Shown here: positions 1 through 51,512 of the stretch, one piece after another
How the letters are laid out: every line of letters begins with the position of its first letter
Position numbering within the stretch: position 1 is the first letter of the stretch
Origin: Methylococcales bacterium
GTDB taxonomy: Bacteria > Pseudomonadota > Gammaproteobacteria > Methylococcales > Methylomonadaceae
NCBI GenBank assembly: GCA_026399095.1
Contig: JAPLRP010000058.1
Span: forward strand, 1 to 51,512
Direction: 5' to 3'
DNA length: 51,512 nt
Position numbers and translations under genes: made by a program
Notes under the pieces: generated by a model
Seen by the model: only the letters and a program-made list of their open reading frames with translations
The model's database searches: none
Told to the model about the DNA's origin: nothing

Positions 1-16
1 CAAAAACCGTGCACTT

Positions 17-1508
17 ATGATACGAATACATAGCCAAGCGCAGCTCACTTTAGATGGATTTGAAGCGCCTTTTGAACGCAGCATGGATAAAAACAATCAT
101 TGGGTTAAATTAAGCGCTTGTATTCCTTGGGATGAACTCTCCAATACCTATTATCAAAGCTTCAACGCGAGTACTGGACATCCTGCGAAAGCGGGTCGTG
201 TCGGTGCCGTTATTATCAAACATAGACTTAAACTCAGCGATGAAGAAACTGTCGCACAAATTCAGGAAAACCCGTATCTACAATACTTTTGCGGCTTAAA
301 AAGGTTTTTCTATCCAAGCGCCGTTTGCACCGTCATTATTGGTAGAGATACGCAGACGCATGGGCTTTGACGTCTTTGAACAATTACATCAAGCAATTAT
401 CGATCAATTGGAGCGCCGAACCCCGCCAACCGATCAGACGACAGGCAATGACACTACAAGCGCAACAAGACAGGAGCAAACAAGCCTTGCTGATACACCG
501 ACTGAAACGTCAACAGACCATACAGCACTAAAATCCAACGCCGTCATTGACGATAAGCAAACGTCCCTTACGCATCAAGGCCGTTTTTTACTGGATGCCA
601 CGGTCGCAGAACAAGCGATTCGTTTCCCCACCGACCTAAGCTTACTCAATGAAAGTCGCGAAATCAGTGAAGGTCTGATTGATGAACGCTATGCGTTGAG
701 TTCGCTCACCCGTAAACCCAGAACGTATCGTCAGAACGCCCGTAAAGCCTATTTGGCCATCGTGAAACGCCGTCGACCTGGCTATAAAAATACGCAAAGG
801 TATCAAAGTACAGCTGCAGTATCTGCGACGTAATCTGACGACGGTAGAAGCCATTGTTGAATGGGCTTCCAAATCGAGCCCCCCATTGAGTCCGAAGCGC
901 TTAAAGCCATACTGGGCTTGGTGATTCAGCATGTCGTCAGCCAACAAGCGGACATGTATCGTCATAAAACTCACCGTTGCGATGACCGGATCGGCAGCAT
1001 CCATCAACCGCATGTCCGTCCTATTATTCGTGGCAAACTCAATAAGTCGGTTGAGTTCGGTGCCAAAATGAGCGTGAGCTTAGCGGCGCAAGGGCTTGCT
1101 AAAGTTGATCATATTCGCTGGGACGCCTTCAATGAAAGTAACGATCTCGAAGCTCAAGTCGAAGCCTATCATCGACGCTAAGGTTTCTATTCAGAATCTG
1201 TCGTTGCCGATCCGGTCTATGGCACCCAAAAAAATAGAGCGTATCTCAAAGACAAGGGTATCCGCTAAGTCGGCAAAGCATTGGGACGCCCCAAAAAGGC
1301 AATCGAACAAAACCGGGAACAACTCAAACATGATAAACAACAGCGCCATGCCGACTATCGGCAACGTATTTCGATTGAAAGTAAGTTTGGCCAAGGTAAG
1401 CGGGCTTATGGACACAATCTGATTCAAGCCAAAACAGCTCGTACCTCTGAAGCATGGATAAACAGCATCTGCTTGGTTATGAACTTGCTGGTACTACTCC
1501 GGTACTAA
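17..1508 (+). pseudogene. Decayed IS5/IS1182-like DDE transposase
   Basis: One transposase can be followed through several frames. It has the N-terminal 'Transposase InsH' (DUF772) type region (NHWVKLSACIPWDEL, then QENPYLQYF), a middle region (LDATVAEQAIRFPTDLSLLNESRE), a DDE core (THRCDDRIGSIHQPHVRPI, VEFGAKMSVSL) and the usual end (IESKFGQGKRAYG, SICLVMNLLVLLRY). It is broken by an extra A in an A5 run near 298-302, a frame change in another A run near 786-790, a one-base loss near 858-861, and in-frame TAA stops at 1179-1181 and 1266-1268 where the family has Tyr. No intact copy of the product is possible, so it could move only if helped in trans. The left end of the element may lie at or beyond the window edge. 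Confidence 0.9.
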
Positions 1509-1631
1509 CATGTTCTTCAAATTGTTGTTCAAAATGTTAACAATGAACCTGACATCGCAAGGTAAATTAATCACGAATGGCTATGCAAATTCTTCGCTTC
1601 TGAGTTTTTGAGTAGACTCTAACTAAATTAA

Positions 1632-1775
1632 TTAATTGATAGCCTCTTATCGAGTTATAAAAAGCCAGAAGATTTAATGGGAGAAAACGGCTTAATAAAA
1701 CAACTGACTAAGGCGTTGATTGAGCGAGTCTTAAAAGCTGTATGACTGAACATTTGGCGCATGATAACCATTCAT
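1632..1775 (+). pseudogene. IS256-family transposase N-terminal remnant
   Basis: A short frame reads IDSLLSSYKKPEDLMGENGL followed by KQLTKALIERVLKA, then after a one-base shift near 1740 reads MTEHLAHDNH. Together this matches the N-terminus typical of IS256-family mutator transposases (KPEDLLGENGL..QLTK..IERAL.AEM..HLGY). The catalytic part is absent. About 155 bases downstream (1932-1953) there is a sequence ending ATTTTGTGTAA that resembles IS256-family terminal repeats, in an orientation that does not fit a simple truncation. The family call rests on motif memory only. Confidence 0.7.
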
Positions 1776-1993
1776 CATTTAATAACCTAGCGTTAGTGTT
1801 TTATTAATTCTGGCAAATTACTCCTGTCATAAATTTCACAGGATATTGTAATGAAGCCTGAGTATTAAATTTATTAATTAAGATTAGCGTAGCCGCCTAC
1901 TGCGACTCAGTTATTCTGGCTTCAACATCAAGGGTGTCCTGAATTTTGTGTAATAGACGTCAAAAATATAAATAATGAATGTCGGGTATATGT

Positions 1994-2027
1994 AAACAAG
2001 ACTCATAGGAATGTATGAGTCTTGTTT
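1994..2027. terminator. Perfect 14-bp hairpin, likely terminator
   Basis: AAACAAGACTCATA (1994-2007) pairs exactly with TATGAGTCTTGTTT (2014-2027) around a 6-base loop. It lies about 80 bases past the stop of the minus-strand gene ending at 2107, so it probably ends that transcript. The symmetrical A/T ends would let it work both ways. Confidence 0.75.
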
Positions 2028-2106
2028 TAATAACTTCTAAGCACAATAATAAATTTTTATCTAAATACAAACATTATTTGGCTCGGCTGATCTCATTTTG
2101 GTTTTT

Positions 2107-4968
2107 TTAGAAACCAAATACTTCAATTTCATCTAAACCGATGTTTGCAGTAGTAGGATTTACAGAGTTTACAGTTAGCTTTACCGAATTTGTTACGACT
2201 GAAGGAAAATTAATAACTACGGCGTCTCCCGAATTGATTAATGAGCCAACTTTTACAGTAGAGCCGTTGCTAAAAGTGAGTGTTGCACTTGTTATCTGAT
2301 CATATTTATTAGGCCTATCATATAAAACGATCTTGTTGATTGTATAGGGTGCATTCCATTTAAGATCAATCCAAGCGCCGGTTTTTTGTCCGTTTGTAGC
2401 CCATTCGTGGGTATTGTCAGGCCAACTCTTAACTATGCCATCAATCGCCTTGATTGCTTGTTGATTAGTACTAGTATTTTGTGAAGATGCTGTTACCGAG
2501 GATAATTTTGCAATATTAGTTGGGGCTTTTGATTCGGCAGGGGTACTAATAAATCCAAATACTTCAATTTCGTCTAAACCAATGTTTGCAGTAGTTGCAC
2601 TTACTGTTGTTACAGTTAGCTTTACGGTATTTGTTACCACCGATGGAAAATTAATAATTACGGCATCTCCTGAATTGATTAATGAGCCAACTTTTACAGT
2701 AGAGCCATTGCTAAAAGTGAGTATTGCACTTGTTATTTGATCATTTGTATTCGGTCTATCATATAAAACGATCTTGTTAATTGTATAGAGTGCATTCCAT
2801 TTAAGTTCAATCCAGGCGCCGGTTTTTTGTCCGTTTGTAGCCCATTCGTGGGTATTGTCAGGCCAACTCTTAACTATGCCATCAATCGCCTTGATTGCTT
2901 GTTGATTAGTACTGGTATTTTGTGAAGATGCTGTTACCGATGCTAATTTTGCAATATTATTTACTGAGACAGAAGGGGGCTGTATTACAGCAGTTGGCTG
3001 GGTATTAAAGCTTGAAGCAACAGTGCTATTTCCAGCTGTTATTTTATAGTAATAAAGAGTGCCGCTAGTTAATCCGTTAATTTGAACTGATTGAGTGGTG
3101 CTTAGATTGTTAATATTTGCTGTTGCGTTAAGGTTAGTGGCACTGGTTCCGTAAGAAACAACGCCGGTAGAAGGAGTATTAGTTGTCCAGTTAATTTGAG
3201 CGCTAGTGGTAGTGATACTACCAGCATTATTGGATGTTATGCTAACAGGTACTATCGCTGCTGGTGTAGTAACATAAGCCGTATTAGTTACAGCAGATGC
3301 GTTTCCGGCCAAGTCAAATGCAATGACAGTGTAATTGTAATTTGTGCCCCCAGTAGCGACTGTATCAACTAAGCTGGCTACTGTGCTCGTACCAATTTGC
3401 GAGCCATTTCTATAAATTTTGTAACCAGTAACACCTACATTGTCAGTAGAGGCACTCCAAGCTAAATTGACCTGAGTAGACGAAGTTGCGTAAGCAGTCA
3501 AATTGGTTGGTGTTGATGGGGCCGTGGAATCAACACCAGGAGTTTGTAATTGATAAGCGCCTATATCTGTCACTGATCCTGTGCGAGGGCTCTTAAAAAA
3601 ATCGTCAGTCACTTGTGGGATACCTAAACCCGCACCAATCAGTGGTGAACTTGGAAGTAATTTGAAATAATCCGGTAATAAATTGCCGGGGGTTGTTGAT
3701 CCTGTTTTGGTCAATTGTGGATCTGCATTGATATTGGTGGGTGATGCTGCTAACGAAGGTGTAAGTGCCCAGTTGTTATAAGAAAAAGTAATTCCCTTGT
3801 TTGAGGGTACACTGCTATTTCTTCCTGTAATAATATTGTTGATAATCTGTGAATTGGTATTAACTATTGCGAGACTTCCACCTGATCCAATAGAAATGCT
3901 GCCTTCAACAATTGTATTATTTGCAATTAGGCTATTTTTTAGTCCAGAATTTAAAACACCTGTCCATGAAAAAACTGCTACATCAGTATTATAAATAATA
4001 TTATTGATAATAATGTTGTTTGTTGAGCGAGGAGCGCTTGATACTTCATCGGCGAGCATCACAGGAGGATGGCCATTAAATCGAGTGGATATAGCCGGAA
4101 CTGGAGAAACATAAATAAAATTACGTTGAACTAAGCTATTTGTAGCGTCGGAAAGATAAAAGTTAATTGTCCAATTGTCATAAACAATATTATCTTCTAG
4201 TATGCAGTGATCCGTTTCGAAGCATGATAAACCCTCGCCCCAGTTGTTAAAAACTTTATTTCGACGGAGAGTAGGATAGGACGTTATGTGTGGTATTGAA
4301 GAAGAGGAACTACCTCTGGCAGCTGTGATTCCAGACCCCCAAGTTGCAGACCCCGAATTGATTGAATTACTAAGACTGTTTTGCCATGCTATAGAATCCT
4401 CGACAATATTATAATCACCATGTATTTGAATCCCACTACCCCAAGTGTGATGAACATTCATTTTACTGATTCTATTATGATGTCCATTAGATTCTATGCC
4501 AGTTCCAGCTAGAAATTTTCCTGTGATATTACTATTACTGACTTCAAATCCGGAAATAGTGTTGTAATTCCCATTTATAGATAACAACACCCCCCAGTCT
4601 CCGCTAGGCAAGGTAGTGCCTCCATCTATAACTGGTTTATTACCTAAATAAGCACTTAATGTAATACCACTTTGAGTTATAGAAACAGTTTCTGAATACG
4701 TACCTGTCATCACGTAAATTGTATCGCCACTTATTCTTGCCTTACTTAACGCATTGGTTATAGTTCTTATTGGCGAAGTAAGTGAAGTACCATTGTTGTT
4801 ATCTGAACCAGATGGTGATACATAATAAACATTACCAGCGGCAGGTTTATTATGTTGATAATATTGATCAATTAAAGCGATAGTCTCTTTTTCCCAATAA
4901 CTCCTCATAAAAAATACGGCTGCGACAGCCAAAAGTAAAACGCCTAATGCATATAATATTTTTTTCAT
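2107..4968 (-). CDS. Exported beta-helix / fibronectin III / discoidin-like repeat protein
   Basis: 953 residues from the ATG at 4968, chosen over an upstream in-frame ATG at 5034 because AGAGGTG lies just before it and the protein then opens with a classic signal or anchor (MKKILYALGVLLLAVAAVFF). The order is: membrane segment (about 5-22); DUF1565-like start (YYVSPSGSDNNNG...PIRTI); right-handed parallel beta-helix with many N-x-I turns (about 40-470); two fibronectin type III modules (about 480-570 and 575-655); and two nearly identical discoidin / F5/8-C-like modules (about 665-800 and 815-953), each ending GLDEIEVFGF. Such proteins bind or cleave polysaccharide at the cell surface, but I see no definite catalytic motif. 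It stands alone; the downstream hairpin at 1994-2027 fits as its terminator. Confidence 0.8.
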   Translation of the reverse strand: MKKILYALGVLLLAVAAVFFMRSYWEKETIALIDQYYQHNKPAAGNVYYVSPSGSDNNNGTSLTSPIRTITNALSKARISGDTIYVMTGTYSETVSITQSGITLSAYLGNKPVIDGGTTLPSGDWGVLLSINGNYNTISGFEVSNSNITGKFLAGTGIESNGHHNRISKMNVHHTWGSGIQIHGDYNIVEDSIAWQNSLSNSINSGSATWGSGITAARGSSSSSIPHITSYPTLRRNKVFNNWGEGLSCFETDHCILEDNIVYDNWTINFYLSDATNSLVQRNFIYVSPVPAISTRFNGHPPVMLADEVSSAPRSTNNIIINNIIYNTDVAVFSWTGVLNSGLKNSLIANNTIVEGSISIGSGGSLAIVNTNSQIINNIITGRNSSVPSNKGITFSYNNWALTPSLAASPTNINADPQLTKTGSTTPGNLLPDYFKLLPSSPLIGAGLGIPQVTDDFFKSPRTGSVTDIGAYQLQTPGVDSTAPSTPTNLTAYATSSTQVNLAWSASTDNVGVTGYKIYRNGSQIGTSTVASLVDTVATGGTNYNYTVIAFDLAGNASAVTNTAYVTTPAAIVPVSITSNNAGSITTTSAQINWTTNTPSTGVVSYGTSATNLNATANINNLSTTQSVQINGLTSGTLYYYKITAGNSTVASSFNTQPTAVIQPPSVSVNNIAKLASVTASSQNTSTNQQAIKAIDGIVKSWPDNTHEWATNGQKTGAWIELKWNALYTINKIVLYDRPNTNDQITSAILTFSNGSTVKVGSLINSGDAVIINFPSVVTNTVKLTVTTVSATTANIGLDEIEVFGFISTPAESKAPTNIAKLSSVTASSQNTSTNQQAIKAIDGIVKSWPDNTHEWATNGQKTGAWIDLKWNAPYTINKIVLYDRPNKYDQITSATLTFSNGSTVKVGSLINSGDAVVINFPSVVTNSVKLTVNSVNPTTANIGLDEIEVFGF
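2111..2971 (-). repeat. Tandem 441-bp direct repeat inside a coding region
   Basis: The segment from 2111 recurs from 2552 with an offset of exactly 441 bases (147 codons) and roughly 90% base identity by eye. Long blocks match perfectly, such as the stretch around 2376-2455 and its partner around 2817-2896. Each unit encodes one C-terminal discoidin-like module. The identity suggests recent duplication or gene conversion. Confidence 0.9.
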
Positions 4969-5773
4969 TTCGACACCTCTATTTATTAATTTTAATGTTT
5001 GACAACTAAAGTGGACTAGCTTTAAAACATTCAAATCAATATTAGGCTAGTTTATCGGATTTGATACTAATTTATTAGCTACAGATGTTTACATTTACCT
5101 GTTAATTATCGATATAATTTAAGGAAAATTCGATCTTTTATTGTCTGTTAATCAGAAATCTATCAATTACGAAGATTTGATAATAAAGGATGATTTGAAA
5201 TGCAAACTTACTAATAACTAAGTTTCGGTAAATTCTTGCCAATTCCAATGAATGATTAAGAATGTATTAATTTCTAAGAAATTTATGCAATAAATTTGCC
5301 AATTTATTTATATTATTTTTGTGATTGTTAATGCGCCATTACATAAATTCATACAAACCATTAATGCTGGGCTTAGTGTCGTTTATTTCTGTTGAACAAT
5401 CATTAATGTTAATTTTTAACATAAAAAATTGAAAACTCTAAAGCAACTATATGACTGAACCATCCTCCATAACTAGGTAGTGCATTACCTAAATAAGTAA
5501 TTCAAGCCCTATAAATTTAACATTTATTACTTACAAATACTCTGAGGCTTATTTATCAGTTAAAGGTTGGGCGATATAACAGTTAAACTGGTCTATAATC
5601 TTTAATATAGTCAATTGCGATTTTTATTAATTATCGCTATAAAGGTTTAGTTGTTGATTCTTAGTCTTAAAGGTATCCTAACGCTAACTTACAATCAGAG
5701 CTATATTTTTTACCACTCAGTTTAAATGGTAGTATAAAAATCGTGTAATTTTAAAGCAACGCTTGGTGTGTTC
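4969..5773. other. AT-rich divergent intergenic region
   Basis: About 800 bases between the minus-strand beta-helix gene and lapD. It must hold both promoters. I see no convincing gene. The only clear structure is a small inverted repeat, AAATTTAT/ATAAATTT, at 5279-5297. Confidence 0.6.
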
Positions 5774-7678
5774 ATGACTTTATCAAGACAATTGTTACTC
5801 TTAATCTCTGCTATTTTTTTAATACTTATCAGTATTAATTTTGCAATAAGTGTAAAAAATTTTAAATCCTATCTTGAAGATGAAGGCCAGATTCATGCAC
5901 AAGATACGGCAACTTCTTTAGGACTTTCATTAAGTCCTTACATGATTGATACGAGTGACCCAATTATTAAAACTATGGTCAGTGCTATTTTTGATATGGG
6001 TTATTACAAAGATATTCGTCTGGTAGATACTGGTAATAACGAGTTGATTTATATTGGAAATGATAAAAGTTTTAAAGGGGTTCCAGCTTGGTTTGCCGAG
6101 TATTTCCCTATGTCAACGATTACTGCTAAAAGCGAAATTAGTTCTAAGTGGGTGATTCGAGGTACCTTATATGTCACTATAAATCCCTCGCTTGCGTATA
6201 GTAAGCTTTATGATCAAGCAAAAAAATTGTTAAGTTATTCCTTATTAACTTTTGTGCTTTCAATTATCTTGTTAGAACTGTTATTACGAATAACCTTAAC
6301 CTCATTAAATAAGATTAATCAATTAGCCTTGCGAATTACCGAAGGTCATTTTGAAATAATTGGCAAATTGCCCTGGACCACTGAGATTAAAAATATCACA
6401 ATATCGATAAATACAATGTCGCAAAAAATAAAAAGCACAATTGCTGCTCTTAACAATAAACTAGATGCATTGGGGGCAAGTTTATTGTGTGACGATTTGA
6501 GCGGTCTTTATAAAAAATCGGTTTTTGAGACAGACATAATGAATCTAATGATGGCTTATACTCCCGCCTATTTTTTTATAATCAAATTGGACAGTCTACC
6601 AGACCTTATCAGAGAGCGAGGTAATGTATCTATTGATCAGTTTTTGAAAGCATTTGCTGCAAAATTAAAAAACACGTGTGAACAATATCCAAACGTTATC
6701 ATAAGACCCTACCGTTTTTACGGTGGTGAATTTGCACTGCTGGTTAATAACGGTAATATTGAACAAATTGAATCTATTGCCCAATCATTGAATAGTGATA
6801 TTGCAGAACTTGGTCAATTATATTTTAAGCCCGACTTGGTGCATATCGGTGTAGTCCACGTTAATTCAGTTTGCACGCCTAAAAGTATTTTGGATTCTGC
6901 TTATGAAGCGTATGAACAAGCACGACTGATTGGCGTAAATAGTTATTACATTCGGTCTAATGATGATTTTTCAAGAGACATTTTAAATTGGAAGGAGTTG
7001 GTTTTTAACTGCATTGACAAAGCAGACTATTCGTTAACCTATATTTCTAAAATTATTGCCTTTCAAAATGAACAGCTCATTATGGAAGAAGCTTCGGCTC
7101 AAGTATATGATTCAAATAATCAATTAGTTGCTATTGGTCCATTTATTTCAATTGCTGAAGAGTTGGCTAAAATTGTCGATCTCGATAAAGGTGTCATTAA
7201 TATGGTGCTGGACTATATCGACAGAGATAATATTTCACACGCTATTGCGGTTAATTTATCAATAGAAACTATAAAAAATATTGGTTTTCGTCTTTGGTTG
7301 GAAAAGTTAATCAAAATCAACCCGTTGATAACCCAACAAATAGTTTTTAGTTTTTCGACTTATGCAGTAGCTAAGCAAGTAGAGGCTTATAGGGATTTTA
7401 TTGAAGTCATACATCATTGTGGTGGTCGCGTTATGATTAAACGCTTTGATTCCCAATCAATGTCGCTAGAGTTTATAAAATCACTTAAACCAGATTTTAT
7501 AAGACTTAGTAGAGAAATAAGTAACGGTGTTAGTGTTTCGTTGCAAAAATACGAGTTTATTCAAGCGATGCAGCAAATGGGATTCTTACTGGATATTGCT
7601 ATTCTTGCCGAGAATGTTCAGTTGGACACGGATTATTATTCGTTAAAGTCGATAGGAATTACTGGTGCAAGCCGCTAA
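5774..7678 (+). CDS. lapD: LapD-type c-di-GMP receptor (degenerate GGDEF-EAL)
   Basis: 634 residues from the ATG at 5774; an in-frame GTG two codons upstream is possible. The order is: TM helix (about 6-28); periplasmic LapD/MoxY-N domain (about 30-150); TM helix (about 152-173); HAMP (about 174-228); GGDEF-like domain (about 240-400) with the degenerate signature RFYGGEF; EAL-like domain (about 415-634) in which the ExL core and metal ligands are not recognisable. Both enzymatic signatures are degraded, as in LapD, which binds c-di-GMP on its EAL domain and sequesters LapG in the periplasm when c-di-GMP is high. The lapG reading frame begins inside its last codons, so the pair is translated together. 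Confidence 0.88.
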   Translation: MTLSRQLLLLISAIFLILISINFAISVKNFKSYLEDEGQIHAQDTATSLGLSLSPYMIDTSDPIIKTMVSAIFDMGYYKDIRLVDTGNNELIYIGNDKSFKGVPAWFAEYFPMSTITAKSEISSKWVIRGTLYVTINPSLAYSKLYDQAKKLLSYSLLTFVLSIILLELLLRITLTSLNKINQLALRITEGHFEIIGKLPWTTEIKNITISINTMSQKIKSTIAALNNKLDALGASLLCDDLSGLYKKSVFETDIMNLMMAYTPAYFFIIKLDSLPDLIRERGNVSIDQFLKAFAAKLKNTCEQYPNVIIRPYRFYGGEFALLVNNGNIEQIESIAQSLNSDIAELGQLYFKPDLVHIGVVHVNSVCTPKSILDSAYEAYEQARLIGVNSYYIRSNDDFSRDILNWKELVFNCIDKADYSLTYISKIIAFQNEQLIMEEASAQVYDSNNQLVAIGPFISIAEELAKIVDLDKGVINMVLDYIDRDNISHAIAVNLSIETIKNIGFRLWLEKLIKINPLITQQIVFSFSTYAVAKQVEAYRDFIEVIHHCGGRVMIKRFDSQSMSLEFIKSLKPDFIRLSREISNGVSVSLQKYEFIQAMQQMGFLLDIAILAENVQLDTDYYSLKSIGITGASR

Positions 7679-8351
7679 ATACCAAATATTCATTAGTATT
7701 ATTTTTATTATCTTTTGCATTGCTTTTATCTCTGCATTTATATCAGAACCAAAAAATAATGAAAGCTGGTTGCAGCTTCACCCCATAGTACTGGAGAGAA
7801 TCGAAGTGAAATACGGCCCAGCCGCAAGGCAGCGTTTTGTTGATTGGCAAAAGCTGATGGTTGTGGGAAAAAGTATTGCTGAACAGGATAAACTACGAGA
7901 GGTTAACGATTTTTTTAATCGTAATATTCAATTTGCAGAAGACATAGTACTTTGGCTAAAGGATGACTATTGGGCTACCCCGGTAGAACTTTTATGTAAA
8001 GGTGCTGGCGATTGTGAGGATTTTGCCATTGCCAAATACTTTACTTTGTTAGAGGTTGGTGTTGACGAAAGCAAGCTGCGAATTACTTATGTTAAGGCAT
8101 TAAAACTTAATCTCCCGCATATGGTGTTAACTTATTATGAAAACCCACAAACTGATCCTTTGGTATTGGATAATTTAACTTCTAATATTAGTTCAGCATC
8201 AGAGCGGACTGATTTATTACCGGTTTATAGTTTTAACGGTACTAGTTTATGGATTAATAAACTAAAAGGAAGTGGGCGTATGGTTAGTGATGGCGAACGT
8301 CTGAATGTTTGGGCTGATTTAAATATAAGGATGCTTGAAACGATATTTTAA
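7665..8351 (+). CDS. lapG: LapG-type periplasmic cysteine protease
   Basis: 228 residues from a GTG at 7665 that overlaps the end of lapD by 14 bases. It has an N-terminal hydrophobic segment (about 7-27) for export, then a bacterial transglutaminase-like cysteine protease domain (DUF920/PF06035). The catalytic triad is visible: Cys117 in GAGDCEDFA, His152 in LPHMVL and Asp169 in LVLDNL, with spacing close to that of Pseudomonas LapG. The family cleaves the N-terminus of giant RTX adhesins near a di-alanine site, releasing biofilm cells when LapD is not bound to c-di-GMP. Neither the adhesin nor its type I exporter (lapBCE) is in this window. Confidence 0.9.
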   Translation: MQAAKYQIFISIIFIIFCIAFISAFISEPKNNESWLQLHPIVLERIEVKYGPAARQRFVDWQKLMVVGKSIAEQDKLREVNDFFNRNIQFAEDIVLWLKDDYWATPVELLCKGAGDCEDFAIAKYFTLLEVGVDESKLRITYVKALKLNLPHMVLTYYENPQTDPLVLDNLTSNISSASERTDLLPVYSFNGTSLWINKLKGSGRMVSDGERLNVWADLNIRMLETIF

Positions 8352-8562
8352 AAGATGAGGTACGCGCTTAACGAAATTTGTTTAATTTTTATAATCTTAA
8401 GCTATTTCATACGCTAGTATTGTGCAGTGGATTATAAAATTTGGTTTTAAATATTCACAGAAGTTCTAATTAATGTATGTTTACGTAACTTTAATATTTT
8501 CGACCTTAACCTCGAGTGTTACAATATAAAACTATATAATTATTTTATTTAGCAGAATATCA

Positions 8563-11500
8563 GTGGATTCAAAATTCCCCCCCTTGTTTTCCGATGCGTC
8601 GACAGTTCGTCTACGTGAAATTCCCTATAATTACACGTCTTTTTCCGATCGTGAAATTGTCATCCGTCTGCTAGGTGAAGAAAGCTGGCAAATTCTGGAA
8701 ACATTGCGTGGTGAACGAGTAACCGGTCGTTCTGCAAGAATGCTTTTTGAGGTGCTTGGCGATATTTGGGCGGTTCAACGCAACCCTTACTTAGAGGATG
8801 ATTTACTGGATAACCGTAAACGCCGCAAAGCTTTATTGGAAGCATTACGCCATCGCCTTAAGCAGATGAATAAACGAGATGCCGAGGATGAAAGCGAACA
8901 TCCTTCCCGAACACGGCGGGTTATGAAGTTAATTGAGGCTGCAAATCAGGCTGTCAATGCTTTTGAGGCGCACTTTGACCGTACTCGGGAAATGAGGCGA
9001 AAAGCTCTTGCTTTATTAGTCAAGCACACGCGTAAAGACAATATCTGCTTTGATGGTTTTGCCCGTGTTTCTCATGTTACTGATGCGACAGACTGGCGAG
9101 TTGAATATCCGTTCGTGGTTTTGTACCCCTGTACTGAAGAAGAGGTTGGTCATTTGGTTCGAGATTGCATCAAATTGGGACTTACCATTATTCCTCGTGG
9201 TGGTGGTACTGGCTATACCGGTGGCGCTGTGCCATTGTCGATTTATTCGGCAGTGATTAATACAGAAAAATTAATAGATATTGGCGATGTTGAGCATGCC
9301 GCAATTTTACCCGGTGTCGATCAGACATACGCAACGATTTATACTGGCGCTGGCGTTGTAACCCGGCGAGTAATGGATACAGCAGAAAACGTCGGACTGG
9401 TTTTTGCCTGTGACCCTACTTCAGCTGATGCGTCTTGTGTGGGCGGTAACGTAGCTATGAATGCGGGTGGTAAAAAGGCGGTACTTTGGGGAACAGCATT
9501 GGACAATTTATTGTCTTGGCGCATGGTAACACCTGATGGTAATTGGCTGGAAGTTGAACGCTTTAATCACAACCTTGGCAAGATTCATGATCAGGATCAG
9601 GTCAGTTTTATGCTTAAGCGTTTTGACGCAAAAGGACAAAAGTTACTTTCTGAAGAGTCGTTGGTTATTCCGGGCACGAATTTTCGTAAAGGAGAATTGG
9701 GCAAAGATGTTACCGACAAGTTTCTTGGTGGTTTGCCGGGCATTCAAAAAGAAGGTTGCGATGGTATTATAACGTCGGCACGTTGGATTTTACATAAGAT
9801 GCCTGCCTTTACTCGAACGTTTTGCCTCGAATTTTACGGTCAGGTTCGTGAGGCAGTTCCAGCTATTGTAGAAATTCGCGATTATCTCGCTGATTTGCCA
9901 AAAAATGGCGAGACAAGGGTGATGCTTGCGGGACTTGAACATCTTGATGAACGCTATGTCAAAGCTGTGGGGTATGCTAGTAAAGCCAAGAATCACGGCA
10001 GACCAAAAATGGTGCTGATTGGTGATATCGTTGGTGATGATGAGAGACAGGTTGCATTAGCGGCTTCGGAAGTGGTGCGTTTATGTAATGTGCGCAATGC
10101 GGAAGGTTTTATCGCTGTTAGTCCCGAAACTCGTAAGACTTTTTGGCTGGATCGTGCGCGTACTGCAGCCATTGCAAAGCATACTAACGCTTTTAAAATC
10201 AATGAAGATGTTGTTATTCCCTTGTCGCGTATGGGTGATTATTGCGATGGTATCGAACGCATTAATATCGAATTATCATTACGTAATAAATTACGTTTGT
10301 GCCATGGCTTAACCAGCTTATTGCAAGGTGATTTACCGTTGCGTTCTTATGAAAATGACGGTAATACCATTGAACTGATTGGGGACAGGCGAGAGCATTC
10401 ATTGATTTCAGTGGAGAAAGTGCGCGAGCGGTGGCAATGGCTTTATGACAATCTTGATTTACCTTTGCAACAAGCAGAAGCTGTTTTTAAGGATTATGGC
10501 ATTATGGTTAGCGAATTAACTAATCGTGCTGATCAGCCGACACTTTTTCATCGCTTACAAGACCATTCGCTTCGAGTTTCTTGGAAGCAGGAGTTGTTGC
10601 CGGTATTAAAGGATATTTTAGAAGGTGATAGTTTTAAGCCGGTTGTTGAGCGTATTAATGCAGTCCATAAAGAAGTTTTACGGGGTCGCGTGTTTGTGGC
10701 GTTGCACATGCATGCTGGTGATGGCAATGTTCATACCAATTTGCCGGTTAATTCTGATCATTATGAGATGTTGCAGGAGGCTAATAAGGCAGTTGAACGT
10801 ATTATGGCTTTGGCGCGTTCATTGGATGGTGTGATCTCAGGTGAGCATGGGATTGGAATTACCAAATATGAATTTTTAAGAACCGAAGAATTGGCTAGTT
10901 TTCACGCTTACAAGCAACAGGTTGATCCTGAAGGTCGTTTCAATAAAGGTAAGCTTATGCCGGGCGCCGGTATGGAAGCGGCTTATACTACCTCGTTTAG
11001 TTTGATGGGTTACGAATCGCTCATTATGCAACAAAGCGATATCGGAGCAATATCAGATTCTATAAAAGATTGTTTACGTTGTGGTAAATGTAAACCCGTT
11101 TGTGCTACCCATGTACCACGCGCTAATTTATTATATTCACCACGTAATAAAATCTTGGCCACCTCACTGTTGATAGAAGCATTTCTTTACGAAGAACAAA
11201 CGCGACGCGGCATTTCAATCACTCATTGGAAAGAATTTGAGGATGTGTCGGATCATTGCACAGTGTGTCATAAGTGCTTCAATCCATGTCCGGTTGATAT
11301 CGATTTTGGTGATGTGTCCATGAATATGCGTAATCTTTTACGAAAGATGGGCAAGCAGAGTTTTAATCCGGTTAAAGCAGCAGCGATTGCCTTTTTATCG
11401 ACCAGTCGACCCAGTAGCATTAAGCTTATGCGCAAGTTACTGATTGAATGGTCTTATAAAGCCCAGCGGATAGGTAACTTTTTTCTTAGGCCTTGGGGCA

Positions 11501-12474
11501 GGGCGCAGTTGGCACATCCACCGTCATCTACTGGTAAGCCAGCAATGCGCGAGTTTGTGATTCATTTTACGAATCGGAAAATGCCTGATAACGTGCCTTC
11601 AAAAACGGCAAGAGCACTACTGGGTGTTGAGAGTGACCAAGTTGTACCTATTATTCGTGATCGAAACAAAACTCGTGCAGATTCCGAAGCGGTGTTTTAT
11701 TTTCCAGGTTGCGGTTCTGAACGCTTGTTTTCTCAAGTTGGTCTTGCTACACAGGCCATGCTATTTGAAATAGGTGTGCAGACGGTATTGCCACCAGGTT
11801 ATTTGTGTTGTGGTTATCCGCAACGAGCAGCCGGACAGTTTGATAAGGCACAGAAAATAACAACTGATAATCGTGTGTTGTTTCATCGGGTGGCCAATAC
11901 GTTAAATTATCTGGATATAAAAACGGTCGTAGTTAGTTGCGGTACCTGTTTTGATCAGTTACTGGATTATGAGTTTGAAAAGATATTCCCCGGTTGTCGC
12001 ATGCTAGATATTCATGAATATCTGCTTGAAAAAGGGGTAAAGCTGGAGGGTGTTAATGGTACCCGTTATTTGTATCATGATCCTTGCCACAGCCCGATGA
12101 AGCAGCAAGATCCCATGAAGACGGTTAATGCCTTGATAGGTTCAGAGGTTGTTAAATCTGAACGTTGTTGTGGCGAGTCCGGGACGTTAGCCGTTGCACG
12201 TCCTGATATTTCAACACAAGTGCGATTAAGTAAAGCGTCAGAACTGCAGAATAATACCGATAAGATACGTGCTGATGGTTTTGATGGGCCGGTTAAAATG
12301 CTAACGTCTTGTCCGTCTTGTGTTCAAGGTTTACAGCGCTTTGAAGATGGTGAGGAACAGTTGGACGTGGATTACATTGTCGTAGAAATTGCCCGCCATG
12401 TGTTGGGTAAAAACTGGATGAAAAACTATATCAAACAGGCAGCAAGTGGTGGAATTGAGAGGGTGTTGTTATAG
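8563..12474 (+). CDS. Giant FAD-linked / Fe-S oxidoreductase (DUF3683, GlcD-GlcF-like fusion)
   Basis: 1303 residues starting at a GTG (8563) without a strong ribosome site. The order is: DUF3683-like N-terminus (about 1-160); FAD-binding PCMH domain with the glycine-rich loop [16 protein letters not shown] (about 205-225); FAD-oxidase C-terminal domain (about 400-800) with [12 protein letters not shown] and SGEHGIG; two 4Fe-4S motifs ([11 protein letters not shown] near 836, [12 protein letters not shown] near 898); two cysteine-rich CCG domains (CCGYPQ near 1081, CCGESG near 1201). This joins the parts of a D-2-hydroxyacid dehydrogenase (GlcD) and its Fe-S electron-transfer partner (GlcF/LldE) in one chain. 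The substrate is probably D-lactate, glycolate or a related 2-hydroxyacid, but the sequence does not settle it. The length is normal for the DUF3683 fused family. Confidence 0.85.
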
Positions 12475-12584
12475 GATCTTTTGGTCTTTTTATTAATCCA
12501 TGAGAGGTATTAATCGATATCCTTCTTTTGCCTCCATAAAGTTTGTTTGTTTAGCTTACATTCTTTAATATTTAAATTTATAAA

Positions 12585-12610
12585 TACCCCCCTTTTGACA
12601 AAGGGGGGTA
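12585..12610. repeat. GC-rich REP-like hairpin
   Basis: TACCCCCCTTT (12585-12595) pairs perfectly with AAAGGGGGGTA (12600-12610) around TGAC. A related C-run/G-run palindrome occurs at about 15800-15830, so this is probably a dispersed intergenic element. It may also end transcription of the preceding oxidoreductase gene. Confidence 0.7.
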
Positions 12611-12656
12611 ATATGTCTAATAAATTTTTGTTTTGTAATGGTTATCGGAGCATGAA

Positions 12657-13445
12657 ATGCCTCTAAATCAATGGTTGTTGTTTTACATTCCATCAACGCC
12701 GTTAGCAATTCTATTAATCGGGTTATTTCTCGGTGTAACCGTGGGATCTCTTTTTCTGGTTAGGAAATTTATTCCCTTCCATGTATTAAAATCGCATAAC
12801 GATGTCGCAGGATTCATTTTTTCAACAATCGGAGTTATTTACGCGGTATTGCTTGCTTTCATGGTTATTGTTTCTTGGCAAAATTTTGCCAGAGCTGACA
12901 GGAATGTTGCGCAAGAAGCGATATGCATTGAAGATCTATATAGAGATTCCACCGGTTTCCCAACCTATTTTAAAGATACACTAAGGGTAGCATTGAGAGA
13001 TTATGCCTCAGCCATCATTAATGACGAATGGAAGACATTGGCCAGCGGAAAGCGGAGTGAAAAAGTACAGATTGCTTCTGATAAAATTTGGGATCTTTAT
13101 ACCTCTTTTCTGCCTGAAGACGAGAACCAGCGAATATTCTTTCAAGAATCTGTAGAGAAACTAAACGAAGCGGCTGAACTTCGGCGGGAGAGGATTTTGG
13201 CCGCAGGGCCGGGTATTCCATCTATCCTTTGGACGGTATTGATATGTGGAGGATTGATAACGATACTATTTACAATATTTTTTGGAACAGAGAATTTTAC
13301 AGCCCAATTGATTATGTCTTCGATGCTTTCTACTCTGGTAGCGTTGTCGCTTTTTACCATCATGACGCTTGATTTTCCGTTTACCGGCTCAGTTACAATT
13401 TCACAGGAAACCTTTAGGACTGTGCTGGTACATTTTAAGCTTTAA
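12657..13445 (+). CDS. DUF4239 (bestrophin-like) membrane protein
   Basis: 262 residues; the ATG at 12657 follows GGAG by about 8 bases. Membrane segments are at about 15-36 (ILLIGLFLGVTVGSLFLV) and 50-72 (FIFSTIGVIYAVLLAFMVIV), followed by a helical soluble region (about 75-180) and two more segments (about 187-208, 215-235). The pattern GxIYAVLLAFMVIVSWQxF is typical of DUF4239 proteins, sometimes labelled bestrophin-like. The biochemical role of the family is unknown to me. It is a monocistronic gene facing hypF. Confidence 0.8.
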   Translation: MPLNQWLLFYIPSTPLAILLIGLFLGVTVGSLFLVRKFIPFHVLKSHNDVAGFIFSTIGVIYAVLLAFMVIVSWQNFARADRNVAQEAICIEDLYRDSTGFPTYFKDTLRVALRDYASAIINDEWKTLASGKRSEKVQIASDKIWDLYTSFLPEDENQRIFFQESVEKLNEAAELRRERILAAGPGIPSILWTVLICGGLITILFTIFFGTENFTAQLIMSSMLSTLVALSLFTIMTLDFPFTGSVTISQETFRTVLVHFKL

Positions 13446-13500
13446 GAATAAAACATATACAGCTCGAATATGGATTGTTTTCCTAATTTACCTATATGGT

Positions 13501-15681
13501 TTATCGTAATTGACTTCCGGCTTCAATAATTTGCCCAAAACTGATACCGGCATCATTACCGGGAACTTGATTGGGTAAATAAACCTTGAAGCCTTCTGCT
13601 TGCAGTAAAGTGCTGACATACTCTGTCAATACCCGGTTTTGAAACACGCCACCGGTTAAACCTACCACTATAAAATCACGTTCAGCTCGAATTTGTTTAG
13701 CTTGTTTAACTAAAGCCATTGCCAAGCTGGCATGAAAACAACTACTTCGATCCGGTATGGTTAACTGCTTATTTTGTAGCATCGATATAAGCGGGCTCCA
13801 GTCACTTAACCATATACCATCGGCATTACAGTTTAAGGGTAAATTAATACTTTCCTGCGTTGGTTCACCACTGACTGCTTCCAGCCACATCGGGGCATGA
13901 CCTTCATAATCTGCTTGTTGTACCAATCCGGTTAATGCGGCAGCGGCATCAAATAAACGACCGACTGAACTGGATAAAGGGCTGTTGATTTTTTTTTCCC
14001 AAGCTTGCTTGAGTAAGCTGGTTTCGGTAGGGCATTCAGGCCATTCTTGAGCGTGTTCCCAGCATAAAGCCAAGGCACTGCGCCAAGGTTCACGTCCTGC
14101 TTTATCTCCACCAGGTAGCCGAAAAGATCGAAAAGAACTTACCCGTTGCCAGTTTCCAGGCATGCCAAATAAACCTTCGCCACCCCAAAGCGTGCCATCT
14201 TCACCAAAGCCGGTGCCATCCCAAGTAAAGATTAATGCCGGTTCATCTAAGGACTGTTCAGCGACTAAAGCAGACGCATGGGCATGATGATGAAATACTT
14301 TATGCACCAGTAAGCCGGAATTTTCTGCCCAACGAGTGGCGCTGTAATCTGGGTGGGCATCGCAAACACAGTGTTTTACGGCAATCCCATAAAGTCTGGT
14401 AAGATCAGCGATGGTTTGTTCAAAAACCTGTTGGCTTCTTGGAGAGCCCAGATCGGCGATATGGGGCGATATAACCACGCGCTGGCCCCAAGCCAGCGCG
14501 ATGGTGTTTTTCATTTGACCACCCACTGCCAAGAGCGGACTAGACAAGGTAAAAGACAGATTAAACTCTAGGGGAGCAACGCCACGACCTAAACGAATGG
14601 GTTGCGACTTACCGGCAATGACTCTGTAAACGCAGTCATCCACAGGCCTTAGAATCGGGCGGTTATGATGTAGAAAAGAATCAGCGATATGCCCTAAGCG
14701 AGCTTCAACCTGCTCAGGTTCGATTAATACCGGCTCACGGCTGATGTTGGCAGACGTTGCAATTAAAGGCGCTGCGTAATCTTGGAGTAATAAATGATGC
14801 AGAGGACTATAAGGTAACATAATCCCTAATTCGTGCATTCCAGGTGCAACAGCTTCAGTCAAATCAGTGCCGGGGCGTTTTTTTATCAGTACGATGGGTC
14901 GACTGGGATCAGTTAGTTGTGTCATTTCAGTTGCCGTAGCATAAGTATACCGTCGCACCTGACCAAGACCGTCAGTACCAAGCCATGGCAACATTACTGC
15001 CAAAGGTTTAAGGTCGCGATGTTTACGTTGACGTAGTTTTAATACGACAGCTTCGGAGGTGGCCGAACAGAGCAAGTGATAGCCCCCAATCCCCTTAACG
15101 GCAACAATTAAGCCCGCTTGCAACGCCGCGACAGTTGCTTTAAGGGCTGTTTCGTTGTCATTAATATCTGCACTGCCTGGTTGGCGAAAATAAAGCGTCG
15201 GGCCGCAAGTTGGGCATGCCAGTGGTTGTGCGTGAAAGCGTCGGTCTAGCGGATTTTTATAGTCTATAAGGCACTCAGGGCACAGCGGAAAAGCAGCCAT
15301 GCTGGTGTTGGGGCGATCATAAGGTAGTTGTTTAATTAAAGTATAACGGGGGCCACATTGCGTGCAGTTAATAAACGGATAACGGTAACGGCGCTGGGTT
15401 TTATCGTGCATTTCCGCCAAGCAGTCATCACAGATAAAATAATCAGGAGGAATATGCGCCTGACTGACATCACCGGCCTGGCTAGGCAGTATAGAAAAAG
15501 TGTCCAGTTTAACCGGACAAACTGATTGCGATAGCGTTTGATCAGGTTTGGCTAAAGGCGGGGCGTTACTTAGTAATTGTTGCTCAAACAGATCAAGATT
15601 TTTAATAGTACCTTGTGCCCATATTTCGACTTGTCCTGCATGGTTACGAACCCAACCTGATAAATGATGCTGATGAGCCAA
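13501..15681 (-). CDS. hypF: HypF carbamoyltransferase, 5' end out of frame
   Basis: HypF transfers the carbamoyl group from carbamoyl phosphate to HypE to make the cyanide ligands of [NiFe] hydrogenase. The open frame from a TTG at 15681 gives 726 residues with two zinc-finger motifs (CDDCLAEM...CTQCGPRY; CPECL...CPTCGP), a YrdC-like domain (about 175-370) and a Kae1-like domain (about 385-720; HHHAHASALVAE, FTWDGTGFGEDG, GLTGGVFQNR). The acylphosphatase domain is incomplete: its signature GRVQGVGFRPF is encoded just upstream in the same frame, but no ATG, GTG or TTG precedes it before a stop. A start at 15766 (TTG) would reach it if one base were removed from the T5 runs at 15730-15740 (A5 on the coding strand). 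This is a recent frameshift, an assembly error or slippage. Confidence 0.85.
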   Translation of the reverse strand: MAHQHHLSGWVRNHAGQVEIWAQGTIKNLDLFEQQLLSNAPPLAKPDQTLSQSVCPVKLDTFSILPSQAGDVSQAHIPPDYFICDDCLAEMHDKTQRRYRYPFINCTQCGPRYTLIKQLPYDRPNTSMAAFPLCPECLIDYKNPLDRRFHAQPLACPTCGPTLYFRQPGSADINDNETALKATVAALQAGLIVAVKGIGGYHLLCSATSEAVVLKLRQRKHRDLKPLAVMLPWLGTDGLGQVRRYTYATATEMTQLTDPSRPIVLIKKRPGTDLTEAVAPGMHELGIMLPYSPLHHLLLQDYAAPLIATSANISREPVLIEPEQVEARLGHIADSFLHHNRPILRPVDDCVYRVIAGKSQPIRLGRGVAPLEFNLSFTLSSPLLAVGGQMKNTIALAWGQRVVISPHIADLGSPRSQQVFEQTIADLTRLYGIAVKHCVCDAHPDYSATRWAENSGLLVHKVFHHHAHASALVAEQSLDEPALIFTWDGTGFGEDGTLWGGEGLFGMPGNWQRVSSFRSFRLPGGDKAGREPWRSALALCWEHAQEWPECPTETSLLKQAWEKKINSPLSSSVGRLFDAAAALTGLVQQADYEGHAPMWLEAVSGEPTQESINLPLNCNADGIWLSDWSPLISMLQNKQLTIPDRSSCFHASLAMALVKQAKQIRAERDFIVVGLTGGVFQNRVLTEYVSTLLQAEGFKVYLPNQVPGNDAGISFGQIIEAGSQLR

Positions 15682-15797
15682 ACGACTGACAAAAGGCCTA
15701 AAACCAACACCTTGTACTCTCCCCGTTACTTTTTATTTTTCTGGCTTGTGGGTTGTTGGTAGTCAATAGATAATTCCGTAATAATACTTTTTTAAAA

Positions 15798-15831
15798 ATC
15801 CCCCCTAGCCCCCCTTTGCCAAAGTGGGGAT
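15798..15831. repeat. GC-rich REP-like palindrome
   Basis: Between hypD and hypF, a double C-run (CCCCCCTAGCCCCCCTTTGCC) is followed by AAAGTGGGGAT, giving a stem with one mismatch. It shares the C-run / TTTG-loop / AAAG-run design of the hairpin at 12585-12610. It sits in the 175-base gap between two co-directional hyp genes and could reduce read-through into hypF. Confidence 0.65.
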
Positions 15832-15855
15832 AAGTTAACTCGTTAAAATAATGAT

Positions 15856-17016
15856 CTACGTTCTAGTTTTAACGCCTGAATGAGTTAATATGGTTGAGAC
15901 TGTAATTTTCCTATCATTCGTGGACAAACTGCTTTTAATCCCGGAAGCCCACCAGATTCGGCAAGCGCCTTCATCAGACACCATACAAGGGCCTATAGGA
16001 TTTCTAGGAACACAGGTTTCACCGTATAACCGGCATTCATTGGGTTTTATTTTGCCTAAAACAACCTTAGCACAATCACAACCGGGCGGCATTACACCGG
16101 CTTTTTTTCGGGCTTCTTCAGCATAAACAGGGAAACGATAGCGGGCATTATGTGCTGCGTATTTTTTGGATAATTCAAGACCGGATTGAGGAATAATGCC
16201 AATGCCACGCCAAGGCGCATCAATTACCTCAAATACGTCACTTAAAATCTTTTTAGCGATAAGATTACCGTCCGGCTTAACAACTTGGGTGTAACAATTA
16301 TCAAGAAACACCTTTTTTTCAATCAGCTGGCGCAATACCGAATAGGTGGCAGCAAGCAAACTTTCCGAGCTAAAGCCGGCAATTGCCGCTGGAATATGAT
16401 GTTGATCGACAACAAAACGCCACTCCTCAGCACCCATAATCGTCGCAACATGGCCAGGAGCAATAAGCGCATCAAAGGCGGGCGTGTCAGAGTCCAGAAG
16501 CATGGCAACGGCAGGCCAAGTTAAGCGACCGCTCATTAATAACAATAAATTATCAGGAATTCCCTTGGCAAGCATTGCAGCAACAGGCGCACAGGTAGTT
16601 TCAAAACCGGCGACAAAAAATACCACAGGTTTTTCAGGATTAGCGCTGGCGATTTTAACCGCTTCAGTTGGCGAGGCAATGGGCCAAATATCAGCACCCG
16701 CCGCCTTAGCTTGTTCCAACGTACGAATGGCAGCTTTAGGGACATTAACAGGAACGCGCAACATATCACCAAAGGCCAATAACACGATATCTTCATGAAT
16801 GGCGATTTGGATGGCTTGATAAATATCTTCTTCAGGACAGATACAAACCGGACAGCCCGGCCCCGGAATTAACTCAATAGAAGCGGGCAGGGCGGTGCGT
16901 AATCCCGCCAAGGAAATAGAACGTTCATGCCCGCCACAAACATTCATAATCCGCACTTTATCAGGTAGGGGGAGTTCGCGAATTTTTTCCAGTAATTGTT
17001 TTGCGGCAGTCGGCAT
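15856..17016 (-). CDS. hypD: HypD hydrogenase maturation Fe-S protein
   Basis: 386 residues. HypD works with HypC as the scaffold on which Fe(CN)2CO is built, using a 4Fe-4S cluster and a redox-active cysteine pair. Visible motifs: MNVCGGHERS (about 24-33), GPGCPVC (about 52-58), GFETT (about 133-137), and the C-terminal cluster region PPGCDCAKVVLGKI...NECRLYG, CVPRNPIGPCMVS, EGACR. Length and motif order are normal. Many HypD proteins have CGGHTH where this one has CGGHER. The start ATG lacks an obvious ribosome site. It follows hypB by 64 bases on the same strand. Confidence 0.95.
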   Translation of the reverse strand: MPTAAKQLLEKIRELPLPDKVRIMNVCGGHERSISLAGLRTALPASIELIPGPGCPVCICPEEDIYQAIQIAIHEDIVLLAFGDMLRVPVNVPKAAIRTLEQAKAAGADIWPIASPTEAVKIASANPEKPVVFFVAGFETTCAPVAAMLAKGIPDNLLLLMSGRLTWPAVAMLLDSDTPAFDALIAPGHVATIMGAEEWRFVVDQHHIPAAIAGFSSESLLAATYSVLRQLIEKKVFLDNCYTQVVKPDGNLIAKKILSDVFEVIDAPWRGIGIIPQSGLELSKKYAAHNARYRFPVYAEEARKKAGVMPPGCDCAKVVLGKIKPNECRLYGETCVPRNPIGPCMVSDEGACRIWWASGIKSSLSTNDRKITVSTILTHSGVKTRT

Positions 17017-17038
17017 AGTATTTATTGTTAAGTCTTGT

Positions 17039-17066
17039 TCACGAAAAACACGAAAGGCACGAAAAA
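17039..17066. repeat. Short CACGAAA repeat in the hypB-hypD gap
   Basis: Three near copies of CACGAAA(A) occur in a row between hypB and hypD. It resembles a short dispersed intergenic repeat seen in many bacteria. It has no clear secondary structure and its function is unknown. Confidence 0.5.
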
Positions 17067-17080
17067 ATCACCTTAAAGAA

Positions 17081-17947
17081 TTAAATAAGATGTTTTGAAT
17101 GCCCCTTGGTTTTATCACTAACCGGATAAAATTTTGTAGTGCCTGATTTGGCATGAAGTAATTGCCCAACCTGTTGAACTTTAGGGCGCTGTGTTTGTTT
17201 GTTTAGCAACAATGCTTGATAGGCTTTTATTTCATTCAATAACCAAGCTATCCATTCATCCATACCCTTGCCATCTTTTGAACTAAATTCAATAACGGGC
17301 GCGGTATTGGCAAGATTATGCAGGTTTTGTTTGGCATTACTTGGAGAAAAATCATCCAGATACGGTAACAAATCGGTTTTGCTGATTAACATCAAATCGG
17401 CTGCCCTAAACATAACAGGATACTTGGCGGGTTTATCATCGCCTTCGGTTACTGAGAGCAACACGACATTACGATGATGTCCCAAATCAAAACTGGCAGG
17501 ACACACCAGATTGCCAACATTTTCAATAAACAACAGGTCAAGATTGTCAAGCGCAAGATGATGCAAGGCATTGTGCACTAAATGCGCATCCAAATGACAA
17601 GCCGTGCCAGTGGTGATTTGATAAGCCGGAACACCTTGAGCTTGAATCCGTTTGGTATCATTTTCAGTTTCAAGATCGCCTTCTATAACCGCGATATGTA
17701 AAGAATCGCGCAGGCGTTTTATAGTCGCTTCCAAAAGCGCTGTTTTCCCAGAACCGGGTGACGACATTAAATTAATCACCAGCACTTTACTGGCATCAAA
17801 ATGCGCCCGATTATGGTCAGCTTGATTGTTATTTTGCGACAACAAGTTTTGGAGAACTGAAACTGTCGTCACGCCATTTCTGGGTTTTTCTGCCATAACC
17901 AGCGGGCGGTTGCCCGGTGTAATGTTACAACCACAAGTATTACACAT
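17081..17947 (-). CDS. hypB: HypB GTPase nickel-insertion protein
   Basis: 288 residues from the ATG at 17947; GGAG lies 7 bases upstream, and this start puts the conserved MCNTCGC nickel-binding motif at the very N-terminus. An in-frame TTG two codons earlier is less likely. The GTPase core has the P-loop SSPGSGKTALLE (about 63-74), the metal/switch region (VIEGDLETENDTKRI), the internal Cys-His metal site (GTACHLDAHLV, VGNLVCPASFDLG) and the NKxD-like SKTDLL. There is no His-rich stretch. HypB delivers nickel with HypA. The C-terminal tail of about 30 residues beyond the GTPase fold is basic. Confidence 0.95.
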   Translation of the reverse strand: MCNTCGCNITPGNRPLVMAEKPRNGVTTVSVLQNLLSQNNNQADHNRAHFDASKVLVINLMSSPGSGKTALLEATIKRLRDSLHIAVIEGDLETENDTKRIQAQGVPAYQITTGTACHLDAHLVHNALHHLALDNLDLLFIENVGNLVCPASFDLGHHRNVVLLSVTEGDDKPAKYPVMFRAADLMLISKTDLLPYLDDFSPSNAKQNLHNLANTAPVIEFSSKDGKGMDEWIAWLLNEIKAYQALLLNKQTQRPKVQQVGQLLHAKSGTTKFYPVSDKTKGHSKHLI

Positions 17948-17973
17948 GATCAAACTCCAATTGATGACAGCCG

Positions 17974-18324
17974 TTAATCTGCATTTTCTAACTCCACGCG
18001 AGCCAAGATCAACTCGTCGCCACTAACTAAGGACGTATTATAACTATCACAGTTCCCGCAAACCAGATTATTGACGGTAGCTTCAGATTCAATATCACAA
18101 TCATGACAAAGAACACAAATGGGTAGGTTTTCAGTGATAAACTCGGCGTCTTCTGCCAAGGTGTCTGCGCGACTAATCAGAAAAGCACTTTCTAATAATA
18201 AAGGTTCAATCCCTGATAAGGGCCCGATTCTAACGGTGATACAAACTACTTTTTTCGCGTGATGGGCTTTGGCAATGGTCATCACTTGGTCCATTAAATC
18301 TTCGCAAAGCGAAAGCTCATGCAT
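17974..18324 (-). CDS. hypA: HypA nickel metallochaperone
   Basis: 116 residues from the ATG at 18324, which gives the N-terminal Met-His-Glu that HypA needs to bind nickel (MHELSLCEDLMDQV). An in-frame ATG three codons earlier (18333) would bury it. The zinc site is formed by CVLC...CGNC (about 71-95). It overlaps the end of hypC by 8 bases, indicating translational coupling. The second residue of the first Cys pair is Val rather than the more usual Pro, which is a minor variant. Confidence 0.93.
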   Translation of the reverse strand: MHELSLCEDLMDQVMTIAKAHHAKKVVCITVRIGPLSGIEPLLLESAFLISRADTLAEDAEFITENLPICVLCHDCDIESEATVNNLVCGNCDSYNTSLVSGDELILARVELENAD

Positions 18325-18553
18325 CGGCATCATCCAGAAGCATCATCTGGTCAAGCAACTCCCACGTTGAATGAGCCTCTTCTACAGAGATTTTTTGGAT
18401 GGCATAACCCACATGAATCAAGATGAAGTCACCTACTTGTAACGCCTCATCTTGCAATAAAAAAACACTCACATCCCGCTCTACACCCTTTGCAATACAA
18501 TGAGCATTAACTCCCGCAATATGGGTGATTTGCATGGGTATCGCAAGACACAT
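18317..18553 (-). CDS. hypC: HypC hydrogenase maturation chaperone
   Basis: 78 residues, normal for HypC. It starts MCLAIPMQI with the essential Cys2, which binds the iron intermediate after removal of Met. The family pattern GxxxxVSxxL...VGDFILIHVGYAIQKI is present. It binds HypD and then the hydrogenase large-subunit precursor. It overlaps hypA, with hupE 37 bases upstream. Confidence 0.95.
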   Translation of the reverse strand: MCLAIPMQITHIAGVNAHCIAKGVERDVSVFLLQDEALQVGDFILIHVGYAIQKISVEEAHSTWELLDQMMLLDDADA

Positions 18554-18590
18554 CGTTTTTTTTCCGTCTTAATATAAAGCAATAAGTTTA

Positions 18591-19175
18591 TTATGTGGCT
18601 GCCAGTAATAAGCCGCTAGCGACAATCAAAGAACAACCCGTGAGGCGTTGAATAATTTTGTACTGACGCGAACTGTGTGCAAAACCGATACCCAAACCAT
18701 GCAGTAAAGCGGTCGCCAAAATAAAGCCTATGCTATAAAGAGCAGGCGAGGCAGTTTGTGGTAATTCAAGGCCATGCGCATAGCCATGAAATACTGCAAA
18801 TAATCCAACCAAGCACACACTTATAATGAGGGGTAAACGCACAGCGCCTAAAATAAGCAAGCCTAAAATCAGAAGGGAGCAAGCTATTGCCGGCTCAATA
18901 ATAGGCAGAGAAAATCTCGATAAACCAAAAGTAGCCGCTATAGGCATCATGCTTACAAAGGTAATCGGGACAAACCAAACTGCGCGCCCACCCAGTTGCC
19001 AAGCCCATATACCAACAGCGATCATAGCAAGTAAGTGATCCAATCCCATAAAAGGATGAATAAAACCCGCAGCCAAGCCGGCACCCTCTGCACCAAAGGT
19101 ATGGGCCTCGGCCACAGGCAAAATTAAAATAGAGCTAACTAATACAGATAAAAAGAGAGACGTTTTTGTTTTCAT
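18591..19175 (-). CDS. hupE: HupE/UreJ nickel permease-like protein
   Basis: 194 residues. It has a signal sequence (about 5-25, ending AEAHTF) and about six further hydrophobic helices. The HupE/UreJ signature HPFMGLDHLLAMIAVGIWA (about 41-59) and the later HGYAHG (about 128-133) supply the conserved His/Asp residues of a nickel permease. AAGG-like bases precede the ATG. It heads the run of hyp genes, so it most likely feeds nickel to HypA/HypB. Nickel supply for urease is the alternative role of the family, but no urease genes are in view. Confidence 0.92.
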   Translation of the reverse strand: MKTKTSLFLSVLVSSILILPVAEAHTFGAEGAGLAAGFIHPFMGLDHLLAMIAVGIWAWQLGGRAVWFVPITFVSMMPIAATFGLSRFSLPIIEPAIACSLLILGLLILGAVRLPLIISVCLVGLFAVFHGYAHGLELPQTASPALYSIGFILATALLHGLGIGFAHSSRQYKIIQRLTGCSLIVASGLLLAAT

Positions 19176-19554
19176 AAAAAAACCTTAAGATATTGGAAAC
19201 AGTGACCTTACTCAGCGCTTAACTATGGGGTCGGTAATAAGCACTTCATAGCTAATTAAAACCGTTAACTATGGATTGTACTCAAAATTTGAGATCTACG
19301 TGAATATATAGTGGGCAACTAATAAAATATAACGATTAACGGTTTTTTAAATTCAAAAAAACCGAGGCTTAAAGATGGCTTTATGCGTTGTGTTAATGTC
19401 TGCTTATCATGACATGCGTTTATATTTTCAATCATTAAAATATTGTTTTGCCCCCCTATGAATCAAAGTGGTACCAGATAATTTATAAGGTTAATAGACA
19501 ATTAGTAGTATAGTGTGACTTCGTAAATATTGTAATTTCTAATTCGAGTATTTT
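19176..19554. other. Intergenic region upstream of hupE
   Basis: About 380 AT-rich bases that should include the hyp operon promoter (minus strand) and the promoter of the decayed gene that follows. I could not pick out a convincing promoter, operator or gene. Confidence 0.5.
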
Positions 19555-20831
19555 ATTAAAAAATTATCAGCTTTTGTTTATTTATCCAGTTTTCTTTTAT
19601 CGATGCCTTTTACGGTTGTTGAAGCAACTAACCCTATCTATCAGACTTTAAAGCAAGATATTCTGATAAATGCTGACTATTGGTTTTACACCCCAAAAAT
19701 AATCGGGGCGGGCTTGGGATTTACTCAAATTCTTGGTGTGCCTGGTGTTGATACTACGCCAGCAGGTCAGCAAGCAGTTATAGATGCTGGTGGCGCTTGG
19801 GAGACTCTAAGCACAACCAACTCAAATCCAGCTCTAAGGGCTTACACCCCTCGGCTACTACCCCTCAAGGTATGGCGATTGGCTATGGGAAGGCAATAGT
19901 TGGCGGCGGCGGGATGCCGGTTGAGTTTAGTTGGCCGGTTCTTCCCAGCACCGTCGATGGATCCGACTTTGAAGTAACGCTCAACACGGGTAAAAAAGTC
20001 ATTGCTCAAGCAGCTTCAATCAATCCAAACTTAGAATATAACGAACGCAGCACAGTAGTTGTCGTGAGTCCGTTTTTTGGTAATCGTACTTTTCCAGGAC
20101 AACGAGGTTCAGTTTACCCCGTTAAGCTTAGAATAGTTCGTGATGCTACGCCCTTAAAGCTTGTCGGACCTCGTGGGCAAATAAAAGTAGCGGTCGGAAT
20201 GACTTACGGGGATGGCAAGACCCCAATGAGTGGTTATCACTCCGGGCCCAAGTTATGCGCAGCAAAATTAAGTCGTCTATCTACCTCTGGTGAGGGTGGT
20301 CCGGCAGTCTATACCACAGGTTACAGTCCAAACGATGGAGTGTCACTTTATGGTGCTAATGCACAGTATCGTCTTCGGGTTTTAACGACCGGCGGGTTTT
20401 CTCCAGACGGCGTTCGATCACTTTACCCAACAGAATATTCTGATTTCTTTAAAATTGAAGTCAAAGACGCAGATGGACGTCTCTTTTATCTGACTAAAAG
20501 CAATAAGACTTATCATCTTAAAGCAGGCTCAATTAAAATTTTGGGGCTGGCGGATCTGTCAATCGCACAACAAAGTTATGATGATTCCTACGTTGAAGAT
20601 CACGACAACCAAATTGACATCATTCTACAGGGTGACGAGGCCGCTATGAAACGTATCAAAAATGTTTTAGTGCCTTCAAGTTCACCGTACAAACCTTTTT
20701 ATAATCCCGGTGGGCCAGGTAATAACCCAACTCGCGGAGTTACCTATACAAAGCCCAGTCCTTCTATCAATCAAGCAGTCACCATCGCCATCGACAACCC
20801 TATGACAGTTAATTATTTAGGTGCGCAGTAA
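19555..20831 (+). pseudogene. Decayed gene for a secreted protein of unknown function
   Basis: The first frame, read from an ATT at 19555, opens IKKLSAFVYLSSFLLSMPFT then VVEA: a good signal peptide with a plausible cleavage after VEA, but with no ATG, GTG or TTG start. The first usable ATG (19603) lies inside the signal. After about 19845 the frame changes (1-base indel near 19840-19870) and continues to 20831 with SATTPQGMAIGYGKAIVGGG..., ending MTVNYLGAQ. The mature region is about 400 residues, beta-rich and Gly/Pro/Ser-rich. I do not recognise the family. The lost start plus frameshift make it a pseudogene, unless ATT is used and the shift is a sequencing error. Confidence 0.7.
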
Positions 20832-20919
20832 TTTATTTTAGAAGCCTATTTGCCGGATCATCTTAAAAAAGGTGTTAGTTGCTTAATTTAAAAGCAAAAG
20901 AATCAAGCAACTAATATCT

Positions 20920-21597
20920 TTATAATCCAAGCACCGCTTTTTGTATCCCCGTGCATTCGCCATGCGCGACACTTTTATCCCACCAGCGGAGACGGTATTC
21001 TCGCGTTTCGTCCGTGTTACCGGGCGCGAGTGGTCGTTCATTCAAATAAGGTTTAACCGTATCAACGCCTAAAAAATCCCATTCACCGCCGTTAATGCGG
21101 CTTTCAATCCAAATGCCCTCATGACGGTATTTGTTAAAATCAATGCGGACGCAAGGACCATTGGCGCCCAATTCTACGGTTAGAGAGTACTCAGGAATCG
21201 GATGCTCAACGGTATCATGTGTTCCGATAATGCCTAAATCTTTACCAATAGCCTCGTTATAATTAAGGCTGGCCTTGATGCGGGCAATTTGGCTGAATAG
21301 ACGTTTTTGAATCCCGGGAACAGACGCAGGGGGCGGATTAGGGATAAGGCGCCGGCTCATTACCACTACCATTTATGATTAGTTGCTTATGGGCAGTGGC
21401 TTCCTTGGCATCCACTTGCGACGAAGGATGCTATTGTTGAAGAATGAAAATTTGCGTCGTAATATCGGTTTGTGTGCGCGTGATTTCATTATCATCAATC
21501 CCGCAGACAGGCCCGTTAATAGGTAGTTTTGAAGAAAATGACTGAGCCAGATAATTTGCTCAGCCTCGACGGTAGGAAAATAACTATTTTTGCTCAT
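20920..21597 (-). pseudogene. Decayed conserved hypothetical protein
   Basis: The N-terminus is intact (MSKNSYFPTVEAEQIIWLSH, from ATG 21597). The sense frame shifts near 21525 to GPVCGIDDNEITRTQTDITT, meets an in-frame TAG at 21431-21433, and shifts again near 21370 into the long C-terminal frame (20920-21372: RRLIPNPP..PGIQKRLFSQIARIKASL..., RIDFNKYRHEGIWIESRINGG...). Read together this is one protein of about 225 residues. It resembles a family of hypotheticals ending in a fibronectin-III-like domain, seen in several environmental proteobacteria; function unknown. Two frameshifts and a nonsense codon make it non-functional. Confidence 0.75.
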
Positions 21598-21849
21598 AGT
21601 AATTATAGTCTCCAGTTGGGTGGGTTAAGTGGTGTTATCCGTCATTAAAAGGGACCAGACACCCAAACAAGCGACATCGCGAGTCAGTGTGTTAATGCCC
21701 GAACAGATACGGATAACGAATCAGTACCTTTTGTTTACATAGCGGGTTGTTGTGTCGAGCCAAATAGTCATAGTGTTAATGTTGCGATGTAAAGAGGGTA
21801 CATAAACAGCTGGTGTGCAAACACAAAACCTCTGGGTACAAACATAAGC

Positions 21850-22059
21850 CTAGTTTATGAAAGCAAAATAGCTAGGGCTGGCAACAAAAAAATACCGCTT
21901 GTCGTTACCGCCACCCTTTTTGTCAGCATAAGATGAGCGACTGTTAGTCCAAGGTATGCCAGGAAACAGCTTGGCAGTGTTTAAGTTCACATCTTCAGCA
22001 CGCCGAATAACGTTGCAAACTAATCGCCAAGCACTGGATAAGGTAAGGCCTGTTAAATC
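21850..22059 (-). other. 70-codon open stretch, possible gene remnant
   Basis: Within the largely empty 21.6-22.3 kb stretch one minus-strand frame stays open for 70 codons and reads like protein (TLSSAWRLVCNVIRRAEDVN, LNTAKLFPGIPWTNSRSSYA, KKGGGNDKRYFFVASPSYFA), ending in TAG. There is no start codon near its beginning, where a stop lies immediately upstream. I do not recognise it. It may be the tail of another dead gene, or chance. Confidence 0.3.
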
Positions 22060-22239
22060 CTATCATAAGCGCGTTTGACGAGGTTTATGGTAATCATCTT
22101 GGGAATGTAAAATTAATAACTAAAGAAAATATTCTACTCCATGATGCAGAATGAAAGAAAGTCTATCTGGGTGCTTATAACTTTTATACTGTAGAGAGTT
22201 TGACGATTGAGGCAAGCAATTATTTTGCTATAATTGTAA

Positions 22240-22353
22240 ATCTCGTTAGGTTTGCTTTCTGGTGATACTAATGGTGACAAAGTAGCGGATTTTGAACTGT
22301 CTATTACGGAAGTGGGCGGTACTACGATGATAGCTCAGGACTTTGTTTTGTAA
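22240..22353 (+). pseudogene. C-terminal remnant of an RTX / serralysin-type secreted protein
   Basis: A short frame after a stop reads LSGDTNGDKVADFELSITEV then GGTTMIAQDFVL and ends with TAA. This matches the extreme C-terminus of M10-peptidase / RTX proteins exported by type I secretion, including the final D-F-hydrophobic-L export signal. No RTX nonapeptides or start lie upstream, so only the tail remains. A terminator follows at 22379-22409. Confidence 0.65.
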
Positions 22354-22378
22354 GCCCTATACATTTAATTTAAGAATA

Positions 22379-22409
22379 AAAAGCCTTACCGTCCGTGTAG
22401 GGCTTTTTT
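22379..22409 (+). terminator. Rho-independent terminator
   Basis: AAAAGCCTTAC pairs with GTAGGGCTTTT (one wobble) around a 7-base loop and is followed by a T run. It follows the RTX tail remnant at 22353, so it probably ended that gene. Confidence 0.8.
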
Positions 22410-22518
22410 GTGTTTTTCGCGGATCAATTGATGTTTTCTGGTTTATTGGTTAATTATTAATTCTGATATACTGATGTCCTTAAATTAGTCCTTTTTTATA
22501 GAGTTAAGGAGAGAAAAG

Positions 22519-22686
22519 ATGAACAAATCAGTTATCAGTTTTTTTATAATCACGCTTTTTCTTATGTTGTTGTCAGCCTGCTCAGAAACCAAAAATACTG
22601 TCCGTGCTGTGGGTACTACGACAGAAAATGTTACGGATGATGTTGTTAACGGAACCGTTAATACCGTTGATGCGATAGTGCCTTAA
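22519..22686 (+). CDS. Small entericidin-like lipoprotein
   Basis: 55 residues, with AAGGAG 8-9 bases before the ATG. It has a signal peptide (MNKSVISFFIITLFLMLL) and a lipobox LLSAC, so Cys20 would be lipidated. The mature peptide is about 36 residues, rich in Thr/Val/Asn (TVRAVGTTTENVTDDVVN). This is the size and style of entericidin-type small envelope lipoproteins, although sequence identity to entericidins cannot be claimed. A possible promoter with TATACT lies about 50 bases upstream. It appears monocistronic. Confidence 0.75.
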   Translation: MNKSVISFFIITLFLMLLSACSETKNTVRAVGTTTENVTDDVVNGTVNTVDAIVP

Positions 22687-22772
22687 CCTGTTATTAGGTT
22701 GAAATGTCTAAGTCGTGGTTTTGGCAGGGTTTGCCGCATCGCCTTGGATGTTTTCAATAAACTCAAACAGGC

Positions 22773-23210
22773 TTAGGATTCCATTAGCAGCACATAAGCC
22801 CTGCGTAGTAATTCCAGTTCTGCGGATGGGCTGTTTCTTAACTCGGCTAGTGTTTTGAGTTTACCACCTTTCTCAGCCATTAATTGATGGGGCGGATTCA
22901 GTGCCGTAAAATGAGCCAAATAGACGGTTATAATGCCCTCAGGCGTGTCTACCTGTTCCCTAAAAGCCGTATTGGCTTGCAACAGATGAGCCGGTAATTT
23001 CATGGTATGACTGATAATACTGGTAACATCAGCCGGTGGTGTGTGAACGATGCTCAGCGATACTTCATCTTCATCCAAAACCGAAGACACAGAGGGTAAA
23101 GGCGTGGGTGAGCAAACACTATTGCTGGCGTGTTGCGCGAATAAAGTCGAGCCGCTGATAGCGCTGTTGTAATAAAAGATAACGCGACTGCGTTTTAGTA
23201 AGTCAATCAT
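22773..23210 (-). CDS. Hypothetical protein
   Basis: 145 residues from the ATG at 23210, chosen because GTGGAGAA lies about 8 bases upstream; an in-frame start nine codons earlier lacks this. It opens MIDLLKRSRVIFYYNSAISG and is acidic and Ser/Pro-rich in the middle (about 35-65). It ends with a helical part (LRNSPSAELELLRRAYVLLM). There is no signal peptide or TM segment and I recognise no family. The smaller frame at 23244-23411 lies 33 bases upstream on the same strand and may be its operon partner. Confidence 0.55.
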   Translation of the reverse strand: MIDLLKRSRVIFYYNSAISGSTLFAQHASNSVCSPTPLPSVSSVLDEDEVSLSIVHTPPADVTSIISHTMKLPAHLLQANTAFREQVDTPEGIITVYLAHFTALNPPHQLMAEKGGKLKTLAELRNSPSAELELLRRAYVLLMES

Positions 23211-23243
23211 GATGGTTCTCCACGATGAATATCCCACAGGTAC

Positions 23244-23411
23244 TTAAAACTGGTATCCATGCATGCATGAGAGTCGCTTCGTTACATCATTGAGTTGGTT
23301 AAACCCCGGAAACCGCTCATTTTTTTCACTGGAATACCACTGCTCTATTGCCAGACTCAGTTCTTCTTTTTCATTATAGTCCTTAGTTATTCTAGTTTTC
23401 AACCAAGTCAT
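23244..23411 (-). CDS. Small hypothetical protein, possibly 5'-truncated
   Basis: 55 residues from ATG 23411 (MTWLKTRITKDYNEKEELSL, then AIEQWYSSEKNERFPGFNQL, ending HGYQF). The same frame stays open for about 15 further codons upstream (LYSTYRIVELTPANK) to a TAG, with no standard start there, so the gene may have lost its beginning. The sequence is charged and soluble-looking, with no known motif. It is co-directional with the 145-residue hypothetical. Confidence 0.4.
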   Translation of the reverse strand: MTWLKTRITKDYNEKEELSLAIEQWYSSEKNERFPGFNQLNDVTKRLSCMHGYQF

Positions 23412-23520
23412 TTTATTGGCAGGCGTTAACTCGACAATCCGGTAAGTGGAATACAGATCAATGGCCGACTACGACTACTTGTTTATTATGTTTGTTTGCA
23501 GGAAAGCTTACAATCAAGGC

Positions 23521-23544
23521 AGGTAAATAGGTAAATAGGTAAAT
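23521..23544. repeat. Three tandem copies of AGGTAAAT
   Basis: An exact 8-base unit occurs three times in a row in non-coding sequence. It is a simple-sequence tract open to slippage. Confidence 0.85.
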
Positions 23545-23747
23545 ATTTGGAGTAATAGTGACATTTAATGCAGAGGTTAAATTTCTTAATGGGCTTTATA
23601 TTTAGGGGTAGTTAACTTTATGCTTTCAGTATCTGTTCAGTAAACACAGCGTATTGTAACGATAAATCACAGATGATAGAGTTGCTCGTAGCAAGTCATT
23701 AATCTGTTACGTGAAAAATGTAAAGCAACAACAAATGAAAATAATAA

Positions 23748-23924
23748 ATGATTAACCAAAACCCTGAAACCAACACTAATATTGTCGCTCCTTTAAATCA
23801 GGCATTTGATAATGGCAATTTTTACGGTCTTGAATATATTCTGGATGAGTTGGTCGAGAAAAAGTCCAGCTCTGACAATCAAATAATATTTGATTGGTTT
23901 GGCACTGCTGATTATTTTGCATAA
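23748..23924 (+). CDS. Small hypothetical protein
   Basis: 58 residues (MINQNPETNTNIVAPLNQAF, DNGNFYGLEYILDELVEKKS, ending FGTADYFA). It is acidic, with no signal or membrane segment and no recognised family. The ribosome site is weak. In its favour, a Rho-independent terminator lies 85 bases downstream (24010-24046) with no other gene between. Confidence 0.45.
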   Translation: MINQNPETNTNIVAPLNQAFDNGNFYGLEYILDELVEKKSSSDNQIIFDWFGTADYFA

Positions 23925-24009
23925 GTTTTTCACTCGATTAACATGCTAATTTGATAAGCCAAAATGCTTGTCGTTTATTATTTAAAAATACCCCTAAAAA
24001 TAACAAAGC

Positions 24010-24046
24010 AACCTTGGGGATACAAAATCCCCTTATAGGTTTTTTC
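24010..24046 (+). terminator. Rho-independent terminator upstream of serS
   Basis: GGGGAT (24016-24021) pairs with ATCCCC (24027-24032), extended by AACCT/AGGTT outer pairs across a small asymmetric bulge, then a T run. It separates the small gene at 23748 from serS. Confidence 0.7.
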
Positions 24047-24160
24047 TGTCTGCTGTTTTCTCAAGTTGCCCCGTCGTGTATGATGTTCGGTTATTAAAAG
24101 CGCTTGCTAATTCAACATGCCCGTATGGGTTGTATTTTTTTATAAAGGTAAATTACCATC

Positions 24161-25435
24161 ATGTTAGACCCTCGTTTATTTAGAACTGATCTTGATTTTG
24201 TTAAGGAACAATTAAACAGACGTTCATTTAATTTTAACCCAGAGTCTTATGTTGAACTGGAAGCAAGACGTAAAGACGTGCAGGTTAAAACCCAGGAGTT
24301 ACAAAACGAACGGAACAGTCGTTCCAAAGCGATTGGTCAGGCAAAAGGCAAAGGTGAAGATGTACAGCCCTTGTTGGATCAGGTTCAATATTTGGGTGAT
24401 GCGCTTAAAGCGGCTGAAAGTGAATTAGAAGGCATTCAAGCGGAAATGGAAACCCTGATGGAGGGTATTCCTAATATTCTTGATGAAGTAGTGCCTGAGG
24501 GAAAGTCTGAAGAATTTAACCTTGAAATCAGTCGATGGGGTGATGTGCCTGAATTTGATTTTGAACCAAAAGACCACGTTGATTTGGGTGCAAAGTTAAA
24601 AGGGATTGATTTTGAGTTAGGTGCAAAAATTGCCAGTAGTCGGTTTGTCGTTTTAAGTGGTCCACTCGCCAGATTACAACGAGCTCTTATTCAGTTAATG
24701 TTGGATATGCATGTTGCTGAACATGGTTACATCGAAACTTATGTGCCTTTTTTAGCTAATGCTGAAAGTTTACGGGGTACCGGGCAACTGCCAAAATTTG
24801 AGGCTGATTTGTTTAAAGCCAGTAATGATCCTGTTTTGTATTTGATTCCGACAGCGGAAGTGCCGGTTACAAATCGGGTTAGGGATGTGATTGTTGATGC
24901 TAAGGAGTTGCCGTTAAAATATGTGTGTCATAGTCCTTGTTTCAGGAGTGAAGCGGGTGCTTATGGGCGTGATGTGCGAGGTATGATTCGTCAGCATCAA
25001 TTTGAAAAAGTAGAGTTGGTGCAAATTGTACGACCTGAAGATTCTGCGCAGGCGCATGAAGATTTAACAGTTCATGCTGAAAATATTCTTAAAAAATTAA
25101 AGCTACCTTACCGAAAAATTTTGTTGTGTGCGGGTGATACAGGGTTTTCATCATCAAAAACTTATGATCTTGAAGTGTGGTTGCCGGGGCAGGGCAGTTA
25201 TCGGGAAATATCTTCTTGCAGTAATTTCAAGGATTTTCAGGCTAGGCGTTTACAAGCGCGTTGGCGTAATCCTGAAACCGGTAAACCTGAATTAGTGCAT
25301 ACTTTAAATGGTTCCGGTTTAGCAGCTGGTAGAGCTTTGATTGCAGTTATGGAAAACTATCAGGATGCCGAAGGGCGTGTTCGTATTCCTGAGGCTTTAT
25401 TGCCGTATATGGGCGGTTTGGAGTTTATTGAGTAA
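24161..25435 (+). CDS. serS: Seryl-tRNA synthetase
   Basis: 424 residues, normal for bacterial SerRS, which charges tRNA-Ser and tRNA-Sec in the cytoplasm. It has an N-terminal long coiled-coil arm (about 30-100) that grips the tRNA variable arm, then the class II core: TAEVPVTN (about 225), motif 2 [20 protein letters not shown] (about 262-281) and motif 3 [18 protein letters not shown] (about 383-400). Monocistronic, bounded by terminators on both sides. Confidence 0.98.
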
Positions 25436-25456
25436 CAACAGCTTTTATTAACATGC

Positions 25457-25495
25457 AAAAAAGGGAAGGATATTATTTATCCTACCCTTTTTTTT
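25457..25495. terminator. Bidirectional terminator between serS and the OmpA-like gene
   Basis: AAAAAAGGGAAGGAT (25457-25471) pairs with ATCCTACCCTTTTTT (25479-25493), one mismatch, with T runs on both strands. It fits the two convergent genes it separates. Confidence 0.85.
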
Positions 25496-25515
25496 AAGAT
25501 AAAAGCTTATGGTGG

Positions 25516-26733
25516 TTATGGAGGGGTTAAGGGTTTTTGAGCTTGGCCGTTAACTTCAAGTTGTACGCGTCGATTATTGGCGCGGCCTTCTTCGGTGTCA
25601 TTAGTGTCTATGGGGCGAGTCCAGCCATAACCACGAGAAGTGATGTTGGGTGAATGTGTTCCATTAGTCAGGTAGTTTTTAACGGCTAATGCACGGCGCT
25701 CAGATAAGTCCATGTTGTGGTTGAATGAGCCAGTTTTACTGGTATGGCCTTGTACTTCGATTAACAAATCGGGATATTCTTTGATGCGGTTAGCGGCATT
25801 ATCAAGGTTTGGAAAATATTCCGGTTTAATGACGGCTTTATCGTTATCAAATTTTACATCAACAATCCAGCATCCCATTACACTAACTTTTGCGCCCGGA
25901 ATGGTTGTTGGGCATTTGTCATCGCAATCATTAACGCCATCTTTATCGGTATCAAGTGCTGAACAGTCTGCAGTAACAGCGGGAGTACCCGATTTAAAGA
26001 AAATGCTTTTAACAAAATCTGCCATGTGGCCAGGCCCTGAAATATTATCCGCTGTGGTGCCATAGCCACAATTACTTAAGTTGGCTAGTTGATTTAATAC
26101 TGTTATGCCTGACCTTTCTTCTTCGTTACCAACCCAGACAGAATAGACGCATAGTTTGTCGCCATATTTTTGTTTTAGGGATTGAAGTTCGTTAATACCA
26201 TCGCTGTCAAGGCCATAACCGTCACTGAGTATTAATACGGCAGTGTTACCAGGGTATGTTGCTAAATCATCGCTTGTACCATCAATTCCAGTGGCTATTG
26301 GTGAGCCGCCACTGGCGCAAGGAAGAGCATCTATACCGCTGCCAAAAATTGATTTTGAATAGCTGGTTGGTGCTTGATTCAGTTCGGTAAATCCCCCTGA
26401 CAAACAGGTGCCAAAGCCGAAACTACGAATACTTGTGGTTAATTTTAAATTTGGAATGGTTTGGTTAATTCTATTTAGAATTTCTTTTTCTATCAAAAAT
26501 TTTGTGGGTGTCGGTTGGGCAGGGTAACCGACACCCAAGAAGTCATCATTCATTGATGATGAGGAATCATTAATAATAAAGAAGTTATCTACTTTTTGTA
26601 TATACTGGCCAGAAGTTAGTAGCTTGTTCAAGTCCTCTGCTTTAAATACTTCAAAAGTGCTTATGGGTTGTGAGGCGCAACCTGATAGTATTAAGGCTGC
26701 AATGGATGCGAATGTTTTTAGTATTTTTTGCAT
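25516..26733 (-). CDS. Outer-membrane lipoprotein with VWA and OmpA peptidoglycan-binding domains
   Basis: 405 residues. The signal peptide ends in the lipobox LSGC (Cys19 lipidated). A von Willebrand A domain follows (about 50-250) with a MIDAS-like DSSSSM at 56-61. Next comes a thrombospondin-3-type calcium loop (DTDKDGVNDCDDKCP, about 265-280) and a C-terminal OmpA domain (about 290-395) with VQGHTSKTG, DLSERRALAVKNYL and NNRRVQ, which binds diaminopimelate in peptidoglycan. It probably links the outer membrane to the wall while the VWA domain meets a protein partner. The VWA-OmpA combination in one lipoprotein is less common than either alone. Monocistronic. Confidence 0.88.
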   Translation of the reverse strand: MQKILKTFASIAALILSGCASQPISTFEVFKAEDLNKLLTSGQYIQKVDNFFIINDSSSSMNDDFLGVGYPAQPTPTKFLIEKEILNRINQTIPNLKLTTSIRSFGFGTCLSGGFTELNQAPTSYSKSIFGSGIDALPCASGGSPIATGIDGTSDDLATYPGNTAVLILSDGYGLDSDGINELQSLKQKYGDKLCVYSVWVGNEEERSGITVLNQLANLSNCGYGTTADNISGPGHMADFVKSIFFKSGTPAVTADCSALDTDKDGVNDCDDKCPTTIPGAKVSVMGCWIVDVKFDNDKAVIKPEYFPNLDNAANRIKEYPDLLIEVQGHTSKTGSFNHNMDLSERRALAVKNYLTNGTHSPNITSRGYGWTRPIDTNDTEEGRANNRRVQLEVNGQAQKPLTPP

Positions 26734-27244
26734 TGAAAAATCCCCTTATTTTTGTTAATAAAACGATCAAGGTATAACAATAATTACGTTATTTCGACTG
26801 AGTTTGGATTCTAGCATTGTCTTGTTTTAAATGAAATAGGTTATTGACCTAATTGAGCATTAGTAAATGTAATGAGTTTATAGGGTCAAAAGATATTTTG
26901 GTACTAGACCTTTAAAGTATTAAAAAAAGGTTTGTTTATCATAATTATAATAGTTGATTATAGAGAAATAACCAGAAAGTCTGCTAAGTAAGCGATGCTT
27001 AGGTTTGTTTATATTGGGAAAGGTGTTGAAAAAGATCAGGTACAAGCCGATGAGTGGATGTTAAAATGTTAATTATGTTTATGAGTATCAATGCTGTTTT
27101 AAAGAATGGCTACTTAGATAGCTTTTTCAGGAGCACATGACATTACCAAAACTTAACTATCGCTCTGACTTTATATGGGTTGCGTTCTGCAAATAATATC
27201 GACTGAATGCGTTTAGAATTAATTACTAATTGAAGAATACTACA
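26734..27244. other. AT-rich divergent region upstream of gltX
   Basis: About 510 bases that must hold promoters for the lipoprotein gene (minus) and gltX (plus). Two tiny frames overlap as ATGA near 27137: MFMSINAVLKNGYLDSFFRS plus one residue, ending TGA, then an ATG that follows AGGAG and encodes MTLPKLNYRSDFIWVAFCK. They may be leader peptides, or chance. I see no other structure. Confidence 0.35.
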
Positions 27245-28648
27245 ATGACTATAACAACACGTTTTGCCCCGAGTCCAACTGGTTATTTGCATGTCGGTGG
27301 TGCTCGTACCGCTCTTTTTTCATGGCTATATGCACGTAAGCATGGCGGAAAATTTATTTTACGTATTGAAGATACTGATTTAGAGCGTTCGACCCAAGAA
27401 TCAGTTAATGCCATTCTTGAGGGCATGTCCTGGTTGGGGCTTGATTATGATGCAGGGCCTTTTTATCAAACCCATCATTTTGATCGTTACAAAGAAATCA
27501 TCCAGCAGTTATTGATACAGGGTGATGCTTATTATTGCTACTGCAGTAAAGATGAGTTAGAGGAGTTACGTTCAGAGCAAATGGCTAATAAAGAAAAGCC
27601 ACGCTATAACGGTAAATGCAGGGAGTCTGATGGCTTTCAGCCAGAAAAAGAGCCAGTTATACGCTTTAAAAATCCCGCTGACGGGGTTGTTACCATTCCT
27701 GATTTAGTTAAGGGTAATATTGTTGTTGCTAATAAAGAACTGGATGATTTGATTATCGCCAGAGCTGATGGAACACCAACTTACAATTTAACGGTTGTTG
27801 TTGATGATATGGACATGAAAGTCACTCATGTTATTCGTGGTGATGATCATATTAACAATACCCCTAGGCAAATGAATATCCTAAAAGCGTTGGGTGCAGA
27901 TGTTCCAAAATATGCGCATTTACCTATGATTTTGGGTGCTGACGGCGCACGTTTATCAAAGCGTCATGGTGCAGTGAGTGTTATGCAATTTCGTGATGAC
28001 GGTTATTTACCAGAAGCTTTATTAAATTATTTGGTGCGGTTAGGTTGGTCTCATGGTGACCAAGAAATCTTTACTATTGATGAGATGGTTGAGTACTTTG
28101 AATTAGATGACGTCAATGTATCAGCTTCTACTTTTAACATGGAAAAGCTGTTGTGGTTAAATCATCAATATATCATGAACGGTGATCCAGCTCATATTGC
28201 CCGTCATTTAAGTTGGCATATGGGGCAGTTGAATATTGATCCAGCAGATGGTCCTGAATTAATTGATGTTGTAAAAGCGCAAAGAGAGCGAAGTAAGACC
28301 TTGGTTGAAATGGCAGCAGCTAGCATTTATTTTTATAAAGAGTTTGATTCTTACGATGAAAAAGCAGTAAAAAAGAACTTTACACAAGGATCGGATCATG
28401 TATTAGCGCAATTACATGATGAGTTGGTTTCTGTAGCTGACTGGACTGGCGAGATTGTGCATCAAATCATCGTGGATCTTGCAGAAGTACTGGGGCTCAA
28501 TATGGGTAAAGTTGCTCAGCCTTTGCGCGTCGCTATTTGTGGTTCGGGTGTTTCACCTGCAATTGATATTACTGTATCTTTGCTAGGGCAAGAAAAAACT
28601 TTGGCTAGAATAGAAAAAGCTATAAATTACATCAGAAGTTTAAATTAG
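27245..28648 (+). CDS. gltX: Glutamyl-tRNA synthetase
   Basis: 467 residues from the ATG at 27245, which gives the family start [19 protein letters not shown]; an in-frame TTG five codons upstream is less likely. Class I synthetase charging tRNA-Glu in the cytoplasm. The HIGH-type motif is [13 protein letters not shown] (about 9-21) and the KMSKS-type motif is LSKRHG (about 237-242). A Cys-rich segment ([17 protein letters not shown], about 98-130) is the insertion that carries zinc in some GluRS. Two tRNA-Glu genes sit just downstream. Confidence 0.98.
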
Positions 28649-28650
28649 TC

Positions 28651-28679
28651 TTGGACTTCCCAGGTATTTGCTGTAGAAT
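28651..28679 (+). promoter_or_regulatory. Sigma-70 promoter for the tRNA cluster
   Basis: TTGGAC (28651-28656), a 17-base spacer and TAGAAT (28674-28679). A start about 7 bases later would fall just before tRNA-Ala at 28695. It lies directly after the gltX stop. Confidence 0.7.
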
Positions 28680-28694
28680 GCCCGTTCTTTACTT

Positions 28695-28770
28695 GGGGCC
28701 ATAGCTCAATTGGTAGAGCGCAACACTGGCAGTGTTGAGGTCAGCGGTTCGATTCCGCTTGGCTCCACCA
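28695..28770 (+). tRNA. tRNA-Ala (GGC)
   Basis: 76 bases with encoded CCA. The acceptor GGGGCCA pairs with TGGCTCC (one G-T). The D arm is GCTC...GAGC, the anticodon arm CAACA-CTGGCAG-TGTTG has anticodon GGC, and the T arm contains GGTTCGATTCC. Confidence 0.95.
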
Positions 28771-28801
28771 AAAATAAAGAAAAAGTTAATTAAAATCGCT
28801 A

Positions 28802-28877
28802 GTCCCCATCGTCTAGCGGCCTAGGACACTGCCCTTTCACGGCGGTAACAGGGGTTCGAACCCCCTTGGGGACGCCA
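28802..28877 (+). tRNA. tRNA-Glu (TTC), copy 1
   Basis: 76 bases with encoded CCA. The acceptor GTCCCCA/TGGGGAC pairs, the anticodon loop CTTTCAC gives anticodon TTC, and the T arm is GGGGTTCGAACCCCC. Identical to the copy at 28981-29056. Confidence 0.96.
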
Positions 28878-28980
28878 TTTTAAGGGCTCATGATTTACAA
28901 GTTTTATCCTCGTATAAAATTTTAGTTTTAAGTCTTATTCTTACGGATTTGATCTATTAGGCCAGACTAAACCAGTTTTA

Positions 28981-29056
28981 GTCCCCATCGTCTAGCGGCC
29001 TAGGACACTGCCCTTTCACGGCGGTAACAGGGGTTCGAACCCCCTTGGGGACGCCA
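28981..29056 (+). tRNA. tRNA-Glu (TTC), copy 2
   Basis: Base-for-base identical to the first copy over 76 positions; the 103-base spacer between them is unrelated to the spacer before copy 1. Followed at once by a terminator, so the three tRNAs form one transcript. Confidence 0.96.
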
Positions 29057-29063
29057 TAATTTA

Positions 29064-29093
29064 AGGCTTATCAGTTTGATAGGCCTTTTTTTT
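29064..29093 (+). terminator. Terminator of the tRNA cluster
   Basis: AGGCTTATCA (29064-29073) pairs with TGATAGGCCT (29077-29086), one wobble, then eight T. Eight bases after the second tRNA-Glu. Confidence 0.85.
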
Positions 29094-29375
29094 GCCTTTT
29101 ATTTATGTCCGGTGACTTGGCTTCCTTAAAGTTGTTTCAGGCAATACCAATTATTTATTAACCTAGACTCCTTTTTAAAGCTTATGATTTGATATGCTCG
29201 ATTTACTGGCTGAGTTGGTTTTGGATATTTTTTTACAGGGTATTAAAATAACGACTTGATAAATGCAGAGACTAGGTTGTGTTAAATAACCTGTTCATAA
29301 AATGCCTTACTGTAAAAAAGTTTAATTAATGCGGATTAAATGCATCCGATCTTCAGTTTTTTATTAGGAAAAACA

Positions 29376-30230
29376 ATGAGTTTTAAAAAAATAATCTTGG
29401 GTTTATGTTTGGCAGTGATTATATTTCCAGCTACTGCAGAAGAAAAATTTAAAGTCTGTGCAGATCCGCTTAATCCGCCTTACTCTACAAAATATAAAGA
29501 TGGTTTTGAAAACAAAATTGCTGAATTATTTGCCAAGGAGCTTCGACAAAAAGTTGAATATACTTGGTTTGCCCAGCGTATTGGCTTTATTCGTAATACA
29601 TTAACAGCATCTGTTAATGATTGGGATGCGGAGAGTGACAAGTTTAAATGCGATATAGTAATGGGTGTTCCTGCCGGTTACAATCTGACTTTAACGACGA
29701 TGCCATATTACCAATCAACCTACGTTCTTTTAATAGCTAAAGGTCGTGGCTGGGATGATTTAAAAGAGGCAAGTCAATTGACGACATTGCCCTTACAAAG
29801 ACAGGAGTCATTAAAGATTGCGATGTTTGATCGTGGACCTGGAACTACCTGGATGCAAAAAAATGGTTTGCTTGACCAAGGAATATCTTATCAATCAATG
29901 TCTGGCGATAGTGAAAATAATGTTGCCATGCAAATAGACAAGGATTTTAAAGCCAAAAAAATCGATATGGTTATATTATGGGGGCCTATGGCTGCTTATG
30001 TCACAGCCCAAAGTCCAAAGAATAGCTTCATAATGATTCCAATGAAATCAACGCCTGCAATCAAGTTTGAATTTGCTATGGCAATGGGTGTTAGAAAAGC
30101 AGATAAGGAAAGGAAGTTAGTGCTTGATAAATTAATTACAAGCAAAGCAAAAGAGATTCAGGCAATTATTGAGAGTTACAATGTTCCTTTGTTATCAATT
30201 GCTAAAGAAGCGGTTAAAGATGATGATTAA
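29376..30230 (+). CDS. MxaJ/XoxJ-like periplasmic binding protein
   Basis: 284 residues from the ATG at 29376, chosen because AGGA lies 7 bases upstream and a clean signal peptide follows (MSFKKIILGLCLAVIIFPAT, cut near AEE); an upstream in-frame ATG at 29340 would bury it. The mature protein has the fold of family-3 solute-binding proteins. It carries the hallmarks of the 'quinoprotein dehydrogenase-associated' group (TIGR03871; MxaJ/XoxJ): KVCADPLNPPYS, FENKIAELFAKEL, VEYTWFAQRIGFIRNTL, CDIVMGVPAGY and LTTMPYYQSTYVL. These proteins assist methanol dehydrogenase, and XoxJ has been proposed to help activate the lanthanide enzyme. Here it is an orphan, without mxaF/xoxF or the cytochrome partner nearby. 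Confidence 0.75.
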   Translation: MSFKKIILGLCLAVIIFPATAEEKFKVCADPLNPPYSTKYKDGFENKIAELFAKELRQKVEYTWFAQRIGFIRNTLTASVNDWDAESDKFKCDIVMGVPAGYNLTLTTMPYYQSTYVLLIAKGRGWDDLKEASQLTTLPLQRQESLKIAMFDRGPGTTWMQKNGLLDQGISYQSMSGDSENNVAMQIDKDFKAKKIDMVILWGPMAAYVTAQSPKNSFIMIPMKSTPAIKFEFAMAMGVRKADKERKLVLDKLITSKAKEIQAIIESYNVPLLSIAKEAVKDDD

Positions 30231-30244
30231 ATAAAGCAGGTAAG

Positions 30245-30283
30245 AGGTTCAAGGAGAAAATAGATTGGCTGCTCCATGAACCT
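30245..30283. terminator. Long hairpin between convergent genes
   Basis: AGGTTCAAGGAG pairs with CTCCATGAACCT (one mismatch) around a 15-base loop, midway between the stops of the binding-protein gene and malQ. It lacks a clear T run, so its role as terminator is uncertain. Confidence 0.5.
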
Positions 30284-30291
30284 GCTAAAAA

Positions 30292-31767
30292 TTATTTACG
30301 GTTAAACAATGACACTAAATGTTTAAATCGACTTACTTGATCATTTGACAGTTGCTGCCACTGAAAGCGCCATTTCCAATTTCCTATAGTTGTGCCTGGC
30401 GTATTCATTCGAGCCTCGGAGCCTAGCTCAAGAATATCCTGCATGGGAATTATGGCAAGATTAGCAACTGACCCCAATGCCGCTTGAATTAACAAGCAAT
30501 GCAGTGAAGTTGAATGGTTACCAAGATAATCGTAAGCATAATTTCTTTCATATTCATTGATGCTGTTTGACCAGCCTATAGTCGTGTCGTTATCATGTGT
30601 ACCGGTATAAACAACACAGTTTCTCTCATAATGACTGGGTAGATAAGGGTTGTCAGGTCCGCTACCAAAAGCAAATTGAAGTATCTTCATGCCAGGTAAG
30701 TTGAATTCATCTCTTAAAGCATCAACTTCATCGGTTATGATGCCTAAGTCTTCAGCTACTAGAGGAATTGAACCTAGCTTAGCTTTTATAGCTTTTAATA
30801 AAGCACTTCCCGGTGCTTTAACCCATTCACCATTTTGTGCGGTAGGTTCATCTGCAGGAATTTCCCATGCTGCTTCCAAGCCACGAAAGTGATCAATCCG
30901 CAAAATATCGAATTGTTCAAGCTGGGTTATCATTCGATCTACCCACCAAGTAAAACCAGTTTTTGTTAGATAGTTCCAATCATAATGCGGATTTCCCCAG
31001 CGCTGACCGGTTTCTGAAAAATAATCAGGCGGTACACCAGCGACAACAGACATTTCACCAGATTCATTAAGCTTAAAAACCTTGCGATTGGCCCAGACAT
31101 CAGAACTGTCGTAGGATACAAAAATAGGAATGTCGCCAAATAAAAGTACTCCACGCACATTTGCATACGCTTTTAACGCCATCCATTGTCGGAAAAAGAT
31201 ATATTGTTCAAATTTAATTTCTTGTATTGCTTTTGAAAGGCGTTGTCGAGCTTCGTCAAGTGCGTTAATTTCCCTTTCTTTAAAAGGCTTGGGCCATTGA
31301 TTCCAGCATTGTTGATTAAATAGATTTCTAAGTGCCAGAAATAGGGCAAAATCATCCAGCCAAGAAGCTTTTTCCTGACAAAATTCTAAAAAATCATCTT
31401 TATCCTGTTGATTGGCATTTTCTAAGAATCCTTCAAAGACCTTTGCTACCAAACAGCTTTTGTTAAATGAAAAAGAACCGTTGCATTCCTCACATTGCTC
31501 CGATGTTGCCAGCCAATTACGCTTTACCAAATCATCAATGTCAATTAATGCAGGATTGCCGGCGTGAGCTGATAAACACTGATAAGGCGACCCATCTGCA
31601 TGGGTCATGCCTAAGGGTAATGTTTGCCATACAGTGATCCCAGTATCATGTAGGAAATTTACAAAATCATAAGCATCTTTACCCAGATTACCTTGTTTAT
31701 CAGTGCCAGGCAGTGAGGTAATATGAAGCAGAACGCCTGCTCGACGTTTATTTAAAAGGTTATTCAC
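30292..31767 (-). CDS. malQ: 4-alpha-glucanotransferase (amylomaltase)
   Basis: 491 residues from a GTG (31767) with AGAGGC 6 bases upstream. GH77 enzyme that transfers glucan chains between 1,4-linked glucans. Family motifs: RRAGVLLHITSLPG (about 8-21), SPYQCLSAHAGNPALI, GDIPIFVSYDSSDVW, GVPPDYFSETGQRWGNP, the catalytic loops LRIDHFRGLEAAWEIP (nucleophile Asp) and PLVAEDLGIIT (Glu), and the later YTGTHDNDTTIGW. Its start lies 14 bases after the stop of the decayed GH57 gene, so both were one unit with glgC. It shapes maltodextrins made during glycogen turnover. Confidence 0.96.
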   Translation of the reverse strand: MNNLLNKRRAGVLLHITSLPGTDKQGNLGKDAYDFVNFLHDTGITVWQTLPLGMTHADGSPYQCLSAHAGNPALIDIDDLVKRNWLATSEQCEECNGSFSFNKSCLVAKVFEGFLENANQQDKDDFLEFCQEKASWLDDFALFLALRNLFNQQCWNQWPKPFKEREINALDEARQRLSKAIQEIKFEQYIFFRQWMALKAYANVRGVLLFGDIPIFVSYDSSDVWANRKVFKLNESGEMSVVAGVPPDYFSETGQRWGNPHYDWNYLTKTGFTWWVDRMITQLEQFDILRIDHFRGLEAAWEIPADEPTAQNGEWVKAPGSALLKAIKAKLGSIPLVAEDLGIITDEVDALRDEFNLPGMKILQFAFGSGPDNPYLPSHYERNCVVYTGTHDNDTTIGWSNSINEYERNYAYDYLGNHSTSLHCLLIQAALGSVANLAIIPMQDILELGSEARMNTPGTTIGNWKWRFQWQQLSNDQVSRFKHLVSLFNRK

Positions 31768-31781
31768 GCGTATGCCTCTAG

Positions 31782-32760
31782 TTAATGTTCAATACCTGTT
31801 CGCATCGCTCCACCCATTGCCGGATATCCGGAACCATGAGTAAAACACAGCGCAAGATAAGCTGGAGGCTCTTCGCCTAATAATCGATACAAATTGGCTA
31901 AATTAAGCCAGAATTGCTTTTCAAAACTACTGACTGCTTCACCGGGATTATAATCCTCAAACCACCAAAACCAGTCAGACCCTTCACAGATGGCAAGCTG
32001 AAATTCAGTCTGCTGAATTTGTTTATCTGTTAACCGTTTAATTAGTATAGCAATATCGAAAGCATATTTTACGTCACCCAGCATGTCCCAGCCACGATTT
32101 TTGTCTCCGGATCCAATTCAGGTTGAAAAGGTGCCATATACTCAGCTTCCAGCAACTAATGTTGGTAATGATTTTATGACAGATTTGTTTTTTAAGTATG
32201 CAGAAAATGTACATAATTGAATTGTAGGATGATTAGCCAAACGATTGTATAAAGAACTCAGGAAATGATAGCCATTATCCGGAAAATATTCCTAAATATT
32301 TACACCATCCATGATAATGGAAACTATTTTGTCGCCGTGCTCAAGAACTGCAATATTTTCCAAATGTTGGATAAAATTACTAACTGCGTCATCGGCATGC
32401 CACTTTGAATATTCAAAACCAATACCATCATCACGAAAGAAACAGGTTATATTGGTATTTTCAGTTTGAAAGGGAGGTGTATACTAGATGCATCGTTGAT
32501 TTCATACAACTTTAAACTATTATAAAGGACGGAGCCACCGCTTGCTTTCCAATCAAAGCCAAAATCATTTAACAAGCTTAACGTTTTATTACTGATGCTG
32601 CCTTCTGAAAGCCAACAACCCTTGGGTTCTTCACCAAAAAACGTTTAAAAGTCTGGACACCTTTTTCAAGATGCCATTTTACTCGATCATATCCACCTGG
32701 ATAAGCTACCCTTTCCGGAAAAGCAGCATGTGCCAGCACAAGACTAATTTCAACTTTTTT
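31782..32760 (-). pseudogene. Decayed GH57 glycoside hydrolase
   Basis: The C-terminal frame is open from 32084 down to 31782 (QLAICEGSDWFWWFEDYNPG, ANLYRLLGE). The same frame continues upstream through three nonsense codons: TGA at 32118-32120 and at 32142-32144, TAG at 32292-32294. Around them it still reads RDDGIGFEYSKWHADDAVSN, VSIIMDGVNI(stop)EYFPDNGYHFLSSLYNRL and VAGS(stop)VYGTFST(stop)IGSGDKN, all GH57 landmarks, with Trp expected at each stop. A frameshift near 32476 and another near the T6 run around 32640 link to GCWLSEGS and AAFPERVAYPGGYDRVKWHL. The N-terminal part of the enzyme is missing. GH57 enzymes cleave or branch alpha-glucans; this copy cannot be functional. Confidence 0.88.
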
Positions 32761-32942
32761 GTAGGTCTTAGTTTTATATTCTCATTAATTACAGCCAGGG
32801 GACGAGAGCTATGTTAATAGTGAGTTTAAATTTTAAATAACCTAAAAGGTGAACCTCAATTTGGACATTTTCGTAAGATCTACTGCGAAATAACCAATAC
32901 TAAATGTTTTTCGCAGTAGATTTAAGTTTTGTTAAGTCCTAA

Positions 32943-34223
32943 TTACCTGACATAGTGCAATTTTTGCCCCAGCATATCAGGGGTAACTAAAACGACACCG
33001 CCTGCGCTGACATGAAATCTTTTTTCATCATCAGTCCTATTTTCCCCAATGATAGTTCCTTCGGGTATGTCACAACCTTTTTCTATAATTGCTTTGGTTA
33101 TACGGCAATGACGGGCAATATTTACTTGTGGCAAGACAATAGAATCCTTCACAGAAGAAAATGAATTAACTCGAACATTTGAAAACAATAATGAATGCCG
33201 TACCGTTGCTCCAGAAATTACACAGCCACCTGAAACCATTGAGTCAACTGCCAGTCCACGACGTTCATCATCATCAAAAACAAACTTGGCAGGTGGTGTT
33301 TGTTCTTGATTTGTCCATATAGGCCAGGTGTTGTCATATAAGTTTAAACCCGGATTTACTCCGATTAATTCCATATTGGCCACCCAGTAAGCATCAATTG
33401 TACCCACATCACGCCAGTAACTTTGTACGCCACTTTGTAAGTCTAAAAATGGATAGGCATTAACGATATATTTATCAATAACTGAGGGGATAATATCTTT
33501 TCCAAAATCGTTTGTTGAATTTTTATTATCAGCATCTTTAAGTAATTGTTCAAATAGAAAACCGGCATTAAAAATATAAATACCCATTGATGCCAAGGCA
33601 GTATCTGTTCGTCCGGGCATTACAGGTGGATGTTCAGGTTTTTCAACAAAGGCTTTGACGCGTCGATTGGTGTCGACATCCATCACACCAAAGGCTGTTG
33701 CTTCTTCTAATGATACTTCTAGACAACCAATGGTTAAATCGGCATTTTTTTGGATATGGTCTGCAAGCATTGCACCATAATCCATTTTGTAAATATGATC
33801 ACCCGCTAAAACTAAAATATGAGCAGGTTTGCGACTGCGGAGAATATCGATGTTTTGAAAGATAGCGTCAGCTGTACCTTTATACCAAGAATCTTCATTA
33901 TGTCTTTGTTGTGCTGGCATTAAATCAACATACTCACCAAATTCACCGCGCAAGAAGCCCCAGCCTTGCTGGATATGGCGAATAAGAGAATCTGATTTGT
34001 ATTGTGTCAGAATGCCGATTTTACGAATACCCGAATTAACACAGTTCGATAGTGGAAAATCAATAATTCGAAATTTTCCACCAAAGGGAACTGCCGGCTT
34101 TGCACGCCAGTCTGTCATGTTCATCAACCTTGAGCCACGACCACCAGCTAATATTAATGCAATTGTATTTCGGGTTAAATGACCTATATTGTGATCATTA
34201 TCATTATTGCTTGCCGCTGACAT
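32943..34223 (-). CDS. glgC: Glucose-1-phosphate adenylyltransferase
   Basis: 426 residues, with GGAGATG upstream of the ATG. Makes ADP-glucose, the committed step of glycogen synthesis. It has the nucleotide-binding N-terminus [20 protein letters not shown], the substrate site [40 protein letters not shown], the catalytic [13 protein letters not shown] and FVEKP, and a C-terminal left-handed beta-helix (about 300-426). The N-terminal [12 protein letters not shown] region lacks the longer regulatory arm of some enzymes. It diverges from glgB across 96 bases, so the two promoters lie back to back. Upstream of GH57 and malQ on the same strand, probably one operon. Confidence 0.97.
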
Positions 34224-34319
34224 ATTTCATCTCCATGTTGATATAGATATTACAACTGTTAGTTATTTTGGTAAGATTCACACAATAATCATTCTACTAC
34301 TACACCGAGGCCATTCAAA

Positions 34320-36710
34320 GTGAAAAAGCGTTCTAATAACACACTTGACTCTGATGCTAAAAAAGCAATCTCAGTAAAACCGGAAGTAAATACGCCTGAC
34401 TCTGAAGCCACAAAAAATATCCCAAAAAAAACGGCTACGAGTAAACCTCAAGCCGGTTCCAAGAAAAGCGTAAAACCCAAAGCAGAAGTAACAGAAAAAG
34501 TTAAACCATTAATTGCTAAATCAGTAACAACATTAGCAGTAAAAAAACAAGAGGACAAGTTAGACACTGATTCACTAAGAATTAGTGAGGCAAAACATCA
34601 TGATCCTTTTTCAGTTTTGGGTCGACATCTCAAGAATAATCAAGTCTCTATAAAAGTTTTTTTGCCTTATGCAGAAACGGTTCAATTAAGTAATAACGGG
34701 TCTGAATTAAAGCGGATAACCGGTACCGATTTTTTTGAGTATTGTGCCAAAGATGGTGAGCTGCCAGAGCACTATAAAATTACCTGGGTTGACAAAAACG
34801 GTTATACCCATGAGGATTATGATCCTTATGACTTTGGAACCCAACTGCCTGAATTTGACCAGCATTTGTTCGGGGAAGGTAAGCATTGGCATGTTTATCA
34901 GAAATTGGGTGGACACTTACACAGTGTTGATGGCATTGATGGCGTTTTATTTACGCTATGGGCGCCTAATGCTGGACGAGTAAGTGTGGTTGGAGACTTC
35001 AATCGCTGGGATGGACGTTGCAACCCCATGCGTAGCTTGGGGGGAAGCGGGATTTGGGAAATCTTTATGCCGGGATTGAAAACAGGATGTTTATACAAGT
35101 TTGAAATTTTAAATCGTTATACCAATGAAATTTTATTAAAGACAGACCCTTATGGGCAGCAATTTGAGTTTCGTCCCAATACTTCGTCAATTGTTGTTAA
35201 GGAAAAAAGCTATATCTGGCAGGATAAACAATGGATGACTCAGCGAGTCAAACATGATTGGCTGCACGAGCCTATGTCTATCTATGAAGTCCATTTAGGC
35301 TCATGGCGACGGGATAGCTTGGGCAACTTCCTGTCCTACAGAACCCTCGCTATAGAGCTTGTAAACTATGTTAAGCAGATGGGCTTCACACACATAGAAT
35401 TGTTACCTATTACTGAGCATCCTTTCGATGGATCATGGGGTTACCAAACAACTGGCTATTTTGCGCCAACCAGTCGTCATGGCTCACCTGATGATTTTCG
35501 TTATTTTATTGATACCTGTCATCAGAATGGTATTGGTATTATTTTGGATTGGGTTCCAGCTCATTTCCCTAAAGATGCTTTTGCGCTTGCTCGTTTTGAT
35601 GGTAGTGCTCTTTATGAGCATGAAGACCCTAGAAAAGGCGAGCATCGTGATTGGGGCACACTTATTTATAACTATGGCCGTAATGAAGTTAAAAACTTCT
35701 TGCTGGCCAGTGCCAATTTTTGGTTGGAAGAATTCCATCTTGATGGCTTAAGAGTTGATGCAGTAGCTTCCATGCTTTATCTGGATTATTCTCGTGAAGA
35801 TAATGACTGGATACCTAATATTTACGGCGGTAATGAGAATTTAGAGGCGATTGATTTTTTCAGAGAACTTAATTCTGTCACCCATGATCTCCATCCAGGC
35901 ACTGTTATGATGGCTGAAGAATCCACGTCATGGCCTCAGGTAACTCGTCCAACATGGGCCGGTGGGTTGGGCTTTTCAATGAAATGGAATATGGGTTGGA
36001 TGCATGATGTGTTGGCATATATGAGTGAGGAACCTATTCATCGTAAGTATCATCATGACAGTCTTACTTTTGGAATGCTTTACGCATTTACTGAAAATTT
36101 TACATTGCCTTTTTCACATGATGAAGTTGTTCATGGTAAAGGATCATTACTGAGTAAAATGCCTGGTGATGAATGGCAACGCTTTGCTAATTTACGACTA
36201 CTCTATACTTTTATGTATACCTATCCAGGTAAAAAGTTGTTATTTATGGGCTGTGAATTTGGACAAGGTACTGAATGGAATGCCAACAAGGATCTGGATT
36301 GGTATGTGTTGGACTATCCTCACCACAAAGGTGTTTCTACTTTAGTAAAAGATCTTAATCATTTATATAAGACTCATCCTGCTTTGTTTGCTCATGATTT
36401 TGAACACCATGGTTTTGAATGGATTGATTGTCATGATGTTGAGCAGTCCATTATTAGTTATCGACGTAAAAACCAATTTGAAGAATTAATTATTGTATTA
36501 AACTTTACTCCAGTACCTCGAGAGAATTATCGACTAGGGGTTCCTGATGAAGGTACTTATACCGAGATCTTTAACTCTGATTCCAAGTATTATGATGGTA
36601 GTAATGTAGGAAATGCTGCTGTGATATCAGAGCCAGTCACCTGGATGAATCAACCTCATTCAATTAGTCTTAACTTGCCACCTTTAGGAGCCTTGATCTT
36701 AAAGTTATAA
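34320..36710 (+). CDS. glgB: Glycogen branching enzyme with Lys-rich N-terminal tail
   Basis: 796 residues from a GTG at 34320. GH13 enzyme that makes alpha-1,6 branches. Residues 1 to about 80 form an unusual low-complexity Lys/Ala/Thr/Pro tail ([30 protein letters not shown]), absent from the common 730-residue form. Then come an N1 module ([12 protein letters not shown]...), CBM48 ([20 protein letters not shown]) and the GH13 catalytic barrel with nucleophile Asp near 478 ([15 protein letters not shown]), acid Glu near 535 (MMAEEST) and Asp near 600 ([11 protein letters not shown]). A C-terminal beta-domain closes it. glgA follows about 100 bases later, so glgBA is one unit. Confidence 0.97.
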
Positions 36711-36811
36711 ATGAGGTATAAGTTTAAGGGTAAATGGTAAGGTTTGTTTGTAGTTTGCCCTTGTAACTCGTGTCTGGCACCTGATCTTGTTTGAAGTGAT
36801 CTTAGCGTTAT

Positions 36812-38245
36812 ATGAAAAAAATACTTTTTGTTACCAGTGAAGCACATCCCTTAATTAAAACGGGAGGTCTTGCCGATGTTTGTGGTAGTTTGCCAAAAGC
36901 ATTAGCTGAATTATCTCAAGATATAAAGCTGATTATTCCCAATTATCAAGCGTTAAAAACCAGTGAGAATGTGCGTTTTATGTGCGCTATACGCGTCGAT
37001 AACCGAAACATTAATATTCTTGAAACGCGCATGCCTGATAGCCATGTTATTGTTTGGCTGGTTGATTATCCGGCATACTATAATTATCCTGGCAATCCCT
37101 ACGTAGATGAGCAAGGTGATTCATGGCCGAATAATGCAGAACGGTTTGGGTTATTTTGCCGTATTGCGGTGGAAGCGGCTATGGATAGAATTAATCAAGA
37201 CTGGAAGCCAGATGTAGTCCATTGTAATGATTGGCAAAGCGGTTTGGTACCGGCTTTACTTTCACTTGAAAATGATCGGCCATCAACTCTATTCACTATA
37301 CATAATATGGCTTATCAGGGCCTGTTTCCAGCAACGGCGGCAGCAAAATTAAATATCCCCGGACAATTATGGCATCCTGCGGGGCTTGAATTTCATGATA
37401 TGTTGTCATTTATTAAGGGTGGTTTGGTATATGCTGATTACATTACTACCGTTAGTCCAACCTACGCACATGAAATACAAACGGCTGAATTTGGTTATGG
37501 TCTTGAAGGCCTGTTAGATCATCGAAAAGAGTTTTTAGGTGGCATCATTAATGGCATTGATCTAGATCAGTGGGATGCTGAAAATGATACCTTGATAGCC
37601 CAAACTTACTCAGTGTCAACGCTTGATAAAAAAGAACTGAATAAGGCTGCATTACAAGTCAAATTTGCACTGCCAGTTAATGATCAGGTGCCTATTTTGG
37701 GCTTGATTGGTCGACTGGTAGAACAAAAAGGGATAGATCTGATTTTAGAATGTCTGCCCGAGATGATGGAAATGGATATGCAATTTGTATTGCTGGGTAG
37801 TGGTGATAAGGACTTTGAAAAACAGCTTAAAAAGTTGGCACTACTTTATCCCGATAAAATTGCAATCACTATTGGCTATGATGAAGCATTGGCACACCTT
37901 ATTGAAGCGGGTGCTGATATTTTCTTGATGCCTTCGCGTTTTGAGCCGTGTGGCTTGAACCAAATGTACAGTCAACGCTATGGGACTATTCCCATTGTCA
38001 GAAAAACCGGGGGCTTGGCGGATACGGTTACTGATACATTGCCTGAAACATTAGCTAATCAAACGGCAAGTGGCGTAGTCTTTAGCGAAGCAAGTTCAAG
38101 TGCTTTGCTGGAAGCTATAAAACGCACCCTAATTTTATATAGCATGCCTGATTATTGGAAAAAAATGCAGATAAATGCCATGAAAAAAGATTTTTCCTGG
38201 CAGCGAAGTGCTGAGCAGTATTTGTCGTTATATGAAAATATTTAG
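36812..38245 (+). CDS. glgA: Glycogen synthase (ADP-glucose)
   Basis: 477 residues, GT5. Extends alpha-1,4 chains from ADP-glucose. It has the N-terminal acceptor motif KTGGLADVCGSLPKAL (about 18-33), DVVHCNDWQSGLVPALL, IHNMAYQG and a C-terminal nucleotide-sugar domain with GLIGRLVEQKGIDL, PSRFEPCGLNQMYSQRYGT (about 375-393) and the second KTGGLADTV. Full length and intact. The ribosome site is weak. It is followed after 142 bases by the CBM21-EEP gene in the same orientation. Confidence 0.97.
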   Translation: MKKILFVTSEAHPLIKTGGLADVCGSLPKALAELSQDIKLIIPNYQALKTSENVRFMCAIRVDNRNINILETRMPDSHVIVWLVDYPAYYNYPGNPYVDEQGDSWPNNAERFGLFCRIAVEAAMDRINQDWKPDVVHCNDWQSGLVPALLSLENDRPSTLFTIHNMAYQGLFPATAAAKLNIPGQLWHPAGLEFHDMLSFIKGGLVYADYITTVSPTYAHEIQTAEFGYGLEGLLDHRKEFLGGIINGIDLDQWDAENDTLIAQTYSVSTLDKKELNKAALQVKFALPVNDQVPILGLIGRLVEQKGIDLILECLPEMMEMDMQFVLLGSGDKDFEKQLKKLALLYPDKIAITIGYDEALAHLIEAGADIFLMPSRFEPCGLNQMYSQRYGTIPIVRKTGGLADTVTDTLPETLANQTASGVVFSEASSSALLEAIKRTLILYSMPDYWKKMQINAMKKDFSWQRSAEQYLSLYENI

Positions 38246-38387
38246 TTAATTTTGTACAGCTCATTAACCTAAACAGTAAGATGTAGTGCAATTTATATAC
38301 TCATCATTTTCTTGTTTTTTTTTCGATGAATAGGATTTTTCAGGGTTATTGTTCTCGTCGTTTGCATTTTAGAAGTGGAGTCAGTAG

Positions 38388-39896
38388 ATGAATGAAATTC
38401 AATTGCTGTATGTTGAAAATGTAATTTCAAGAAAAAAAAGAGTGCTTCAACAGACATTGTCTTTTTTTATGCGGGTTGAAAACCTGAGTCACGAAAAACA
38501 ATGCGAAGTGGTTTGGGCAGGAGAAGATGGAAACTGGTTTACTCTGCAAGCTTATTATCACAGCACTTTGGCGTCGAATAAAGAATATTGGCGTGCTCAA
38601 ATAACCGTTCTTGGCTCAATTGCTAAATCACTCCCTGGCAATATTATTTTTGCCCTGCGTTATCAAGCGCAGGGCAAAGAGTATTGGGATAATAATGAAG
38701 GACTTAATTATTCCAGTCATGCTGACTCCGGCATTCGGGTTATTACAAATCAAGCGATACAGAATATTGGTTTTGAGAGTCGAATGCTTGATGGACTGAA
38801 ACAACTTGTTGTTGTCGTGTCTGTAAACCACTCCATTCAACCCAAAGCAGTTACAATTCACTGGACCACAGATAATTGGCGACACACACATAAAACTTCT
38901 TGCCATTTTAAAAGAAATTATTGGGAGGAAGCCGCAGGAGGCAGTCACGCCAGAAATCCAAATCAATACGGCTCAACTATTTGGCAAGGAATACTCAAAA
39001 TAGATAGCCCTTTTAAAGTGCAATATACAATTTCCTGTGAATGTGAGGATCAGGTTTTTTGGGATAATAATCAGGACAATAATTATTGTCTGACTCATGA
39101 TCCGTTACGGATTTTAATTCTTAACTTACATTGTTATCAAGAAGATAATCAAGATTACAAATTCTCACAAATAGCTAAAGCTATTAACGATCAACAGGCA
39201 GATATTATCTGTCTTCAAGAAGTAGCCGAGCCATGGAATGACGGGCATGGCGACTGGAACAGCAATTCGGCAAAAATTATCAATGATCGACTTAATCAAC
39301 CCTTTTATCTCTATACTGACTGGTCGCATAAGGGTTTTGATAAGTACCGTGAAGGTGTTGCCATCCTGAGTCGATACCCAATTTTAAATCATTCATCAAA
39401 ATATGTTTCAACCAGCCATAGTCATGACAGTATTCATTCCAGAAAGGTTGTAATGGCTCAAGTTGATGTTCCCTGCATGGGCTTGATTAATGTTTATTCG
39501 GCGCATTTAAGTTGGTGGGATGATGGTTTTTCAGAGCAATTTAAACGATTAAGTAAATGGGCATCTGATAACCATACAAAAGATGTCAAGGGTACGCTTT
39601 TATGTGGTGATTTTAATATTACTGCCGGTTCAGAAGGGTATAACTTGGTTGTTAACGGTAACGAATATGACGATCAGTTTTTAGCAGCCAATTCTCAGTG
39701 TGTGTTTGAAAAAATATTTAAAGTAAATGATCATCATTGGAAAGATATGCTCGCTGATGATTATCGCATCGATTATATTTTCATGAACAAATCAAGCGAG
39801 CTACGCATCACTTTAGGTAATGTATTGTTTACCGATGAAGATTATGGTCGAGTCTCCGATCATTGTGGCTATCTTATGATATTTGAACCTAAATAA
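38388..39896 (+). CDS. Double-CBM21 / endonuclease-exonuclease-phosphatase fusion protein
   Basis: 502 residues, with GGAG 8 bases before the ATG. Two starch/glycogen-binding modules of CBM21 type come first: one at about 20-120 (FMRVENLSHEKQCEVVWAGE, then LPGNIIFALRYQ and YWDNNEGLNY) and one at about 135-240 (VTIHWTTDNWR, then VFWDNNQDNNY). Each ends with the (Y/F)WDNNxxxNY signature. An EEP-fold domain follows (about 245-500) with the metal Glu in ADIICLQEVAEPW, RKVVMAQVDV, YSAHLSWW, CGDFNITAGSEGY and the terminal DYRIDYIF...VSDHCGY. The EEP superfamily cleaves phosphodiester or phosphate bonds in nucleic acids, inositides or sphingomyelin. There is no signal peptide, so it should act in the cytoplasm on or near glycogen. 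The substrate is unknown. Domains are seen directly; function is inferred. Confidence 0.8.
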   Translation: MNEIQLLYVENVISRKKRVLQQTLSFFMRVENLSHEKQCEVVWAGEDGNWFTLQAYYHSTLASNKEYWRAQITVLGSIAKSLPGNIIFALRYQAQGKEYWDNNEGLNYSSHADSGIRVITNQAIQNIGFESRMLDGLKQLVVVVSVNHSIQPKAVTIHWTTDNWRHTHKTSCHFKRNYWEEAAGGSHARNPNQYGSTIWQGILKIDSPFKVQYTISCECEDQVFWDNNQDNNYCLTHDPLRILILNLHCYQEDNQDYKFSQIAKAINDQQADIICLQEVAEPWNDGHGDWNSNSAKIINDRLNQPFYLYTDWSHKGFDKYREGVAILSRYPILNHSSKYVSTSHSHDSIHSRKVVMAQVDVPCMGLINVYSAHLSWWDDGFSEQFKRLSKWASDNHTKDVKGTLLCGDFNITAGSEGYNLVVNGNEYDDQFLAANSQCVFEKIFKVNDHHWKDMLADDYRIDYIFMNKSSELRITLGNVLFTDEDYGRVSDHCGYLMIFEPK

Positions 39897-39981
39897 AGAT
39901 CTGGGGTTGTGTTGGTTGTAATCTGATATTTCCGAAGACACCCTCAACATCATTAAAACTTTACCAAGAAAAGGATATAAC

Positions 39982-41577
39982 ATGCCAATAGCAGAACACT
40001 ATGCAATGCCCATTCATGGGGATTTAGGCGGCTATTTTCAGAGAGTAAATGATTTTAATGAAAAATTTAATGTCCGTTGGGGAAAAATTGAGTTTGATGT
40101 GTTTTACGGTATCCAGGCAAATGTAAAAGTTATTATTAAGGTTTATCGCGATCACGGTTTATGTGAAACTTATATTGTTGACACTGATGCTTTTGATGTC
40201 CAATGGGATCGGCATAAGCGTAATACACGCGATTTTTACATCTTGCCCTTTTCAAATAATTTTGGTGCTATCAACTGTATTAAGATTTCTTATATCATTC
40301 ATCTAAATGATTGCTCTATACCTTCTCAAAATGAATACATTTTTATGGATAGGTATCAAGCACATGATGGTCATCAGCAGTACCGAAAGATTAACGGTGA
40401 TTGGTCAACGCCTAATAATTATCGAACTTATGAGCTCAATGCTGCTGAATTACAGACTGATGTCGATTGGTACAATCATCATTTTGAATCCTTAAACCTT
40501 ATTCCAAAGTTTACCAAAGGTCAGCAATACCATCCGTATCATCCCAAACGTTATCTTCATGACCATATAGATAAAGTGATTCGTAGTAAATGGGAAAATC
40601 CTGGTCGCTTGTCTACCATTAAAGTTAGTGTTGACTGTATTGACGATTCTGATTTTATTTCTCATTTGATTCATGCCAGTCATCAAGGTGTTTTGGTTCA
40701 GTGTGTTGTTGACTGGCGCAAGATGACGTTAACAAACAGTCATAATTACGCACGTTTAAAGCAAGCAAGAATTGAGTTAATCGGAGTCTTTTGCACGCCT
40801 CGGCATCACCTTATTGAGGTTGAACCGGATATGCATACTAAATTTGTAATATTTAATGATGAAGACTGCATACTGGGTTCGTTTAATATTACTTTTGATC
40901 GCTGGTGGGCGAATTGGGAGTCCGGGATGACCTTTCACTCGAAAGGTGTTTGTCGATTATTGGATAATATATTTCAGAGTCAACGCGGCGGGGTTAATCA
41001 AAAATATGGCATTGATCCCTTAAGTCATTTTAATTTGCTTTATACCTTTGGCAGGCAAATGATGTTAAATGGTAAGCCTTATCGTCCGCATCATGCTATT
41101 TTGGCTGAAATTCATCATGCACACCATTCAATTAAACTGAGTTTGTTTTTAATGGGTGATTTGCTGGGAGAGCATCATGATAGTGTTGTCGAGGCCTTGA
41201 TACATGCAAAAAACAGAGGGGTTTATGTACATGTTCTTTTTAACGGGCATTTGGCGAGGCAAGGTCGTATTGGCGTTCAAAGGTCAATGGTAGATGAGCT
41301 TAACCGGCCCTTATTACCTGCCGTGCAACGTCTAAAAGATGCCGGTATTTCAGTGGGATTGGTGTATGGACAAGATGATCACCCTGTGCCTTATTCGCCG
41401 ATTCATTCTAAATATTGTATTATTGATAACTCCATTGTTATGGAGGGCAGTTTTAATTGGTACAACACGTCGGTCTTTTCTCACGATCTGCTTGTTGTAG
41501 TCAATAATTATCATGTTGCTCAGCCTTATCTTTATGAATTTGATCAAATACAGAAATCTTTCAGGGTTTATTATTAA
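39982..41577 (+). CDS. Phospholipase-D-fold protein, two HKD motifs
   Basis: 531 residues, with AAGGAT before the ATG. Residues 1 to about 165 form a beta-rich domain I do not recognise (WGKIEFDVFYGIQANVKVII...). The rest holds two PLD half-sites: MHTKFVIFNDEDCILGSFN near 283 (Asn where the motif has Asp, so HxKx4N) and a canonical IHSKYCIIDNSIVMEGSFNW near 473 (HxKx4D). The superfamily includes cardiolipin synthases, nucleases and phospholipases, all using a phospho-His intermediate. No signal peptide or TM anchor is seen, which argues against a cardiolipin synthase. It follows the CBM21-EEP gene by 85 bases on the same strand, so the two phosphodiesterase-like enzymes are probably co-expressed behind glgBA. 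Substrate unknown. Confidence 0.8.
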   Translation: MPIAEHYAMPIHGDLGGYFQRVNDFNEKFNVRWGKIEFDVFYGIQANVKVIIKVYRDHGLCETYIVDTDAFDVQWDRHKRNTRDFYILPFSNNFGAINCIKISYIIHLNDCSIPSQNEYIFMDRYQAHDGHQQYRKINGDWSTPNNYRTYELNAAELQTDVDWYNHHFESLNLIPKFTKGQQYHPYHPKRYLHDHIDKVIRSKWENPGRLSTIKVSVDCIDDSDFISHLIHASHQGVLVQCVVDWRKMTLTNSHNYARLKQARIELIGVFCTPRHHLIEVEPDMHTKFVIFNDEDCILGSFNITFDRWWANWESGMTFHSKGVCRLLDNIFQSQRGGVNQKYGIDPLSHFNLLYTFGRQMMLNGKPYRPHHAILAEIHHAHHSIKLSLFLMGDLLGEHHDSVVEALIHAKNRGVYVHVLFNGHLARQGRIGVQRSMVDELNRPLLPAVQRLKDAGISVGLVYGQDDHPVPYSPIHSKYCIIDNSIVMEGSFNWYNTSVFSHDLLVVVNNYHVAQPYLYEFDQIQKSFRVYY

Positions 41578-41761
41578 TCCTTATAATCAATATATTGAAC
41601 AGAAATGCATGATTTGATTATAAGAGTTCTTTAAAAGATTGGTGTATTAGAGAGTTATCTTTATTTCTTTTCTAATTGACCCATTATGGTGAAATTTGTA
41701 GGAGTGTTTTAAGGTGATAGCATTTAAAAATGCTGTAGTTATTATATAAAGTATAATTCCC

Positions 41762-41789
41762 TTGCTAAATTTGGATAAGTGTTTATAAT
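41762..41789 (+). promoter_or_regulatory. Promoter of the initiator tRNA / rimP operon
   Basis: TTGCTA (41762-41767), a 16-base spacer and a perfect TATAAT (41784-41789), placing the transcript start about 7 bases before the tRNA at 41803. Confidence 0.75.
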
Positions 41790-41802
41790 GTCCTAAATCA
41801 AT

Positions 41803-41879
<77 letters not shown>

Positions 41880-41887
41880 TATTTTAG

Positions 41888-41908
41888 AACCCCTTTTAGG
41901 GGTTTTTT
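41888..41908 (+). terminator. Terminator after initiator tRNA
   Basis: AACCCC (41888-41893), 5-base loop, GGGGTT (41899-41904), then Ts. Nine bases after the tRNA. Confidence 0.85.
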
Positions 41909-41958
41909 ATTTTCTGGGCCTCGGTTATTTGGGAGGCTTAAAATTAGATTGTTTATGG

Positions 41959-41982
41959 AAGAGCCTTTGGCTCTTTTTTTTT
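41959..41982 (+). terminator. Second hairpin with T run in the rimP leader
   Basis: AAGAGCC, loop TTT, GGCTCTT, then a T run, ending 27 bases before the rimP start codon. As a second intrinsic terminator in the same leader it is placed like an attenuator controlling entry into rimP-nusA-infB. NusA itself could be the effector (inference). Confidence 0.75.
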
Positions 41983-42009
41983 GTGCAAAAATTTTAAAGT
42001 GAGGAAACC

Positions 42010-42495
42010 ATGAAGCAGGCTCCTGAACATTTGGTTAACTTAATAGAGCCAATTGTTGAAGGATTAGGTTATGAGTGTGTTGGCATAGACTATAATCCAC
42101 ATCCACAGCATGGTTTGTTAAGAGTTTATATTGATAGTGAAAATGGAATTCTGGTTGAAGATTGCACTAAAGTCAGTCACCAAATCAGTGGTGTTCTGGA
42201 TGTGGAAGATCCTATACAAGGTAATTATCAATTGGAAGTTTCTTCTCCAGGCGCAGATAGACCTTTTTTTAAAGTAAGTCAGTTTGAACAATTTATTGAT
42301 GGAAATGTACTTGTAAATTTATTTAAAGCTATTGGCGGTAGAAGAAAAATTACTGGTCTGATAAAGAAAGTTGAAGGTGATGTTATTACGCTTCAAGATG
42401 GTGAGCAAATATATGAAGTGCCATTTGACGCTATGAGTAAAGCGCGTTTGGTGCCAGAATACTTAATCGAAAAAGGAGGCCGCGGTGGCAAATAA
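42010..42495 (+). CDS. rimP: Ribosome maturation factor RimP
   Basis: 161 residues. Needed to assemble the 30S subunit around S12. It has an N-terminal alpha/beta domain ([20 protein letters not shown]...[45 protein letters not shown]) and a C-terminal SH3-like domain (about 90-155). GAGG precedes the ATG. Its end overlaps the nusA start by 11 bases. Confidence 0.96.
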
Positions 42496-43984
42496 AGAAA
42501 TTTTGTTAGTAGTTGAGGTTTTTTCTAATGAAAGAGAAATTGAAAAGGAAGTTGTTTTTCAGGCGATAGAGTCAGCATTAGAAGCCGCTACAATTAAGCG
42601 ACACACTAACCCAATTAAAGCTCGCGTTGCTATTGATAGAAAGTCAGGGGATTACATCACCTACAGGCAATGGGACGTAGTTGATGTGAACTTAAGTTGT
42701 GACGGTGATGTTGAGTTTCCAACTACTCAAGTATTATTAGAAGTAGCCAGGCTTGACGATCCAGCCATTCAAATTGGTGGTGTAGTTGAGGACGAAATTG
42801 AGTCTGTAGACTTTGGACGAATTGCAGCTCAAACTGCAAAACAGGTTATCATCCATAAGGTCAGAGAAGCCGAACGCAGTAAAATTGTTGAAGCTTATAG
42901 AAGTCGTGTAGGTGAACTTATTACTGGAATTGTTAAGCGTATTGAAAAAGGGAGTGTTTATTTAGATTTGGGCGGCCATGTGGAAGCCTATATTGCTAAA
43001 GAAGATATGATTCCTCGTGAGGCAATTCGTATTGGCGATCGAATTAGAGGATACTTAAAAGATGTTCGGTCAGAACCTCGTGGTCCACAATTGTTTGTTA
43101 GCCGAACAGCGCCTGAATTATTAATAGCATTATTTCGACTGGAAGTGCCAGAAGTGGGAGAGGGACTTATTTCTGTTATCGGAGCAGCACGCGATCCAGG
43201 TTCCAGAGCTAAGTTGGCAGTAAAGAGTAATGATCCCCGATTAGATCCGGTAGGTGCTTGTGTTGGCATGAGAGGATCTAGAGTCCAGTCTGTGACCAAT
43301 GAACTTGCTGGTGAACGCGTTGATATTATTCTTTGGAATTCAAGTGAAGCCCAATTTGTCATTAATGCAATGTCACCCGCTGAAATTCATTCTATAGTTG
43401 TAGATGAAGACAAGCATAGTATGGATCTTGCAGTAAACTCTGATAATCTGTCGCAAGCTATTGGTAGAGGCGGTCAAAATGTTCGTTTGGCAAGTCAGCT
43501 AACTGGATGGGAATTGAATGTAATTGACGCTTCAAAAGCAGAACAAAATGCTGAGGCTGAAGTAGGAAAAATTAAACAATTATTTATTGACCAGTTGGAT
43601 GTAGATGAAGATATAGCTCTTATTCTGGCTGAAGAAGGCTTTATCAGCGTAGAAGAAATTGCTTATGTTCCTGTCAGTGAAATGCTTGAAATTGAAGGGT
43701 TTGATGAAGACTTGGTTAATGAATTAAGAAGCCGAGCTAAAGATGCTTTGTTGATTAGTGCAATTGCAATGGAAGAGAAAATCGATTCAGCAAAGCCTGC
43801 AGAGGAATTGCTTGAAATGGAAGGCATGGATACTGATTTAGCATACGATTTGGCAAGTCAAGGTATTATTACGATGGAAGATTTAGCAGAGCAATCGGTT
43901 GATGATTTGTTGATTTTTTCAGGCATGAATGAAGAGCGGGCTGCAAAGTTAATTATGAAGGCGCGTGAGCCTTGGTTTGCTTAA
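42485..43984 (+). CDS. nusA: Transcription termination/antitermination factor NusA
   Basis: 499 residues from a GTG (42485), with a strong GGAGG just upstream inside rimP. N-terminal RNA-polymerase-binding domain (about 1-125), S1 domain (about 130-200, [20 protein letters not shown]), two KH domains ([20 protein letters not shown] near 257-276 and [20 protein letters not shown] near 322-341), then two C-terminal acidic repeats (about 365-425 and 440-497) as in E. coli. It binds polymerase and nut-type RNA and influences pausing and termination. Confidence 0.97.
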
Positions 43985-44014
43985 GGCACATAGCGAGTAA
44001 GTAAGGGTGAAAAA

Positions 44015-46651
44015 ATGAGCGATAAAACAGTACAACAATTGGCAGAGATAGTAAAAATACCTCTGGAACGATTATTAGAGCAGTTAAAAGAAGCAGGATT
44101 ATCTGCAAGTGCACCTGATGATTTAATTAATGAAGATGAAAAAATGCAATTGCTTGCGCACTTGCGTAAGCGCCATGGCAAAGATGAAGGCGAAAACACT
44201 AGTTCTCCTAGGCGAGTTACTTTAGAGCGCAGAAAAGTAACGGAAATAAAGCAGGCAACCATGCCTGGTAGTTCCACTAAAACCATTAGTGTTGAAGTGC
44301 GTAAAAAGAAAACTTATATTAAGCGCAGTGAAGCAGAAGATATTGATTTGCATAAAAAAGAAGATTTATTGCCTCCGATTTTAGTTGAGTCTAAAAAGAC
44401 AGAAGAAGTGCATTTAGCTCAACCCGAAAAAATTACCCCTATTGAAGTTAGCGAGACTGTTATCGAATTAACTCAAGTTGTTGAAGAGCTTGAGGATGAG
44501 TCTGAGAAATTTGAAGAGGAAGTTCTTGATGTTTTAGCAGCTGAAATTGAGCCTGATGATGCAATTGAATCACAAGCGAAATTTGAAGCTTTAAAAATAA
44601 AAGAAGAAAAGAAAATCAAGCAAGAAAAATCGATCAAAACCAAAGAAGCTGACGAAGCCAGAAAAAAACAGCAAGAAAAGGAAAGTCGTCTTGAAGAATC
44701 GATCAGAAAAAATGCTGACAAAGTTAGGCAACAGGCTGCTGTAAAGCAGGAAACGTTGCATAGAAAAAATCAGGAGGAAGGTTCGCGTCCATCAGGGAAA
44801 GATAAAAGAGGGAAGAAAAAAGGTAAACAACCTCAGCGCAGTAATGTGCAATCTGATGGTAAGCATCAATTTGAGATGCCCGTTACGCCAATAATTAAAG
44901 AGGTAACAATACCAGAAATGATTATTGTGTCTGATTTAGCTCAGAAAATGAGTGTTAAAGCAGCATTAGTCATAAAGCACCTTATGAAGTTAGGCATTAT
45001 GGCCACCATCAATCAAAGTATCGATCAAGATACAGCGGTAATTTTGGTTGAGGAAATGGGACACAAAGCGATTATGCAAAGCGACGATGATCTTGAGCAA
45101 GAAATGCTTGCTGAAGCCCAAGTTGAAGATAATCGCATAGAATTACCACGGGCTCCAATTGTTACTATCATGGGGCACGTTGATCACGGTAAAACATCAT
45201 TATTGGATTATATTCGTAAAACGCGTGTTGCCGCAGGTGAGGCGGGCGGTATAACTCAGCACATTGGTGCTTATCAGGTTAAAACTGATCATGGTGCGGT
45301 GACATTTTTAGATACACCTGGCCATGCTGCTTTTACTGCCATGAGAGCTAGAGGAGCTGATATTACAGATGTCGTTATTGTTGTAGTTGCAGCTGACGAT
45401 GGTGTTATGCCTCAAACAAAAGAAGCTGTTGAGCATGCAAAAGCAGCTAACGTACCCATTATTGTAGCGATTAACAAGATTGATAAGCCCGATGCAAACC
45501 CTGATAAAGTTATGCAAGAGTTATCCGTCATTAATGTTCTTGCTGAAGAGTGGGGTGGTGATGTGCAGTTTCTCAAGATTTCAGCAAAAACAGGTGAAGG
45601 CATTGATGAATTGATTGAAGCCTTAATTGTTCAAACTGAAATTTTAGAATTAAAAGCGCCTATTGAAGGTGCTGCATCAGGTCTCGTAATTGAGTCAAGA
45701 CTGGACAAAGGTCGTGGTGCTGTTGCAACAATCATGGTTCAAAAAGGCACCTTGGAAAGCGGTCAAATGGTCTTGTGTGGTCAAGAATATGGCCGTGTTC
45801 GAGCAATGTTTAACGAAAATGGCAAGGCCATTAAAGAAGCGGGCCCTTGTGTGCCAGTTGAAATACTTGGTTTATCAGGTACGCCGAATGCAGGTGACGA
45901 GTTCTTGGTCGTGCAAAATGAGCGTATTGCTAAAGATTTGGCAAAACATCGTGAAGATCGTAAGAAATTCACAAAACATGCAGCAGAGCGCGCTTCCAAG
46001 CTGGATGAGGTGTTTTCCAGAATGGCTACTGGCGAGCTTGCCTGTGTAAATCTGGTTATTAAAACTGATGTGCAAGGTAGCTTGGAGGCATTACGAGGCT
46101 CTTTGGTTGCCTTATCAAATGAAGAAGTGGAGGTTAAGGTTATTTTTGGTGGCGTCGGCGGTATCAATGAAGGCGATGCAAATCTGGCTTTAGCCTCAGG
46201 TGCAATTTTGATTGGCTTTAATGTCCGTGCAGATGCGACAGCTAGAAAGCTGATTGAAGAAAAAAATATTGACCTTCATTACTATAGTGTTATTTATGAT
46301 GCTATTGATGAAGTTAAAAAAGCTATTAGCGGTATGCTGGCGCCAGAAATTAAAGAACAAATTGTCGGTCTTGCTGAAGTTCGTGATGTTTTCAAATCAC
46401 CAAAATTTGGTGCAATTGCCGGCTGTATGGTTATAGACGGTTTTGTTAAGAGAAACTTACCTATTCGTGTATTGCGTGAAAACGTGGTCATTTATGAAGG
46501 TCAGTTAGAATCTTTACGACGTTTTAAAGATGATGCAGCTGAAGTAAAAATGGGCATGGAATGTGGTATCGGCGTAAAGAACTACAACGATGTTAAGCCT
46601 GGAGACCAAATCGAAGTATTTGAACGCATAGAAATTAAACGGGAGCTTTAG
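44015..46651 (+). CDS. infB: Translation initiation factor IF-2
   Basis: 878 residues, the long gammaproteobacterial form. It has a small N-terminal IF2_N domain ([20 protein letters not shown]), a long charged Glu/Lys-rich linker (about 60-290), a second IF2_N-like domain (about 295-350) and the GTPase with G1 GHVDHGKT (about 387-394), G2 [12 protein letters not shown]3 DTPGHAAFT and G4 NKID. C-terminal domains for fMet-tRNA binding follow. It brings initiator tRNA to the 30S subunit. rbfA starts 3 bases after its stop. Confidence 0.98.
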
Positions 46652-46654
46652 TTT

Positions 46655-47029
46655 ATGGCAAACGAATTTGGTCGTAATGCCCGCGTTTCATCCCAGATGC
46701 AAAAAGAGTTGTCTTTGATTTTTCAACGCGATATCGATGATTCCAGATTAGGTTTTATTACAATCAATGAAGTTGTGGTAACTAAAGACCTCGCAGTTGC
46801 AAAAGTTTATGTTACTGTGTTGAATGTTGATGATCTTGGTAAGCGCGCTAATGTCAAATTATTAAATGAATTGTCGCCGATTATTCGGCATCAATTAGCA
46901 AAAAGAATGCGCCTAAGGCATATTTCTGAATTACGCTTTTACTATGATGATTCATTTGATACCGGTATGCGAGTTGCAGAGTTATTAAGCGAAGTAGGTA
47001 TACACGGAAAGGATAAGTCTGATTCATGA
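46655..47029 (+). CDS. rbfA: Ribosome-binding factor A
   Basis: 124 residues, KH-like fold. Binds the 30S subunit near helix 1 of 16S rRNA and is required at low temperature. Family pattern: RVSSQMQKELSLIFQRDIDD, VTKDLAVAKVYVTVL, LRHISELRFYYDDSFD. GGGAG precedes the ATG. Its stop overlaps the truB ATG (ATGA). Confidence 0.96.
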   Translation: MANEFGRNARVSSQMQKELSLIFQRDIDDSRLGFITINEVVVTKDLAVAKVYVTVLNVDDLGKRANVKLLNELSPIIRHQLAKRMRLRHISELRFYYDDSFDTGMRVAELLSEVGIHGKDKSDS

Positions 47030-47961
47030 GCAAACGCAAGTCGGGGCGCAATGTTCACGGCATTTTGCTGTTAGACAAGCGCTTGGGCGTTTCTTCAAAT
47101 AAAGCGTTGCAAGAAGTTCGTCGATTGTATAATGCCAATAAAGCAGGCCATACCGGTAGTCTTGATCCTTTGGCTACCGGTTTGTTGCCACTTTGTTTTG
47201 GTGAGGCAACTAAAGTATCTGCATTAATGCTTGATGATAATAAGCGTTACGAGGTAGTTGTTCAGCTTGGCGTTATGACAGATACTGGTGACGCTGAAGG
47301 ACTTGTTATTGAAACAAAACCAGTTCCTGTGCTTTCAATTGATGAAATAAAAGCTTGTTTACAAGGGTTTACAGGTGAAATTAATCAAATTCCACCAATG
47401 TATTCTGCTTTAAAGCATAATGGTAGAAAGCTTTATGAATTGGCACGCGAAGGTAAGACAATCGAGCGTAAAGCCAGGCGAATAAAGATATTCGAGCTTA
47501 AGTTGCTAAGATATTTTGATACTGAAAGTGATCAGTCCAACCAATTGATGTTGGAGGTGTATTGTTCTAAAGGTACTTATATACGGTCGTTGGCTGAAGA
47601 TATTGGTCATACCTTGGGTTGCGGTGGAACAGTTACAGCATTACGCAGACTGGAAGCCGGGCAATTTAATATAGAAGACGCCAAAAGCATTGAACAGTTA
47701 ACGGCTATGAGTGAAGAAGACTTGTATGCTAGTTTAATTAATGTTGACAAGCCATTGGAATTAATCCCGGATATACGTTTGTCTGATGAGCAAGCCATTG
47801 CCGTTAAATTTGGGCAAGCAATTACTTTTCCCCTAGATACTATTCCGGAATTACAATCAGGATCGTTAAGAATGTATCATGCTGGTGTTTTTTTAGGTTT
47901 GGGAGAAATGGGATTAGATGGTAAAATGGCTCCGAAAAAGTTGTTTAATATGAATAATTAG
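47026..47961 (+). CDS. truB: tRNA pseudouridine(55) synthase
   Basis: 311 residues. Makes pseudouridine 55 in the T loop of tRNAs. It has GILLLDKRLGVSSNKALQ, the catalytic Asp in AGHTGSLDPLATGLLPLCFG (about 38-57), VVQLGVMTDTGDAEG, IPPMYSALKHNGRKLYELAR and a C-terminal PUA-like part. Starts with ATGA overlap on rbfA, so translation is coupled. Confidence 0.97.
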   Translation: MSKRKSGRNVHGILLLDKRLGVSSNKALQEVRRLYNANKAGHTGSLDPLATGLLPLCFGEATKVSALMLDDNKRYEVVVQLGVMTDTGDAEGLVIETKPVPVLSIDEIKACLQGFTGEINQIPPMYSALKHNGRKLYELAREGKTIERKARRIKIFELKLLRYFDTESDQSNQLMLEVYCSKGTYIRSLAEDIGHTLGCGGTVTALRRLEAGQFNIEDAKSIEQLTAMSEEDLYASLINVDKPLELIPDIRLSDEQAIAVKFGQAITFPLDTIPELQSGSLRMYHAGVFLGLGEMGLDGKMAPKKLFNMNN

Positions 47962-48033
47962 TAGGTATGGAAGTTTTTGTGCCTTTACAATAAATATTGT
48001 TTTCTACACCCTATCGTGGAAATCAGTTTACAA

Positions 48034-48055
48034 AAAGTCGTTATTTGGCGACTTT
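48034..48055 (+). promoter_or_regulatory. Hairpin in the truB-rpsO gap
   Basis: AAAGTCG pairs with CGACTTT around an 8-base loop, with a weak T-rich tail, 30 bases before the rpsO start. It could be a leaky terminator or part of the S15 autoregulatory leader (inference). Confidence 0.5.
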
Positions 48056-48084
48056 CATTTTAATTTTAATCTTAGGGATTATAA

Positions 48085-48354
48085 ATGCCATTTACAGCAG
48101 AACAAAAAAAAGCAGTTGTCGAAGAATATCGTCAATCAGAAACTGATACCGGTTCACCTGAAGTTCAAGTTGCACTGTTAACAGCGCACATTCTTCATTT
48201 GACGCCGCATTTTGCAGCTCATAAAAAAGATAATCATTCACGTCGCGGATTGTTACGTATGGTTAATCAACGTCGTAAGTTATTGGATTACTTAAAAAAT
48301 AAAGACAGTAGTCGTTATCGTTCATTGATTGAGCGTCTTGGCTTACGTAAGTAA
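48085..48354 (+). CDS. rpsO: 30S ribosomal protein S15
   Basis: 89 residues, normal length. Binds the central domain of 16S rRNA. Signature [20 protein letters not shown] (about 22-41), [20 protein letters not shown] (about 52-71) and [13 protein letters not shown]. The gene pair rpsO-pnp is conserved in gammaproteobacteria. In E. coli S15 represses its own translation; the leader here contains the hairpin at 48034-48055. Confidence 0.98.
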
Positions 48355-48581
48355 AAATCCTCGCTTATTCGCTTTGAATTTAAAGTGGAGAGTTTAAGTC
48401 AAGGCGTTCTTGGTAAAGCAGTTAAACCAGAAACACTTAGCGGCTCCACTTTTCAAATACTCAGAGCTATAACCAGTTAAAATAGGTTAATAGCCAAAAA
48501 ACAGTACAGCTGTAGGTCAGATTAGCGATAGTGTAATCTGATACAAGCCCTTAAATAACCTTTACACAAAGGAACCCTATA

Positions 48582-50657
48582 GTGAATCCTATTAGGAAAG
48601 AATTTCAGTACGGCGATAAACTTGTTACGTTAGAAACTGGTGAAATCGCACGTCAAGCAGATGGTGCGGTTATAATTGATGTTGATGGAACATCACTGTT
48701 AGTAACTGTCGTTGGTAAAAAAGAAGCTAATGGTGGAGATTTTTTTCCATTAACTGTTAATTATCAAGAAAAAGCCTATGCGGCGGGTAAAATACCTGGT
48801 GGTTTTTTTAAGAGGGAAGGGCGCCCAAGCGAAAAAGAGACTTTAACGTCAAGATTGATTGATCGTCCTATTCGTCCGCTTTTTCCGGAAGGCTATACTA
48901 ACGAAGTTCAGATTATTGCGACAGTCATCTCTCTAAACCCAGAGGTTGATCCAGAAATTCCAGCTCTATTAGGGGCTTCAGCTGCACTAGCAGTTTCAGG
49001 GTTGCCTTTTAATGGCCCAATTGGCGCAGCCTGCGTAGGTTACAAAGAGGGGGCTTATTTAATAAATCCATCTCCTAGTGCTTTAAAAGACTCAGAATTA
49101 ACGTTGGTTGTTGCAGGTACTGCTCATGCAGTATTAATGGTTGAATCTGAAGCTATCGGTTTATCAGAAGAAATTATGTTGGGTGCGGTTTTGTTTGGTC
49201 ACGAACAAATGCAAACGGCCATTAATGCAATCAATGAATTTGCTCTAGCTGCAGGCTCAGGTGTTGTTGAATGGGTTGCTCCAGCAGCCAATGCCGATTT
49301 AATTGCTTTGGTAACAGAAGAAGTAGAAGCTGGCATTAAAGAAGCCTATACCATAGCAGAAAAATTAGTTCGTCAAGAACACCTTAAAGGTATTCGTAAC
49401 GCAGTTGTTGAAAAATTATCGGTTAATTATGCTGAAAATGAAATACGCGGCATTATTGAACACTTAGAATACAGAATTGTGCGTAATGCCATTCTTAACG
49501 AAGGCAAGCGTATTGATGGTCGTGCGTTAGATAAGATAAGACCTATTTCTATCAGAACCGGTGTTCTGCCAAGAACGCATGGATCTGCTTTGTTTACACG
49601 TGGTGAAACACAAGCGTTAGTCGTTGCAACATTGGGTACTGCTCGTGATGCACAAATTATTGATGCTTTGGCAGGTGAATATAAAGAACCCTTTATGTTG
49701 CATTACAATTTTCCTCCTTACAGCGTTGGTGAAACGGGTTTTGTTGGATCACCAAAACGTCGTGAAATTGGTCATGGTCGTTTGGCAAAACGTGGTGTTG
49801 CTGCTGTTTTACCCAACATGGATGAGTTTCCTTATACCATTCGCGTCGTTTCTGAAATTACTGAATCTAATGGCTCAAGCTCTATGGCATCAGTATGCGG
49901 AAGTAGTTTAGCTTTAATGGATGCGGGTGTGCCGATTAAGTCACCGGTTGCGGGTATCGCAATGGGCTTGATTAAAGAGGGCGACAGCTTTGCCGTTTTA
50001 TCTGACATCATGGGTGATGAAGATCATCTTGGGGATATGGACTTTAAAGTCGCTGGTTCAGTTGACGGCATTACCGCGCTGCAAATGGACATCAAAATTG
50101 ATGGCATTACCGCCGAAATCATGAAAACTGCATTGGAACAAGCTAAACAAGGTCGTTTGCATATTCTGAATGAAATGAACAAAGCGTTATCAAGAACGCG
50201 TGATGAAATGTCTGATTTTGCACCACGCATCATCACGTTTAAAATTGATCCAAGTAAAATCCGTGAAGTGATTGGTAAAGGCGGTGCAACTATACGTAGC
50301 ATCACTGAACAAACTGGTGCCAGTGTTGATTTGACTGATGATGGTATTGTCAAAGTAGCCTCTGTTGATAAAGCAGCTGGTGAAGAAGCCCGCCGACTTA
50401 TCGAAGAAATTACAGCTGAAGTTGAAGTGGGTAAAATTTACGAAGGTAAGGTTGCCAGATTAATGGATTTTGGTGCGTTTGTTACCATTCTTCCTGGTAA
50501 AGATGGACTGGTTCACATCTCACAAATATCAGATGAACACGTTGACAAAGTTAGCGATCGTTTAAATGAAGGTGATGTTGTTAGAGTAAAAGTACTTGAA
50601 ATTGACCGCCAAGGCAGAGTTAGATTAAGTATTAAAGAAGTAGATAAAGAAGTATAG
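48582..50657 (+). CDS. pnp: Polyribonucleotide nucleotidyltransferase
   Basis: 691 residues from a GTG at 48582, with AAAGGA 8 bases upstream. Degrades RNA 3'-5' by phosphorolysis and is part of the degradosome. Two RNase PH domains (about 1-140 and 310-540; [51 protein letters not shown]), then KH ([20 protein letters not shown], about 563-582) and S1 ([20 protein letters not shown], about 623-642). The 227-base gap after rpsO has no gene; in E. coli the equivalent leader is cut by RNase III for autoregulation, and I could not confirm such a stem here. Confidence 0.98.
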
Positions 50658-50667
50658 AGTTTTAAAT

Positions 50668-50697
50668 AAAAAAGGGCCGAAAGGCTCTTTTTTTTGT
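50668..50697 (+). terminator. Terminator of the rimP-pnp operon
   Basis: AAAAAAGGGCC, GAAA tetraloop, GGCTCTTTTTT and further Ts, 11 bases after the pnp stop. A near-perfect intrinsic terminator with a GNRA-type loop; on the other strand it could also end the small minus-strand gene. Confidence 0.9.
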
Positions 50698-50842
50698 CCT
50701 ATGGTTTTTTAGCTGAGACCGTTAAGTACTGAGTAATTTAGTAGGCAGTGGCAATCTTACTTTACTAATCGAGTATGTAATTTTGTCGAAGGATTTTTTG
50801 AAATATGAAGCCCTCGACTTAAATACCACTTTAAGCAAAATA

Positions 50843-50974
50843 TTATAAAACTTGATGTTTAAAAGCTTGGTTCGTAAAAACAGCATTTTTTAGTAACACT
50901 AAAAGTTGAAATAATGCAGCGCCTGCAATAGCAAAAAGAGATGCCACTAAGATTGTTAATTTGAGAGCTTTCAT
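50843..50974 (-). CDS. Small single-span membrane protein
   Basis: 43 residues from ATG 50974, with AGGAAA 6-8 bases upstream. It reads MKALKLTILVASLFAIAGAA then LFQLLVLLKNAVFTNQAFKH: a positively charged start, one hydrophobic helix (about 6-27) and a short polar tail. It could be a small inner-membrane peptide. No cleavage site is obvious and there is no recognised family. Codons and ribosome site look genuine. Confidence 0.55.
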   Translation of the reverse strand: MKALKLTILVASLFAIAGAALFQLLVLLKNAVFTNQAFKHQVL

Positions 50975-51463
50975 GGTTATTTCCTATTAATAATTAGCTT
51001 TGTTGGGTAGATAATCCTCTGGTTATTTAACCAAATCAAGTGATTATTTGATCTTAATAGACTTGGTTTTGTGAAGATTTTTTTCGTTGCTATAATGCAA
51101 CAGTTAATTTCTAGGAGTAATTTAACGCCTTGGATAAGTTAATATGAGCATTCAAAATTACTATTTAGACAGTCATAACTGGATTGCCTAATAGCCTGCT
51201 TTGCTAAAAAACAACAGAATATTTCGGCAGTTTTTCATTAAATAAATCTGATTTGTTGGAAATTTCCGCAATACTTGCGATAATTTATGCCTGAATTCAA
51301 ACTGAATATGTGGGGTGGATAATGGATTTTTCATAAGTTATCAACCTATAATTAGTTAATTGTTCTCTTGGTGTTAGCGGCGGTGGTAATCCGCGTAAAG
51401 ATGGTTGCAAAAACCCCCTGTTTTATAATTGGGGCTCTGCCCCAAACCCCGCACTCGCCGTGA
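50975..51463. other. Intergenic region at right edge
   Basis: About 490 bases, AT-rich to about 51400, then abruptly GC-rich. I see no gene in it. A GGGGC/GCCCC hairpin with a 3-base loop lies at 51431-51443 and appears to belong to the same element as the inverted repeat that follows. Confidence 0.5.
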
Positions 51464-51504
51464 GGCAGGGGTGTTGGAATGATATACATTCCAGCACCCC
51501 TGCC
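51464..51504. repeat. 18-bp inverted repeat at window edge
   Basis: GGCAGGGGTGTTGGAATG (51464-51481) pairs with CATTCCAGCACCCCTGCC (51487-51504), one G-T pair, around ATATA. Much more GC-rich than its surroundings. Probably part of a dispersed palindromic or MITE-like element; the window ends 8 bases later. Confidence 0.75.
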
Positions 51505-51512
51505 AATAGTGT

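Follow-up and report, generated by a model that had tools for sequence, protein, structure and literature searches.

A candidate glycogen-targeted phosphatase with a PLD-fold partner near glycogen genes in a methanotroph family

Introduction

Why are an EEP-domain protein and a PLD-fold protein encoded directly behind the genes for glycogen branching and glycogen synthesis in a Methylococcales bacterium, and what might they do there? The window analyzed here, meaning the whole stretch of 51,512 nucleotides, carries the two genes in a glycogen island (Table 1). An earlier note on this DNA had proposed that both are phosphodiesterase-like enzymes held on glycogen, and it had offered several roles side by side: removal of phosphate or phosphodiester groups from glycogen, processing of a nucleotide or lipid, or defense by attack on nucleic acids.

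Table 1. Genes of the glycogen island and predicted domains of the EEP protein
Feature	Position	Strand	Basis or remark
malQ, 4-alpha-glucanotransferase (GH77)	30292..31767	-	outer part of glycogen island
glgC, ADP-glucose pyrophosphorylase	32943..34223	-	divergent; named by eye from translation
glgB, glycogen branching enzyme	34320..36710	+	named by eye from translation
glgA, glycogen synthase (GT5)	36812..38245	+	Pfam-confirmed; 142 bases upstream of EEP gene
CBM21-CBM21-EEP gene	38388..39896	+	502 aa; ORF list, Pfam, AlphaFold2 model
PLD-fold gene, double-HKD	39982..41577	+	531 aa; ORF list, Pfam, motif alignment
CBM21 module 1	residues ~10-110 of EEP protein		Pfam
CBM21 module 2	residues ~126-235 of EEP protein		Pfam
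EEP domain	residues ~240-500 of EEP protein		Pfam

Results

The locus

Open reading frame coordinates bear out the earlier description of a pair lying directly behind glgB and glgA on the same strand; the EEP and PLD genes, both on the + strand, are separated by 85 bases. By eye, the N-termini of both proteins are without a hydrophobic stretch, in agreement with the claim that neither has a signal peptide. The glgB of the window is 72–87% identical to the glgB genes that accompany the pair elsewhere, and glgC lies beside glgB in many of the relatives' loci. A promoter and terminator scan gave a signal no better than chance.

Two CBM21 modules fused to an EEP domain

The fused architecture that had been proposed holds in Pfam. 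Both N-terminal modules are CBM21 (PF03370; 38.9 and 46.5 bits, gathering cutoff 28.9), and the EEP domain (PF03372, Exo_endo_phos) scores 61.5 bits against a cutoff of 24.5. Weak CBM53/CBM25 matches were the only others that Pfam gave for this protein, with no dual-specificity phosphatase domain found. Among PDB entries, the CBM21 matches are PPP1R3B (E 1.3e-8) and PPP1R3C (E 8.3e-8), both glycogen-targeting subunits, and a W-D-N...N-Y motif that predicts binding is nearly invariant in both modules of the alignment.

In the EEP domain, residues N246, E278, H373, D408, N410, D462, D491, and H492 are invariant among 30 aligned sequences. They correspond to what we take to be the EEP catalytic motif (Asn, Glu, His, Asp-x-Asn, Asp, Ser-Asp-His), with residue roles carried over from EEP enzymes, and these catalytic-type residues are mostly common to control EEPs as well. 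The AlphaFold2 model of the protein has a mean pLDDT of 85.9 and a pTM of 0.82. The best PDB match of the EEP domain, in both fold and sequence, is 3teb. The phosphodiesterases nSMase (rank 3) and TDP2 (rank 5) precede BT3783 (rank 23; 4c1r, titled mannosyl-6-phosphatase), a solved sugar phosphatase with the EEP fold. Thus, the fold leaves the function of the EEP domain undecided. The protein scores below the cutoffs of the ExoIII models TIGR00195 (24.9 against 182.55 bits) and TIGR00633 (23.0 against 99.05 bits).

EEP relatives behind PTS genes

Plasmids carry EEP relatives about 27–33% identical to the window EEP. In all 8 annotated plasmid regions examined (a ninth is unannotated), a PTS gene immediately precedes the EEP gene, and seven of the PTS-linked regions hold GH65 (4) or an alpha-glucosidase (3). 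Their hosts are Bacillota, Fusobacteriota, and Pseudomonadota, several of them close kin. A gammaproteobacterium (G510) has the gene order malQ-phosphorylase-EEP-PTS, and a further genome (G681) looks similar by eye. MapP, a maltose 6′-phosphate phosphatase of Enterococcus faecalis, is described in PMC3737437 as a member of the EEP family whose gene follows malT.

A tree of 20 EEP domains has 13 of them on one side (8 CBM21-EEPs, 2 copies that stand alone, and 3 EEPs from plasmids) and the remaining 7 on the other, with support of 91/93, not starred. Two of the plasmid proteins are PTS-linked and one is unannotated, MapP itself being absent from the tree; the 7 controls are EEPs of the same bacterial family, labeled ExoIII-like or YbhP-like by eye. 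The controls and stand-alone copies were taken from 17 EEP rows retained, and outside the tree stand the proteins of loci L128–L132 and L134/L135 as well as L119, an EEP from the window's own genome that is highly divergent and looks secreted. Residues V279, E322, W376, V489, and G494 are common to the 13 grouped EEPs and absent from the 7 controls; 3teb and the PTS-linked L134/L135 proteins lack W376. By eye, the stand-alone copies have mixed gene surroundings, and an EEP relative in G426 has a secreted-looking N-terminus and seemingly unrelated neighbors.

With moderate support, then, the window EEP appears to group with EEPs of maltose/alpha-glucoside PTS operons. Judged from plasmid proteins in the position of MapP, it probably belongs to the same subgroup as MapP, a placement that is supported but not firm. 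The two share the EEP family and alpha-glucan or alpha-glucoside gene surroundings; unlike MapP, the window protein is fused to two CBM21 modules, and its gene is preceded by glgA and has no PTS gene. The comparison runs through PTS-linked relatives about 30% identical to the window EEP. A characterized relative is known for the EEP domain only, and it is linked by gene order and that identity. The earlier framing of two phosphodiesterases is probably wrong in its EEP half, whose relatives follow PTS genes in the position of MapP.

The PLD-fold partner

PLDc_2 matches the partner in two stretches at 116.8 bits (cutoff 27). An HxKx4[D/N]x6GSxN motif lies at residue 285 and another at residue 475, and each of the 26 aligned members has the two, which confirms the earlier identification of a double-HKD PLD-fold protein. 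Both His-Lys pairs are invariant in these 26 sequences. The canonical HKD motif has an Asp at the position where the first motif carries Asn.

The N-terminal ∼150 residues form an unclassified beta-rich domain, which matched no PDB sequence at E 10. A hidden CBM21 was tried and rejected here (hhalign probabilities of 0.54% and 0.20%; the two genuine CBM21 modules, compared with one another, give 93%). The structure model has a mean pLDDT of 56.6, with the first 14 ten-residue blocks at 74–89 save one at 66. Foldseek placed polyphosphate kinase first (E 3.5e-6, TM 0.26), with some alpha-amylases at E ∼1e-3, matches that carry little weight because the model is too poor. Against PDB sequences, the best match of the PLD profile was 4ggj, named mitochondrial cardiolipin hydrolase (Zucchini), at E 1.1e-4. 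The protein falls under the cutoffs of all NCBIfam families listed, including cardiolipin synthase TIGR04265 (22.2 against 290 bits) and DISARM DrmC NF038319 (39.6 against 133 bits). For polyphosphate kinase 1 it is below both cutoffs (PF13090, 23.0 against 25.8 bits; TIGR03705, 15 against 465.85); a weak PPK1-like stretch occurs in all 26 members scanned, the window protein being under the Pfam cutoff. Among 50,697 phage and 72,556 plasmid records, none gave a relative of the PLD protein at E 1e-5.

Co-occurrence and gene neighborhoods

The two genes, far from co-occurring rarely, are strongly associated: the methanotroph family is represented by 237 genomes, of which 155 carry both, 72 neither, and 10 one only. 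Within-genus shuffles gave a mean of 53 discordant genomes and a minimum of 36, which rules out chance or a local effect as the source of the pairing. Before this count, weak matches had been scored absent for PLD (G173, G229, G245, and G251) and for EEP (G033, G103, G193, G249, G251, and G252), and contig-end fragments, for example those of EEP in G027 and of PLD in G001 and G005, had been scored present. By comparison, glgA exceeds its cutoff in 218 of the 237 genomes, which points to probable glycogen synthesis in many genomes that lack the pair; in a single genome, G196, both genes of the pair occur and glgA gives no match.

A tabulation of neighbors was made over named loci whose counts are not independent, since L014 and L039 come from one MAG and the loci overlap the genome set (by coordinates, L019, L021, and L007 are G194, G199, and G088). 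Of the 37 loci, 10 have glgA and 19 a GH57 branching enzyme gene immediately 5′ of the EEP gene, 29 in all, and at least one glycogen-set gene lies near it in 34. Where the order can be read, the PLD gene comes next after the EEP gene in 30 of 33 loci; L028 comes from a genome with the EEP gene and no PLD match, its contig ending after EEP. Even in 10 genomes picked for nonadjacency of the two genes, the EEP gene still lies by a GH57 branching enzyme or DUF4912 gene in 9, whereas the separated PLD gene has a glycogen-set neighbor in 0 of 10 regions, as judged from the labeled ORFs.

A wide spread of either protein was considered and rejected. The PLD profile matched 1 of 321 class genomes at E ≤ 1e-20, this being the window's own; for EEP, 3 of 321 and 3 of 398 genomes matched, through the EEP part only outside the own genome.

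Discussion

We tentatively favor, at slightly less than an even chance, a reading in which the CBM21-EEP protein is a glycogen-bound phosphomonoesterase of the MapP type and the PLD protein targets the same material by way of phosphohistidine. The two CBM21 modules would hold the enzyme on the glycogen particle, where the EEP domain would dephosphorylate glucose units, most likely at C6, in glycogen itself or in released phospho-maltodextrins. This removal would keep branching, debranching, and phosphorolysis unblocked. Most simply, the PLD protein would open or move a glycogen phosphodiester, leaving a monoester that the EEP enzyme would then clear. We infer glycogen binding, phosphatase activity and its substrate, and the presence of phosphate on this glycogen; the PLD protein would probably form or cleave a phosphate linkage there, a step that, like the reaction and order proposed, is a guess. 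Of the functions offered earlier, glycogen dephosphorylation has the most support, given the PTS-operon relatives and the grouping in the tree. Weighing against the favored reading are the low identity to the MapP-type proteins and the modest branch support, the phosphodiesterases ranked above BT3783, the lack of W376 in some relatives, the EEP copies in other gene surroundings, the many glgA-bearing genomes that lack the pair, L028 with its EEP gene alone, the PLD genes away from the glycogen set, and a PLD N-terminal domain that is not CBM21.

According to PMC13011383, branching enzymes, a bacterial one among them, bind glucan with reduced affinity when it carries phosphate. The same paper allows that the branching enzymes of bacteria may perhaps encounter no such phosphate, and finds it "interesting to speculate" about phosphorylation of glycogen in organisms without laforin, bacteria being named. 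Our analysis suggests that the management of glycogen phosphate may extend to bacteria.

It is useful to contrast the pair with known systems. Laforin is described as a carbohydrate-binding module and a dual-specificity phosphatase, and the window protein resembles it and SEX4 in joining a glucan-binding module to a phosphatase-type domain. However, the phosphatase fold is unrelated, and the likeness is an analogy only. SEX4 is a eukaryotic glucan phosphatase, and the CBM families of laforin and SEX4 differ from CBM21. By this analogy, our best reading is of a glycogen-bound phosphatase that would work as they do, built from other parts. The PPP1R3 subunits, the closest solved relatives of the second module, share CBM21, which in animals carries protein phosphatase 1 to glycogen by protein–protein binding; in the window it is fused to the EEP domain rather than being a separate targeting subunit. 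3TEB, from Leptotrichia buccalis, most resembles the window EEP but is a 266-residue chain of the EEP domain alone, without W376. The PLD protein shares its two motifs with the two-HKD superfamily (cardiolipin synthase, PLD3/4, polyphosphate kinase 1) and differs by its own N-terminal domain and its scores below NCBIfam cutoffs. In the excerpted text of a review of prokaryotic alpha-glucan enzymes (PMC11046441), the disaccharide 6-phosphate phosphatases are HAD enzymes, and the terms CBM21, "phosphorylated glycogen," and "endonuclease" are absent. A literature search found no paper describing the CBM21-EEP architecture or the EEP–PLD pair, in line with the earlier statement that no such bacterial glycogen system was known.

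Other readings account for parts of this evidence. The pair could act at the granule on a small molecule, such as ADP-glucose, sucrose or trehalose phosphate, or a phospho-maltodextrin, and so set the rate of synthesis. The place of the EEP gene right behind glgA or a branching enzyme is consistent with this, as are the PTS-linked relatives, which lie beside genes for phosphorylated disaccharides and not polymers. We nevertheless consider it unlikely: two CBM21 modules would best fit a polymer-bound target, since a soluble phosphatase would need none, and we know of no EEP that splits nucleotide sugars. In a further reading, the PLD protein, with its weak PPK1-like stretch, would add phosphoryl or phosphodiester groups to glycogen through phosphohistidine, and the CBM21-EEP protein would remove them. 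Such an arrangement, which we judge quite unlikely, would be a convergent counterpart of glucan water dikinase and SEX4 in plants or of glycogen phosphate and laforin in mammals.

A lipid role would have an nSMase-like EEP and a phospholipase D- or cardiolipin synthase-like enzyme act on phospholipids or a lipid-linked glucan where glycogen meets the membrane. The PLD fold, the high rank of nSMase in the fold search with the EEP model, and the cardiolipin hydrolase match of the PLD profile all point this way; we assign it a rather low probability, as no membrane segment was seen by eye, the cardiolipin synthase model scores below its cutoff, and the EEP groups with proteins of alpha-glucoside operons. 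Could catalysis have been lost, leaving a scaffold or regulator that organizes the glycogen particle? The Asn of the first PLD motif would suit this, but the invariance of the EEP catalytic residues and of both PLD His-Lys pairs makes it very unlikely. Highly improbable, finally, are two nucleases stored on glycogen for defense or nucleic acid turnover. Nucleases do occur in both folds, and the PLD protein shows weak similarity to DrmC, MkoC, and NucT; these matches are of the general PLD-domain kind and below the cutoff where one exists, which led us to reject a defense system. The stable presence of the pair beside core glycogen genes across genera, together with the lack of PLD relatives in the phage and plasmid records searched, likewise disfavors the defense option of the earlier note.

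Many members of the methanotroph family encode a candidate glycogen-targeted phosphatase and, alongside it, a fixed partner. If the favored reading is true, the question of phosphate on bacterial glycogen would become directly testable in culturable methanotroph genera. It would also add a new fold to the glucan phosphatases and give a partner to a PLD-fold family for which we found no role. For the methane oxidizers themselves, the pair would provide an extra control point on carbon storage.

Results

The glycogen island of the window runs malQ (GH77), glgC, glgB, glgA, the protein 1 gene, the protein 2 gene, a tRNA and rimP-nusA-infB, the names of glgB, glgC, rimP, nusA and infB being assigned by eye. 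The earlier note placed a CBM21-EEP protein and, 85 bases later, a PLD-fold protein behind glgB-glgA; Pfam matches to CBM21, EEP and PLDc_2 bear out this observation, and the gap is as claimed. Of the broken GH57 gene in the island, three pieces match residues 245-563 of its relative, and a further 11-residue N-terminal piece is doubtful. The same gene is intact as a single open frame in three related loci (L003-L005), and L006 is without such a frame.

Features of the window and of loci opened around relatives
Sequence	Positions	Strand	Feature
Window	2107-5034	-	975-aa protein; purple acid phosphatase N-terminal, DUF7402 and F5/8 type C domains; weak beta-helix match
Window	13501-17953	-	Hydrogenase maturation genes: HypF, HypD, HypB/CobW-type gene
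Window	31785-32759	-	Remains of broken GH57 gene, between malQ and glgC
Window	38388-39896		Protein 1 gene; two CBM21 modules above Pfam cut-off, Exo_endo_phos (EEP) domain
Window	39982-41577		Protein 2 gene; two PLDc_2 stretches, two HxKx4[D/N]x6GSxN motifs
L013	5376-7627		Example of DUF4912 and GH57 branching-enzyme unit
L078 (genome G013)	601-1275		224-aa protein similar to just the CBM21 part; no EEP domain
L134 (gammaproteobacterium)	6436-7224		malQ, phosphorylase, EEP and PTS genes in one row
L135 (gammaproteobacterium)	5915-6706		malQ, phosphorylase, EEP and PTS genes in one row

The AlphaFold2 model of protein 1 is good (pLDDT 85.9, pTM 0.82), and its best solved match is 3teb, a function-unassigned EEP protein of Leptotrichia buccalis. 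Among solved structures, the second CBM21 module comes closest to PPP1R3B and PPP1R3C; matches of the first module are the glucoamylase starch-binding domain and PPP1R3A. Both modules keep a W-D-N...N-Y motif almost without variation. Animal PPP1R3 subunits carry protein phosphatase 1 to glycogen. CBM21 was absent from the 14 well-known control genomes searched. The first 150 residues of protein 2 form a beta-rich domain with no consistent Pfam match and no PDB match, and the model beyond them is poor. A weak PPK1-like stretch, below the Pfam cut-off in the window protein, was seen in 26 of 26 members at E<=1.

Scanning one genome per species located relatives of protein 1 at 37 loci. By record title, 36 belong to Methylococcales or to a genus that we assign to that order, and one is from a SAR324 MAG (L038). 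With neighbour families assigned by Pfam on representatives, the gene directly upstream of the EEP gene is glgA (10 loci) or a GH57 branching enzyme (19) in 29 of the 37; ahead of the GH57 gene there is usually a DUF4912 gene. At least one glycogen-set gene is present at 34 loci, the exceptions being L026, L028 and L038. Upstream of the CBM21-EEP gene, a DUF4912 gene (21/37) and a GH57 branching enzyme (22/37) make up a conserved unit, and DUF4912 may be a glycogen-associated domain.

Four loci stop at a contig edge; at 30 of the 33 others the PLD gene comes next after the EEP gene, although two of these have a short ORF, probably spurious, in the gap. The exceptions are L019 and L021, whose genomes hold the PLD gene elsewhere, and L038. 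No PLD match was found anywhere in the genome of L028, a contig-edge locus. In L038 the PLD gene starts 7.6 kb downstream, beyond tetratricopeptide-like and other genes (by eye), and the genome has glgA over the cut-off; the locus may have crossed between phyla, or its contig may be misbinned. At five loci (L004, L005, L024, L032, L034), the PLD gene is followed by an AXE1 (acetyl-xylan-esterase-like) gene and another esterase gene; one thought is an acyl group on glycogen.

Across 237 genomes of the methanotroph family, each profile matched 165. Once weak matches were set aside, PLD was present in 161 and EEP in 159, with both in 155, neither in 72 and one only in 10. Shuffling EEP presence within genera (10,000 trials) gave a mean of 53 discordant genomes and a minimum of 36. 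Adjacency accounts for part of this co-occurrence, because a lost contig removes both genes. Ten genomes chosen for non-adjacent genes still keep both; in these, EEP lies beside a GH57 branching enzyme in nine, and the PLD neighbours are varied, none from the glycogen set, in all ten. The pairing that the earlier note described is real, and the two genes commonly occur together. The EEP protein was absent from all 24 genomes of the order's other families, and the PLD protein, at E<=1e-20, from all 320 other genomes sampled across the class, one of them a same-family genome from a genus without the pair.

Outside the family, 68 plasmid records matched protein 1, none covering more than 80% of the query; in the rows inspected, matches begin at residue 234-240, the EEP part. 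Nine plasmid regions were opened, one without annotation; in all eight annotated regions a PTS gene stands immediately before the EEP gene. Four of these regions also have a GH65 gene, three have an alpha-glucosidase gene, and the last has neither but carries a beta-phosphoglucomutase gene. They come from hosts in Bacillota, Fusobacteriota and Pseudomonadota, the four GH65 cases being close kin of one another, as are the Enterobacter/Leclercia cases. The gammaproteobacterium G510 has, by Pfam, GH77 malQ, a carbohydrate phosphorylase, EEP and PTS IIBC in order; G681, of the same family, looks similar by eye, with one long frame replacing malQ and phosphorylase. The malQ-phosphorylase-EEP-PTS rows at L134 and L135 are likely a MapP-type operon outside Bacillota. 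The relative in G426 adjoins genes that look unrelated, and stand-alone EEP copies have mixed surroundings. One such copy (L098, genome G192; 280 aa, 37% identical) lies directly beside a CBM21-EEP gene.

A tree of 20 EEP domains placed 13 on one side: eight CBM21-EEPs, two stand-alone copies that occur in some of the methanotrophs, and three plasmid EEPs, of which two are PTS-linked and one is unannotated. On the other side were seven controls, labelled ExoIII-like and YbhP-like by eye and taken from the genome of the window and from related ones; support was 91/93, below the program's star. V279, E322, W376, V489 and G494 are common to those 13 and absent from the controls; W376 is not kept in the PTS-linked proteins of L134 and L135 nor in 3teb. 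The window EEP is 27-40% identical to these relatives and 59% to the SAR324 copy.

Discussion

The earlier note proposed that the pair may be phosphodiesterase-like enzymes held on glycogen. That interpretation is partly supported and can be sharpened: the CBM21 likeness and the EEP relatives in alpha-glucoside operons, combined, make a glycogen-held phosphatase the best reading of protein 1. Its active site would be the one found in enzymes that take the 6-phosphate off alpha-glucosides. A Streptococcus mutans paper credits Mokhtari et al. with MapP, the maltose 6'-phosphate phosphatase of Enterococcus faecalis, whose gene lies downstream of malT, a maltose PTS gene, and which had earlier been proposed as an EEP protein of unknown function (PMC3737437). 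Identifying the plasmid EEP proteins with MapP rests on gene order. Fold comparison does not tell phosphatase from phosphodiesterase here: BT3783, a solved EEP protein that bears the title mannosyl-6-phosphatase, comes after neutral sphingomyelinase and TDP2 in the ranking.

Protein 2 carries the residues that a phosphohistidine mechanism needs; since it is also co-retained with protein 1, its target is probably the same phosphate chemistry. It might cut a phosphodiester, move a group onto glycogen or do something else; since the weak PPK1-like stretch recurs in all 26 members, we keep the transferase reading open.

A glycogen-held phosphatase would resemble laforin and SEX4 in logic though not in its parts. 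Neither EEP nor CBM21 is new as a domain; in open-access full-text literature we found no description of the CBM21-EEP fusion as a probable bacterial glucan phosphatase, nor of its fixed PLD partner. In one account, glucan phosphate lowers branching-enzyme affinity, one bacterial enzyme included, which would explain the place of the EEP gene beside branching enzymes; the same account leaves bacterial glycogen phosphorylation open, and bacteria perhaps have none (PMC13011383). Within the family, glgA is over the cut-off in 218 of 237 genomes, more than carry the pair, and one genome (G196) has the pair with no glgA match. The pair is thus an accessory of glycogen metabolism in these methanotrophs, not a requirement for it.
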